Position numbers and translations under genes: made by a program | Part shown: in pieces, positions 1 to 48,533 of the stretch | How positions within the stretch are numbered: the first letter of the stretch is position 1 | Layout of the letters: the number at the start of each line of letters is the position of its first letter | Notes under the pieces: generated by a model | The model's input: the letters and a program-made list of their open reading frames with translations, nothing else | What the model was told of the DNA's origin: nothing | Databases searched by the model: none | From: Planctomycetota bacterium | GTDB lineage: Bacteria; Planctomycetota; Planctomycetia; Pirellulales; Pirellulaceae | Direction: 5' to 3' | Assembly (NCBI GenBank): GCA_027619595.1 | Contig: JAQCHP010000021.1 | Span: 1 to 48,533, forward strand | DNA length: 48,533 nt

Positions 1-402
1 CTTGTCCTGCGATTACGTCGGCGTGTAAAGTGTCGGTTACGCGAAGCCAACATGACGATTCCAGCGACGCAAGCGTCGGTAGTTGGGTTGCTCACTTCCG
101 TGGCGCACACCGCCAGAAGTCCGGCACGGCGAAAAGTGTTGTCAATCTAACTGTGTGCAGCCAAGCAGCCGGCGTCCGTGGAACCCACCTTCACGCTCTC
201 AGGGCGAACCGTCATTTCGTTGCGCACAGAAAAGCCCATGCACACTCCCCCTCCGTGCGCCAAAGGTCGTCGTAACGATCGCTTGCTCGTTGGTCGGTTA
301 CGGCCTAAGATCAGTGGCAAGCGGTTTCGGCGTTTTTGCTTGAAACCAGCATTACGCTCAGGAAAACCCCGGCAAACCACAACAGGCAACAGGAATTTAC
401 TC
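1..402. other. Leading intergenic stretch without a supported gene
   Basis: Several reading frames stay open here, but none has a ribosome binding site, recognisable motifs or protein-like composition. The longest forward frame simply runs into the ThuA-like gene. A perfect 14-bp palindrome, CGACGC-AA-GCGTCG, lies at 65-78; its loop is too short for a stable hairpin, so if functional it would be a protein-binding site. The stretch most likely carries the 5' regulatory region of the gene that starts at 403. Confidence 0.45.
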
Positions 403-1287
403 ATGCACATAACGCGATCGGTTGCATTAACGTTGATCGTGGCCTTGTTCTGCGGAGCCGGTCACCTGTTGGCAGCTCCGAAAAGGATTGTCTTTGTCGC
501 AGGCCCGGCCAGTCACGACTATGGTACGCACGAACATTTTGCTGGTTGCACTCTCTTGGCAAAATGGTTGCACGAGAATATGGGTTATCAGTGCGATGTC
601 GTCCGGAATGGATATCCACAGGATGATGCGGTGTTTGACGGTGCGGACGCGATTGTCGTTTATTGCGACGGCGGAGACAAGCATGTGTTAAATCCGCATC
701 TTCAGCGGATAGGTCACCTAGCTGACCAAGGCGTGGGACTAGGCTGCATTCATTATGGTGTTGAGGTTCCGAAGGGCGAAGTCGGTGACCATTTCCTCAA
801 GTGGATCGGTGGCCACTTCGAGACCCACTGGTCGGTGAATCCCCATTGGAAAGCCGAGTTCCGTTCGTTCCCCGATCATCCGGTGGCGCGCGGGGTAAAG
901 CCGTTTTCGATCGATGACGAATGGTACTATCACATGCGATTTCGGCCGAAGATGAGCGGTGTCACGCCAATCCTGTCGGCCCATCCTCCGGAGTCGACGC
1001 TAAAACGTGCGAACGGACCCCATTCAGGAAATCCCGCTGTCCGTGCTGCCGTGGCCCGTCATGAGATCCAGCACGTCGCATGGGTGTCGGAGCGTCCCGA
1101 TGGGGGACGGGGATTTGGCTTTACCGGCGGACACTTCCATTGGAATTGGGGTGACCAAAACTTCCGCAAGGTAGTGCTGAATGCCATCGTTTGGCTGGCT
1201 CGCGATGAAGTGCCAACGGCCGGCGTGGAAACGCAGACTGTATCAACCGCGCAGCTGGAGGAAAACCAGGACGAGCCGAAGCCGTAA
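403..1287 (+). CDS. Secreted ThuA-like domain protein
   Basis: The product is 294 aa. It begins with a signal peptide (basic MHITR, then a hydrophobic run to about residue 24, with an Ala-rich cleavage site before APKRIVFVAG). The body matches the ThuA-like fold, a class I glutamine amidotransferase-like flavodoxin fold: a leading beta strand, a GPASHDYGTHEH segment, then IGHLADQGVGLGCIHYG and GGHFETHW. ThuA-like proteins are linked to trehalose and other sugar use and are very abundant in planctomycetes as exported proteins; the real substrate is unknown. I chose the ATG at 403 because AGGAA lies 7 nt upstream and because the signal peptide starts there; the frame is open back to 178 but that extension is not protein-like. 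The last 25 residues are a polar tail. Confidence 0.85.
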   Translation: MHITRSVALTLIVALFCGAGHLLAAPKRIVFVAGPASHDYGTHEHFAGCTLLAKWLHENMGYQCDVVRNGYPQDDAVFDGADAIVVYCDGGDKHVLNPHLQRIGHLADQGVGLGCIHYGVEVPKGEVGDHFLKWIGGHFETHWSVNPHWKAEFRSFPDHPVARGVKPFSIDDEWYYHMRFRPKMSGVTPILSAHPPESTLKRANGPHSGNPAVRAAVARHEIQHVAWVSERPDGGRGFGFTGGHFHWNWGDQNFRKVVLNAIVWLARDEVPTAGVETQTVSTAQLEENQDEPKP

Positions 1288-1378
1288 GGAATCGACCGTC
1301 GCATGCAGGGAAAACGGCAGGCTAACGAAGGTGCCGTGATCGATTGCTCGTGACCAACCTACCTCGTGCGGCGGCAAT

Positions 1379-2722
1379 TTACTCGATATCGTACGCCGAT
1401 TCGTATTGGGGCACGGTGACGGGGAATTTGAGTTCCTGCTGGATATCGTGTGCGAGCCTTAGTGAGGCATCTTCCTCGCCGTGTGTAAGGTAGACGTGCT
1501 TTGGCGGCGATTCCAAATGACCTAGCCATCGCAAAAGATCGGTACGATCTCCGTGGGCTGAGAAACCGTAGATCCGTTCCACCTTGGCCTTTACGTGAAA
1601 TTCCCGGCCGTGAATTCGAACGCGGGGTTTGCCGTCCAAAATTTGCCGTCCGAGCGTTCCTTCCCCCTGGTATCCCACGAAAAGTAGGGTGTTCTTTGGA
1701 TTTTCGATCGTTTGTCGCAAATGGTGTTTAATGCGGCCGGCATTGCACATACCCGCAGTGGACATGATGATGGCCGGGCCTCGTACGTCGTTAATGAGCC
1801 GCGACTCTTCCGTGGAACGGGTCATTTTCAGGCCGGGAAATTGGAGCGGTGGCTCGCCCAACTTGATCAGCTTCCAGGTCTCCTCATCAAAATGTTCTTG
1901 GAACTTACGAAAGATTTCCGTTACGTCGACCGCCATGGGGCTGTCAACATAAACGGGAAGCTTGGGGATTTGCTCCTCATGAACAAGCCGACTAATGTGA
2001 TACATGAGTTCTTGGGCACGTTCCAGGGCGAAAATCGGGATAACGACTTTTCCACCGCGCGCTGAAGTTTCTTGGATGATCCTGCCAAGCTTGCTGCCGA
2101 CGTCCCCTTCTTCTTGATGCTCGCGATCTCCGTACGTCGACTCCATGACGACATAATCAGCCCGTTTGACTGGCGCTGGATCTGGAATGATCGGTTTGTT
2201 CCACTGCCCGATGTCGCCAGAAAAAATGACCGTGCGTCGGAGCGATCCTTCCGTCGCGTCAAATTCGAGTGATGCTGAACCGAGGATATGCCCTGCGTCA
2301 TGAAACTGGAGGCGTACATTCGGCACGACCGTGATCCAGTCGCGAAATGCTTCGGGTTGAACTTGCCGGATCGCTTGTTCCGCGTCGTCCAAAGTATAGA
2401 GTGGTTGTGGTTGCGGCTTGGCGTTCTCACGGCCTTCCCGCCGATGTCGCTTGATCTTGTAATTGGCGTCTTCCAGTTGAATTTTGGCCGAATCGCGCAG
2501 CATGACCGCAAGTAACTCCGCCGTCGCCTGGGTCGTGATGATCGGACCAGAAAATCCTTGTGCCACGAGCCTGGGCAGGAGGCCACAATGGTCCACATGA
2601 GCGTGCGTTAAAACGAGTGCATCGATGGAAGACGGAGGCAATAGAGGTGGTCCCCAATTGCGAGACTCATAAACGCGTTCTTGAAACAATCCGCAGTCGA
2701 TCATGACGCGGCGTTGGTCCAC
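1379..2722 (-). CDS. MBL-fold beta-CASP RNA exonuclease/endonuclease (CPSF73-like)
   Basis: The product belongs to the metallo-beta-lactamase superfamily, beta-CASP branch, which processes RNA with two zinc ions. Visible motifs are HAHVDH (residues 40-45), a later GHILGSASLEF segment, the FSGDIG Asp, the beta-CASP Ser/Gly segment STAGMCNAGRIKHHL, and SAHGDR near the C-terminus. The C-terminal RNA-specificity domain is present. The first ordinary start codon is the GTG at 2722, but the frame continues upstream to 2789 and encodes a conserved strand and loop, FLGANRQVTGSRYCLEV, the typical N-terminus of this family. An ACG at 2780-2782 stands exactly where the family ATG is expected, so the true start is probably there or at the ATC at 2774-2776. 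The divergent neighbour is the SDR gene. Confidence 0.9.
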   Translation of the reverse strand: MDQRRVMIDCGLFQERVYESRNWGPPLLPPSSIDALVLTHAHVDHCGLLPRLVAQGFSGPIITTQATAELLAVMLRDSAKIQLEDANYKIKRHRREGRENAKPQPQPLYTLDDAEQAIRQVQPEAFRDWITVVPNVRLQFHDAGHILGSASLEFDATEGSLRRTVIFSGDIGQWNKPIIPDPAPVKRADYVVMESTYGDREHQEEGDVGSKLGRIIQETSARGGKVVIPIFALERAQELMYHISRLVHEEQIPKLPVYVDSPMAVDVTEIFRKFQEHFDEETWKLIKLGEPPLQFPGLKMTRSTEESRLINDVRGPAIIMSTAGMCNAGRIKHHLRQTIENPKNTLLFVGYQGEGTLGRQILDGKPRVRIHGREFHVKAKVERIYGFSAHGDRTDLLRWLGHLESPPKHVYLTHGEEDASLRLAHDIQQELKFPVTVPQYESAYDIE

Positions 2723-3015
2723 CTCAAGGCAATAGCGCGATCCGGTAACCTGTCGATTTGCGCCGAGGAAATAGATCTTCGTAGGATTTTTTCAACGTCC
2801 TTTTTCGTTACATCTACCCGGCCCCTCCGACGAAGTAAAGTAGATCCCACGGTCGGGTGACACGTCGTTACGCTGGGGCGCGGGGGATTGGCGGGCTGGA
2901 ATGGCCTTCCTACCATGCTACACGAAGAGACGTCACGTTTTGAGTAGTCGGAAAGATTTTGCTGGATCGGTTGGCTGTGAAGGGCGCATTAAATATCAAT
3001 TCGGACGTACCCGGG

Positions 3016-4074
3016 ATGGAATCCCGCAGCCAAAGTCGCGAGTTGGACGCATCCCAGCCCCCTCCGCTGCCTTTGCTGATTACTGGAGTCTCCGGTGTCG
3101 CCGGCCACAATGCCTGGCAGGCCTTGCGAAGAAGATACGGCCATCTGGTTTGGGGGTTGCGACAAGTCAGTGCCACCCTACCGGAACAGCAAGGGATTCT
3201 CTATTGCGACATCGAAGATCTTTCCGGTCTCAAACGTTTGTTTGAACAGTACCGCTTTGCTGCGATCTTAGACTGTGGGGGCAATTGCGCATTGCGAGCC
3301 TGCGAACTCGATCCGAAAATGGCTTGGCGTATTAATTACCAGGGGGTTGCCAATCTCATTGAAGCGACGCGTGACCGGCCCGTACGCCTCGTGCGTTTGT
3401 CCATTGATTTGGTCTATGCGGGGCGCCCTGCCGGCGGATATCGCGAAGTGGAAACGACGGATCCAGTGACAGCGTACGGACGAAGTATGGCGGCCGCAGA
3501 GGAACTTGTACTCGATTCTTCCACGAACTCGTGCATTGCCAGAATCTCACTCCCCATGGGGCCCAGTCCCAACCGTCATGCCGGAGCAATTGACTGGATT
3601 CAATCGCGATTTCGAAAAGGCAAGCCAGCGACGCTGTATTTTGACGAGGTCCGAACCCCCACGTATACCGACTGCCTTAACTACGTTTGTTGCAATCTCC
3701 TGCGTAGCGAAATGCAAGGACTGGTCCATGCAGGGGGCCCGCAACCGTTGAGCCTTTTTCAAATTGCGCAAATTGTGAATCGCGTCGGGGGCTACCCACC
3801 TCACTTGCTTCATGGCTGCTTTCGTACGGAAGCCGGTCCGATACCGCCGCGAGCTGGCAACGTGACGATGTCGACGCAGCTCTTGGAACAAACGTGTCCA
3901 TCGCCCTTCCTGCCCTGGCCTCTAGATCCGCGGTTGGTTCCGACACATCCAGAATGGCATTGGGAACGGGCTGATGGTTGGCAGCACGCTGGATTCGCGG
4001 GCGGGCTGGACCTGCTCACGAGCGTCCTTTACCAGGCAAGAAATCTCGATTCGCTGTCTCATGCCGCAAAATAG
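3016..4074 (+). CDS. NAD(P)-binding SDR / RmlD-like epimerase-family protein
   Basis: The 352-aa product resembles extended short-chain dehydrogenases of the dTDP-4-dehydrorhamnose reductase type. The Rossmann motif GVSGVAG is at residues 24-30 after a strand LPLLIT. The middle reads VRLSIDLVYAG...YREVETTDPVTAYG, parallel to the STDYVFDG...P...YG pattern of RmlD. The catalytic Tyr is residue 154, but the Lys expected four residues later is Met158 (YGRSM), so ordinary SDR chemistry is doubtful. The frame is open to a TTG at 2959 with GGAAAG before it; I prefer the ATG at 3016 because it leaves a normal lead before the Rossmann strand. It converges with the Nudix gene, 12 bp away. Confidence 0.75.
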   Translation: MESRSQSRELDASQPPPLPLLITGVSGVAGHNAWQALRRRYGHLVWGLRQVSATLPEQQGILYCDIEDLSGLKRLFEQYRFAAILDCGGNCALRACELDPKMAWRINYQGVANLIEATRDRPVRLVRLSIDLVYAGRPAGGYREVETTDPVTAYGRSMAAAEELVLDSSTNSCIARISLPMGPSPNRHAGAIDWIQSRFRKGKPATLYFDEVRTPTYTDCLNYVCCNLLRSEMQGLVHAGGPQPLSLFQIAQIVNRVGGYPPHLLHGCFRTEAGPIPPRAGNVTMSTQLLEQTCPSPFLPWPLDPRLVPTHPEWHWERADGWQHAGFAGGLDLLTSVLYQARNLDSLSHAAK

Positions 4075-4086
4075 GATGAGGTGTCG

Positions 4087-4638
4087 CTACTCCGTACCGG
4101 GCCATCCTCGGCCGAGCAAGAACTGCTGGGTATAGAGCAGGCCGAGTATCGTTTTGCCGTCCTCAATGGTTCCGTCGTGGACCCTACCCAGCGCTTCATC
4201 CCAAGGAAGGATCAAGTTCTCAATGGATTCGTAAAGTTCACGTTGTGGCGGATTGGCTGTCAGACTTGTCGCCACAAATAAATGCATTCGTTCGTCGAGA
4301 ATTCCAGGTGCCGCAAGGAAGGATGTGACCGGCGTCATTGAGCTCGCTCGGTAACCGGTTTCTTCCTGCAATTCTCGGAATGCGGCGGGTAAGGGTGGCT
4401 CCCCCGGGTCGAGCGTGCCGGCCGGTAACTCGATAAGTGATCGATCGACCGACGGCCGGAAATTTCGAATCAGGCAGACACGCTCATCCGGCAAGAGAGG
4501 CACCACCACCACCGAGCCTGGGTGGCGAATTACATCTCGTGTATAGATCTTGCCCGAGACTCCGAAGCTGACACTTTCGACCCGAAAACGGTCGAATTTC
4601 GTAGGTTTCCCTGATTTTGAGGCTGGGTCGCTCGGCAT
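4087..4638 (-). CDS. Nudix hydrolase, ADP-ribose pyrophosphatase-like
   Basis: The 183-aa product has a complete Nudix box at residues 74-96 (Gly74, Glu80, Arg88-Glu89, Glu92-Glu93, Gly95), the metal-binding helix that hydrolyses nucleoside diphosphates linked to another moiety. The upstream strand GSVVVVPLLPDERVCLIRNF and the RPSVDRSLIELPAG segment are typical of the ADP-ribose pyrophosphatase (NudF) subgroup, so ADP-ribose or a related NDP-sugar is the likely substrate. The length fits the family. The start has a G-rich lead (AAGGGGGGGG) upstream. It stands alone on this strand. Confidence 0.9.
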   Translation of the reverse strand: MPSDPASKSGKPTKFDRFRVESVSFGVSGKIYTRDVIRHPGSVVVVPLLPDERVCLIRNFRPSVDRSLIELPAGTLDPGEPPLPAAFRELQEETGYRASSMTPVTSFLAAPGILDERMHLFVATSLTANPPQRELYESIENLILPWDEALGRVHDGTIEDGKTILGLLYTQQFLLGRGWPGTE

Positions 4639-4765
4639 TGGGGTACCCCCCCCTTACTGGGTGGTTTTTGAGTATTTTCGAAAATCACGTCACTCGATCG
4701 TAGTCAACATGCTACTAGAATTGCGGCGCCTTCATTGATGCTGAACACTGGTTGGCATAAAATAG

Positions 4766-4792
4766 TTGACAGTGGCGGCTCGCCTGAATAAT
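4766..4792 (+). promoter_or_regulatory. Sigma70-like promoter for the M50 protease gene
   Basis: A perfect -35 box TTGACA (4766-4771) is followed after 15 bp by AATAAT (4787-4792), a 5/6 match to the -10 consensus; a 17-bp spacing would give the weaker TAATTT. Transcription from here would leave only a short leader before the start at 4815. Confidence 0.5.
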
Positions 4793-4814
4793 TTTTCTTT
4801 TCGCGTGCGGTGTG

Positions 4815-5870
4815 ATGCGAGACCAAGCAATTTGGAGTCTTCTTGTTTGCCGGTGGCGTGGTGTCGAAGTCCGCGTTCACATGTTCTTTTTTTTGTTCGC
4901 CGCCTTCACCCTGTACCTTACCAATCTTGCTGCGATCGCACATCCCAAGTTGGATGCCGAATGGTTAGGGGTCGCGAGCCTGATTGCGCTTTTTGCCAGT
5001 GTACTCCTGCATGAGCTGAGTCATCTTCTGGCGGCGAACCTACTTGGAGGGCGAGCGTCCGTAGTCATTCTGGGGCCACTTGGCGGTCTACTGGCGCCCC
5101 GAATGCCACGGTCCCCGTGGGGTGAGTTGTGGGTTTTGGTTGCTGGGCCTGCCGCCAATATGGCCTTGTGTTGCGTCGCGTCAGCTCTTCTGGCCTGGCG
5201 CCACGGCAAGACAAGTTTGGGAGAATTGTTGGAGCCATTCGTTACCGCAGCTACCGAGTCGCCCGATCGAATCGTTGTAACTTTGCAAGTGGTGTTTATG
5301 GTGAATTACTTTCTCTTGTTGGTAAATCTGTTACCAGCCTATCCATTTGACGGTGGTCGAGCGTTGCGGGCCATGCTTGTCGCATTTATCCCCACCCTGC
5401 GGCCTGATCACACGGTACGTATTGTGGCGGCAGTGGCAAAGGCGTTTAGTTTAGGTTTACTCATTGCGGCTTGGTGTTTGCGAAATGGTGAGCCCACGGC
5501 GGGAGTGCCCATCTGGTTCGGGCTGTCGCTGTTGTCGATTTTTATCCTGTTTAGCGCCCGGAGAGAAGAGATCGTTTTGTTGGAGCATTCACCCCATGAG
5601 AGCCTCTCGGAGGAAGAATCAGGAGTGTCGGCCGACGGTGGTTCGGTACTCATCGGTGTGCGTCGTCGCCTGGATGCATGGCGGCACAAGCGAAAGGAAC
5701 AACAGCGGGAATTGCAGATTGCGCGCGATGAATTAGATGAGGTCAAACTGGACGAAGTACTTGCTCGGCTGCACGAATGTGGAATTGACCGTTTGTCGGT
5801 CGAGGAAAGGACCGTTTTGCGAAGGGCCAGTGAACGTTACAGCAGTCGTACCGCGCCCGAGTCGGAATAG
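4815..5870 (+). CDS. Site-2-type membrane metalloprotease (M50 family)
   Basis: The 351-aa integral membrane protein has the zinc motif HELSH (His66, Glu67, His70) inside a hydrophobic helix and the second M50 signature NLLPAYPFDGGRAL, whose Asp is the third zinc ligand. Further helices follow (VAGPAANMALCCVASALLAW, the FMVNYFLLLVNLL helix, then two after the DGG motif). Residues after about 250 form a charged cytoplasmic tail with a helical, coiled-coil-like stretch (RKEQQRELQIARDELDEVK). Members cleave membrane-embedded substrates, often anti-sigma factors; the target is unknown. A GTG at 4812 sits immediately before the ATG and is an alternative start. No clear Shine-Dalgarno is visible. 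Confidence 0.9.
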   Translation: MRDQAIWSLLVCRWRGVEVRVHMFFFLFAAFTLYLTNLAAIAHPKLDAEWLGVASLIALFASVLLHELSHLLAANLLGGRASVVILGPLGGLLAPRMPRSPWGELWVLVAGPAANMALCCVASALLAWRHGKTSLGELLEPFVTAATESPDRIVVTLQVVFMVNYFLLLVNLLPAYPFDGGRALRAMLVAFIPTLRPDHTVRIVAAVAKAFSLGLLIAAWCLRNGEPTAGVPIWFGLSLLSIFILFSARREEIVLLEHSPHESLSEEESGVSADGGSVLIGVRRRLDAWRHKRKEQQRELQIARDELDEVKLDEVLARLHECGIDRLSVEERTVLRRASERYSSRTAPESE

Positions 5871-5906
5871 TCACGGCTTCCAAACTGCTGGTGGGGATGT
5901 TCTGAC

Positions 5907-6389
5907 ATGGCGCGGGATGAGTCTGATCGTGACGACGTTTTCCAAGAAGCGACGGCGTTGGTCATCCGGGCTGAATGTCGACTACCAGGTGTGCAATCCG
6001 AGATCACGATTGGATTCCGACGGACCGGAGCGGCAAGCTTCTACTTCCATCCTGATTGGGTCTGGCATTTTGACCCGCAGGGATCGATCCGGCGGGGCTA
6101 CGATCACGGCATTCTGCTCAAAGCCGAACAAGGTCGGCTTGTAATGCTTAAGCGCGAGCGATTCCCGGACCACGTCGATTTGGTCAGCCGTGAGGCGACC
6201 AGTGAAGAGTCGGCAAATCGAATGGCACAGCTTTCCCACGACATGGAGCACTTAGCAAAGGGAGTCCGTGGACGGCAGTTACAGATTGTTCGGGGGCTCC
6301 CCGACAAATCGATTTTCATGACGGAATTGGAAAATTGGTTTGCCAAGGTCGCGATTCCATTCCGGATCGCCAATTCTTTGCGGACCTAG
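5907..6389 (+). CDS. Conserved-looking hypothetical protein
   Basis: I do not recognise a family for this 160-aa protein. It is soluble, with no signal peptide or membrane segment. Aromatic strand-rich sequence in the middle (AASFYFHPDWVWHFDP, then IRRGYDHGILLKAEQGRLVMLKRE) is followed by a helical segment (EESANRMAQLSHDMEHLAKG) and a hydrophobic-aromatic end. The composition and sustained reading frame look like a real gene. GGGGA stands 11 nt before the ATG. It begins 36 bp after the M50 protease gene on the same strand and may be transcribed with it; it converges with the YgfZ-like gene. Confidence 0.7.
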   Translation: MARDESDRDDVFQEATALVIRAECRLPGVQSEITIGFRRTGAASFYFHPDWVWHFDPQGSIRRGYDHGILLKAEQGRLVMLKRERFPDHVDLVSREATSEESANRMAQLSHDMEHLAKGVRGRQLQIVRGLPDKSIFMTELENWFAKVAIPFRIANSLRT

Positions 6390-6441
6390 GCGGAGGCCGG
6401 TCACGTCAACTTTCAATTTCTCGCCGGCTAACCCTACCTTG

Positions 6442-7422
6442 TTAGGGAGGCGGAACTGGATCGTTCACCGACAAAATTACGACCGTGGCTCGGCCCTGTA
6501 CGAACTCGAGTGGCGAGTTGGTTTTCAAATATTCACGACGCAGATAAGCCAGGGCGAACGTTTGGTCCACAAGCGGATCGTAAATTGACGATGTTATGCG
6601 TCCGACCGATTTATCTTGGATTTGCAGGGTTGAGCCGGGTGCGATATCTACCGGCCCTGCAAAAACGAGACCACGCAGTTCCTGGTTTACATGGCCTAGG
6701 GCGTCGATTCGCGCCACGGTCTCTTGCCCCAAGTAACAGCCTTTGCGAAAGCTTATCGCCGTTGAACTGCGGGCGACTTCTTGCGGGAGATTTCGTTCAT
6801 CGATATCCACGCCGTATTCGGGCCATCCGGCCCTAACCCGCGACAGTTCAAAATCGTGCGGAGAAATCAGCGAATTCGCACCGAATTCGCCCATTCGATG
6901 GGCTGCGTCGGGCGCCGCCCGGGGATATTCGAGCAGGTAGGTTGGCGGTGGTAAATACGGACATGAGCGAACAGTTAGGGGAAAATCGTGCTTCAAAAAC
7001 GTTTCGCAATGCATTGTGCTGTTTGCGATATCGCCAGATGAGGACCTGTTGGGAAATGCTGTCTGGAGCCAGGCGTCGGCATCTACGCCCGAAAGAAGCG
7101 TGTGCTGGAATTTTCCACTCAGGTTGGCCAGTTGGACATCCTCGCGAATAATATAGCGGTCCAAGTGTTGGAGTAATCGATCACCTTGTCCAGGGGAAGT
7201 TATAAGGCTCGCGTGGTCATCATGGCGATAAATAATGCCATGGCCAAGAAGTTTACCCTGAACGTTGGCAAAAAATGCTTCGCAGCCTTCGTGCGAACCG
7301 AGCCTTCGAATATCGTTTGTACAGAGATTATGTAGGAACGCGATATGATCATCGCCCTCGATGCGCAGGACGTCACGGGGCAGATCCAATAACACCATCA
7401 GTCGGTCCGAGATATTTGACAT
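6442..7422 (-). CDS. ygfZ: YgfZ/GcvT-like folate-binding protein
   Basis: The 326-aa protein has the hallmark KGCYLGQE motif of the YgfZ family at about residues 226-233, preceded by the SRVRAGWPEYGVDIDERNLPQE segment typical of the group. The N-terminal FLHNLCTNDI matches the tetrahydrofolate-binding aminomethyltransferase fold. YgfZ/IBA57-type proteins use folate to help assemble or repair certain [4Fe-4S] enzymes. The cysteine of the motif is present. It lies 43 bp downstream of the LarA-like gene on the same strand, so the two may be co-transcribed. Confidence 0.9.
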   Translation of the reverse strand: MSNISDRLMVLLDLPRDVLRIEGDDHIAFLHNLCTNDIRRLGSHEGCEAFFANVQGKLLGHGIIYRHDDHASLITSPGQGDRLLQHLDRYIIREDVQLANLSGKFQHTLLSGVDADAWLQTAFPNRSSSGDIANSTMHCETFLKHDFPLTVRSCPYLPPPTYLLEYPRAAPDAAHRMGEFGANSLISPHDFELSRVRAGWPEYGVDIDERNLPQEVARSSTAISFRKGCYLGQETVARIDALGHVNQELRGLVFAGPVDIAPGSTLQIQDKSVGRITSSIYDPLVDQTFALAYLRREYLKTNSPLEFVQGRATVVILSVNDPVPPP

Positions 7423-7465
7423 GGGGACTCACGACGCACGGAAGGTAAACACGATTGGACGAGCG

Positions 7466-8746
7466 CTATGCATGGTCGGTGTACGGCACGCTACCATTCT
7501 CATTCATGGGTAGTGCGAATTGAGCGTTTTCCCACAGTAGTCCCCGATCCTGTTGTGACATCAGACGCTGAAGTTCCGCCGGTTTTTCAACGGGAATCAT
7601 GCGGAGAGACTCGACAACCGATGGCTGTAGGTTGCTGAACAAATAGACCCGCCAATTTTCGGTGGCATGCCGAATACTTCGAACAAGTAGGGATTCATGT
7701 TCCGGGCGACTACGCGATGTTTTGTGTCGTGTTTCATCATTTTCTTTGAGCAGCAACTGGAGCTCGCGTCGGGGAGGTTGCTGTAGATGACAACAGATTG
7801 CCAAGACGCCGTTTTCTGCCAGTACGCCCTGCGCTTTCAGCAGCACGCGTGCCAAATTCGGCCAAGTTTGTTCTGAGTCGCCGCCTGAGATGTTGGCAAT
7901 GGCAAAGGGAACACGTTCAGTGACCGGGCGGTGCCAAACCTTCTTGTAGCGAGCCCAACTTTCGCCCTGCAATTCCGCTGGCCGGCCGGCCACAATGTCT
8001 CTCAGCGGCGTGTCCCCGCCAGAGATTCCTAAGACCAGGAATTGTAGGCCCAAGAGCCAAGCAACCTCGTCGGATTCCTTCCGTAATTCATCCCAGGATT
8101 GTCGGTCGCGTGGTATCCGGGGATGGAACCTTTCCCAAGTTGCACTGTCGGAAAAACGTGGAAACCAGCAGTTGTTGACGTGGTGGCCGCCGTAACCAAG
8201 ATTCCCGTCCCCGAGAGTCCCGTCCCCCAAAATCGGGCGGACCGTTCCGACCGGGATAATAAGATCGGCCTCGCTTAGGACGCGACTAAGGTAGACACGA
8301 TGACTGGAGGCCGTGGTGGCCAAGTACGCAAGTTTTTCTCTTGCTTTACGGCGGTGGGTCATGCATTGTACTTTGTCTGCCATTGCTTGCGGTAGGCTGG
8401 CTCGCGGATCCCGGTCCGCCAAACGACATTCCCGTTCCGTCCGCAAAATCGTAATGTGCTCGGGCCTCGCTCCCGCCTCACACAGATGTTCAATTAGCGC
8501 CGAAATGCACTCGGGCGCGTCTGGCATGCTTGTTTCTAAAGTAATCGCGATTCGATCACTTGGCACGATCGCACGGGCCAAGGGCGGGGAGGGGGAAATC
8601 GGGTGCAGAATCGCTTCTAGGGTCGATGCCTTGGTCGGCCTCGCTAGAGAGACGTCCGGAAATCCGCAATATTCGTAGCGTTCTGTCGAATTGGACGGTT
8701 GGATGCTTTTGAGGGTTATCAAGGTAGGGTTGGAGCAATTGTGCAT
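7466..8746 (-). CDS. LarA-like (DUF2088) protein, nickel-dependent lactate racemase family
   Basis: The 426-aa product resembles the LarA superfamily: an N-terminal LEAILHPISPSPPLARAI segment, a strand RIAITLETSMP that corresponds to the usual VSDxTRP strand, an ALIEHLCEAGARPEHITIL helix-strand unit, and IIPVGTVRPILGDG in place of the common GTVxPHxxxGYSGG. LarA interconverts lactate enantiomers with a nickel-pincer cofactor; many DUF2088 homologues act on other 2-hydroxyacids. The Gly-rich GDGTLGDGNLGYGGHH stretch looks lineage-specific. I could not confirm every LarA active-site residue. The ATG at 8746 has only a weak purine-rich lead. Confidence 0.7.
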   Translation of the reverse strand: MHNCSNPTLITLKSIQPSNSTERYEYCGFPDVSLARPTKASTLEAILHPISPSPPLARAIVPSDRIAITLETSMPDAPECISALIEHLCEAGARPEHITILRTERECRLADRDPRASLPQAMADKVQCMTHRRKAREKLAYLATTASSHRVYLSRVLSEADLIIPVGTVRPILGDGTLGDGNLGYGGHHVNNCWFPRFSDSATWERFHPRIPRDRQSWDELRKESDEVAWLLGLQFLVLGISGGDTPLRDIVAGRPAELQGESWARYKKVWHRPVTERVPFAIANISGGDSEQTWPNLARVLLKAQGVLAENGVLAICCHLQQPPRRELQLLLKENDETRHKTSRSRPEHESLLVRSIRHATENWRVYLFSNLQPSVVESLRMIPVEKPAELQRLMSQQDRGLLWENAQFALPMNENGSVPYTDHA

Positions 8747-9014
8747 GGTCTGCTTCTTCTGCTGCTTGCGGAACCGCGTAAATTCGCTTGGCCGCCAGGG
8801 TGTGCGGATTCATCGTATCACGCCCTGAACCTTGGTCCACAGGCCCCATCGCCGACATTCCGCAACTGCTATCAGGTCGTTGCGACTAGCAATCGTTGCT
8901 GGCAAATTGGGCATGTTTGCTACCACCCCTAAGGCTGGGTGGTTCGGATAGAGAAAATAAGTAGATATGGATGATATGGCTAACTGGGAGTTATAGGAAG
9001 ACCGATACGAACGC

Positions 9015-9036
9015 ATGCATGCTTTGGTGCATGCAT
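9015..9036. repeat. Perfect 8-bp inverted repeat with 6-nt loop
   Basis: ATGCATGC (9015-9022) and GCATGCAT (9029-9036) flank TTTGGT. Each arm is nearly self-palindromic. There is no T-tract, so it is not a standard terminator. It lies about 155 bp upstream of the cysteine-rich gene. Confidence 0.6.
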
Positions 9037-9133
9037 CGCTCCACGGGGCGAAATGCCGGATTGAGTTTGGCCGTCGAATTGAATCCCTTGGGAATCGAGG
9101 CCGTCAATCGCATAGCGTCACACGTGTTGCCGT

Positions 9134-9146
9134 ACTGTCGTACAGT
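9134..9146. promoter_or_regulatory. Possible operator, ACTGT-CGT-ACAGT
   Basis: A perfect inverted repeat of 5 bp with a 3-bp centre. The TGTCGTA within it occurs again a few bases downstream (around 9149-9155). It is 45-58 bp upstream of the start at 9192, where a regulator of that gene could bind. This is a sequence pattern only. Confidence 0.3.
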
Positions 9147-9191
9147 TTTGTCGTATGTTCGTTGGTTTTTGGGATCTATAGGAGCCCTTCC

Positions 9192-9785
9192 ATGAAAGTC
9201 CGTGCTCACCTTTTGGCGTTGGTTGCTGGCCTGTTGTTCTTGGCCGGTGGATCGAACGCAAACGCGCTTGGCTTGTTCAATCTCGCTGCCATGGGCGGCT
9301 GTGCCGTCGAGCCATCGTGTGGTTGTGAAGCGTCGTGCGGCGTGGCCGTTGAGGCCTGCTGTGATTCGGCGCCCGTTTGTTGCTCGCCTTGTGCGAAGCG
9401 ATGTCGTCCAGGGCTGTTGGCTCGATTGAAGTCAAGGCTCTCATGCTGCCGCCCCAGCTGCTGCAACCCTTGTGGTTGCGAAGTTAGCTGCGGTTGCGAC
9501 ACTGGTTGTGCTGCTGCTGCACCAAGCTGCGGATGCGAGCCCAGCTGTGGCGTTGATGCTGCACCAAGCTGTGGCTGCGAGCCTAGCTGTGGCTGCGAGC
9601 CTAGCTGTGGCGCTGAAGCTGCACCAAGCTGTGGATGCGAGCCCAGCTGTGGTTGTGCTGTTGAATGCTGCCCGAAGAAATGCCGTCCTCGGTTGCTCGA
9701 CCGTATTCGTTCGCTGCGATGCAAATCCCGCTGCTGCGTTCCAGCATGCGTGACGACCTGCTGCGAACCAACCTGCGGTTGCTAG
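9192..9785 (+). CDS. Secreted cysteine-rich repeat protein 1
   Basis: The 197-aa product starts with a clear signal peptide (MKVRAHLLALVAGLLFLAGG, then SNANA). The mature part is extraordinarily rich in Cys, Ser, Gly and Pro, built from repeats such as PSCGCEPSCG, and ends in a Cys-rich tail. Two basic modules interrupt the Cys blocks: CRPGLLARLKSRLSCC and CRPRLLDRIRSLRC. A related module occurs in the product of 15632-16135. No enzyme motif is present; a disulfide-linked or metal-binding envelope component is a reasonable guess. AGGAG at 9180-9184 fixes the ATG at 9192. A terminator hairpin follows at 9822-9848. Confidence 0.85.
   Translation: MKVRAHLLALVAGLLFLAGGSNANALGLFNLAAMGGCAVEPSCGCEASCGVAVEACCDSAPVCCSPCAKRCRPGLLARLKSRLSCCRPSCCNPCGCEVSCGCDTGCAAAAPSCGCEPSCGVDAAPSCGCEPSCGCEPSCGAEAAPSCGCEPSCGCAVECCPKKCRPRLLDRIRSLRCKSRCCVPACVTTCCEPTCGC
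9519..9655 (+). repeat. In-frame tandem repeats within cysteine-rich gene 1
   Basis: Near-identical units beginning GCACCAAGCTG start at 9519, 9561 and 9621, 42 and 60 bp apart. The extra length of the middle unit is one more copy of the 18-bp subunit AGCTGTGGCTGCGAGCCT, which encodes SCGCEP. All spacings are multiples of three and of the subunit arrangement, so the array can expand without breaking the frame. Confidence 0.8.
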
Positions 9786-9821
9786 TACTCTGATAGCTGG
9801 ATTTTCCAGTGACGAAACGAA

Positions 9822-9848
9822 GGGGCCGGACTATATGTTCGGCCCTTT
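9822..9848 (+). terminator. Rho-independent-like terminator, overlapping the apbE stop
   Basis: GGGCCGGAC (9823-9831) pairs with GTTCGGCCC (9837-9845), with one G-U pair, over a TATAT loop, followed by TTT. It ends the transcript of the cysteine-rich gene. The stop codon and last codons of apbE on the opposite strand lie inside the same hairpin. Confidence 0.6.
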
Positions 9849-11051
9849 CCACGTTTTGGGCGGTTGCGATGTGGCTTCATCGTTGAGTCCGCACCACAGC
9901 AGCCTGGCCGACGGATGGCAAATCTTCAAATCCGATGGCTCGATCGCGCCGTAGACCTCAACCTGAAGGTCACCGGATTTATCGGTCGGTCGGATAAAGA
10001 GAGCGCCTACCTTGGGGTGCTGTTGGCAATATTTTTCAGTCTCTATTGATCCAAGCACAAAAAACGCAGTCGCCAGCGCATCGGCTTCCGCTGCGATTTC
10101 TGCCACCGCAGACACGCTAAATACATCGCTATCGACCGGAAGACCTGTCCGAGGGTCGAGAATATGGCCGTACCGTTTGCCCCCCTGGTAGAAGCTTTGA
10201 GTAGCGGTTCCTGAAGTTCCTAAGGCTCGGTTGACAAGAAGAATTTCCAGCAGGGTGGAATCAGGTCGCTGCGGGTGGCGAATGCCAATCGTCCAGCCTA
10301 TTTTTGGGCCCGTCCGTGTTCCGCATGCGAGCACGCTGCTTTGGCCGCCATGGAGCAGGAAATTCTTGTAACCCGACTCCAAAAATTGTTCGGCGCATCG
10401 GTCCAGCGCATACCCCTTGCCGATTGCGCCCAAATTGACTTCCACGCCCGCTTGCTTCAAACAAATCGATTCTTTATCGGCGAAGAAATCAAGCTGTTCC
10501 GTGCCGACTCGCTTCAGTGCATTCTGGATCTCCAATTCGGAAGGTACGCGTCCCATGCGACGTGAGAATCCCCAGATCGTCGAAAGGGCGCCCGAAGTGA
10601 CGTCGAATGCTCCCTGGGTTTCCCGGTGGAGCCGCTGAGCCAAAACGAGTAGCGCAAAAAGACGAGTTTCCATCCGCATGGGGCCCAGGTGCCCGCCATG
10701 GCATAAGCGACTAATTTCACTGAATGGTCGATAAATCGTAAGTTGTTCCTCCAGTTGGTCGATCAGATCCAATGCTTGGAGCGCGGCTTCTTCCGCGCCA
10801 GCGTATTCCCCAGCGTTGAAAAAAACCTCGAAGTTGCACGCCATGGCTCGACGTTCAATCTTGGTAAGGTACGTGCGGCTGGTGTTGGTTTTCGTGGGAG
10901 AATTCGGTTGCAAAGCTTGTTCATTGTTCGACGCATCGATGCCTGGTAGACTTGCATCTACCAAATGCCTCAACACATCGATCGACGACTTGCCGTTCAA
11001 GAATTCCCTTCGGCTTGAAGGGGGCACCGGTCTCGGCGTGGAATTCGTCAT
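9831..11051 (-). CDS. apbE: FAD:protein FMN transferase (ApbE)
   Basis: ApbE attaches FMN covalently to Ser/Thr of target proteins outside the cytoplasm. The 406-aa product shows the family pattern: ERRAMACNFEVFF near residue 66, a helix with LDLIDQLEEQLTIYRPFSEISRL, NLGAIGKGYALDRCAE, LLHGGQSSVLACG, and the metal/flavin-binding GHILDPRTG followed by AEADALATAFFVLG. The N-terminus carries SSRREFLNGKS, a twin-arginine-like motif, but no hydrophobic stretch follows, so export by Tat is uncertain. It is divergent from a cytochrome c'-like gene only 33 bp away, so their promoters must overlap. Confidence 0.93.
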   Translation of the reverse strand: MTNSTPRPVPPSSRREFLNGKSSIDVLRHLVDASLPGIDASNNEQALQPNSPTKTNTSRTYLTKIERRAMACNFEVFFNAGEYAGAEEAALQALDLIDQLEEQLTIYRPFSEISRLCHGGHLGPMRMETRLFALLVLAQRLHRETQGAFDVTSGALSTIWGFSRRMGRVPSELEIQNALKRVGTEQLDFFADKESICLKQAGVEVNLGAIGKGYALDRCAEQFLESGYKNFLLHGGQSSVLACGTRTGPKIGWTIGIRHPQRPDSTLLEILLVNRALGTSGTATQSFYQGGKRYGHILDPRTGLPVDSDVFSVSAVAEIAAEADALATAFFVLGSIETEKYCQQHPKVGALFIRPTDKSGDLQVEVYGAIEPSDLKICHPSARLLWCGLNDEATSQPPKTWKGPNI

Positions 11052-11084
11052 GAATCGTTGTGTACGGAAGGAGAGTGAATCGAT

Positions 11085-12041
11085 ATGCGATCACACCATT
11101 ATACTGGAATGTGGGCGATCTTGATTCTGGGTTGCTGGGAAGCGGTGACGGCTGGCGATACTGGAATTGAAGGCGAGTCGAGGGCCGCAGTTCCCAGTTG
11201 GGGCGCCGGGGCAGATATCTTCTTTGCCGATGCCTTTGCCGAGGGACTCCAAGCTCTCCCCACTGCCAGCGGCCCCCCGGTGGCGCCGTCCGCTTCTGCC
11301 GTTCTTCCAACGGACGTCGTTCCCTGGTCCCAGATTGTTTCGGCAGATGTGTTGGAGGACGAAATCAAGACGGTCATTCATGCCTGGCATCTCAACGAAC
11401 AGACGCAATCGCGGGTTCCAAATCGACTGCAGAAGCAGCAATATTTGCGCTACCTTGCACTGCTGTTTTGCGTGATTTCTAAATACGATATTGACATGCG
11501 ATGGCAAACGGATGCGCAACGGATTTGGTACGATCTTTTAGAAAAATTCGATTCGAACTCTGCAGACCGGCTACCGGGTTCGAGCAAAGATGAATTGCCC
11601 GATTCGCGTCTATCCGACGTGACGTCGGAGCCTTTTCGGAAACTGATGCACGAAGGTCGTTGGCAGCCGTGGGGGACGTATTCCCCAGTCGAACCCAATT
11701 CTTGGTCGGTAACCGTGCATCGGCCCACCATCATGAAGCGATTGGAAGCAGCCGACCGGCGAGTGGCGGAAATCGCACGACAAGGAACATGGCCCAATGA
11801 CCAGTCCCTGGGCCGACTCGAATACGAAGCGCACGTCGTTCGGTTGCTGGCTCGTCTCGTCGAAGCGCCTGGCGCACCAGATGCGAACGACGATGCCTAC
11901 AAGATCTATAGCCGGAGAATGGCGGAATCCGCGGATCAGATTCTGTCCGCCGTGCAAACGCAACGGCTATCGACACTCCAAGATGCGACACGAAATTTTC
12001 GCCAAAGCTGCGCTGAATGCCACGCTGATTATCGGAGCTAA
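11085..12041 (+). CDS. Exported cytochrome c'-like haem protein
   Basis: The 318-aa product begins with a signal peptide (GMWAILILGCWEAVTAGD). Its C-terminal end reads QSCAECHADYRS: one CxxCH haem-binding site (Cys309, Cys312, His313) followed by YR, the arrangement at the C-terminus of cytochrome c' four-helix proteins. The preceding 120 residues are helical (RRVAEIARQ, LEYEAHVVRLLARLVEAPGAP, YSRRMAESADQILSAV), fitting that fold. The N-terminal 150 residues are not recognised. AAGGAGAG stands 9 nt before the ATG. Being divergent from apbE suggests a shared extracytoplasmic redox role, which is inference. Confidence 0.75.
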   Translation: MRSHHYTGMWAILILGCWEAVTAGDTGIEGESRAAVPSWGAGADIFFADAFAEGLQALPTASGPPVAPSASAVLPTDVVPWSQIVSADVLEDEIKTVIHAWHLNEQTQSRVPNRLQKQQYLRYLALLFCVISKYDIDMRWQTDAQRIWYDLLEKFDSNSADRLPGSSKDELPDSRLSDVTSEPFRKLMHEGRWQPWGTYSPVEPNSWSVTVHRPTIMKRLEAADRRVAEIARQGTWPNDQSLGRLEYEAHVVRLLARLVEAPGAPDANDDAYKIYSRRMAESADQILSAVQTQRLSTLQDATRNFRQSCAECHADYRS

Positions 12042-12115
12042 TGCGGCAAATTGAAGAATGAACGCAACTTCCGAGAATCAGGCTCGATGCCGTCGAGACC
12101 TTGCAATTCCCCCGA

Positions 12116-12733
12116 TTAACGCGAGACTTTCGGCTTGGTGCTCTTGGGATTGGATCGTGATTGTCCGTTCTTTTCGTGCCGGGGCGGTTCGTTAGGGGGT
12201 TCGCTTCGTGAGAAAAGTGACACGAGTTCTGCGAGACCTGCGGCGGCGAACTCCGGACCGGATACGTATCTGCCCGGACTCACCCATTCCGAAAGTTTCT
12301 CATGTGTGATTCCCAACAGGTCGGCAAGCAGATGATCCATATCCTGTTCCAGCTTGCCGAAATGGCGTGCCCATTCGGCTGCTTCGGCCAGACCGACATG
12401 TTCTTCGCTCTGCCATTTCATTGGATGGAACAACATGACGCTGAAAGGAGTAACGATTCGACGTCGACAAGCGGCGAACGGCCAAAGGGTGGCCGACGAG
12501 CACTCGCCCGTGACGATTCCCGTTGCATTTAAACGTCGCAGCCGAATAATGGAAGCCAATGATAGCGCACAATACGGACTGCCGCCCGGTGAATCGATAT
12601 AAAGAACGCATTCACCTCCGTAGGGCACGGACAAGAGTCGGTCCGCCAAGTCCGTTTCATGGTCGGTGAGTTCCCCGACGAACGGTATTTCGACGGGAGC
12701 ATCGGATTCTTGGTTTTGGGCGTTATCAACCAT
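12116..12733 (-). CDS. ClpP-like serine protease (crotonase-fold, SDH/ClpP type)
   Basis: The 205-aa product has the ClpP fold: a strand ECVLYIDSPGGS (oxyanion-loop Gly-Gly at 50-51), a GECSSATLWPFAAC segment whose Ser79 or Ser80 takes the place of the catalytic Ser, and VMLFHPM with His103 in the position of the catalytic His. A helix follows (EAAEWARHFGKLEQDMDHLLADLLGI), then the WVSPGRYVSGPEFAAAGLAELV segment typical of ClpP C-termini. The active-site environment differs from classical ClpP (GxAASMGA). The last 30 residues are a basic, Pro/Asn-rich tail. No Clp ATPase is nearby. Confidence 0.75.
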   Translation of the reverse strand: MVDNAQNQESDAPVEIPFVGELTDHETDLADRLLSVPYGGECVLYIDSPGGSPYCALSLASIIRLRRLNATGIVTGECSSATLWPFAACRRRIVTPFSVMLFHPMKWQSEEHVGLAEAAEWARHFGKLEQDMDHLLADLLGITHEKLSEWVSPGRYVSGPEFAAAGLAELVSLFSRSEPPNEPPRHEKNGQSRSNPKSTKPKVSR

Positions 12734-12957
12734 CCGGCTTGATCCTTTTGGGTGTGAGCCGATTTCGCTTAAGCGGTCCCTGGGAGGGAATCCTGTACTA
12801 CTCTTCTAGCGGTCGTTCGGAGAGTTTTTTGGGGGAAGTAACCTGTGGCTCTGCCCAATGTCCTAAGCTAATATAGTAGTTGTTAAGCGCCGCGCCCTAG
12901 AATATCTGGTACATTGCAAAAAAAGAATGGCCGGTCGTAGGGATTCATTGATGCCCC

Positions 12958-13677
12958 ATGGGAATTAAGTGCTTCTGTCCTCACGGGCATCCGCTCAACG
13001 TAAAATCGCACCTAGCCGGAAAGCGTGGAGTTTGCCCCACTTGTGGGGTTAAATTCCGGATTCCTGAAGCAAGCGGTTCGGGTGTTCCGTCGGTTTCCGT
13101 TGCCGGGAGTGGAAAAAAGGCTGCCGACCCGCCCGAATTCGAGGAATTTAAAACCGATATTCCACACGCGACTTCTAATGTCGCGAGTCCTCCTAATGTG
13201 AATTTGGCGGCACGCGACGAGGGATTGGGCAAAGGGAATTCCGAGCCAGTCGCTGCTAGTAAGCCGGCCATTTGGTATGTGAAGACTCGCGATGGACAGT
13301 ATGGGCCGACCTATGAGGCTGCCGTTCAAGAATGGGTTGCGGATGGTCGGATTGTTCTCGGGAATTGGCTTTGGAGGGATGGATGGGAGCAATGGCGGCC
13401 AGCAGAATCGGTATTTTCCCAACTGCTTCCACCCCCTGCAAACAGCACCTCCCCTGGGGCCGCCCTTCCCCTTGACGCCGCTCCAATGGCTGCTGCTCCA
13501 ATGGTTGCCGCTCCAATCGTTGCGCCGCAAGTTGCGAAAGATGCCCCCCATTTGCTGGGTCGTGCGGCTCTGAGGCAGCGTCAGGGAGCCAAGCGTCGGC
13601 GAGTCGTCGTGATTTGCCTAAGCGTTGTCAGCATTGTCTTACTCGCGGCGTTATTGATTTTGGTTGTCGTTCAATAG
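12958..13677 (+). CDS. Zinc-ribbon and GYF-like (DUF4339) domain membrane protein
   Basis: The 239-aa protein starts with a zinc ribbon (Cys5, Cys7, His9/His11, Cys26, Cys29). After a disordered linker comes a GYF_2/DUF4339 domain, WYVKTRDGQYGPTYEAAVQ...DGRIVLGNWLWRDGWEQW, a fold that usually binds proline-rich peptides. A Pro/Ala-rich stretch with AAPM repeats and a basic patch (RQGAKRRR) precede one C-terminal transmembrane helix, so the domain faces the cytoplasm. This architecture is common in planctomycetes; function unknown. An ATG at 12951 is out of frame. The P-loop ATPase gene follows 58 bp downstream. Confidence 0.85.
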   Translation: MGIKCFCPHGHPLNVKSHLAGKRGVCPTCGVKFRIPEASGSGVPSVSVAGSGKKAADPPEFEEFKTDIPHATSNVASPPNVNLAARDEGLGKGNSEPVAASKPAIWYVKTRDGQYGPTYEAAVQEWVADGRIVLGNWLWRDGWEQWRPAESVFSQLLPPPANSTSPGAALPLDAAPMAAAPMVAAPIVAPQVAKDAPHLLGRAALRQRQGAKRRRVVVICLSVVSIVLLAALLILVVVQ

Positions 13678-13735
13678 TTTCCCCACGCCGATTCCGACAA
13701 CGTTCGGCCGGCCCACCTACCGAAAGATATGGTCC

Positions 13736-15223
13736 ATGAAGGTTGAGCAATTTTTGCGGCAACATCACATCGCCCGCAATCCGTTCGCCGAAGAAGATGC
13801 TCAAACGGATCCAGTTTTTAAGAATTTCTGTATCGACACGACGCATCATCCCGCGTGGCAGAAGGTCATGGGTGACCCTGCCGAACCTTCGACGGCAATT
13901 GTGTTTGGCGAAAAGGGTGCCGGCAAGACCGCATTGCGTTTGCAGATCGAGCGAGAAGTTTCCGAATATAACCGCCGTCATCCCACAGCGCGTCTCTATC
14001 TTATTCGGTACGACGATTGGAATCCCTTCTTGGACCAATTTAAGGACCGTCATCGAGCTGGTCTGAAGATTGAGAAACTGTTGTCGCTCTGGAACTTGTG
14101 GGACCATATGGACGCAATTCTAAGCCTTGGCGTGACCGATCTGGTCAGTCGCATTCTGAGCGACCAAGAGTCCGCCAGTTCGATCCATTCGCTGGACGCG
14201 TCCCAACGTCGTGACCTATTGCTGCTCGTGAGTTGCTACGACCACGCACCGGCAGAGAATTTTGACCAGCGATGGGTGCGTGTACGGAAGAGACTTCGGT
14301 ATCGGCCCATCAATGCGATGCTAACGCCGGCGATTGGGATTGTGGCAACTTTAGCCGCCCTGACCTTGTTGGTCGTCGGCATGACACGAGGCACGACTTC
14401 GTGGCTTTTCCCCAGTCCGGGTCGGCTACTTTGGACCTGTTTTTTCGTGCTACTTGCCGGTTGGGTCCCGTACGCATGGCGTTATGTTCACTGTTATTGG
14501 CTCGGTAGCGGTGTTTGTCGACAACTCAAAACGATTGCACGGACACGTCACGGTCTGGCTCGAGTCTTGACGCGGTTTGCGGCGACCGACCTAGCCGGAC
14601 AACCGTTTCCCAACAAAAATCGAACCGACGATCGCTATGTCCTCTTGGGAAAGATGCAGGGACTGCTGCGGGTGTTTGGGTATGGCGGGACGCTCATCGT
14701 GGTCGATCGAGTGGACGAACCGCACTTGGTAAATGGGATGGCAACTCGAATGAAGGCCCTCGTCTGGCCGATCCTCGACAATAAATTCCTCAAACACCCC
14801 GGGCTTGGGCTGAAACTGATGCTGCCGGCGGAATTGGTTCCCTATTTGGAGAGTGAGGACCGGGACTTTCACCAACGAGCGCGACTCGACAAGCAGAACG
14901 TTATCTCGGCGCTCGGCTGGACCGGTGAAGCGTTACAGGACGTGGCGAATGCTCGGATTGCTGCCTGCGCGCTGGCCGGCTCGTCCCCCAAATTGCGAGA
15001 TCTCTTCGATGGGACGGTGAGTAGTGAACGCCTTCTGGAAGTGTTGCGTGCGCTGCGGGTTCCAAGGCATTTGTTCAAATTTCTGTACCGACTGCTAGTC
15101 GCACATTGCAATGCGCACACCGACGAACAGCCTCTGTGGGAAATCCCAGCGCCGCTATTGGAATCGACCTTGGCTGTCTATTTGCGAGAACAGGACCTCG
15201 CCGAAAATCGCCTGCGGGTTTAG
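13736..15223 (+). CDS. Membrane-embedded P-loop ATPase of unknown role
   Basis: The 495-aa protein has a Walker A motif GEKGAGKT (residues 58-65) and a Walker B-like strand GTLIVVDRVDE. Two hydrophobic segments in the middle (AMLTPAIGIVATLAALTLLVV and LLWTCFFVLLAGWVPYAW) split the nucleotide-binding region, an arrangement reminiscent of KAP-type P-loop NTPases. The start NPFAEEDAQTDP is similar in style to ExeA-like ATPases. I cannot name a family with certainty. The ATG at 13736 was chosen; the frame extends back into the neighbouring gene without protein-like sequence. A weak GGACC/GGTCC hairpin (15223-15239) follows the stop. Confidence 0.7.
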   Translation: MKVEQFLRQHHIARNPFAEEDAQTDPVFKNFCIDTTHHPAWQKVMGDPAEPSTAIVFGEKGAGKTALRLQIEREVSEYNRRHPTARLYLIRYDDWNPFLDQFKDRHRAGLKIEKLLSLWNLWDHMDAILSLGVTDLVSRILSDQESASSIHSLDASQRRDLLLLVSCYDHAPAENFDQRWVRVRKRLRYRPINAMLTPAIGIVATLAALTLLVVGMTRGTTSWLFPSPGRLLWTCFFVLLAGWVPYAWRYVHCYWLGSGVCRQLKTIARTRHGLARVLTRFAATDLAGQPFPNKNRTDDRYVLLGKMQGLLRVFGYGGTLIVVDRVDEPHLVNGMATRMKALVWPILDNKFLKHPGLGLKLMLPAELVPYLESEDRDFHQRARLDKQNVISALGWTGEALQDVANARIAACALAGSSPKLRDLFDGTVSSERLLEVLRALRVPRHLFKFLYRLLVAHCNAHTDEQPLWEIPAPLLESTLAVYLREQDLAENRLRV

Positions 15224-15631
15224 GACCCGATTGCGGTCCGTGGTTCGCGCCCGTTCGACCGGCACGACAACCAATTTGCAACCTCGCCTCCCGCTCGGAG
15301 GCCATTGAAACTCGTTTTGCCTATACACGCTTGGCCGTGGAGGCCGGTGGCTCCCCTAGAAATAGCCCGAGAATTTGCCGGAGGCGGGTTGACAGCCCTC
15401 CTGGCCGTGCTAACCTAAACCCCTTAATCATCCGAATCGGTAGAGTTTCGTTAATCGCTATATTCAAACAGGGTAGGTGCATTCTCGGGACTTTTCAGGT
15501 TTGGGCGTGCTGTCTTCTCGGAGGCGCACTGAATCGACCCATGCCGCGGCTAGAGGCCATTGGAATCCGTCATCGTTGTGGCGTCCAATCGTCGTGGCGT
15601 TGTAACACAAACTGTCAGTAGGAGGTGAATT
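15224..15631. other. Long leader region of cysteine-rich gene 2
   Basis: No supported gene, although a forward frame stays open across most of it without protein-like content. TTGACA at 15389-15394 with a poor -10 (TAACCT after 16 bp), and an isolated TATATT at 15459-15464, are possible promoter pieces; either would give a 5' leader of 150-200 nt. Two direct repeats, ATCGTTGTGGCGT (15572-15584) and ATCGTCGTGGCGT (15588-15600), lie just before the ribosome binding site. Confidence 0.5.
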
Positions 15632-16135
15632 ATGAATTGGAAAGTTAGTTATGCTGTTGGGCTGTTCCTCGCCGTTGTGGCAATTGGTGCAGTTGGAAGC
15701 GAAAATCAGGTCGTTGCCAGCTTAGGCTGCGGCGGCAATTGCGGTGGTGCAAGCTGCGGCGGCGATAGCTGCGGTGGCGGGCGTCAATGCAAGGGGCCCG
15801 GACTTCTGGCCCGTTTGCGTGCTCGCAAGTGTGATGGTGGCAGTTGTGATGGCGGCGGCTGCGGTGGTCGCAGACGAGGCCACGGCGATTGCGGAGGCCT
15901 CTTCGGTCGCCGTAACCGTTGCCATGGTAATGCAGCTCCTACTTGCTGTGAACCGGCTCCGGTTTGCGCGCCTGCTTGTGATGCATGTGCTCCTGCTTGT
16001 GATGCATGTGCTCCTGCTCCGTGCAGTTGCCCTCCGGCTGCCGTTGGAACTGAAGTTCCACCGGCTCCTGCCGGCGCGGACAATTCAGCACCGGCCGAAG
16101 GCTTGGCCTTTCGTTCGGTCAGCTTCCGCAGCTAA
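15632..16135 (+). CDS. Secreted cysteine-rich repeat protein 2
   Basis: The 167-aa product has a signal peptide (MNWKVSYAVGLFLAVVAIGA) and a mature part rich in Cys and Gly: CGGNCGGASCGGDSCGGG, then KGPGLLARLRARKC, Gly/Cys repeats, a basic GRRRGHGDCGGLFGRRNRC block, and CAPACDACAPACDACAPAP. The PGLLARLRARKC module matches the PGLLARLKSRLSCC module of the product of 9192-9785, so the two are likely related. The end is Pro/Ala-rich and disordered. A very strong Shine-Dalgarno, AGGAGGTGAAT, precedes the ATG, and a strong terminator follows, so high expression as a single gene is likely. Confidence 0.87.
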   Translation: MNWKVSYAVGLFLAVVAIGAVGSENQVVASLGCGGNCGGASCGGDSCGGGRQCKGPGLLARLRARKCDGGSCDGGGCGGRRRGHGDCGGLFGRRNRCHGNAAPTCCEPAPVCAPACDACAPACDACAPAPCSCPPAAVGTEVPPAPAGADNSAPAEGLAFRSVSFRS

Positions 16136-16207
16136 GTGGAAAAAGTTATTGTGCTGGTTCACGCCCCTGTTCGTGAGCCGGCCGCGACATTACGGTAGTT
16201 CCGTTTG

Positions 16208-16239
16208 ATCGGGCCTGTGAAAACAGGCCCGATTTTTTT
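16208..16239 (+). terminator. Strong rho-independent terminator
   Basis: An 11-bp perfect stem, ATCGGGCCTGT (16208-16218) with ACAGGCCCGAT (16223-16233), a GAAA tetraloop and a run of seven T (the last T of the stem plus six more). It ends the transcript of cysteine-rich gene 2. Confidence 0.92.
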
Positions 16240-16342
16240 GTTTTGGTCTGGCAGGCCGTGAACGAATACACGGTTACAGCCTCTCAAAAAATGGCCTGAC
16301 AAAGAACGGCGGTTGATTTACAACTCCAGCGGTGGGAACTTC

Positions 16343-17023
16343 ATGGCGACGCAGAATGACAAATGGTCCGACGCCCTTAAGTCCGTCGCTTCGGCTGTGT
16401 TGGCCATTCATTTTATTTGTGTACTCGTCGTTTGTACCGCCAATGTCTCGCCTTCTCAGTTGCAAGCAAGGCTTGTCAAGGTTTTGGCGCCCTATACACG
16501 TGTGTTGAACTGGGACCCCAACTTTACGCGTTTCCAATGGACGCATGCCGTACCGGAGCACGACGACCACCGAATCCTTATTTCTAAGGAGGATATCCAA
16601 AAGAGTGACGCTTCAGCTGAGGTATTGCAATTTGGAATTCGTGGGAGCCTACGCCGTGCGCGACACCAAGCACTGGCCGACTTTATGGCGGTTTACGCTG
16701 CACCTGGACAGGAGCTGGACGACGTAACGGCCCTCATAGCGGGGCGTGTGGGCAATTTCGCCTTGCGACGGCGTAACGAAACGGGAAGCGTCAAGGTTCG
16801 CGTGGATGGATGGGAGCCCCAGCTCATGGCACCTGCTTCGGCTGCCAATCCGTCGACGGCCAGTACCTGGGGTACGATTTACTCGGCCGAAGTCTGGGCG
16901 GACCCGGGCGGAGAAGTTCAGGTGCTGAAGGACGCAGCACGCGGTGAGGTGGCGCTGCCGCAGGCACCTCTGGGGACGGGACCTCAGGAGACGGGCGGCT
17001 CTCCAGGGGTAGTGACTCCATGA
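16343..17023 (+). CDS. Small membrane-anchored protein partnered with HTTM protein
   Basis: The 226-aa product has one N-terminal transmembrane anchor (SVASAVLAIHFICVLVVCTA) and an extracytoplasmic domain with a WTHAVPEHDDHRILI segment and a WEPQLMAP region; the end is Gly/Pro-rich and disordered. I do not recognise a named family. Its stop codon overlaps the start of the HTTM gene (ATGATG around the TGA at 17021-17023), so the two are almost certainly translated together. GGTGGGAA precedes the ATG. Confidence 0.75.
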   Translation: MATQNDKWSDALKSVASAVLAIHFICVLVVCTANVSPSQLQARLVKVLAPYTRVLNWDPNFTRFQWTHAVPEHDDHRILISKEDIQKSDASAEVLQFGIRGSLRRARHQALADFMAVYAAPGQELDDVTALIAGRVGNFALRRRNETGSVKVRVDGWEPQLMAPASAANPSTASTWGTIYSAEVWADPGGEVQVLKDAARGEVALPQAPLGTGPQETGGSPGVVTP

Positions 17024-18015
17024 TGCGTGGTTTTCTTCGATATTTGGCCAATTTTTCGCAGGTGTTCGCTGCGGCATGGCATCGATTTTGGTTTCAAGCG
17101 TCCGATCCGAGCCCCCTCGCGGTCCTGCGTATTTTTACTGGCTTAGCAGCCATTGATTATTTTGTGTCCTGGGCGCCCGACCTGCAGTATTGGTGGGGGC
17201 AAGACGGAATCTTGCGGCCCGAGGACGTTCGCAACCTATTGAGATTCACCGACGAGGCCGGGCAGTTCTACGGAATTTCGTACCTGAACCTGCTTGAGTC
17301 TCCATGGCTTCTCAACGGTGCACACGCGGTCGCCATCGTGGTCGCCGTCTGTTTTACTCTCGGCATATGCACCCGCGTTGCGAGTGTCTTGTTGTGGTTA
17401 GAGCTCTTATCGTACGTACATCGTGCACCAATGTTGACAACACACTTGGATCCGGTACTCACGGCTGTCGTGGGATATTTGTGCCTCGCGCCGTGTGGGA
17501 CGCGTTGGTCGTGGGACGCGTGGCGTCGAAATCGCGTGCCAGTACAAAGTGACGAACCTGTTCAATTTGATTCCACCGTGACTACCCGTTGGACAGTTTC
17601 CAGCAACTTTGCCCAACGTCTCATTCAAGTTCATCTCACAGTGTTTTATCTGCTGTTCGCCTTGAGCAAATTGGGTGGGGATACCTGGTGGAATGGCGAA
17701 GCCATGTGGTGGCTGACTGCGCAGTCCGATTCTCCGCTCTTGGATGCATCGGGCCTGGGGCGGGACCCCATCTGGATCAACGTATGGACGCACGCCATCG
17801 TCGGCATCGAACTGCTTTACCCAGTGTTGATCTGGAATCGTTGGACTCGACCTCTGATCATGATGGCCGCCATCGTCTCCTGGACTTCGCTGGCCCTTGT
17901 TACGGGTAGGATCACCTTTTGCCTCTTGATGATCGGTCTGCAGGTTGCATTTTTTGACGGTCTATCGCCGTATCCGTTGGACGAATCGCATGGCGAAGAT
18001 TCGTCCGATGGATAA
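17020..18015 (+). CDS. HTTM-domain membrane protein (vitamin K-dependent carboxylase-like)
   Basis: The 331-aa product is a multi-helix membrane protein. It begins DPSPLAVLRIFTGLAAIDYFVSW, matching the first helix of HTTM domains, and continues with helices around AIVVAVCFTLGICTRVASVLLWLELLSY, VHLTVFYLLFALSKLGGDTWWNGEAMWW, VGIELLYPVLIWNRWTRPLIMMAAIVSW and the last one before the polar tail. The HTTM fold is shared with gamma-glutamyl carboxylase; bacterial homologues have unknown substrates. Start is ATG 17020 or the adjacent ATG 17023. It converges with polX. Confidence 0.85.
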   Translation: MMRGFLRYLANFSQVFAAAWHRFWFQASDPSPLAVLRIFTGLAAIDYFVSWAPDLQYWWGQDGILRPEDVRNLLRFTDEAGQFYGISYLNLLESPWLLNGAHAVAIVVAVCFTLGICTRVASVLLWLELLSYVHRAPMLTTHLDPVLTAVVGYLCLAPCGTRWSWDAWRRNRVPVQSDEPVQFDSTVTTRWTVSSNFAQRLIQVHLTVFYLLFALSKLGGDTWWNGEAMWWLTAQSDSPLLDASGLGRDPIWINVWTHAIVGIELLYPVLIWNRWTRPLIMMAAIVSWTSLALVTGRITFCLLMIGLQVAFFDGLSPYPLDESHGEDSSDG

Positions 18016-18046
18016 ATGGATGGTCCGAGGCGAATCAAAGATTCTC

Positions 18047-19795
18047 TTACTTGCGGTTCCGCAACTTGGCCAAGTAAGCTCTCAGTTCCGACAGGGAGCG
18101 CGTATTGAGAACGTCGCTGCGGGTTAAGCCGCCGCGTCTGGCTTGCACGATGCCAAACTGCAAAACGTCGAAACCGGTAACACTGTGCGCGTCGCTGTTA
18201 ATTACGATTGGGATTCCTTTTTCCCGGGCGATCGAACAGTGACCGTCGTGCAGGTCGAGCCGTTTCGGGCTGGCGTTGAGTTCAAGGAATTTTCCGCAGC
18301 GGACGGCCGCCTGAAAGACGGCGGCCATATCGATTTCGTAGGGGGGACGCTGGCCAAGAAGGCGGCCCGTAGGATGTGCGATTCCGCTGACATACGGATG
18401 TTCAATCGCGCCGAGGACACGGTCTGTGATCTGCTGTTTGGATTGTTGCTGTCCGTAGTGCACACTGGCGAGGACCCAATCGGCTTCCGCCAGTACGTCA
18501 TCTGGCAGGTCAAGTCCGCCAGATTCCAAAATGTCGCATTCGATTCCCTTGAGAATTTCAAATTCACCGGCCCAAAGTTGGTTGCACTGATCAATCTCTC
18601 GCCACTGATCACGCAGACGCGATGGATTCAATCCGCGTGCCATACTAACCCGTTGACTATGGTCGGTAATCGCGATGTATTCCCATCCTCGTGATCGAGC
18701 CGCGCTCGCCATTTGTTCAATGGTCCCACTGCCGTCGGTCGCCACCGTGTGCATGTGCAAATCACCTCGCAAGTCGGCCAGCGTGATCAATTCCGGCAAT
18801 TTGCCCGCATCAGCCCAACGGAACTCGTCGCGGTTTTCTCGTAACTCAGGCGGAATCCAGGGTAATCCGACCGCGGCGTAAACTTCAGATTCCGTGACAC
18901 TGGCAATCCGTTCCTCCGCTCCCGCTTCCAGAATCCGAAAGACGCCGTATTCATTGACTTTCAGCCCTAACTCTTTGGCGCGGCCACGCAATGTCACATT
19001 GTGGTCTTGCGATCCAGTAAAATATTGCCACGCGGCTCCCATCGCATCGGCGGCGACCACGCGTAGATCTACCTGCAGTCCGTTCCGCATACGCACCGAC
19101 ATTTTGGTCTCACCTCGAGCAATGATCTCGCCAACCTCAGGGAATTGTCCCAAGTGGTCCATGATCAATCGCGGATCAGTCGATGCCACCAATAGGTCCA
19201 GGTCGCCGACGGTCTCTCGTCCTCGACGAAAACTACCGGCGAATTCGAGATGGTGCGCGCCCCTGGCCAATTCCATATACGACTTCAATTCGGCAGCGAA
19301 GTGAGTCGCCTTGTCCAATCGCATGCGTTGGTTGGCCTGTTCAGCGATCTCGATACCGTGGAGAATCTTTTCGCAGCTTTTGGCACCAAATCCCTTGAGT
19401 GCCGCGACGCTTCCCGACACGCATGCAGCCCGAAGGTCGGTAAGATTGTCGATTCCCAGCTCGCGAAACAGAACCGCTGCTTTTTTGGGTCCCAATGCCG
19501 GTACGCGGACCAAGTCGAGAACGCTAAGCGGAATCTGTTTCGAAAGTTCTTCCAGCTGCGGCAAGTTCCCAGATCGCGCTAGGGTCTCGATCTTTTGCGC
19601 TAGGTCTTTGCCGATTCCAGGCAAGTCGGTCAACGGTCGTAATGGGTCGTCCAGCCGATCCACAACCTGCTCGTCACAAGCAGCAATGGTCGCAGCCGCC
19701 TGTCGATAGGCTCGAATTCGAAAAGAATTGGCGCCTTGAAACTCCAGCAAGTCAGCCAGTTGGTTCAGGGATGCAGAGACTTGTCGGTTATCCAT
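18047..19795 (-). CDS. polX: DNA polymerase/3'-5' exonuclease PolX
   Basis: The 582-aa protein has the bacterial PolX layout: N-terminal 8-kDa HhH region (LPGIGKDLAQKIETLA, VPALGPKKAAVLFRELGI, LKGFGAKSCEKILHGI), a nucleotidyltransferase palm with GSFRRGRETVGDLDLLVAS near residue 190 and VDLRVVAADAMGAAWQYFTGSQDHN, and a C-terminal PHP domain starting DLHMHTVATDGSG near residue 345 with ITDHSQR, GIECDIL, VLASVHYGQ and NSDAHSV metal motifs. It fills gaps in base-excision repair with Mn-dependent exonuclease activity. All catalytic motifs look intact. It starts 9 bp before... the neighbouring exported-protein gene ends upstream at 19805 on the same strand. Confidence 0.95.
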   Translation of the reverse strand: MDNRQVSASLNQLADLLEFQGANSFRIRAYRQAAATIAACDEQVVDRLDDPLRPLTDLPGIGKDLAQKIETLARSGNLPQLEELSKQIPLSVLDLVRVPALGPKKAAVLFRELGIDNLTDLRAACVSGSVAALKGFGAKSCEKILHGIEIAEQANQRMRLDKATHFAAELKSYMELARGAHHLEFAGSFRRGRETVGDLDLLVASTDPRLIMDHLGQFPEVGEIIARGETKMSVRMRNGLQVDLRVVAADAMGAAWQYFTGSQDHNVTLRGRAKELGLKVNEYGVFRILEAGAEERIASVTESEVYAAVGLPWIPPELRENRDEFRWADAGKLPELITLADLRGDLHMHTVATDGSGTIEQMASAARSRGWEYIAITDHSQRVSMARGLNPSRLRDQWREIDQCNQLWAGEFEILKGIECDILESGGLDLPDDVLAEADWVLASVHYGQQQSKQQITDRVLGAIEHPYVSGIAHPTGRLLGQRPPYEIDMAAVFQAAVRCGKFLELNASPKRLDLHDGHCSIAREKGIPIVINSDAHSVTGFDVLQFGIVQARRGGLTRSDVLNTRSLSELRAYLAKLRNRK

Positions 19796-19804
19796 TCGAT
19801 CGAG

Positions 19805-21454
19805 CTAGGGAGCATGCCATCCGCCGTCCGATGACGGGCGGGCAACCCGCTTTTCGGCGCCCCTGTTGCCGCTGCTTGCAGAACGATAATTATTTGTGGA
19901 TGGCGGCGGATATTGGGCCGTGCGACGCCAGTCGTCTCTGGGTTCGGCAGCTAAAATTGCGGGATCCGAAGCTTTTACCACGTTGGAATCCGCACGTCGG
20001 TAATCACGGCGCTGCGGCTGATATTCTGTGGAACGGGCCATGGGAAAACTTTGCGGTGAATCGCGTACCGTAGGTGCCGTCCACGAAGCAGTGCGGTCTT
20101 TCGATTCGTTCAATAGGGACGGGAGTGGATCGTTATTGCGGGGAATCTCTTGAGCAGGATTTCTGTGGTGCAGATCTCGTAGGGCCCGCAGACTTGTGGG
20201 CGATTTCGTTCCGACCGACGAGTCAAAATTCGAGGAACCACCATTGTTGGTCGGAAAGTCAGGCATTTCGTTGGATGGAAAATGATTGGGTCGGATTTCT
20301 GCAGCGCCGTCATCATTTGGATTCCCAGTTGGGGGAGATACGTTCGCTCTTTGTCGAAACTCACGCGGAGCCTCACCCGGATCAATGCGAGGTGCTTCCG
20401 TGTCGGCACCGTCAATCGCTCCACCACCAGAGCCGGCTGGCTCGTACGACGGTTGGGCCGAGGACCCCTGTCCGAATCCCTCGCGTGGCACCCGCTGCCA
20501 GGGTGTTGCAAGTGATCCATCCGATTGGGGAGCGGCCCGGCCGGGGAGGCTGGAAGAAGAACCTTCGGCATAAGGAGCTTCGTAGCCAGGGATGCCTAAG
20601 GGAGCATTTGAAATCGCGGCGCCACCGCAACTGGCACAACCCGAATTTGATGGGGCATAGGCATACGTATTAGGAGCCGGGGTTAACGGTACGACGCCGT
20701 TGGCCGTTGCCGGAGGTAACATTCCCCCCCAAGCCAATCCAGCCGCAGGTGGAGTAACTGGGGCACTTGGCGCAATCGATGTGCTAATACGGTCACGCGA
20801 AAACAAACCGCCAAACGGGCGGAACGCTCGTACAGGAGCGCCCGCGTCTGCGGTTGCATTGTGAACCGCTTGCGCTGGAGCTTGAGCAAACGCTGGATCG
20901 CCTGAAAGGGGGACCTGTTGGTAGACCGGTCGAAAACTGGTGTAAGGCTCACGGCGAGCTTGCCATGTGTAGGTCGTACATGGACGCGTACAGGTGATGG
21001 GAAGGCCGGTCGCCGGATTGGTGTTTGTTGTTGTTGTGTACTGTGTGACGGGGACTGGTGCCCACTGGGTACGGTACGAGGTTTCCGGGAGATAACGCAA
21101 CACCGTTTCGTAGCAGACTCCCGGTCCACAACTACCTCCGGTCGGCGCCGGACCATTTGTACCTGCGTAGCCCGCTCGATATGCCGACGACGTAGCCGCA
21201 TACCCCAACGGAGCTGCTGCATAACCCGTAGGGGCTGTGGCGTAGGGACTGCCAGGCGCGTACCCAACGACATGCCGACCGTCCGGAGCAACGCCCGGCA
21301 GAGGGGTGGTACCTGGCGCGGAATACGCAGTGTAAGCCGTGCCATCCGGACGATGAAACAGCCAGTCGAGCACTGGTCCCCCCTCGCACGCAGATGCGAA
21401 GAAGACACTCAGTGAGATCACAATGCCTACGGCTGCCTGCAACGAATATTTCAC
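19805..21454 (-). CDS. Large exported low-complexity protein
   Basis: The 549-aa product starts with a signal peptide (MKYSLQAAVGIVISLSVFFASACEGG). The N-terminal mature part is Tyr/Ala/Pro/Gly-rich (PGSPYATAPTGYAAAPLGYA). A conserved-looking Cys/Tyr block follows (CGPGVCYETVLRYLPETSYR ... ITCTRPCTTYTWQARREPYTSFRPVYQQ), with four cysteines that could form disulfides. The remaining half is Pro/Ser/Asn-rich and disordered, ending in basic residues. Such proteins are common in planctomycete envelopes; function unknown. It ends 9 bp before the polX start on the same strand, so read-through into polX is possible. Confidence 0.8.
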   Translation of the reverse strand: MKYSLQAAVGIVISLSVFFASACEGGPVLDWLFHRPDGTAYTAYSAPGTTPLPGVAPDGRHVVGYAPGSPYATAPTGYAAAPLGYAATSSAYRAGYAGTNGPAPTGGSCGPGVCYETVLRYLPETSYRTQWAPVPVTQYTTTTNTNPATGLPITCTRPCTTYTWQARREPYTSFRPVYQQVPLSGDPAFAQAPAQAVHNATADAGAPVRAFRPFGGLFSRDRISTSIAPSAPVTPPAAGLAWGGMLPPATANGVVPLTPAPNTYAYAPSNSGCASCGGAAISNAPLGIPGYEAPYAEGSSSSLPGRAAPQSDGSLATPWQRVPREGFGQGSSAQPSYEPAGSGGGAIDGADTEAPRIDPGEAPREFRQRANVSPPTGNPNDDGAAEIRPNHFPSNEMPDFPTNNGGSSNFDSSVGTKSPTSLRALRDLHHRNPAQEIPRNNDPLPSLLNESKDRTASWTAPTVRDSPQSFPMARSTEYQPQRRDYRRADSNVVKASDPAILAAEPRDDWRRTAQYPPPSTNNYRSASSGNRGAEKRVARPSSDGGWHAP

Positions 21455-21945
21455 AACCCCGTCTCCTTAAATCCCCCAGCCACGCCAATTTACTGAGTAT
21501 GAACTTGGTCGAATGACCCGGCCGCCCGCGGATGACGCTTGTGTCATGACGAACAGGTTCCGCCAAGGCGCAACACTTCGTGGAATAGTAGTTCACAAAA
21601 GTGCGGCAGGGAAGGAAAAAAAATTAAAGAAATGTCCCCGTTTCCCCGCAACGTTCCCCCTCAGGCCGATGGTACGGGTCAGGGCAATTCTGCGGCTTAA
21701 GAGTTTGCTGAAAAACACGTAATACCGGTAGGTTGCGGGATTTTGGCGGACGTTCCATGTGGATCGAATTGTGCAGCCCAATCCACCGGAACTTGCTCAA
21801 AACCCCGGCCTTCCTTTGGTTGCGTCGTGTTCACCCCGTGCGAAAACAACTCCAGTCGCTTAGGATGGCACCGTGGTGATCTACGTCTTGGATCTCGTTG
21901 TCCGCTTTCGTGTTCGTGCTTGCAGCCCTGGCATCCAGCAACCTC
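21455..21945. other. Divergent intergenic region between exported-protein gene and pyrG
   Basis: No supported gene. It contains an A-tract element at 21614-21634 (GGAAAAAAAATTAAAGAAATG) that is nearly repeated at 24931-24950 next to the mraZ promoter. On the minus strand TACTAT (21590-21585) lies at a plausible -10 distance downstream of it. No clear promoter or ribosome binding site was seen for pyrG. Confidence 0.45.
21614..21634 (-). promoter_or_regulatory. AT-rich UP-element-like tract
   Basis: Read on the minus strand this is a TTTCTTTAATTTTTTTTCC tract upstream of a possible -10 (TACTAT, 21590-21585) of the exported low-complexity protein gene. It matches the tract at 24931-24950 in about 18 of 20 positions. 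A role as an RNA polymerase alpha-CTD binding site is inference. Confidence 0.35.
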
Positions 21946-23580
21946 ATGACCAAACATATCTTTGTGACGGGCGGTGTCGTCAGCTCCCTGGGCAAGGGAC
22001 TTACCAGTGCGTCGGTTGGGATGCTCCTTGAGCGTCGCGGACTACGCGTCAAGATGCAGAAACTCGATCCTTATATCAACGTCGACCCGGGCACCATGAG
22101 TCCTTACCAGCATGGGGAGGTCTACGTTCTCGACGATGGTAGTGAAACCGATCTTGACCTCGGTCATTACGAGAGATTTACCAATGGGCCGTTAACACGG
22201 GACTCGAACTATACCACTGGACAGATCTATCAGACGGTCATCGAGAAAGAGCGTCGGGGCGAGTTTCTTGGACAAACGGTTCAGGTTATTCCCCATATTA
22301 CCAATGAGATCAAGTCGGTAATTAAGCGACTCGCCGATTCGGAAACCGATGTCGTGATTACCGAAATCGGAGGCACTGTCGGCGATATTGAGAGTCTTCC
22401 GTTCCTGGAAGCGATTCGACAATTTTCATTGGATGTCGGAAAAGGCAATTGTCTATACATTCATCTCACGTTGGTACCTTATTTGAAGGCTGCGGCGGAA
22501 CTAAAGACAAAGCCAACTCAGCATTCAGTCGGGCAACTACGTGAAATTGGCATTCAGCCGGATGTGCTGGTTTGTCGGACCGAGCGGAACATCAGTCGGG
22601 AACAGCGGGAAAAGATTGCGCTGTTTTGCAATGTTCCGTTGGAGGCTGTGATTGAAGAAAAAGACAAGGACTTCTCCATTTACGAAGTGCCGCTCAGCCT
22701 TTATGAGAAGGGGCTCGACGAGCTGATTGTGCAGCGATTGAATTTACATGCTCATTCCCTGGAACTAGACGATTGGCGTGATCTTTTGCATCGTTTGCGA
22801 AACCCTCAGCACGAAATCAGCATCGCCATGGTGGGCAAGTATGCCAAACACAAAGACGCCTACAAGTCGATCTTCGAATCGCTCGACCATGCTGGGATGC
22901 AGCACTATTCGCAAGTGCGCGTGGTGAGCATTTCTAGCGAACAAGTGGAAGCGGAGGGGCCCGAACGACTACTCAGCGGTTACGACGGTATTTTGGTACC
23001 CGGGGGATTCGGCGAACGCGGAATTGCGGGCAAAATAATGGCGATTCAGTTCGCACGCGAGCGGCAGATACCGTTCCTGGGAATCTGCCTAGGCATGCAA
23101 TGTGCTGCCATTGAAATCGCGAGGAACGTGGTAGGATTGGAAGGTGCCGACTCTTCGGAATTCAATAAGGACTCGCCGCATCCGGTAATTTGCTTGCTTG
23201 ATGAGCAAAAGAAAATTACCGATAAGGGGGGAACGATGCGTCTGGGTGCGCAAACCGCCCAACTATTGCCAGATTCGATCGCCAGTCGCTGCTATGGTGC
23301 TTCCGTAATTTCCGAACGGCATCGGCATCGCTATGAGTTCAACAATGCCTACCGTGCTGCATTTTCCGAGCGTGGCGTGCGTTTTACCGGTACCAGCCAC
23401 GGTGGTACTCTTGTCGAAGTGTTTGAACTGGCAGGCCATCCCTGGTTCGTCGCGGTGCAATTCCATCCGGAGTTCCGCTCGCAACCAACAGCACCCCATC
23501 CGTTGTTCGCCGGATTTGTTGCCGCTGCGATTCAGCGTCGTACCGAGCGGACAGAAAGCGTCCAAGAGGTTGAGTCATGA
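21946..23580 (+). CDS. pyrG: CTP synthase
   Basis: The 544-aa enzyme makes CTP from UTP, ATP and glutamine. The synthetase domain begins [18 protein letters not shown], with [21 protein letters not shown] and [11 protein letters not shown] motifs. The glutamine amidotransferase domain has the nucleophile in GICLGMQCA and the His-Glu pair in VQFHPEFRS. Length is as expected. The frame is open 48 nt further upstream to a TTG, but the family start is the ATG at 21946. Its stop overlaps the DUF1844 gene by 4 bp (ATGA). Confidence 0.97.
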
Positions 23581-23984
23581 ATGAGAGACATGAACCGGGG
23601 AAGATCATTGTCGACAGTGATTGGAAGGAACAGGTTGCCCAGGAAAAAGAGCTGCACAAATCGCGCGGCAATTCTCCGCCACCCGCAGCCGATACAGTCG
23701 CCAACGCAACGGATTCCGTGGGAGAGGGTCCGATCCCCGAGGCGTCGTTGCTTATCTTGGTCATCAACATCGCAACCCAAGCCATGATGTCCTTGGGGCA
23801 GATTCCGGATCATCTACAAGGGCATGTTCAGGTCGACTTGGAAGTTGCAAAATTCCATATCGACATGTTGGAAATCCTGCAAGAGAAGACCCGCGGCAAC
23901 CTGGACGCGGAGGAATTGCGTTACATGGAGTCCACGCTGGTTCAGCTGCGATTGGCATTTGTGGCCGCGTCACACGGAAAATAA
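23577..23984 (+). CDS. DUF1844 domain protein
   Basis: The 135-aa product has a polar N-terminal half ([17 protein letters not shown]) and a C-terminal helical DUF1844 domain: [23 protein letters not shown], then [27 protein letters not shown] and [14 protein letters not shown]1844 is found in planctomycetes and some other phyla; its function is unknown. The start codon overlaps the pyrG stop (ATGA), so translation is coupled to pyrG. Confidence 0.9.
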
Positions 23985-24007
23985 TTCGTAGTGTCGCTCT
24001 CGGCTTA

Positions 24008-24115
24008 ATGAAAAAATACTCAAAGCGGTTGGTCGAAGAAGAAATACGCCCGGCGGTGGAACGCAAGGAAAAAAAAGAACTGGCTTCCGTGCCCCGAAAG
24101 CCCAATCCTTGGTGA
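24008..24115 (+). CDS. Possible small protein, highly charged
   Basis: A 35-codon ORF starts 24 nt after the DUF1844 stop. The peptide begins MKKYSKRLVEEEIRP and ends PRKPNPW; it is Lys/Glu-rich with alternating charges typical of a real helix. No clear Shine-Dalgarno is present, which is the main argument against it. If real, it would be the third gene of the pyrG transcript. Confidence 0.35.
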   Translation: MKKYSKRLVEEEIRPAVERKEKKELASVPRKPNPW

Positions 24116-24149
24116 CTTACATCCCCCCCTTCCGGAAAAAATGGCGGGG

Positions 24150-24275
24150 TTATTGTTCCATCCGCCGGGCAATTTCCTCTTCGTCTCGGACGATTCGCTC
24201 GTCTTGGTGATTTGCGTACCGCTTATTGATTCTTACTTGGAATTGTGGAGCGCACCGTGCATGGGCCCGGATCAC
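24150..24275 (-). CDS. Possible small protein coupled to mraZ
   Basis: A 41-codon ORF opens with a GTG that shares its first base with the mraZ stop (TAGTG, 24277-24273). The C-terminal two-thirds are charged and helix-like (NKRYANHQDERIVRDEEE). The arrangement allows re-initiation after mraZ. No homologue is recognised; it could also be a chance frame. Confidence 0.3.
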   Translation of the reverse strand: MIRAHARCAPQFQVRINKRYANHQDERIVRDEEEIARRMEQ

Positions 24276-24760
24276 TAGTTGGCCAGTTCTTCTAACGTTC
24301 GATGGAAGGCCGGCATTTGCTCTTGCAAACATGTCAGCCACGCAGTCGGTTGCCAGATTTCGACGCAAATCGCCGCGCCTACCAGCATCACTTCCCCTCC
24401 TGGTTCGACTCCTAAAAATTCCCGAAAGCCCTCGGGGACTAGCAGACGGCCACGTTCCATCAGCTTCACGTCGCGGTGTCGGGTGGACAACAATCGCCCC
24501 AGCTGCTGGATTTCTTCGGTGCGTCCTGTCAATCGCCCCGCGTCCAGCTTCGCACGCACAAGATTCACGCCCTGTTCCAGCCGCAGTCGCCACGTTTCGC
24601 GGTGCCAGAGACTCAAACATCCTGCTCGCTCCTTCGCCAGAACACATTCCGATCCATCCTGGGATAACCCCTGAATCAGTTCCGCAGGCAGTGCCAATCG
24701 ATATCGCTCATCAAAGGTGCGCCGATACTCACCAAGTATGAACTGATCCGCTGACACCAT
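24275..24760 (-). CDS. mraZ: MraZ, transcriptional regulator with SpoVT/AbrB-like folds
   Basis: MraZ is a ring-forming DNA-binding protein that normally represses the dcw (division and cell wall) cluster starting with itself. The 161-aa product has both halves: ILGEYRRTFDERYRLALPAEL at the start, and VKLMERGRLLVPEGFREFLGVEPGGEVMLVGAAICVEIW in the second repeat. The reading frame is open to 24892, but that part encodes the two operator repeats, so the ATG at 24760 (GGGA upstream) is the real start. Unusually there is no mraW (rsmH) or other dcw gene next to it. Upstream lies uvrC on the same strand. Confidence 0.92.
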   Translation of the reverse strand: MVSADQFILGEYRRTFDERYRLALPAELIQGLSQDGSECVLAKERAGCLSLWHRETWRLRLEQGVNLVRAKLDAGRLTGRTEEIQQLGRLLSTRHRDVKLMERGRLLVPEGFREFLGVEPGGEVMLVGAAICVEIWQPTAWLTCLQEQMPAFHRTLEELAN

Positions 24761-24826
24761 CGCGTTCCCGACTCGTCCCCGTGAACGGCCTCTGACGACT
24801 CCCCTGTCCGGGGGCCTAAGTAATCT

Positions 24827-24845
24827 TGTGGGTTGATTTCCCACA
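24827..24845 (-). promoter_or_regulatory. mraZ operator candidate, distal copy from promoter
   Basis: On the minus strand TGTGGGAAATCAACCCACA, an inverted repeat of TGTGGG with a 7-bp centre. It is identical to the copy at 24869-24887; the two starts are 42 bp apart, about four helical turns. It contains the TGGGA core known from MraZ boxes, but those are usually direct repeats. Confidence 0.6.
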
Positions 24846-24868
24846 GGATACCGGCCCAAAAGTGCCGC

Positions 24869-24887
24869 TGTGGGTTGATTTCCCACA
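24869..24887 (-). promoter_or_regulatory. mraZ operator candidate, copy at the transcription start
   Basis: Second identical 19-bp inverted repeat. It begins 6 bp downstream of the proposed -10 box (24899-24894), so a bound protein would block transcription at its start point. Confidence 0.6.
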
Positions 24888-24893
24888 AGCAAG

Positions 24894-24921
24894 ATTCTAT
24901 ACGACTTTTTGGGGAGAGCAA
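24894..24921 (-). promoter_or_regulatory. Predicted mraZ promoter
   Basis: On the minus strand TTGCTC (24921-24916) and TAGAAT (24899-24894) are 16 bp apart. A T-rich tract (24950-24931) sits just upstream, as an UP element would. The start of transcription would fall at the first operator copy. Confidence 0.45.
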
Positions 24922-24930
24922 CCCATCGCG

Positions 24931-24950
24931 GGAAAAAAAAATTAAGAAAG
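24931..24950 (-). promoter_or_regulatory. AT-rich UP-element-like tract at mraZ promoter
   Basis: CTTTCTTAATTTTTTTTTCC on the minus strand, directly upstream of the proposed -35 box of mraZ and nearly identical to the tract at 21614-21634. It also lies just after the uvrC stop and might take part in ending that transcript, but no good hairpin adjoins it. Confidence 0.35.
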
Positions 24951-24973
24951 TTTGATACGACCCGAACGGCGGT

Positions 24974-26332
24974 CTATTCGGGCAGTGTATTTTTTCGGCG
25001 AAGAATATGGTGATAGTGCTGCGCGAAACGATGTGCTTCATCGCGCACGTACTGCAGGAGTCGCAGGGCGAATGTCTGCCGGCCGAGTCGGAGCGGTTCG
25101 GTTTGTCCTGGCAAGAAGATTTCCTCGTTTTTTTTCGCCAGTGACAATAACGTAGGGGGCTGGATATCCATGGCTGCAAATGCGCCGAGGGCGGCATTGA
25201 GTTGGCCTTTGCCGCCGTCTATGAGCAAGATATCCGGGAAGGGGTCTTGTTCGTCGTGAAGGCGTCGAAAGCGACGTGCGACGACTTCGTAAATACTGCG
25301 ATAATCGTCAATTCCTTGCACATTGCCAATCTTGTAGCGGCGATAGCCTGGCTTGAAGGGTAGACCATCAATAAATTGCACGAGACTTGCGACGGTTTCA
25401 TTGCCTCCTAAGTGCGCAATATCGACCCCTTCGATGGTGCGCGGTTGTTGGGCTAGGTGTAGCACCTTGCGTAAGCCGGCCAATCCTTTCTTCGGATCGA
25501 CAAAGAAGACTTCAGGCTGTATGTGCGTATCGAGTTCACCACGGCGATCGAGTGTCTCTAGCATATGAATTTCGTCGCGTAGTCGGGCAGCTTTCTCGAA
25601 TTGCAAGGCCTTGGCTGCCCCCTGCATCTCTTCACGCATCTGCGCGATTAATCGCTTTTTGTTCCCCTCCAAGAACATTTGCAGCCGGTGGATGTCTTTG
25701 CGGTACTCTTCTTTGCTGATGCGGAAATTACACGGGGCGGTGCACTGATCGATACTCGCCAAGAGGCAAGGACGAAACCACTGCCATCGTTGATCATTTG
25801 CTTCAATGTCTAAGCTGCAAGTGCGGAACTTAAAGATGCGCTGCAAAACCTGAATAGCGCCGCGCAAGGCCCCAACGCTTGTGAACGGGCCGTAGAGCTT
25901 TACGCCACGGTCCTTGGGTTCTCGAGTGATCTCAACGCGCGGAAAGTCTTCATGCGTTGTAATCATCAGGTAGGGAAACGACTTGTCATCCTTTTGTTCG
26001 CGGTTATGTTTCGGTTGGATGTCCTTGATAAGTCGCGATTCGACGAGAAGTGCATCCACTTCGCTTTCACATTCGAGAAAGTCAGCGTCGCTGATTTCTT
26101 GGATCCAATTGGCGGTACGAAATTCTTCCGCGGCCCCTTTGCCGAAATAGCTTCCCGCCCGTGCCCGGAGGTTGGTTGCCTTGCCGACGTAGATGACGCG
26201 TCCTGCCGAGTCCTTGAATAGGTAGACGCCGGGCGTCGTGGGGAATTCTCGAACTTTGGCCGCGCAACGGCGAAAGGCGAAATCAGTGTTTGCGCTTTCA
26301 TCGGCTTCCGGCGGCTGTTCGTCATTTGCCAT
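24974..26332 (-). CDS. uvrC: UvrC-type excinuclease subunit lacking the C-terminal HhH domain
   Basis: The 452-aa product has the N-terminal GIY-YIG nuclease (GVYLF at 35-39, IYVGKATNLRARAGSYF at 47-63), a Cys-rich linker (RPCLLASIDQCTAPC), a UVR helical motif that contacts UvrB (around 230-265), and the RNase H-like endonuclease domain (GVDIAHLGGNETVASLV, DILLIDGGKGQLNAAL). It stops at RDEAHRFAQHYHHILRRKNTLPE, just where the tandem HhH DNA-binding domain usually begins; full-length UvrC is about 600 aa. Incision of damaged DNA on both sides is the known role. No frameshift is visible at the end. Confidence 0.9.
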   Translation of the reverse strand: MANDEQPPEADESANTDFAFRRCAAKVREFPTTPGVYLFKDSAGRVIYVGKATNLRARAGSYFGKGAAEEFRTANWIQEISDADFLECESEVDALLVESRLIKDIQPKHNREQKDDKSFPYLMITTHEDFPRVEITREPKDRGVKLYGPFTSVGALRGAIQVLQRIFKFRTCSLDIEANDQRWQWFRPCLLASIDQCTAPCNFRISKEEYRKDIHRLQMFLEGNKKRLIAQMREEMQGAAKALQFEKAARLRDEIHMLETLDRRGELDTHIQPEVFFVDPKKGLAGLRKVLHLAQQPRTIEGVDIAHLGGNETVASLVQFIDGLPFKPGYRRYKIGNVQGIDDYRSIYEVVARRFRRLHDEQDPFPDILLIDGGKGQLNAALGAFAAMDIQPPTLLSLAKKNEEIFLPGQTEPLRLGRQTFALRLLQYVRDEAHRFAQHYHHILRRKNTLPE

Positions 26333-26409
26333 TCCGACCTGTCCCCCTCGATTTCAGTTTCCACTTCGCCCGGGTGAGCGGCTTGCCAACTGCGTGCCGT
26401 CGCGAGTAC

Positions 26410-28242
26410 CTAGACTTGTTCCGAGAAATTGGCCAGATCGGCTTGCAGCCGGTCAAGTCGAGACTCCAATGTTTGGCGAGTTTCGGCCAGATCGGACAGT
26501 TGTTCCGCTGGCACGAAGGTAAACATGTAAAATTTCGCTTTCGGTTCGGTCCCCGATGGACGGATCGCGACATAATTCCCAGGTTCGGCAAAATCGAGAA
26601 ACACCAAGTCCCCGCGTGGTCCCTTAAGTGGCGATACGGAGTCGTGTTTCGAGCGAACGGTGAGCGTTTGGTAATCACGCACTTGGGCCACTTCCATGCC
26701 CGCCAACTTTCGTGGCGGATCGCTCCGCAGGAGGCTCATCAACTTTTGCATACGTGCCATTCCTTCCGAGCCGCTCATGGTCTGTGTCACCAATCGTTCC
26801 GCGTGACAACCATGTTGCCACATCAATGACTCGAGCTTGTCATGGATCGATTTTCCCTGGTGCTTACAATGGGCTGCCAATTCGGCCATCAACATACAGG
26901 CCACCGCGCCGTCTTTGTCACGAGCATATTGTCCGGTGAGGAAACCGTGAGACTCTTCGGTCCCGAACAGAAAGTTGTCCGGACCTTTTTCGTCAATGAT
27001 TCCGCCGATCCACTTAAACCCTACCAACAGATCACCCCAGGTGGTCACGCCGTACGAATCGGCGATGCGGCGAATGAGTTCGGTCGTAACCAAGGTCTTT
27101 ACGACGTACTTGTCGGGAGACAGATTTCCGGTTTGGTTTTGCCGTTCTAGGACGTAGTCGGTGAGCAGCGCACCAAGTTGATTTCCGTTCAGCGTACGCC
27201 ATTCACCGTCACATTTGCCAACTGGAGCCGCACATCCCATGCGGTCGCAATCTGGGTCGGTGGCTAAGATAACGTCAGCACCAACTTTTTGTGCGTGCTG
27301 AATGATTGCCGCAAAAATCTGCGGGTTCTCTGGGTTCGATACGTGTCCGGGGACATTCGGGAAATCGCCGCTTGGTTCCGCATGCGGCGCGTAGACCTCA
27401 ACGTTTTCAAACCCATCACGCTGCAACACGGGCACGACGGCTGTCGCGCCAACTCCGTGGAGTGGCGAATAAAGGATGCGTACGTCACGGGATCCGGCGA
27501 AGCCCTGCTTGACGACGGCTTCCTGGAACGCGATATCGGTAGCGGCAGTGCACTCAATAATCTGGCCAGACTTCATTGCGTCATCAAAATTCGCGCGATG
27601 AATGGTCGTGACCGACATGACTTCCCGAATCACTCCTTCGTCATGGGGGGGTAAAATTTGGCCGCCGGTCGACCAGTACGCCTTGATGGCGTTGTCCGAA
27701 GGGGGATTATGGCTAGCAGTGACCATGATTCCGCAACTGCATTGCTTTTGCCGGACCAGAAATGACAGTTCTGGAGTACTGCGGAAGGGTTGCAAAAGGT
27801 AAACTCGAAAACCAGCAGCGACCATGATTTCAGCGCACAACTGGGCAAATTCTAGTGATCGATGCCTCGTATCGTAGGCAATTGCACAGGACAGTTCCGT
27901 CCCCGTACCAAGCTGTTGCTTGACATAGTTCGCCAAACCCTGGGCACTTTCGCCCATGGTCCGGTCGTTAATCGCATTGCAGCCAATGGGGTACATGCGG
28001 CCCCGGCGTCCCCCGGTACCAAATGGGATGACTGTCCAAAAAACGTCGTCGAGTACCTGCCACGCCTGAGAATCAACATGACGTAGGATGTCGGGCCGGT
28101 AGGTGGCATAGGGGGGCTCAGTCAACCATTTGGTAATGTTGGCTACAGCGCCAGCAGTCAGCAGATTCTGTTGCTCTGCTGCGCGGATCCGATCCAAGCA
28201 GGCTTCGAACGGAGACGCGGATTCATGCCGGGAAACGGCCAT
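26410..28242 (-). CDS. Phosphoglucomutase/phosphomannomutase family protein
   Basis: The 610-aa alpha-D-phosphohexomutase has the phosphoserine loop TASHNPPSDNAIK, an upstream FGTGGRRGRM motif, the metal-binding DPDCDR, the sugar-binding GTEESHGF and the phosphate-binding IRPSGTEPKAKFY. Length and the order of motifs match the PGM/PMM group with an N-terminal extension (first 60 residues). It interconverts hexose 1- and 6-phosphates. It is divergent from a second phosphohexomutase gene across 240 bp. uvrC follows downstream on the same strand after 77 bp. Confidence 0.93.
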   Translation of the reverse strand: MAVSRHESASPFEACLDRIRAAEQQNLLTAGAVANITKWLTEPPYATYRPDILRHVDSQAWQVLDDVFWTVIPFGTGGRRGRMYPIGCNAINDRTMGESAQGLANYVKQQLGTGTELSCAIAYDTRHRSLEFAQLCAEIMVAAGFRVYLLQPFRSTPELSFLVRQKQCSCGIMVTASHNPPSDNAIKAYWSTGGQILPPHDEGVIREVMSVTTIHRANFDDAMKSGQIIECTAATDIAFQEAVVKQGFAGSRDVRILYSPLHGVGATAVVPVLQRDGFENVEVYAPHAEPSGDFPNVPGHVSNPENPQIFAAIIQHAQKVGADVILATDPDCDRMGCAAPVGKCDGEWRTLNGNQLGALLTDYVLERQNQTGNLSPDKYVVKTLVTTELIRRIADSYGVTTWGDLLVGFKWIGGIIDEKGPDNFLFGTEESHGFLTGQYARDKDGAVACMLMAELAAHCKHQGKSIHDKLESLMWQHGCHAERLVTQTMSGSEGMARMQKLMSLLRSDPPRKLAGMEVAQVRDYQTLTVRSKHDSVSPLKGPRGDLVFLDFAEPGNYVAIRPSGTEPKAKFYMFTFVPAEQLSDLAETRQTLESRLDRLQADLANFSEQV

Positions 28243-28482
28243 GCGGGGTGTCCTTTACAGGTGAGGAGGGATCAATGGTCATCGGTCGGTCGATTTCGGC
28301 AGACGCAGAATGCGGAATTCTAAGAGATTTGCAAGTTGGAGGGCAATCTCTAACCGTTTTTTGCCGGGTTCCGCTGGCCGTATTCCGATCGCCGGCTTCG
28401 GATCGTCGTGATACAATCGAGGCCACATCCGATTGCAGGGTTGGTTGCGTACGAGATTCGAGTCTAATCGCGGAGGGGTAAA

Positions 28483-29841
28483 GTGGAGTTGATTGTCAGT
28501 GTATCGGGACTGCGCGGCATCGTGGGCGATAGTTTGACGCCGGAAGTTGCGGTCAGGTATGCCCATGCTTTTTCGCAAGTAATTGGGCCTGGCCCGGTTG
28601 TGCTCACCCGGGACGGCCGGGCGACCGGCTCGATGTTGGCTGACGCCATCGCGGCCACGTTGTCGGCCGTCGGACGCGACGTACTGGATGGCGGTCCGGC
28701 GGCGACTCCGACCACAGGACTGCTCGTGCGACAGCATCAGGCCGCCGGGGGGATTCAGGTATCGGCCAGCCACAATCCGCTTCCGTACAATGGCATGAAG
28801 TTGTTTGGGGCCGACGGTCGGGTTATCTCCGAAGAGTGTGGCGGGCAAGTTCTGGCGAGTTTTCAACATGCGATTCTTAGATGGAGTGACTACGCTTCCC
28901 TCGGTCAGCGCCGCCTCCTGACCGGCACGACCGAATTCCACTTACAAAAAATTCTCCAACTGGTAGATGTTGCCGCGATTCGAAACCAAGCCTACCGCGT
29001 TGTGCTTGACTCTAACCACGGTGCCGGCAGTTGTTTGGGAATTCCCTTGCTGCAAGAACTTGGCTGCAACGTGATGAGCCTGGGAGGAACTCCCGATGGT
29101 CAATTCTCGCATCCACCTGAACCGACGGCGGAAAATTTGGCTGGTGTGGGAATCGAGGTGACGCGTCACCGTGCCAGTATTGGCTTTTGCCAAGACCCGG
29201 ATGCCGATCGTCTTGCGCTCTTAGATGAGCATGGCACGTATATTGGCGAGGAGTACACGTTGGCATTATGCGTGCGGCATGTTCTGCAAGCCAGTCGCGA
29301 AGCAGGGACGCCTTTAGGACCAATCGTTACGAATTGTGCCACTAGCCGTATGACGGCGGATATAGCGGGCGAATTTGGCGTCCCGGTGTTTTATTCGCGA
29401 GTCGGTGAGGCCAACGTCGCAGATGTGATGGTTCAAGAACGAGCCTTGTTCGGAGGGGAGGGTAACGGCGGTCCAATCGATCCAAGAGTCGGTTATGTAC
29501 GCGATAGTTTTGTTGGAATGGCGATCATCCTTCACGCGATGGCGACAAATCGGCAGTCGCTTAGTCAACTCGTTGCCCAGATTCCTCGTTATTCGATTCA
29601 TAAATCCAAAGTATCGTTGGCCCGGGGTGACGTTCATGCTGCGATGGATCGGTTGCAGCAACATTTTTCGACGGCGCAGGCGAGTACTTTGGACGGCTTG
29701 CGGTTCGACTGGTCGGACCGCTGGCTGCTCATTCGAGCCAGCAATACTGAGCCGATCGTTCGTGTGGTCGCCGAAGCCCCTGATCGCGATGCAGCCCAGA
29801 GATTGTGCGATGATGCCATCAGCGTGCTTAAGGATCGTTAG
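28483..29841 (+). CDS. Phosphoglucosamine mutase-like phosphohexomutase (GlmM type)
   Basis: The 452-aa enzyme starts GTG with a strong GGAGGGG before it. Motifs: VSGLRGIVGDSLTPE, the phosphoserine loop SASHNPLPYNGMKLFG, metal-binding DPDADR, GGEGNGGPIDP and IRASNTEPIVRV. The EGNGG form of the sugar-binding loop is typical of the archaeal-type GlmM/PMM group rather than of classical bacterial GlmM. Glucosamine phosphate for peptidoglycan or lipopolysaccharide is a likely substrate; mannose phosphate is the alternative. A TACAAT (28412-28417) upstream may be its -10. It overlaps the convergent ATPase gene by 14 bp. Confidence 0.9.
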   Translation: MELIVSVSGLRGIVGDSLTPEVAVRYAHAFSQVIGPGPVVLTRDGRATGSMLADAIAATLSAVGRDVLDGGPAATPTTGLLVRQHQAAGGIQVSASHNPLPYNGMKLFGADGRVISEECGGQVLASFQHAILRWSDYASLGQRRLLTGTTEFHLQKILQLVDVAAIRNQAYRVVLDSNHGAGSCLGIPLLQELGCNVMSLGGTPDGQFSHPPEPTAENLAGVGIEVTRHRASIGFCQDPDADRLALLDEHGTYIGEEYTLALCVRHVLQASREAGTPLGPIVTNCATSRMTADIAGEFGVPVFYSRVGEANVADVMVQERALFGGEGNGGPIDPRVGYVRDSFVGMAIILHAMATNRQSLSQLVAQIPRYSIHKSKVSLARGDVHAAMDRLQQHFSTAQASTLDGLRFDWSDRWLLIRASNTEPIVRVVAEAPDRDAAQRLCDDAISVLKDR

Positions 29842-30520
29842 CGGCCGGTGAATTGGACCGATTGTTTCCGCAACCCGTTCTATCATGCATGAAGCGATTG
29901 TGATAAATATCGAACAGCGATAAGAGGAGTTCCCGCGAACTTCCGCCGCACTTGGCATAGCTATCTGCAACGTCTTTCTCTCCCACCAGTGGCTTACATT
30001 GTCGTTGCAACCACCGAGCGATGCTTTGCATACTCGCTAGATTGCAATCGGTCCGGTAGGTCCACGGTAGGTTCAAGTCGCGGTGCGTGGTGACCAACAG
30101 TCCGAATCCGTGGGCTCGTGCGGATCGTTCGATTCGCCAACGCCGAACGGCCGACAACTGTTCGTATCCGTCAATCATGAGGACGGTGCCTCGGTCGGCC
30201 GTACGCCATTCGAGCATCTGGCGGTACGTGGGGGGCGGATTCGCTGCGGTGATGGTCACGTGTCGGACTGGTATGGCTTGACTGGCAAAAAAACCGGCCC
30301 ATTCCATCAAGAGCGTCGACTTGCCGGTGCCATGGGGCCCGACAATTTGTCCCGAGCATTTGGCGGCGAGCCACGCTTCATAGAGCGATGGGATCGATTC
30401 GCCGGGCTCAAAGAAAAATGGAATCTGCCCGGGAGATAGGAATCGAGTGGCGAAGGGGTTATGCGGTTCAATTAGAAACCCTTCGCCATGTCCCCCGTGC
30501 TGTGGATCGACCTGGGACAT
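29828..30520 (-). CDS. Small P-loop ATPase (ExeA/AAA-like)
   Basis: The 230-aa protein has Walker A GPHGTGKST (residues 61-69) and Walker B TVLMIDGYEQL (Asp117). The N-terminal EPHNPFATRFLSPGQIPFFF and the helix-rich C-terminal part resemble small ExeA-type AAA ATPases, but the family is not certain. It begins 2 bp after the stop of the arrestin-like gene (TGACCATG), which points to translational coupling and a common function with it. The 3' end overlaps the phosphohexomutase gene by 14 bp on the other strand. Confidence 0.8.
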   Translation of the reverse strand: MSQVDPQHGGHGEGFLIEPHNPFATRFLSPGQIPFFFEPGESIPSLYEAWLAAKCSGQIVGPHGTGKSTLLMEWAGFFASQAIPVRHVTITAANPPPTYRQMLEWRTADRGTVLMIDGYEQLSAVRRWRIERSARAHGFGLLVTTHRDLNLPWTYRTDCNLASMQSIARWLQRQCKPLVGEKDVADSYAKCGGSSRELLLSLFDIYHNRFMHDRTGCGNNRSNSPAANDP

Positions 30521-30522
30521 GG

Positions 30523-30930
30523 TCAGGACCGACTTTTGTGGGGGGACCAGGGTGTTGTAATGTCGCCCAATTGAAACGGATGCTCGGCGGCAACCTCTTT
30601 ACCGCGGTGCAGAAAAACGCGTACTCGAGCGCACCAATAAACCTGCACGATATCACCGTGGTAGGTAAGCGGGCTGTTGGGCAGGAGCGTGGTGAACCGT
30701 CGGAGTGCTCTTAGGTCCTCTTCGGGGCTATCGGAGGCCACACGTCGTTCGAAGTAATGAACGCCGAGATCCTCGTCCCCCTTCCCCTCGGTATACCACA
30801 GAATGGACGCTTCGACCGACAAGATCTGATCGCGTTCGACTGCGTCAATTTGATAGTCGCAAACCATTTCGGACCCGGGGAAATAGACCGGCGGGCGACT
30901 AAACAGTTGGATGCTGATGAGGGGTTCCAT
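30523..30930 (-). CDS. Small arrestin-like beta-sandwich protein
   Basis: The 135-aa product is strand-rich with features of an arrestin-like half: YFPGSEMVCDYQIDA, LSVEASILWYTEGKG, then a LLPNSPLTYHGDIVQVYWC segment and an E.PF.LG end. The upstream gene's C-terminal part shows the same order of motifs (YPGHNYNVYL, GTDIRTERR, MPNPVMHSFQ...IQWKLLV). The ATG at 30930 overlaps the upstream gene by 32 bp; an in-frame TTG at 31014 is the alternative. No database family is named with confidence. Confidence 0.65.
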   Translation of the reverse strand: MEPLISIQLFSRPPVYFPGSEMVCDYQIDAVERDQILSVEASILWYTEGKGDEDLGVHYFERRVASDSPEEDLRALRRFTTLLPNSPLTYHGDIVQVYWCARVRVFLHRGKEVAAEHPFQLGDITTPWSPHKSRS

Positions 30931-31996
30931 GAAGTACGAAAGACCGTGGAGCGGCAATAGTGACGGATCTGCCCGAATTTGTGGGGTAGACGATAATCGG
31001 GAACGCACGTTCAAACCGTGGCCAACCGATGACTTCGCCTCGGACGAGTAGCTTCCATTGGATCGAATTGTGGGGAGCTTGAAAAGAGTGCATCACGGGA
31101 TTCGGCATGGTGACGCGATCCTGCCGTTCAAACGGCTGTCCCGGTCCGATATCGATGTCATCCACGGCAAACAACAATTGGTCCATCACTCGACGACGCT
31201 CCGTGCGGATGTCGGTCCCCTGATGGTAGGTGGCCTCTTCGTCGCAAACGAGACAGACCTCCAATCGCCGAATCAGCAGTCGTCCGGATTGGCTCAAATA
31301 GACGTTGTAGTTGTGTCCAGGGTACAGTGGGTGGTCGGAAATCTCCAAAGCGGTTGGGCCGATGGTAGTGGCTTGGGCCAACTGTTGGAAAAAAAATTGG
31401 GTGCTCCAGGCTCCGACAAATAAAAATGCGCCGACGAAAAACACAAAGAACCAGTCGACGTGCCCTGCGCGAAATTGCCGTACGGCCAATCCGATCAGAA
31501 CTGCCGTCGTGCCATGCCAAAACAGGCAAAAGAGCGCAAGGGAAAACAACAAGCTCCAGCCCGACGAAAACGACATGGGCAAGCGATAGGCAAGCTTTAC
31601 CCCAGGGCTATTTGTCAGGTCCTCTGCGGAGGGTAGTCCGGGGAAGGCTCGACGAGCCGAATCTCGGTCCAGCAAGATATCTAGTTTGGGAGTTCGTTGT
31701 GCTCTGGCCGACCGCCGTTCGGCCGAGGTCCCTACCTGCGACACAGAGAACAGTACGCCCAACGCCCCAGAAACGATGAGGGAAATCAATACGAGCAAAG
31801 CGATCGTCCGGGACCAATCCCATTGCGGAGCGTTCCCTTCCTCAAATACCAGGCCCGTGGCGACGAAAATAGTTGTCCCGACGGCGCCGGCGAGAAATAT
31901 ACCGGCAAAAAACATGGTCTCGCCGACGCGCCCCCAAATGGCGGAGCCGGTGGTTCGGTGCCCACGTTTCTTTTCCCACAGACGGAATCGTCGCAC
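30899..31996 (-). CDS. Four-TM membrane protein with C-terminal arrestin-like domain
   Basis: The 365-aa product has four hydrophobic segments (MFFAGIFLAGAVGTTIFVAT; IALLVLISLIVSGALGVLF; WSLLFSLALFCLFWHG...LIGLAV; WFFVFFVGAFLFVGAW). After them comes a beta-rich domain of about 130 residues, with PLYPGHNYNVYL, RRLEVCLVCDEEATYHQGTD, MPNPVMHSFQAPHNSIQW and FPIIVYP, which is arrestin-like and parallel to the next gene. It starts at a GTG with AGGAG 9 nt upstream. It lies 77 bp downstream of the solo alpha-CTD gene on the same strand. Role unknown. Confidence 0.75.
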   Translation of the reverse strand: MRRFRLWEKKRGHRTTGSAIWGRVGETMFFAGIFLAGAVGTTIFVATGLVFEEGNAPQWDWSRTIALLVLISLIVSGALGVLFSVSQVGTSAERRSARAQRTPKLDILLDRDSARRAFPGLPSAEDLTNSPGVKLAYRLPMSFSSGWSLLFSLALFCLFWHGTTAVLIGLAVRQFRAGHVDWFFVFFVGAFLFVGAWSTQFFFQQLAQATTIGPTALEISDHPLYPGHNYNVYLSQSGRLLIRRLEVCLVCDEEATYHQGTDIRTERRRVMDQLLFAVDDIDIGPGQPFERQDRVTMPNPVMHSFQAPHNSIQWKLLVRGEVIGWPRFERAFPIIVYPTNSGRSVTIAAPRSFVLHGTPHQHPTV

Positions 31997-32073
31997 TCGT
32001 TGTTCTCCTGCCGCGGCTTACGGTTGCGGCTTACCGGTAAGGAATGTCGGAGCCGCATCCCGTCATCCTTGGG

Positions 32074-32346
32074 TCAGCGGGCTTTGGGACGCCGATTGGG
32101 CCGATAAAAGCCGACGCTTTCCAGCGCCAGATAGACCTCTTCTAGCGTTTTTTCGCCGAAATTCGAGATCTCCAGCAAGTCCTCTCGTGTGCAATTTAGC
32201 AAGTCGCAGACAGTAAAAATGCCCCGTTCTTCCAGACAATTTGTCGTACGGACCGACAGCTTGATCTCCGCTGTGCTCATCGCCAATCGATCTTCTAAGT
32301 TGCGTTGATCACCACTTGTTTCACGAATTCGAATGCGAGTACTCAT
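32074..32346 (-). CDS. Free-standing RNA polymerase alpha C-terminal domain protein
   Basis: The 90-aa protein is essentially one alpha-CTD: IKLSVRTTNCLEERGIFTVC, then DLLEISNFGEKTLEEVYLAL. Compared with Escherichia coli alpha-CTD, the residues that contact UP-element DNA are kept (Arg265 as Arg33, Asn268 as Asn36, Cys269 as Cys37, Gly296 as Gly64, Lys298 as Lys66), while Ser299 is Thr67. The N-terminal alpha domain, needed for assembly into polymerase, is absent. A good GGGAGG precedes the ATG at 32346; a further in-frame ATG at 32361 is less likely. It is divergent from pcrA. Confidence 0.85.
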   Translation of the reverse strand: MSTRIRIRETSGDQRNLEDRLAMSTAEIKLSVRTTNCLEERGIFTVCDLLNCTREDLLEISNFGEKTLEEVYLALESVGFYRPNRRPKAR

Positions 32347-32551
32347 AGGGTTCCCTCCCAAAATGACATCGAGCGATTTGGGGCCAGTTCCTGCGTTTCT
32401 TGCGAGGATTCAAGCCAGCGCAGCCATACGTCACGCACGTACGTTCCTGCAGCGGTGGGTATTCTACGGTAAAACGCCCGATCCGGCAAACCGCAAACTG
32501 AGTGTTTCACAACAGAAAATCGACCGATCCGACCCGTCGGTCGAAATTGTG

Positions 32552-32557
32552 TATACT
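32552..32557 (+). promoter_or_regulatory. Possible -10 box of pcrA/uvrD
   Basis: TATACT, five of six consensus bases, 34 bp before the helicase start. No good -35 box is seen at the usual distance. Just upstream is CCGAC-CC-GTCGG (about 32529-32540), a short inverted repeat. Confidence 0.35.
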
Positions 32558-32590
32558 GTCGAAGTCGTTGGAAGGGAGCCGTTTGAGCGT

Positions 32591-34999
32591 ATGGTACAGG
32601 ACGAACCCGGGTACTTTGACCCGCCTTTGCACAAGACTTCGGGGGGGCAACTTCACGACGCACTGAACCCAGCGCAGCGTGAGGCGGTCATGCACCGAGA
32701 CGGACCGCTGTTGGTGGTAGCCGGACCCGGCAGTGGAAAAACACGGGTCGTTACCCACCGTATCGCGCAACTTTTGTTGACTGGCGTCCCTTCCCATCAA
32801 ATCCTCGCCCTGACCTTCACGAATAAGGCGGCGGACGAAATGAAACGGCGCGTGCAATCGATCGTGCCAGGATCCAGGGTCTGGATTGGTACTTTTCATC
32901 GCTTCTGTGCCATGCTGCTCCGCCAGTATGCTCCGTTCGTCGGACTGACGGAAAGTTTTAGTATCTTCGACTCGTCCGATAGTCTGCGGATCTGCAAGGA
33001 GGCCATCGCACTCCATCCGCAACTCAAATATGAGAAGCCCGCAAATCTCCTCTTCGGGATAAGTCGTCTCAAGTCGAAGTTGATTTCGTACGAAGAATAC
33101 GTGGCAAAATCGGCCGAAATAGACGACCACATCCTCAGTATTGTCTATCCTGTCTACCAAAAGTACCTACTCAAGTACAATGCAGTTGATTTTGACGATT
33201 TGCTGTTGCATATCGGCTTGATGCTGCGCGACATGCCGGACCTGCGTCGCGAACTCGACCGACGATTTCGTTACATCATGGTCGACGAATACCAGGATAC
33301 GAACGTGGCCCAGTACGCCATTGTGCGTTCCCTGAGCGTTGATTTTCCCAACTTGGCCGCCACCGGCGACCCCGACCAATCGATCTATGGCTGGCGCGGG
33401 GCAGATGTCCGCAATATTCTAGATTTCGAAAAGGACTTTCCACACGCGTCGATTGTTCGGCTGGAGCAGAATTATCGCTCAACCCCCAATATTTTGCATG
33501 TTGCCGATACCCTGATCGGCCATAACCAATTCCGCCGACCGAAGTCGCTCTTTACCGAAAATCCGGAGGGGGACCCGGTTCGGTTAGTGGTTTACGTCGA
33601 CCACCATGCGGAAGCTGAAGCGATTGCTGCTCGGATTACACAGTGGATTGAAGAAGGGGGCACGGCCAACGATGTCGCCATTTTGTATCGGGTGAGCCAT
33701 CTCTCGAGGGCCATCGAATTGGCGTTCCGCCGACGAGGCATCCCGTATCAAGTGGTACGAGGTACCCAGTTCTACGATCGACAAGAGGTCAAGGATGCTC
33801 TTGCCTATCTGGAGCTGATTCACAATGAGCGAAACGATGCCGCCTTTTTGAGGATTCTCAATGTGCCTCGACGCGGTTTGGGCCGCGTGACCGAAAAGAG
33901 AATTCGCAACTATGCTGAACAGCATGGCATGAATCTTCTGTCAGCCATTGGTTGTGGCGGGCTGCAAGACCAGCTGAGCAAACAGGCGGCCCAGTCGGTC
34001 GCGCAGCTCCACCATTGGATTCGTGCGGTGCAGTCCAAACCACCTCAAGGGATTGCAGATCTGTTGCGACGCATATTACATGATTCCGGTTATCTCTCGT
34101 CTCTTCGAGCCTCGGAGACGGAGGAGGATCAGGGGCGTGCCGACAATCTCGAAGAATTTCTGGGAGACGCAGCCGAGTTTGATGAACAAAACCCCCAAGG
34201 GAGTGTCGGCGAGTTTCTCGAAAATGTTGCACTCGTCAGCGATGCTGATCACTGGGATGGTTCGTCCGGACGGGTAACATTGATGACGCTCCACGCTGCG
34301 AAAGGACTCGAGTTTCCTTGTGTGTTTCTGGTGGGCGTTGAACACAATTTACTGCCGCACATTCGGGCCCAGAACGAACCGATGGAACTGGAAGAGGAAC
34401 GCCGACTCCTTTTTGTGGGCATCACTCGGGCAAAAACGGAACTCCAACTGAGCTGCGCTAAGCGTAGGACTCAACATGGCGAGACGCGACCGACGATCGC
34501 CAGTCATTTCTTGTTGGAACTGCCTCGGGATTCGATGGTCATTCAAGAGTGTCTTGAGCCTGCTCGTGGCAACGTTGCTATTTCACACGATGACGCTTGG
34601 GATGACGACGAGGAGTTCTTTTCGGATGATGACGGTGCGGACGACGATTTTAAGACGGACGACGATCTAAAAACGGACGGCGATGTGTTTGTGCCCATTG
34701 TGCGAAAACAGTTGGCGGCCGATCCACCCCAGCGGCCGGCCTCCGCTGTTACCGCGGCGTCACTGATTTCCGCCGGTCAGAGCCCAGGCGTTGCGGAATT
34801 CGACGAAAAGGAATTGCGTTTAGGTGGGGCGGTCCTGCATCCCGAATATGGTCCCGGAAAGCTCGTAGAAATTAGTGGTGTACCGCCGCGCCGGTCGGTC
34901 ACCGTACAATTTGCGCTCACTGGAAAGTCCCATACCTTTGTGCTGGAATTGAGCCCGCTACGTCCCGTCCGCCGCTTTTCATCCGAAGATACTAGGTGA
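32591..34999 (+). CDS. pcrA: UvrD/PcrA-family DNA helicase
   Basis: The 802-aa superfamily 1A helicase unwinds DNA in repair and clears replication blocks. Motifs: Q-motif LNPAQREAV, Walker A GPGSGKT, Walker B VDEYQDTN, motif III GDPDQSIYGWRGAD, motif V TLHAAKGLEFPCVFLVG and motif VI RRLLFVGITRAK. After the helicase core comes a very acidic linker (residues about 667-703, e.g. DDAWDDDEEFFSDDDGADDD) and a C-terminal tudor-like domain (LHPEYGPGKLVEISG). The frame is open back to 32333 without protein-like sequence, so the ATG at 32591 is preferred, though AAGGGAG is 12 nt away. Confidence 0.93.
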   Translation: MVQDEPGYFDPPLHKTSGGQLHDALNPAQREAVMHRDGPLLVVAGPGSGKTRVVTHRIAQLLLTGVPSHQILALTFTNKAADEMKRRVQSIVPGSRVWIGTFHRFCAMLLRQYAPFVGLTESFSIFDSSDSLRICKEAIALHPQLKYEKPANLLFGISRLKSKLISYEEYVAKSAEIDDHILSIVYPVYQKYLLKYNAVDFDDLLLHIGLMLRDMPDLRRELDRRFRYIMVDEYQDTNVAQYAIVRSLSVDFPNLAATGDPDQSIYGWRGADVRNILDFEKDFPHASIVRLEQNYRSTPNILHVADTLIGHNQFRRPKSLFTENPEGDPVRLVVYVDHHAEAEAIAARITQWIEEGGTANDVAILYRVSHLSRAIELAFRRRGIPYQVVRGTQFYDRQEVKDALAYLELIHNERNDAAFLRILNVPRRGLGRVTEKRIRNYAEQHGMNLLSAIGCGGLQDQLSKQAAQSVAQLHHWIRAVQSKPPQGIADLLRRILHDSGYLSSLRASETEEDQGRADNLEEFLGDAAEFDEQNPQGSVGEFLENVALVSDADHWDGSSGRVTLMTLHAAKGLEFPCVFLVGVEHNLLPHIRAQNEPMELEEERRLLFVGITRAKTELQLSCAKRRTQHGETRPTIASHFLLELPRDSMVIQECLEPARGNVAISHDDAWDDDEEFFSDDDGADDDFKTDDDLKTDGDVFVPIVRKQLAADPPQRPASAVTAASLISAGQSPGVAEFDEKELRLGGAVLHPEYGPGKLVEISGVPPRRSVTVQFALTGKSHTFVLELSPLRPVRRFSSEDTR

Positions 35000-35178
35000 G
35001 CCTCGTCTAGGCTGACCTGCCCGCCAAGTCTATCCTTTGGGGATCGACTCCCGTCCGTAGCTAGCCCGTCTTGCGGGGTTTTCCCCGGGCCGATTCGCGG
35101 CGGGGGCGCACCCAGTACCGTGTTTTGCCGGTGCCGTTGATCAAAAAACTCCTATATCCCAGAGCTAATCAAGACCCT

Positions 35179-36678
35179 ATGTCGATACGTAAAATTGCTC
35201 AGCTACGCACGGTGGCTGAATTCTTGCAACGTTGTCAAGAGCTGGGAATCGATCTTCCGGCGGACGATCAGGTCTTGTCGGCGACCGAGGGTACTCCCAT
35301 GGCCCAGCGTCTGCAGTTTGGGAGGTCGTTGTGTGGCAATCGCTGGTGTATCCATCCGATGGAAGGTTGGGATGCAAATATTGACGGTAGCCCCTCCGAG
35401 TTCACCTTGCGAAGATGGAAGAACTTTGGCCGTAGCGGCGCCAAACTCATATGGGGTGGGGAAGCCGCCGCTGTGCGCAGCGATGGCCGAGCGAATCCGA
35501 GGCAGACCTTGGCCTTGCCTTCCAATTTGGCGGGCCTCAGAACGCTGCGGGAAGTATTGCTGGAAGAGCACGAAGCGGCCGGGCAGTCATCAACCGATCT
35601 TGTGGTTGGTCTTCAACTGACACATTCCGGACGATTTAGTGTGGATGCTCAGGGCAAACGCCAACCTCGGTTGGCATATCACCATCCGCTACTCGACCGT
35701 CGTTTTGATATCGACCCGCTCGATACATCGCTCGTTTGGACCGATCAACAATTGCAAGAATTGAAGCATGACTACGTCGTAGCGGCTCAATTGGCCGACG
35801 AGGCTGGTTATCAGTTTGTGGACGTAAAGGCCTGCCACGGTTATTTACTCCATGAATTCTTGAGTGGTAGGACACGACCGGGTGAATATGGTGGTGACTT
35901 TGCCGGCAGAACGCGTTTGCTGCGAGAGATTATCCAAGATATTCGTCGCACGTGTCCTGGCCTCGATATCGGAGTTCGGTTAAGCGTGTTTGATCGGCCA
36001 CCTTACAACGCTCTTGGCGAGTCCATGGCTGTCGAGGATGACTTGCCCTACCGTCATGCCTTTGGCGCCAGCGAGGCAGATCCGCTGCAAATTGATCTCC
36101 GGGAACCTCAACGATTGATGCGAGAATTGGCAGAACTTGGCGTTGTCGCCTTCAATCTTTCCGCCGGAAGTCCGTATTATTGTCCGCACATCCAACGGCC
36201 TGCGGCATTTCCTCCCAGTGACGGGTACGCTCCTCCGGAAGATCCGCTAATCGGCGTCGCTCGGCAGATTCATGTCGCCCGCGATTGCAAATTGGCTCAT
36301 CCCGACTTAGTGTGCGTCGGCACGGGATATACCTATTTGCAGGAGTACCTGCCCCACGTGGCTCAGGCCGTTGTGAGGAAAGGCTGGATCGATAGTGTAG
36401 GGCTCGGCCGATTGGTCCTCTCTTACCCGGAACTCCCGTTAGATACCCTCCGCGGCCTGCCGTGGCAGCGTAAGCGAGTTTGCCGTACTTTCAGCGACTG
36501 TACCACAGCCCCGCGCAATGGTTTGGTCTCAGGGTGTTATCCGTTGGACGACTACTATAAACGTTTGCCAGAGGCCAGCGTTCTCAGTGAGGCGAAACAG
36601 CGGACCGCAGCCCGTTTGGCGGCCGATTCAACGCAGGACGTGACGAAACCAAATGCGACAACGTCGGATGTGGACTAG
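35179..36678 (+). CDS. NADH:flavin oxidoreductase, Old Yellow Enzyme family
   Basis: The 499-aa product has an FMN-binding TIM barrel of the OYE family: RWCIHPMEGWDANIDG near the start, GLQLTHSGRFS, the DVKACHGYLLHEFLSGRTRPGEYGGDFAGRTRLLREI segment, and VGLGRLVLSYPELPLDTL near the end. A conserved tail has CRTFSDCTTAPRN and SGCYPLDDYY. It reduces an electron-poor C=C or similar bond with NAD(P)H; the substrate is not apparent. The frame is open upstream to 35071; the ATG at 35179 is the best start. It lies 180 bp after pcrA and 35 bp before mfd. Confidence 0.87.
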   Translation: MSIRKIAQLRTVAEFLQRCQELGIDLPADDQVLSATEGTPMAQRLQFGRSLCGNRWCIHPMEGWDANIDGSPSEFTLRRWKNFGRSGAKLIWGGEAAAVRSDGRANPRQTLALPSNLAGLRTLREVLLEEHEAAGQSSTDLVVGLQLTHSGRFSVDAQGKRQPRLAYHHPLLDRRFDIDPLDTSLVWTDQQLQELKHDYVVAAQLADEAGYQFVDVKACHGYLLHEFLSGRTRPGEYGGDFAGRTRLLREIIQDIRRTCPGLDIGVRLSVFDRPPYNALGESMAVEDDLPYRHAFGASEADPLQIDLREPQRLMRELAELGVVAFNLSAGSPYYCPHIQRPAAFPPSDGYAPPEDPLIGVARQIHVARDCKLAHPDLVCVGTGYTYLQEYLPHVAQAVVRKGWIDSVGLGRLVLSYPELPLDTLRGLPWQRKRVCRTFSDCTTAPRNGLVSGCYPLDDYYKRLPEASVLSEAKQRTAARLAADSTQDVTKPNATTSDVD

Positions 36679-36713
36679 GACTTGTATTCACCGGACTGCG
36701 GACGGTTGCCTTC

Positions 36714-39700
36714 GTGTCATCGCTTGAAGAAATCACGCCAACGTCGCTGCATCCGCGTCTTGAACAGCTCGTGGATTATTTTTTTCGCGAAGTATTGAGC
36801 GACTTCGAATCGCCGGAACAATTGCCTGCGTCAATTCGACATGTAGATCAGCTCGTCGGATCTGCTGCGGCCCTGTACGTGGCCGCTCTTCTGCGGCGAA
36901 ATCAAGGCCAACCGGTATTAGTTCTAACTCCCGATCAGTCCGACGCTGAGCGGTTTATTGATGACTTTGAGTTCTTTACAAAGCGATCTGCCCTACTTTT
37001 TCCTACATGGATTGACAGTGGAGGTGTGCACGAAGACACGCTTGGTCATCGGCTCCGAGTTCTCAATCTTCTCAGTGATCGTCCACCCGGGTCGGTCATT
37101 GTGTGTGCGGTGCCGAGCCTACTTCAGTCGGTCCCGTCGATCGAGGGACTGCAGGCTAATTCGCGCGTCCTACGCGTCAACGATCGACTCGACATCGATG
37201 AGTTCTCGGATTGGTTGATCGAGCAAGGATATCATGCCACAACTGCCATCGAGTTGCCCGGCGAATTTGCCCGGCGAGGCGGCCTGTTGGACGTCTATCC
37301 ACTCGATCAAGACCTACCGGTGCGAATTGAATTGTTTGGCGACGATATCGAGTCCTTGCGTTACTTCAATGTGGCCACCCAACGCAGTGAACGCCAATGT
37401 CAGGAGATGGCAGTCACTTCGCTTATTGCAAGCCGAACTGTCAACGATGCGAGTTTGCTCGATTATCTCCCTGTTGAGACCTTGTGCATGTTGATCAGCC
37501 CCGACAAGATTCAATCGGAAGCCGAACGTTTTCAACTGCGGCATGCTGACACATTACCGGCAAACATATGGGCCAGTCGTTGGACGCGGATTCGCCGGTT
37601 TTCCTGTGTTTTGGCGAGTAGTTTCGCGGCGGATGCGGACACCGATTCACGGCCATTGCCCCTACGCACCGTGGCGCGTTTTAGCGGTGAATGGTCTCGA
37701 GTCAAAGAGGAATTGGAATCCGCCTTGAGCAAGGCGGCTCTGATCACGATTGCCTGCCAAACCGACGGGGAACGGAAGCGGCTGCAGGAGTTGTTTGCCG
37801 AGTCTCCCATCCTGTCGGATGGCCGGATTGAATTAATTCCGGGGCACCTGCACGAAGGGTTTACCGTTGATCCGCCTGGTTGGACGTTTCTCGGGAGCGC
37901 ACAACTCTTTCAAAGGTCCGAACCCGTTCGACATGGGAAGCGTTTTAAAGGCCAAGCGATTCAGAGTTTTCTGGATTTGCGAGAAGGTGACTATGTGGTG
38001 CACTTGGCGCACGGAATCGGACGCTACCTGGGACTCAAGGAGATTCATCGGCAAGGCCAATCCGAAGAGCATTTAGAAATCGAATTTCACGCTGGGACGC
38101 GCATTTTTGTGCCGGCTACCCGCATCGACCTGGTACAGAAGTATGTGGGCGGGAAAAAATCGCGGCCCCAATTGGCCAAAATTGGTGGCCGTTTGTGGCA
38201 GCAGCAGAAAAAGGCGGCAGAGGCCGCTGTGCAAGACTTGGCCGCGGAACTCTTGGAAGTGCAAGCGGAACGAGCCGCTCGGCCTGGCATCGTATTTTCC
38301 GCGGACACCGAATGGCAGCGAGAATTTGATGCCGCCTTTCCTTATGACGAGACTCTCGACCAATTGTCGGCAATCGACGACATAAAAAGCGATTTGCGAT
38401 CGCCTCGCCCAATGGACCGCTTGTTGTGCGGCGATGTTGGGTATGGAAAGACAGAACTCGCCATGCGTGCCGCGTTCCAAGCCGTCGACAACGGATATCA
38501 AGTGGCCTTGTTGGCACCCACGACGATCCTCGTTGAGCAACATTACAATAGTTTCAAACAAAGGATGGCTGAGTTTCCGTTCCAGATTACCAAATTGAGT
38601 CGCTTTGCGTCGGCTCGGGACCAACGTGATTCCATTCGGCGGTTGCGCGAAGGGAGCGTTGATATCGTAATTGGGACTCATCGACTCGCGTCTCGTGATG
38701 TAGAATTTCAAAATCTCGGCTTGTTGATCATCGATGAAGAGCAACGTTTCGGAGTCGAGATCAAGGAGCGACTGAAGCGGCTTCGTAGTACCGTCAACGT
38801 GTTAACACTAAGTGCTACGCCCATTCCACGTACACTCCACATGTCCCTCACAGGTATGAGGGATATCTCGAACCTGGAAACCCCGCCTGCCGAGCGACTG
38901 CCGGTCGAGACACGGGTCGTTCGCTGGAGTGATAGTCTCATTCGATCGGCAGTGCTGCGTGAGCTGGACCGCGGAGGTCAGATCTTCTTTGTTCACAATC
39001 GAGTGCAAGATATTCATAACGTGGCGGCGAAACTGCAACGCATTGTTCCCGAAGCACGGCTCGGTATCGGCCACGGACAAATGGATGAACATGAGCTTGA
39101 ACGCGTAATGGTTGATTTTATTTCACACAAATTCGACATGTTACTGGCCACAACAATCGTTGAGAGTGGTTTAGATATTCCGAATGCGAATACCATCTTC
39201 ATTGATGAAGCTCATCGGTATGGACTTGCAGAGTTGCACCAACTGCGAGGTCGTGTTGGCCGTGAAAATCGTCGGGCGTACTGCAGTCTCTTGATTCATG
39301 AACGGGGGTCCATCAATCCAAGTGCTGCCCGAAGATTACAGGCGATTCAAGAATTCAGCGAAATGGGCGCCGGGTTCGCCATTGCCATGCGTGATTTGGA
39401 GATCCGCGGAGCCGGAAATATTCTGGGGACGCAACAGAGCGGTCATATTGCCACCGTCGGGTACGAACTTTACTGCCAACTGCTGGAGGCTGCCGTACGA
39501 CGCCTCAAACGTATGCCTCCCCAAGCCAGGCCGGAAGTTGCTGTGGACTTGCCCGGCGATATCTATCTCCCCCGTGACTATGTGTCGGATCTGCGGGCAA
39601 AAGTCGATCTCTATCGACGCATCAACCAAGTGGATAGTTACACTGCGGTGGAGCAATTGCGAGAAGAGATGCGAGATCGATTTGGCGCACTTCCCGATCC

Positions 39701-39950
39701 GGTCCTGAGACTCTTGACACGCGCTGAATTGAAACTCGATGCCGCGTGTTGGTCGGTAACCAAAGTACGGTGGGAAGCACCTTTTCTACTGTTCACCTAC
39801 CGCGATTCCCAGCGTGCTCGACAGCTCGGGAAACTGCGCGGAAGCCGCCTGCGTTTTGTTGGGCACGCCGAATTATGCTGTCAGCTGGCGAACGATGCTT
39901 CTAGTGAGCTGTTGGAAACGACTGCAAAATCGCTGTTGCAGGCTACTTGA
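36714..39950 (+). CDS. mfd: Transcription-repair coupling factor Mfd
   Basis: The 1078-aa ATPase removes RNA polymerase stalled at DNA damage and recruits UvrA. Domains: UvrB-like module at the N-terminus (ELPGEFARRGGLLDVYPLDQDLPVRIELFGDDIESLRYFN), the RNA polymerase-interacting domain with DYVVHLAHGIGRYLGL near residues 425-440, RecG-like helicase motifs GDVGYGKTE (about 573), DEEQRFG (about 674), SATPIPRTLHM, ESGLDIPNANTIFID and QLRGRVGRENRRAYC, then the C-terminal TRCF domain. GTG start. Length is close to the usual 1150 aa. Confidence 0.96.
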   Translation: MSSLEEITPTSLHPRLEQLVDYFFREVLSDFESPEQLPASIRHVDQLVGSAAALYVAALLRRNQGQPVLVLTPDQSDAERFIDDFEFFTKRSALLFPTWIDSGGVHEDTLGHRLRVLNLLSDRPPGSVIVCAVPSLLQSVPSIEGLQANSRVLRVNDRLDIDEFSDWLIEQGYHATTAIELPGEFARRGGLLDVYPLDQDLPVRIELFGDDIESLRYFNVATQRSERQCQEMAVTSLIASRTVNDASLLDYLPVETLCMLISPDKIQSEAERFQLRHADTLPANIWASRWTRIRRFSCVLASSFAADADTDSRPLPLRTVARFSGEWSRVKEELESALSKAALITIACQTDGERKRLQELFAESPILSDGRIELIPGHLHEGFTVDPPGWTFLGSAQLFQRSEPVRHGKRFKGQAIQSFLDLREGDYVVHLAHGIGRYLGLKEIHRQGQSEEHLEIEFHAGTRIFVPATRIDLVQKYVGGKKSRPQLAKIGGRLWQQQKKAAEAAVQDLAAELLEVQAERAARPGIVFSADTEWQREFDAAFPYDETLDQLSAIDDIKSDLRSPRPMDRLLCGDVGYGKTELAMRAAFQAVDNGYQVALLAPTTILVEQHYNSFKQRMAEFPFQITKLSRFASARDQRDSIRRLREGSVDIVIGTHRLASRDVEFQNLGLLIIDEEQRFGVEIKERLKRLRSTVNVLTLSATPIPRTLHMSLTGMRDISNLETPPAERLPVETRVVRWSDSLIRSAVLRELDRGGQIFFVHNRVQDIHNVAAKLQRIVPEARLGIGHGQMDEHELERVMVDFISHKFDMLLATTIVESGLDIPNANTIFIDEAHRYGLAELHQLRGRVGRENRRAYCSLLIHERGSINPSAARRLQAIQEFSEMGAGFAIAMRDLEIRGAGNILGTQQSGHIATVGYELYCQLLEAAVRRLKRMPPQARPEVAVDLPGDIYLPRDYVSDLRAKVDLYRRINQVDSYTAVEQLREEMRDRFGALPDPVLRLLTRAELKLDAACWSVTKVRWEAPFLLFTYRDSQRARQLGKLRGSRLRFVGHAELCCQLANDASSELLETTAKSLLQAT

Positions 39951-39964
39951 ACGATTCCTATAAT
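39936..39964 (+). promoter_or_regulatory. Sigma70 promoter of the PPIase gene
   Basis: A perfect TATAAT (39959-39964) stands 17 bp after TTGCAG (39936-39941). Transcription would start at about 39971, 62 nt upstream of the GTG start of the PPIase gene, and overlaps the 3' end of mfd. Confidence 0.6.
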
Positions 39965-39971
39965 CCGCCCG

Positions 39972-39990
39972 CTCGAGGGTAGGCCTCGAG
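39972..39990 (+). repeat. 5'-leader hairpin, CTCGAGG/CCTCGAG
   Basis: A 7-bp perfect stem (39972-39978 with 39984-39990) and 5-nt loop placed at the predicted start of the transcript. There is no T-tract, so it is more likely a 5'-end stabilising stem or leader element than a terminator of mfd. Confidence 0.5.
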
Positions 39991-40032
39991 GTCCGGACTT
40001 CTGCCACCATTGTCGCCGAAATCGAGTACCGC

Positions 40033-41523
40033 GTGTTGCTCTGTGATACCTACCGCCGCATACCGTCGCCCGGCACACGATCGTTGTGGCCGATCGGCGT
40101 CGCGTTGTGCCTGCAGTTGATCATGGCGGACGTGGCTCACGTTCTGGCGCAGGGACCTTCGATAATCTCCGCGGTGGGGGAGAATGCCAGCTCGCCCTAC
40201 CTGAATTTCAGTCCGAAGCGTGTGCGATTGCCCTTGGGCGGATTTGCAGGCGACGGCCCTCAGCGGCTCCCTCCGGTCGACATGTCGCCCCCTCTCGTCA
40301 ATTCTTTCGCGACGAACGTTCCGACCTACGCGAATCGTGATCCATCAGCTGCTCCGGCCGCGCAGCCCCTTCAAGTCTCCAACGTTTATGTAACTCCCTC
40401 AGTTCCAACTAGTCCAAGTGCCGATTCGACGATACGAGTGAACGAGATTGTGGGCGAATCGCCAAACTCTGTCAGTCTGCCAAACTCTGTCAGTGCGCCA
40501 GTTTCTGCCGGTTCTCAGCAGGAGCTACGCGTGAAAACCGAGCCCATTGTCAACCCGCTGGAATCTTCGCCGGTGCTCAAGACGCAGCCTGTGGACGCAG
40601 CGCGAGTCGTGGCCATCGTGGGCGATCAGGCGATCCTGGCAGGTGACTTCTTGGGGCAAATCAATGAAATTCTCAAGCAAAAAGAGATCCCGTCGATAAC
40701 GCCGCAGGAACAGGAGATGCTGATTAGCCGCCTCCTGCCGATGGCCGTCGATTCCAAGCTCGTCTATCTTGATTACTTGCGCAATGTGCCAGCGGACAAA
40801 CTGGGCGAGATCCAGTCGAAACTACGCGATGCGTATGATGAACACCAATTGGCGAAGTCCATGCAAAACGCTGGGGTTCGTAGTGAGTCCGAGCTTGACG
40901 CTAAGTTGCGTGAACTGGGGTCGTCCGTCGACAAGCAGCGTCGGCAATTTGGAGAAATGGTACTAGCTCAACAAGTACTGAAAGAAAAAGTGGATCCCAA
41001 GGTCGACGTGACACGTGACGACTTAGTGAAGTACTACGAAGAGCACCGTGACGAATACTTCCATCCTGCCAGCGCGAAGTGGGAGCAATTGGCGGTCCGC
41101 AAAGACCGTTTTGGTTCCGCCGAGGAGGCCAGACAAGCTGTCGCGAAAATGGGAAACAACGTGTACCAAGGTCAATCCTGGGCCGATGTTGCTCGCGGGG
41201 CATCGCAAGGCTTGACTGCCGATGCTGGAGGCGCGCACGATTGGACGCAAAAGGGGAGTTTGGTATCCAAGGTCTTGGATGAGGCCATCTTCAATTTGCC
41301 AGTGGGCGAAATGAGTCCCCAAATCCTGGAAGACGACTGGGGCTTTCACATTATTCGCGTTACCGAACGAAAAGAAGATTCGTACGACGATTTCTTGACG
41401 GTACAAGGAAAGATTCGCGAGCAACTCGTCAAAGATCGCACGCAACAGGCTCGCACCGAATATATCGAAAAATTGCGCAAGAATACCTACGTTTACACAA
41501 ACGTCGACGTTGCTCCCAAGTAG
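40033..41523 (+). CDS. Exported parvulin-type peptidylprolyl isomerase (SurA/PpiC-like)
   Basis: The 496-aa product has a hydrophobic N-terminal segment (SLWPIGVALCLQLIMADVAHVLA) that acts as signal sequence or anchor, a 150-residue Pro/Ser/Val-rich region, a SurA-N-like helical domain (VVAIVGDQAILAGDF ... LLPMAVDSKLVYLDYL), and a parvulin domain from about residue 345 with EYFHPASAKWEQLAV, VYQGQSWADVARGASQ and FNLPVGEMSPQILEDDWGFHIIRV. It helps fold outer-membrane or secreted proteins. The start at GTG 40033 is the best frame start; no clear Shine-Dalgarno. Confidence 0.88.
   Translation: MLLCDTYRRIPSPGTRSLWPIGVALCLQLIMADVAHVLAQGPSIISAVGENASSPYLNFSPKRVRLPLGGFAGDGPQRLPPVDMSPPLVNSFATNVPTYANRDPSAAPAAQPLQVSNVYVTPSVPTSPSADSTIRVNEIVGESPNSVSLPNSVSAPVSAGSQQELRVKTEPIVNPLESSPVLKTQPVDAARVVAIVGDQAILAGDFLGQINEILKQKEIPSITPQEQEMLISRLLPMAVDSKLVYLDYLRNVPADKLGEIQSKLRDAYDEHQLAKSMQNAGVRSESELDAKLRELGSSVDKQRRQFGEMVLAQQVLKEKVDPKVDVTRDDLVKYYEEHRDEYFHPASAKWEQLAVRKDRFGSAEEARQAVAKMGNNVYQGQSWADVARGASQGLTADAGGAHDWTQKGSLVSKVLDEAIFNLPVGEMSPQILEDDWGFHIIRVTERKEDSYDDFLTVQGKIREQLVKDRTQQARTEYIEKLRKNTYVYTNVDVAPK
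40461..40496 (+). repeat. 18-bp in-frame tandem duplication in the PPIase gene
   Basis: GCCAAACTCTGTCAGTCT (40461-40478) is followed directly by GCCAAACTCTGTCAGTGC (40479-40496), differing only in the last two bases. It duplicates the peptide PNSVS within the low-complexity region before the SurA-like domain. Confidence 0.85.
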
Positions 41524-41772
41524 AGCCGTGGTGAAATAGCGTGACCCTGCCGTTGCGATCGTTCGCCCGAGCCACCCACCTTATGGTAACGGCGTAGGGT
41601 GTGTCTAGCGGCTCAGACGACGTAAACGGCAGCGGCCCTAACAACGCCCCCTCCCTACTTTTCCAACGTACCCTGGCGCATTACCATGGTGCACTCGGTC
41701 TGATCCGGCCGTTGGACCGCATCCTGCGGAGCGGCGGATCGTTTTCCATTGGCTGCCGCTGAGGACATTGGG

Positions 41773-43083
41773 ATGCCTGAACCCTTAAAAACCGGTGACG
41801 ATGCCGCATTTCTTCGGATAGGTGACCGTGAGGTCAAACTACCGATTCTGGTTGGTTCTGAAGGAGAAACCGCGGTTGATATTAGTCGCCTGCGGAGCGA
41901 AACCGGCTTTATAACACTGGACGAAGGTTACGTTAATACCGGCTCCGTTACGAGCGCCATCACGTTCTTGGACGGAGAAGAGGGGGTTCTGCGGTACCGG
42001 GGCTATCGTATTGATGTGCTGGCCGCGAATTGTGACTTTATCGAAGTTTCGTATCTCCTAATTTACGGCGAATTGCCCAACGCAGCGCAAAATGACGCGT
42101 TTCGCAGTGCCATCCGTATGCATACCATGCTGCACGAGGACCTAAAGCTGTTCTACAACGGCTTTCCTCGAGACGCCCATCCGATGGCGATCCTGTCTTC
42201 AGTGATAAACGCCATGTCGACGTTCTATCAAGACTCACTGAATCCCCACGATCCGGAGCAAGTGGAAGTTTCGATCCATCGCCTGTTGGCCAAACTCCCC
42301 ACGATTGCAGCCTACAGCTACAAGAAGTCGATTGGGCAGCCGTTGATTTACCCGCAGAACAACCTTGAATACTGCGAAAACTTCCTGCGCATGATGTTTG
42401 CCGTTCCGAGTGAACCCTTTGAGTCTGACCCGGATTTTGTTACTGCTCTCAATTTGTTGCTGATTGTTCATGCAGACCATGAGCAAAATTGCAGTACATC
42501 GACCGTGCGCATGGTCGGTTCGTCCGATGCAAATCTTTTTGCCTCGATATCTGCGGGGATTTGTGCCCTGTGGGGCCCGCTACACGGCGGCGCTAACGAG
42601 GCGGTCGTCAATATGCTCGAACGAATCATCGAGGACGGCCTTAACGTAAAGAAATACGTCGATATGGCCAAGGACAAGAACAATAATTTTCGCTTGATGG
42701 GATTCGGACACCGAGTTTATAAGAACTATGACCCCCGCGCTACAATCATCAAGGCTGCGTGCGATAAGCTACTAGCCAAATTGCAGCTGCAGGATCCATT
42801 GTTTGAGGTGGCTCAACAGTTAGAAAAAGTTGCGACCAGCGACCCCTACTTTGTGGAACGTAAACTGTATCCCAACGTCGATTTCTATTCCGGCGTTATA
42901 TATCGCGCAATCGGAATTCCCGTGCAAATGTTTACTGTTTTGTTTGCGATGGGGCGGTTGCCAGGTTGGATCGCCCATTGGAAAGAGATGCAGGATTCTT
43001 CTACGAAACGCATTTGTCGACCTCGACAAGTTTATACCGGTAGCCCTATTCGTGATTTTGTGCCGATTGCGCAACGTCGCTAA
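41773..43083 (+). CDS. gltA: Citrate synthase
   Basis: The 436-aa enzyme condenses acetyl-CoA with oxaloacetate. Signatures: EGVLRYRGYRIDVLA near residue 80, the helix with LIVHADHEQNCSTSTVR, catalytic His in LHGGANEAVVNML, GFGHRVYKNYDPRA, and the catalytic Asp in NVDFYSGVIYRAIGIP. Length and order match the hexameric bacterial type. The frame is open to a TTG at 41749; the ATG at 41773 has GAGGA 7 nt upstream and is preferred. Confidence 0.96.
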   Translation: MPEPLKTGDDAAFLRIGDREVKLPILVGSEGETAVDISRLRSETGFITLDEGYVNTGSVTSAITFLDGEEGVLRYRGYRIDVLAANCDFIEVSYLLIYGELPNAAQNDAFRSAIRMHTMLHEDLKLFYNGFPRDAHPMAILSSVINAMSTFYQDSLNPHDPEQVEVSIHRLLAKLPTIAAYSYKKSIGQPLIYPQNNLEYCENFLRMMFAVPSEPFESDPDFVTALNLLLIVHADHEQNCSTSTVRMVGSSDANLFASISAGICALWGPLHGGANEAVVNMLERIIEDGLNVKKYVDMAKDKNNNFRLMGFGHRVYKNYDPRATIIKAACDKLLAKLQLQDPLFEVAQQLEKVATSDPYFVERKLYPNVDFYSGVIYRAIGIPVQMFTVLFAMGRLPGWIAHWKEMQDSSTKRICRPRQVYTGSPIRDFVPIAQRR

Positions 43084-43409
43084 AGCCAAGCGAGGCTAGT
43101 TTCAACCGGGTTCGGACTTCCAATCTCGGCAGGGGCCACTGAAGACTGCGCTAGTGCTCGATCCCCGCAGCGAAATGGCTTTGCCACGAGGTTGCCCTTC
43201 TTAGTTTTTTCGTTGTTTTCCGTGTTTGGAAAACAACGCATGTCTCGGAATACTTCGCTCAGACCGATTCCCTGTCGTATTCCATCCAATCCCTACGATC
43301 TCTCTTTGTCTCGTTTGCTCGGCTTCCGTGAGACGATGCGAAATGGTGGTGCGAAATCGGTCTGCTGATGCGGGCCGACAGCTGGAAATCCTCTGAGCGG
43401 ATTGCCCTT
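43084..43409. other. Intergenic stretch between citrate synthase and WD40 gene
   Basis: No supported gene. It contains an 11-bp perfect hairpin at 43211-43238 and otherwise unstructured sequence; a weak forward frame from 43368 leads into the WD40 gene. Confidence 0.55.
43211..43238. terminator. Hairpin after citrate synthase gene, terminator-like
   Basis: CGTTGTTTTCC (43211-43221) pairs perfectly with GGAAAACAACG (43228-43238) over a GTGTTT loop. A T-run stands before rather than after it on the plus strand, so it is not a canonical intrinsic terminator; position 127 bp after the gltA stop still suggests a 3'-end role. Confidence 0.4.
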
Positions 43410-44426
43410 ATGAACCGAACTATTGTCGCTTTCTTTGTCGCTTCCGTGCTGCACATTGCGGATAGGTTGCCAGCAGATGAACGGCAAGGCGATTTGCAGG
43501 GTTCTGGTGCTGTCGTTACCTGTTTGGCAACCGATCCGCGCGGCAATTTGATCGTGTCGGGTGGCGACGACCACGAAATTCGGATCTGGAGTCGGGATGA
43601 TGGCAGCATGCTGGCACGGTATCGCAAGCATCACGATTGGATTCAGGACATACGGTTTAGTCCCTCCGGCGAACATTTTGCTAGTACAGGCAAAGATGGA
43701 CTGCTCTTAGTTTGGGACTCCGATGGGGACGGAAAGTGCCGAACCATCGCTCACAGTAAGCGATATTTACAAAGCTTAGATTTCGACCCTCAGGGGAAAT
43801 ATCTCGTAGTAGCTGGTGCTTCGTGTGATGTTCAGGTTTACGACACGACGAACTGGCGAGAGATGGATCCGATGCGGCATTCCATGCCATGCCCGGACGT
43901 TCGTTGCGTCCGCTTTTCGCCCAAGGCTGGCCAAATCGCGGCGTGTTCCCGTATCGGACACGTTCATCTTTGGGACCTTAACAGCGGAAACAACGTCCCT
44001 ACGATTCTTGGCAGCAAGCGTGACCGGTCGCAATGTCTGGCGTTCAGTTGGGACGGAGAGTGGCTTGCCGTCGGTGGCGAAGATCGTGAAATTCGTTTGT
44101 GGCACTTGTCGAGCCTCGACGGTTCACCCGAACCAACCAATGTGCTGTCGCTTGGAAACTCCAAGGTACTCAGTTTATCCTTCGTGGGCGCACAATTGCT
44201 TGCGGTAGGCGGGAGCGACAACCGCATTCGAATTTGGGATATCGCCGCGGGCGATCAAGTCCGGGAATTGACTGGGCATACCGGGTCGGTAAGTACACTT
44301 GCTTTTGCGTCGCAAAGCCTGATTTCTGGAAGCTATGACACGACGCTACGCTTCTGGTCCGATTCACTTTTCGAAACGAATTCGGCCCTTATGGCTCGGA
44401 TCAAGGTCACAAGCCAAAGTCCCTAG
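43410..44426 (+). CDS. Exported WD40-repeat protein
   Basis: The 338-aa product has a signal peptide (MNRTIVAFFVASVLHIADRLPA) and about seven WD40 blades: LIVSGGDDHEIRIWS, FASTGKDGLLLVWD, LVVAGASCDVQVYD, IAACSRIGHVHLWDL, LAVGGEDREIRLWHL, LAVGGSDNRIRIWDI and LISGSYDTTLRFW. Seven repeats would close one propeller, a protein-binding platform with no catalysis of its own. The frame is open to 43368 but the ATG at 43410 gives the signal peptide. The surface-protein gene follows 30 bp downstream, so the two may form an operon. Confidence 0.88.
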   Translation: MNRTIVAFFVASVLHIADRLPADERQGDLQGSGAVVTCLATDPRGNLIVSGGDDHEIRIWSRDDGSMLARYRKHHDWIQDIRFSPSGEHFASTGKDGLLLVWDSDGDGKCRTIAHSKRYLQSLDFDPQGKYLVVAGASCDVQVYDTTNWREMDPMRHSMPCPDVRCVRFSPKAGQIAACSRIGHVHLWDLNSGNNVPTILGSKRDRSQCLAFSWDGEWLAVGGEDREIRLWHLSSLDGSPEPTNVLSLGNSKVLSLSFVGAQLLAVGGSDNRIRIWDIAAGDQVRELTGHTGSVSTLAFASQSLISGSYDTTLRFWSDSLFETNSALMARIKVTSQSP

Positions 44427-44456
44427 GCACCTTTATCGCGATCAGGAACGGAATCC

Positions 44457-47400
44457 ATGCGCGCATCGAACTCACGTACTTCGACTTTCGGCCGGAGACG
44501 CCTAGTGAATCGGTCCAAAGTTCGCTCCGGGCTGGAGCAACTGGAGGCACGCTGCCCCTTTGCCGCTGATACGCTGCAGGTTGGCATGGTCTATTTGGAA
44601 ACGGATATCGGAAGCGATCTCCAAGGGGACCGCTTTGAACTCACTTTCTCCGGAGGAGCGGAAGGGAGTCAACTCACCAGCGTTTTGCTCGACAGCAATA
44701 TGGAACCATCAGCATTTGGTGTCGGCGACAATATTTTTGATACCATCGAATTTGGTACTTCAGGAGATAAATACGGCGCAGATCACGCGTTTCCGTTTCA
44801 AATCATATCGAGCGACGGAATTGGTAGCGTACGGGCCATTGTGACCGATGGATCCAGTCTGTTGCGGCTAGAATTCGTGGGGTTTGAAGCCGGCGATCGA
44901 TTGGTCTTCAGTATTGATGTGGACGAGATCGAGGAGTTTGATCTCCAGGAGACGAATCCGAACCGCATCCAAGAGGGAATCGACCCCATTACCTCGGGAG
45001 TTGAATTTCAAGGGACGAAGCTAACAGCGGAGTTCGAGGCTCCCAACTTTTATCCGGCGAGCGTCAATTCGGTCTTTCGGAATCGTTACGACGAAGCGCT
45101 GATTGCCACCGGACTCCAATTGCCCGCAGATGATTTCGATGGCAAACGCGATCGGTCCACTGGAGCGTTCGGGAAAATTGGGCAAAAACCATTGCCAATT
45201 TCGATATCGGGAAACGTTTTCGAGGACCTGAATCTTGATCTGCGTCGAGATGCGTCTGATCCGTTATTGGCGAATGTGGTGTTGGAGCTCTGGAAACTCA
45301 ATGACAAGGATACCTATGCATCAACCGGCCATATGGCGACGACCGACCAGGCCGGCCACTATATATTCAACGAATCACTCGAGTTGTCGCCGGGAGTCTA
45401 TCAAATTAGGGAACGGCAGCCGGTTGGATACCTGAGCGTCGGCGCAATTGCTGGAATGCGTTCGGACGGAAAGTCGACTGGTGCAACCGTCCCCGACAAC
45501 ACCGACATATTGACACAGGTCGAAGTACCAACAGGTGGCTTGCACGTGGTCAACTTGGATTTTGCCGAGGCGCGACCGGCCAGTCTTTCAGGTCACGTTC
45601 ACGCAGCCGGGCCCAATGGTGACTGTGTCGAAGACCCTGAGGTTGCCACACCCATTGCTGGTGTCCGAATTGAGCTATTCAACGCCGTAACCAACCAGTT
45701 CGTCGTGGAAACTGTGACAAATGCCCAAGGCATATACACGTTCGACGGGTTGCGGCCAGGTACCTACCGTGTTGTCGAACATACACCTACGGGATGGTTG
45801 GACGGCTCGGATCACATTGGCACGGTCGACGGACGATCTGTTGGGCGCATCGTTCGCAACGACGAAGTCGACGCCATCGTCCTGAATTCTGGTAGCCAAG
45901 GCATCGACTATGACTTCTGCGAGGTGCTACCCGCTAGACTGTCAGGTTCTGTGTTTCATGATCGAAATCTCAACGGAATTCGTGATGTCAGCGAAGAAGG
46001 TATTGCAAATGTTGAGATACAATTATTCAACGATCGGGACCAACTCGTCTCCCAAACGACCACTGATTCATCCGGTAGTTACAGGTTTGATAACCTCGAG
46101 GTTGGTAGTTATCGAATCCGAGAGATTCAACCTACAGCGTGGTTGGACGGTCGCGAACAACTTGGCGCCGTTGACGGACAGCCATCCGGAGTGATCGATG
46201 GAAACGATCGGTTTCGCGATATCCGTTTGCCAAGCAATGGTACGGGTGCAAATTACAATTTTGGTGAGTTCCTCCCCGGGAGTATCTCTGGTCGAGTCCA
46301 TTCCGATCCGGACCAGGACTGTTTCGTCGATCACGGTGAGTTGTTGTTAGCGGGGGTCCGAATTGAGCTGTGGTCAAACGGGTTGCTGGTGTCCACGACT
46401 CTTACGGACGAGAAAGGAGAATATCAATTCACGAACTTAGCTCCGGGATCGTACGCCGTTCGCGAGATTCAGCCTCTCGATTATTTTCACGGGGGACAGC
46501 GAGCGGGAACTGGGGGAGGCTTGACAAACACGGCAGACGAAGTATCCGCGATAACGCTCGTTTCAGGCCAACAGGCCACAGATTATCTTTTTTGCGAACT
46601 TCCTCCGTCAGAGATTTCAGGCTATGTATTTAAGGACGGAGCCGATGTTTCATTGAAAGCCGGTGAGTCGTTGCCTGTGGATATTTCTCTCGTGCGCGAT
46701 GGAAAGCGTTCTGATGGCGATATTCCAATCGCTGGCGTTACGTTGGAATTGCGTCATGGAATCACCGGAGTTCCGATTGCCTCGAGGGCCGCTTTGCCAA
46801 ACACCTATCGGGGAGACAAGGTTCAGGTGACGACCGATGCTTTCGGACGGTATCATTTTAAGGGATTGCCGAAAGGAAACTATGCGGTTTTTCAGGTACA
46901 TCCTGGTGGATATATTGACGGTGTTGACACGCCCGGCACGACGAGTGGAATTGCATTTAACGCTGGGAAGCTGGTTCCGCAGTCGATCCGGGAACAACTC
47001 GAGGTCGATCCTCTGAACGACGGGATCGTAAGAATTGCACTGCCACCGGGCATCCATTCTCGCGAAAACAACTTCAGCGAGATTCGCGTGATTCGACCCG
47101 AACCGCGCGTTCCGTTTGTGCCATTCAATCCTCCGCCTCCGACCCCGATCCCACCGCCTGCCGTCAATCGCAATGTAGAATTGCTGCCCGGACAGGCGAC
47201 CCGTCCACTGGTCCCCGATGTAAATTTGCCTCGCCTCGAAAATCGGATGCGGCGAGCCGTTGGTTACACGTGGCATTTGAGTGTGACCAATGGTGGGTCA
47301 CCCCGTCAATCGGCCGACTCTCAGACTTCCACCGTTCGATCAACGGCGCCGGTTTGGCAGCCGGTGGGATTGGTGAAGGAAGCCGATGGAAACAATGAAT

Positions 47401-48251
47401 GGCTGTTGTTTGACACCGATTCCCGCAGCAGAATCCATCGAAAAATTCGGTTTGGCAGCGCGTCTTCGCTCCCCATTGCGGGAGACTTTAACGGCGATGG
47501 AACGGCAGAAGTTGGAACCTACGACCATGGACATTGGTTTATTGATCTCAATGGAAACGGCGTTTGGGATAATGACGATCTGTGGGCGCGATTGGGTTAC
47601 CGTGGGGACCTACCCGTCGTGGGAGACTGGGACGGAGACGGGAAAGACGACATTGGAATTTTTGGTCGCGCCTGGCCGGGAGACCCTCGGGCTCTCGAAT
47701 CCGAGCCGGGACTTCCCGATGGCGAGAATCAAAGGGATACACAACCAAAGAACATTCCGCCGGCGGAAACTCAGGCAACACGCGGGCGACGCGAATTGCA
47801 AGCCACTGCTTTGGGACTGGTGCGTACCGATCTAATCGACCACGTATTTCACTACGGCGTAGCCGGGGATGCGCCGATCACCGGCGATTGGAACGGTGAC
47901 GGTATCCATTCCATCGGCGTATTTCGCCGCGGAGAATGGCGTCTCGATGTCGACGGCGATGGCCGTTGGACCGATGCGGACCGACTGCTGAAATTTGGTG
48001 AAGCTCGCGATGTCCCTGTGACAGGCGATTGGAATGGCGACGGCGTTGATGACATCGGTGTCTATTCCCAAGGAACCTTTCGGCTGGACGGGGACGCCAA
48101 CGGGATTTTGGATGCACGAGACATCGTGATTGAGACGGGCGAACCTGCCGGCCAGCCCGTTGTAGGCGATTGGAACGCCGATGGAATTGACGACGTAGGG
48201 GTCAACGTTGGCCGACGACCAAAGGCACCGCTTCGTCAGGCACGCAAATAG
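44457..48251 (+). CDS. Giant SdrD/Cna-B-like surface protein with FG-GAP/VCBS-like end
   Basis: The 1264-aa product begins with the basic N-terminal signature LEQLEARCPFAADT (about residues 28-41), the LExLExR-type leader typical of large planctomycete cell-surface proteins. A beta-rich region follows to about 245, then five SdrD-B/Cna-B-like repeats starting near 247, 375, 492, 607 and 718, each with GxVxxDxNxDG-like and DxxGxYxFxxLxPGxYxVxE patterns. A Pro-rich linker (about 895) leads to four or five calcium-binding-type repeats (GDWNGDGxxDIGVY, from about 1008 to 1250). It has no C-terminal anchor motif. Likely an adhesin or coat component. Confidence 0.9.
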   Translation: MRASNSRTSTFGRRRLVNRSKVRSGLEQLEARCPFAADTLQVGMVYLETDIGSDLQGDRFELTFSGGAEGSQLTSVLLDSNMEPSAFGVGDNIFDTIEFGTSGDKYGADHAFPFQIISSDGIGSVRAIVTDGSSLLRLEFVGFEAGDRLVFSIDVDEIEEFDLQETNPNRIQEGIDPITSGVEFQGTKLTAEFEAPNFYPASVNSVFRNRYDEALIATGLQLPADDFDGKRDRSTGAFGKIGQKPLPISISGNVFEDLNLDLRRDASDPLLANVVLELWKLNDKDTYASTGHMATTDQAGHYIFNESLELSPGVYQIRERQPVGYLSVGAIAGMRSDGKSTGATVPDNTDILTQVEVPTGGLHVVNLDFAEARPASLSGHVHAAGPNGDCVEDPEVATPIAGVRIELFNAVTNQFVVETVTNAQGIYTFDGLRPGTYRVVEHTPTGWLDGSDHIGTVDGRSVGRIVRNDEVDAIVLNSGSQGIDYDFCEVLPARLSGSVFHDRNLNGIRDVSEEGIANVEIQLFNDRDQLVSQTTTDSSGSYRFDNLEVGSYRIREIQPTAWLDGREQLGAVDGQPSGVIDGNDRFRDIRLPSNGTGANYNFGEFLPGSISGRVHSDPDQDCFVDHGELLLAGVRIELWSNGLLVSTTLTDEKGEYQFTNLAPGSYAVREIQPLDYFHGGQRAGTGGGLTNTADEVSAITLVSGQQATDYLFCELPPSEISGYVFKDGADVSLKAGESLPVDISLVRDGKRSDGDIPIAGVTLELRHGITGVPIASRAALPNTYRGDKVQVTTDAFGRYHFKGLPKGNYAVFQVHPGGYIDGVDTPGTTSGIAFNAGKLVPQSIREQLEVDPLNDGIVRIALPPGIHSRENNFSEIRVIRPEPRVPFVPFNPPPPTPIPPPAVNRNVELLPGQATRPLVPDVNLPRLENRMRRAVGYTWHLSVTNGGSPRQSADSQTSTVRSTAPVWQPVGLVKEADGNNEWLLFDTDSRSRIHRKIRFGSASSLPIAGDFNGDGTAEVGTYDHGHWFIDLNGNGVWDNDDLWARLGYRGDLPVVGDWDGDGKDDIGIFGRAWPGDPRALESEPGLPDGENQRDTQPKNIPPAETQATRGRRELQATALGLVRTDLIDHVFHYGVAGDAPITGDWNGDGIHSIGVFRRGEWRLDVDGDGRWTDADRLLKFGEARDVPVTGDWNGDGVDDIGVYSQGTFRLDGDANGILDARDIVIETGEPAGQPVVGDWNADGIDDVGVNVGRRPKAPLRQARK

Positions 48252-48293
48252 GTTGAACGAGTGCGTTGGCAGGCCGAGCGACGTTAGGTCCAA

Positions 48294-48533
48294 CTAGCCG
48301 TCGGACTTGATCTTCTCGATTTCCGCTTCGGTAGCCGCGATTTCGCGTATGAGTCGTTCGATCTCCGGCAGATCGTCCGGTTGACTCTTTTCGTCGATGA
48401 GCCGCAGCTTCAACCGCTTGAGCTTCTCTCGCAGAACGTCCAACTTCTTTTTTGCCTTTTTATCCGCCTCTTCAGAAGAATTCGTGGGTAAATTTCCTTT
48501 CGGGTAGTGCTCCGAGGTTGTGATACAGGGCGA
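48294..48533 (-). CDS. 3' end of a coiled-coil protein gene (5' cut by window)
   Basis: The minus-strand frame is open from the window edge to a TAG at 48294-48296, giving 79 residues. After a polar start it is a Lys/Glu/Leu-rich heptad region (KAKKKLDVLREKLKRLKLRL, PEIERLIREIAATEAEIEKI), a clear coiled coil. There is no start codon inside, so the N-terminal part lies beyond the window. No family is recognised. Confidence 0.7.
   Translation of the reverse strand, partial: SPCITTSEHYPKGNLPTNSSEEADKKAKKKLDVLREKLKRLKLRLIDEKSQPDDLPEIERLIREIAATEAEIEKIKSDG

Follow-up and report, generated by a model that had tools for sequence, protein, structure and literature searches.

A conserved three-gene unit of planctomycetes and some other bacteria, judged from sequence profiles and predicted structures, very probably encodes the two lobes of an arrestin-like protein on separate chains, one of them membrane-anchored, together with an ATPase. 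We analyzed one copy in a stretch of planctomycetal DNA of 48,533 nucleotides, referred to here as the window. The best explanation of the whole is a membrane-anchored, two-lobed arrestin-like scaffold that is divided over two chains and served by a dedicated ATPase, to which we give a probability of about 0.55. The identity of the parts, a split arrestin plus an ATPase, is a good deal more secure.

Organization of the locus

A sequence-only reading of the window had described a cluster of four minus-strand genes, and we found all four open reading frames at the positions it gave. The overlap of 32 bp between the TM protein and the small protein and the gap of 2 bp between the small protein and the ATPase are both exact. 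The features are as follows.

30899..31996, minus strand: TM protein (core gene 1), 365 aa, GTG start, with four TM helices and a C-terminal arrestin C-lobe-like domain, without DUF3592
30974..31363, minus strand: arrestin C-lobe-like domain of the TM protein (model residues 212-340), assigned by Foldseek and VIA, with a tail profile that matches the C lobe of the relative L043
31817..31858, minus strand: short TM1-TM2 loop of the TM protein, the site of DUF3592 in 16 relatives scanned (E up to 1)
30523..30930, minus strand: free arrestin N-lobe-like small protein (core gene 2), 135 aa, ATG start; a 163-aa reading from TTG is also open
29828..30520, minus strand: P-loop ATPase, AAA+/STAND-like (core gene 3), 230 aa
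30317..30340, minus strand: Walker A of the ATPase (GPHGTGKS), three G and the K invariant in 67 sequences
30167..30184, minus strand: Walker B of the ATPase (VLMIDG), D invariant in 67 sequences
32074..32346, minus strand: solo RNA polymerase alpha-CTD, 90 aa (95 aa from TTG), an order-specific neighbour judged to lie outside the unit
32333..34999, plus strand: divergent UvrD-like helicase open reading frame, adjoining the alpha-CTD gene

The frame at 32333..34999, which we take to be UvrD-like, probably has its true start further in than the edge of the open reading frame. The 3' end of the ATPase gene reaches 14 bp into a convergent gene (28483-29841, plus strand), presumably a sugar phosphomutase, judged by reading alone.

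Arrestin-like fold of the two beta-rich parts

Structures of single chains were predicted with AlphaFold and compared with Foldseek and VIA. Both beta-rich parts match arrestins, VPS26 and Spo0M, and both show the arrestin clan fold in these predicted models. For the small protein (pLDDT 90.5), the model resembles the N-lobe of ARRDC3 (Foldseek 1.5e-7) and Spo0M (Foldseek 6.0e-6), with TM-scores of about 0.5-0.67 against the two, and Vps26A (VIA Z 12.6). The model of the TM protein consists of four long helices, two shorter helices of low confidence and then seven beta strands; residues 212-340, with a pLDDT of 80-97 as ten-residue block means, match the N-domain of TXNIP (Foldseek 1.0e-8) and ARRDC3 (VIA Z 11.9).

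Profile comparisons point the same way. The families of the TM tail and the small protein align with each other over 109 columns (probability 90, E 1.7e-6). When the small-protein profile was compared with PDB sequences, 12 of 12 matches at E up to 5 were arrestin-domain proteins, TXNIP or VPS26; the best reached 1.0e-5 over the whole chain, but its best single stretch reached 0.061 alone. Pfam scans of 19 small-protein members at E up to 5 returned Arrestin_N in 8 and Vps26 in 6 (best 0.0012), while the TM-tail profile found no match better than 0.81 among PDB sequences. No protein of the window reaches the cut-off of a Pfam arrestin-clan family, Spo0M (PF07070) among them, and we therefore call these proteins arrestin-like.

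The single-chain relative L043 ties the two parts together. Its scores exceed the Pfam thresholds of Arrestin_N, Arrestin_C and Spo0M; the small-protein profile falls on its N lobe (2.1e-17) and the tail profile on its C lobe (1.3e-21). By this profile correspondence, the small protein is the counterpart of the arrestin N lobe and the TM tail that of the C lobe. Both lobe types stand on one chain in L041, L043 and L051, and in L041 and L051 the TM protein and the small arrestin are fused. The proposal that the two parts are arrestin-like halves is supported by predicted models, structural searches, profile comparison and L043. The ordered motif series from which it had been drawn is real, except that the small protein has FPG rather than YPG.

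The fold in question is an immunoglobulin-like sandwich, and other members of that fold score close by: SoxYZ (Z 11.2) and an agarase CBM (Z 10.3) rank among the arrestin rows of the VIA lists, in which the absence of a fold carries no weight as exclusion. The halves could accordingly be generic Ig-like envelope or adaptor domains without arrestin-type clamping, and the unit an ATP-driven module for assembly or transport at the membrane; the four TM helices and DUF3592 do point to an envelope role. Against this stand the cut-offs passed by L043 and the uniform arrestin, TXNIP and VPS26 matches of the small-protein profile, and we regard such a module as rather unlikely.

Architecture of the TM protein

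Of 17 TM proteins scanned, 16 matched DUF3592 (PF12158) at E up to 1, the best at 2.8e-19. The TM protein of the window is the sole non-matching member, the domain being absent between its TM1 and TM2; four other copies among the relatives also lack it. Where DUF3592 is present, it precedes two further TM helices and the arrestin lobe, an arrangement that sets these relatives apart from DUF3592 proteins at large. An N-terminal extension in L031 and L045, which to us looks GspF-like, gained no confirmation from a Pfam scan.

The P-loop ATPase

The ATPase is a short, single-domain protein with a conserved N-terminal NP(F) motif that is peculiar to its family. The conserved Walker A lysine and Walker B aspartate mark it as a P-loop NTPase, and a His and an Arg are likewise invariant in the 67 sequences. 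Its best Pfam match is AAA_25 (1.5e-5, below cut-off). The family shows weak but broad matches to AAA+/STAND ATPases (AAA_16, AAA_22, NACHT, RFC), with RFC2 aligned over 145 profile positions; the ATPase of the window falls below every cut-off, whereas AAA_22 and AAA_30 are passed by one of three relatives scanned singly. The 67-sequence alignment, for which 10 of 77 loci were dropped as too similar to others, yielded no decisive family match between AAA+ and STAND; the highest-ranking PDB row is a RecA concatemer, whose score adds up weak P-loop matches. A shortened copy (L076) was removed by hand from set A8.

Weak nSTAND and NACHT matches of the ATPase, together with the PADLOC model mad8 (2.4e-5 in the window, on the P-loop only; 1e-5 over residues 51-181 in L028), would fit an anti-phage or other conflict system built around a STAND-like NTPase. 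Each part has one strong match in its own genome, however, and the TM protein occurs in 26 of the 27 genomes of the window's order, so the cassette behaves as an inherited core gene there. On these grounds a defence system was set aside as very improbable.

Conservation of the three-gene unit

The sequence-only reading had looked to neighbourhood conservation for support, and the order TM protein, small arrestin, ATPase is kept across the phylum and recurs in some records that carry the label of another phylum. From 132 relatives, 80 were kept. A census of 79 loci, found via the TM protein alone and each with at least 1.8 kb downstream (16 of 95 loci fell below that), placed the small arrestin in 76, as the next gene in 73 and on the same chain in 3. 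The ATPase is present in 67 of the 79 loci, and both partners in 66; its absence from 12 means that it is not required everywhere. Five loci had been fetched twice before the census (L028, L029, L031, L033, L034). Set A1 omits four of the first 20 loci as frame-broken or fused (L030, L032, L041, L043), set A2 omits L041 and L043, and set A3 omits four loci missing the ATPase gene. The genes are closely packed: at 39 of 75 junctions of one kind and 31 of 77 of the other, a start codon is placed so as to give a 4-bp overlap. Distance correlations were 0.81-0.89 when set against shuffled labels, a statistic that ignores shared ancestry.

Strong matches to the TM protein occur in 26 of the 27 genomes of the window's order; elsewhere its distribution is patchy, with matches in 29 of 246 genomes. 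The small arrestin is matched in 30 of 242 genomes, among them all 29 with the TM protein, on the same contig at different places. Three genomes that belong to the same class but to other orders (G024, G137, G194) have the TM protein together with the small arrestin; other classes include genomes with the full cassette. All three genes occur in Blastopirellula marina DSM 3645 (L091) and Planctomycetales bacterium ZRK34 (L080), neither of which is labelled a MAG in its record title, so that cultured strains could serve for experiments. Genetic tools are described for another planctomycete, Planctopirus limnophila (PMC5394234).

A link to a pathway through neighbouring genes was sought and discarded: 89 proteins from the flanks (up to 800 aa, the nearest gene on each side at 51 loci without a nearby alpha-CTD, taken with a crude gene caller) had no Pfam family common to more than 4 of them. 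At 29 loci, 23 of which also have the alpha-CTD, a nameless cysteine-rich family follows downstream in the same orientation, and it might belong to the unit as well; the clustering that defined it took in shadow reading frames and was used for leads only.

The solo alpha-CTD as a probable neighbour

The fourth gene does encode a free alpha-CTD (Pfam RNA_pol_A_CTD, PF03118; 4.6e-18, 65.1 bits against a model cut-off of 23.8 bits). It had been described as a polymerase-binding module; the domain assignment holds and the wording is loose, because the alpha-CTD binds DNA and activators, while another part of alpha joins the polymerase core.

Its position invites the view that four genes form one system, with the alpha-CTD as the transcriptional output of a membrane arrestin module. 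In the window, the gene precedes the TM gene on the same strand by less than 600 bp, as it does at 26 of the 90 loci for which 600 bp or more of upstream sequence was available; of 26 genomes of the order, 19 keep it on that strand no more than about 2 kb ahead of the TM gene. Yet an opposite-strand gene stands between the two in 14 of those 19. In the other 7 genomes neither arrangement is found within 1.5 kb; in one of them (G309) about 4 kb separates the alpha-CTD from the TM gene on the same strand, and in another (G336) the alpha-CTD lies near a contig end. The divergent UvrD-like gene, by comparison, is adjacent in 20 of 26. At E up to 1e-12, a solo alpha-CTD was counted in 26 of the order's 27 genomes and in none of the class's 91 others, although a more diverged copy outside the order would be missed at this threshold. 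The TM protein and small arrestin occur in some of those 91 genomes, and full cassettes in other classes. The order-restricted distribution and the intervening genes leave a four-gene system with little probability. The originally proposed cluster thus keeps its TM protein, small arrestin and ATPase, and the alpha-CTD is probably a lineage-specific neighbour rather than part of the unit.

Proposed mechanism

We hypothesize that the three products form an ATPase-controlled, membrane-tethered arrestin scaffold. Since the window's TM protein has an N tail and a TM2-TM3 linker rich in Arg and Lys, both termini are predicted to be cytoplasmic, which would bring the arrestin domain, the free lobe and the ATPase together in the cytoplasm. 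In copies that have DUF3592, this domain between TM1 and TM2 would face outward and could act as a sensor or bind a partner. The free N lobe may dock on the anchored C lobe and so rebuild an arrestin-like clamp, a pairing that we consider reasonably probable, and the rebuilt clamp would hold a membrane client. More speculatively, ATP binding or hydrolysis by the ATPase could load, open or release the clamp, much as AAA+ remodellers act on adaptor proteins. Such gating is a tentative proposal, as is the fuller picture of a prokaryotic arrestin machine with separate-chain lobes, one of them behind an outward-facing DUF3592, whose ATPase drives clamp opening on membrane clients. If it is correct, planctomycetes and some other bacteria possess a previously undescribed receptor-scaffold system that works like eukaryotic arrestins.

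Comparison with known systems

We found no description of the unit in the literature searched; the portion of PMC2699828 available contains none of the bacterial terms sought, and that of PMC6524685 mentions arrestin in a reference only.

VPS26, the two-lobed arrestin fold of retromer at the membrane, is among the best matches by Z-score for both parts. It is one chain that binds VPS35, whereas the cassette is accompanied by an ATPase gene, with no VPS35- or VPS29-like partner in its flanks, as no named family recurs there in more than 4 of 89 proteins. A retromer-like prokaryotic sorting machine, in which an anchored VPS26-like adaptor gathers envelope proteins for ATP-driven recycling, would suit hosts that include bacteria with unusual membranes. 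The absence of such partners from the flanking genes counts against it, as does a Planctopirus study that, in the part available, argues against vesicle-mediated uptake (PMC5394234), and we consider it improbable.

The eukaryotic alpha-arrestins ARRDC3 and TXNIP are the best Foldseek matches of both parts. The alpha-arrestins are single two-lobed chains that have no TM anchor and work with ubiquitin ligases. The bacterial comparison is Spo0M of B. subtilis, matched structurally by both parts (5cl2), whose family cut-off L043 passes. Spo0M is one protein, whereas the cassette has its lobes on two chains, one of them membrane-anchored, and adds an ATPase gene after the two lobe genes. In the portions of the sources available, Spo0M is placed in the arrestin clan (PMC2515105) and reported, as a single protein, to have cytoskeletal cell-division proteins as interaction partners (PMC5325327); its role appears unclear in both. 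In eukaryotes, proteins of the arrestin clan have a central part in receptor control and sorting, and a conserved operon-like unit with split lobes, a membrane anchor and an ATPase offers a defined gene set for exploring the role of arrestins in bacteria.

A conserved three-gene unit

All four minus-strand open reading frames of the sequence-only reading, which had joined them into one system, were confirmed at their positions. They and the neighboring divergent frame are:

29828-30520, minus strand: P-loop ATPase, 230 aa
30523-30930, minus strand: small arrestin-like protein (small arrestin), 135 aa
30899-31996, minus strand: TM protein, 365 aa, four TM helices and a beta-rich tail (TM tail)
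32074-32346, minus strand: solo alpha-CTD, 90 aa
32333-34999, plus strand: presumably UvrD-like

The alpha-CTD frame exceeds the Pfam cut-off for RNA_pol_A_CTD. The ATPase carries Walker A and Walker B motifs, and no family reaches its cut-off in the family scan; for the TM protein and the small arrestin, no Pfam or NCBIfam model scores above cut-off. Frames that we take to be UvrC-, UvrD- and Mfd-like surround the cassette (24974-39950).

The unit of TM protein, small arrestin and ATPase is real and widely conserved. Among genomes sampled from the phylum, 29 of 246 contain homologues of the TM protein, and searching independently with the small protein picked out 30 of 242. All 29 genomes recur in the second list, with paired matches at different positions on one contig; in some genomes, such as G018 and G118, the two matches share one chain. 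From named genomes, 80 of 132 relatives were retained, 68 of them bearing Planctomycetota labels by our reading. Full cassettes also occur under the labels Opitutaceae, Puniceicoccaceae, Pedosphaera, Lentisphaeria, Hydrogenedentota, Desulfobacterales and Thermoanaerobaculia; the records are mostly MAGs, and binning errors may underlie some taxon labels.

Gene order was assessed in the 79 of 95 loci with at least 1.8 kb downstream of the TM gene. The small arrestin is present in 76, including three where it lies in the same chain (loci L041, L043 and L051), the ATPase in 67, and both together in 66, bearing out the expected neighborhood conservation for these three genes. The three loci scored without a small arrestin are L081, where a second TM gene is followed by a small arrestin and an ATPase, and L074 and L112, where none was found within the downstream sequence (at least 1.8 kb). 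Junctions are tight: 70 of 75 TM/small-arrestin and 69 of 77 small-arrestin/ATPase junctions fall within 40 bp, and at 39 and 31, respectively, a start codon that would yield a 4-bp overlap is available, although these distances use the nearest possible start and are biased toward short values. Between the three proteins, pairwise distances over 77 loci show correlations of 0.81–0.89, uncorrected for phylogeny, against a shuffled maximum of 0.14.

Two predicted arrestin lobes

Structure prediction of both beta-rich parts yielded arrestin-fold matches for each. The AlphaFold model of the 135-aa protein, built from an alignment of 19 members, has a pTM of 0.83 and a mean pLDDT of 90.5; its structural matches include the ARRDC3 N-lobe (1.5e-7), beta-arrestin and Spo0M in Foldseek, and VPS26 in VIA (Z 12.6, rmsd 3.8, 122 aligned). 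Non-arrestin folds score close by in VIA (SoxYZ, Z 11.2; an agarase CBM, Z 10.3), which cautions against over-reading the match. The TM protein model is weaker as a whole (pTM 0.63, pLDDT 76.8), with block means of 80–97 pLDDT over residues 212-340, and matches TXNIP, ARRDC3, Spo0M and VPS26 (Foldseek/VIA).

Sequence support for the probable arrestin identity is independent of these models. At E up to 5, the small-protein profile matched 12 PDB sequences, comprising an arrestin-domain protein, TXNIP (0.0018), VPS26 and ARRDC3; the best match, the arrestin-domain protein, reached 1.0e-5 over the whole chain and 0.061 for its best stretch alone. Weak Pfam matches among the 19 small-protein members (E up to 5, best 0.0012) were to Arrestin_N (8), Vps26 (6) and Arrestin_C (4). 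The TM-tail profile alone found nothing better than 0.81 among PDB sequences. The proposed kinship of the two parts as paralogous halves was upheld by profile comparison (hhalign, E 1.7e-6, probability 90).

A single-chain relative assigns the lobes. L043, a locus from the same phylum, encodes a 357-aa chain (7271-8344) that holds both lobes, scoring 53.6 bits for Arrestin_N (cut-off 24.9) and 49.3 bits for Arrestin_C (cut-off 27.7), and also exceeding the Pfam Spo0M cut-off; a hydrophobic hairpin, judged by eye, lies between the two domains. The small-protein profile aligns to residues 6-130 of this chain and the TM-tail profile to residues 219-348, which makes the small protein the counterpart of the N lobe and the TM tail that of the C lobe. 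Loci L051 and L041 join the TM protein and small arrestin in one chain, in cassette order. The order of paired matches in genomes G005, G040, G044, G118 and G220 suggests further single-chain arrestins like that of L043. The small arrestin L045:8585-9181 has an N-terminal extension that we assume to be GspF-like; a Pfam scan gave no confirmation of this identity.

Membrane topology, ATPase class and proposed mechanism

In the window's TM protein, Arg/Lys outnumber acidic residues in the N tail (7:1), the TM2-TM3 linker (10:6) and the short TM3-TM4 loop (2:1), against 0:3 in the TM1-TM2 loop, a distribution consistent with termini and TM2-TM3 linker inside. Apart from the window's protein, every TM member scanned matches DUF3592 (16 of 17; E up to 1, the best at 2.8e-19). 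The gap of the window's copy between TM1 and TM2 (31817-31858) recurs in four genomes of the same order (G260, G272, G309 and G344), and the loss is thus not an artefact of the window.

Residues conserved without exception across 67 ATPase sequences are three glycines and the lysine of Walker A, the aspartate of Walker B, a histidine and an arginine. The commonest weak matches at 0.001 are AAA_16 (42/67), AAA_22 (31/67) and NACHT (21/67), and an RFC2 alignment spans most of the domain; we provisionally call the ATPase AAA+/STAND-like.

The most economical reading is that the two lobes would pair as a two-chain arrestin clamp for a putative client at the inner face of the membrane, which the ATPase may load or open.

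The solo alpha-CTD as a probable neighbor

We surveyed 118 genomes of the class, 27 within the window's order and 91 outside it. Within the order, 26 of the 27 have the solo alpha-CTD; outside it none of the 91 does (matches at E up to 1e-12), every alpha-CTD match there belonging to a frame of 333 aa or more and none being better than 1.9e-17. Strong TM-protein matches (E up to 6.8e-59) likewise occur in 26 of the 27; outside the order, 39 of 91 genomes match at 1e-5, many solely through the DUF3592 part. The surroundings were read in three of these (G024, G137 and G194), which have the TM protein and small arrestin without ATPase or alpha-CTD.

Within 1.5 kb of the 26 alpha-CTD genes, a divergent gene, presumably UvrD, adjoins in 20. 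Five have the TM gene as the immediate next gene; in another 14 an opposite-strand PQQ-type propeller gene intervenes, and the contig of each of these 14 carries the TM gene on its far side. Neither arrangement is seen in seven, including G309, with a TM gene about 4 kb away on the same strand, and G336, near a contig end. The neighborhood is kept in 19 of 26, in favor of the proposed fourth component, but among the class genomes surveyed the gene was seen in the order alone, and the intervening opposite-strand gene precludes a simple transcript shared with the TM gene in most of the 19. On balance, the alpha-CTD is most plausibly a neighbor of the cassette.

Three loci labelled Nealsonbacteria or Kuenenia (L058, L083 and L109) show the alpha-CTD/cassette arrangement otherwise observed in the window's order and are possibly mislabelled bins. 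In the window's own genome, a 450-aa frame (G000:C253, L021) carries what appear by eye to be TPR repeats, with two alpha-CTD domains after them.

Flanking genes and comparison with known systems

No Pfam family recurs among the flanking proteins (at most 4/89) of 51 loci that lack an alpha-CTD close by. At 29 loci, 23 of which have the alpha-CTD, a same-strand gene downstream of the cassette encodes a member of a cysteine-rich family whose N terminus suggests secretion (for example, L052:12446-13291).

The Spo0M paper PMC5325327 further names Euryarchaeota, Deinococcus, Chloroflexi and Proteobacteria, and the word "Planctomyc" is absent from it. No description of the cassette was found in literature on arrestins, bacteria, Spo0M, DUF3592 and planctomycete coats, a scope that excludes most subscription journals, in agreement with the initial impression of a combination unfamiliar from described systems. 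The unit is apparently undescribed: the folds of its components are known, and their combination is new to us.
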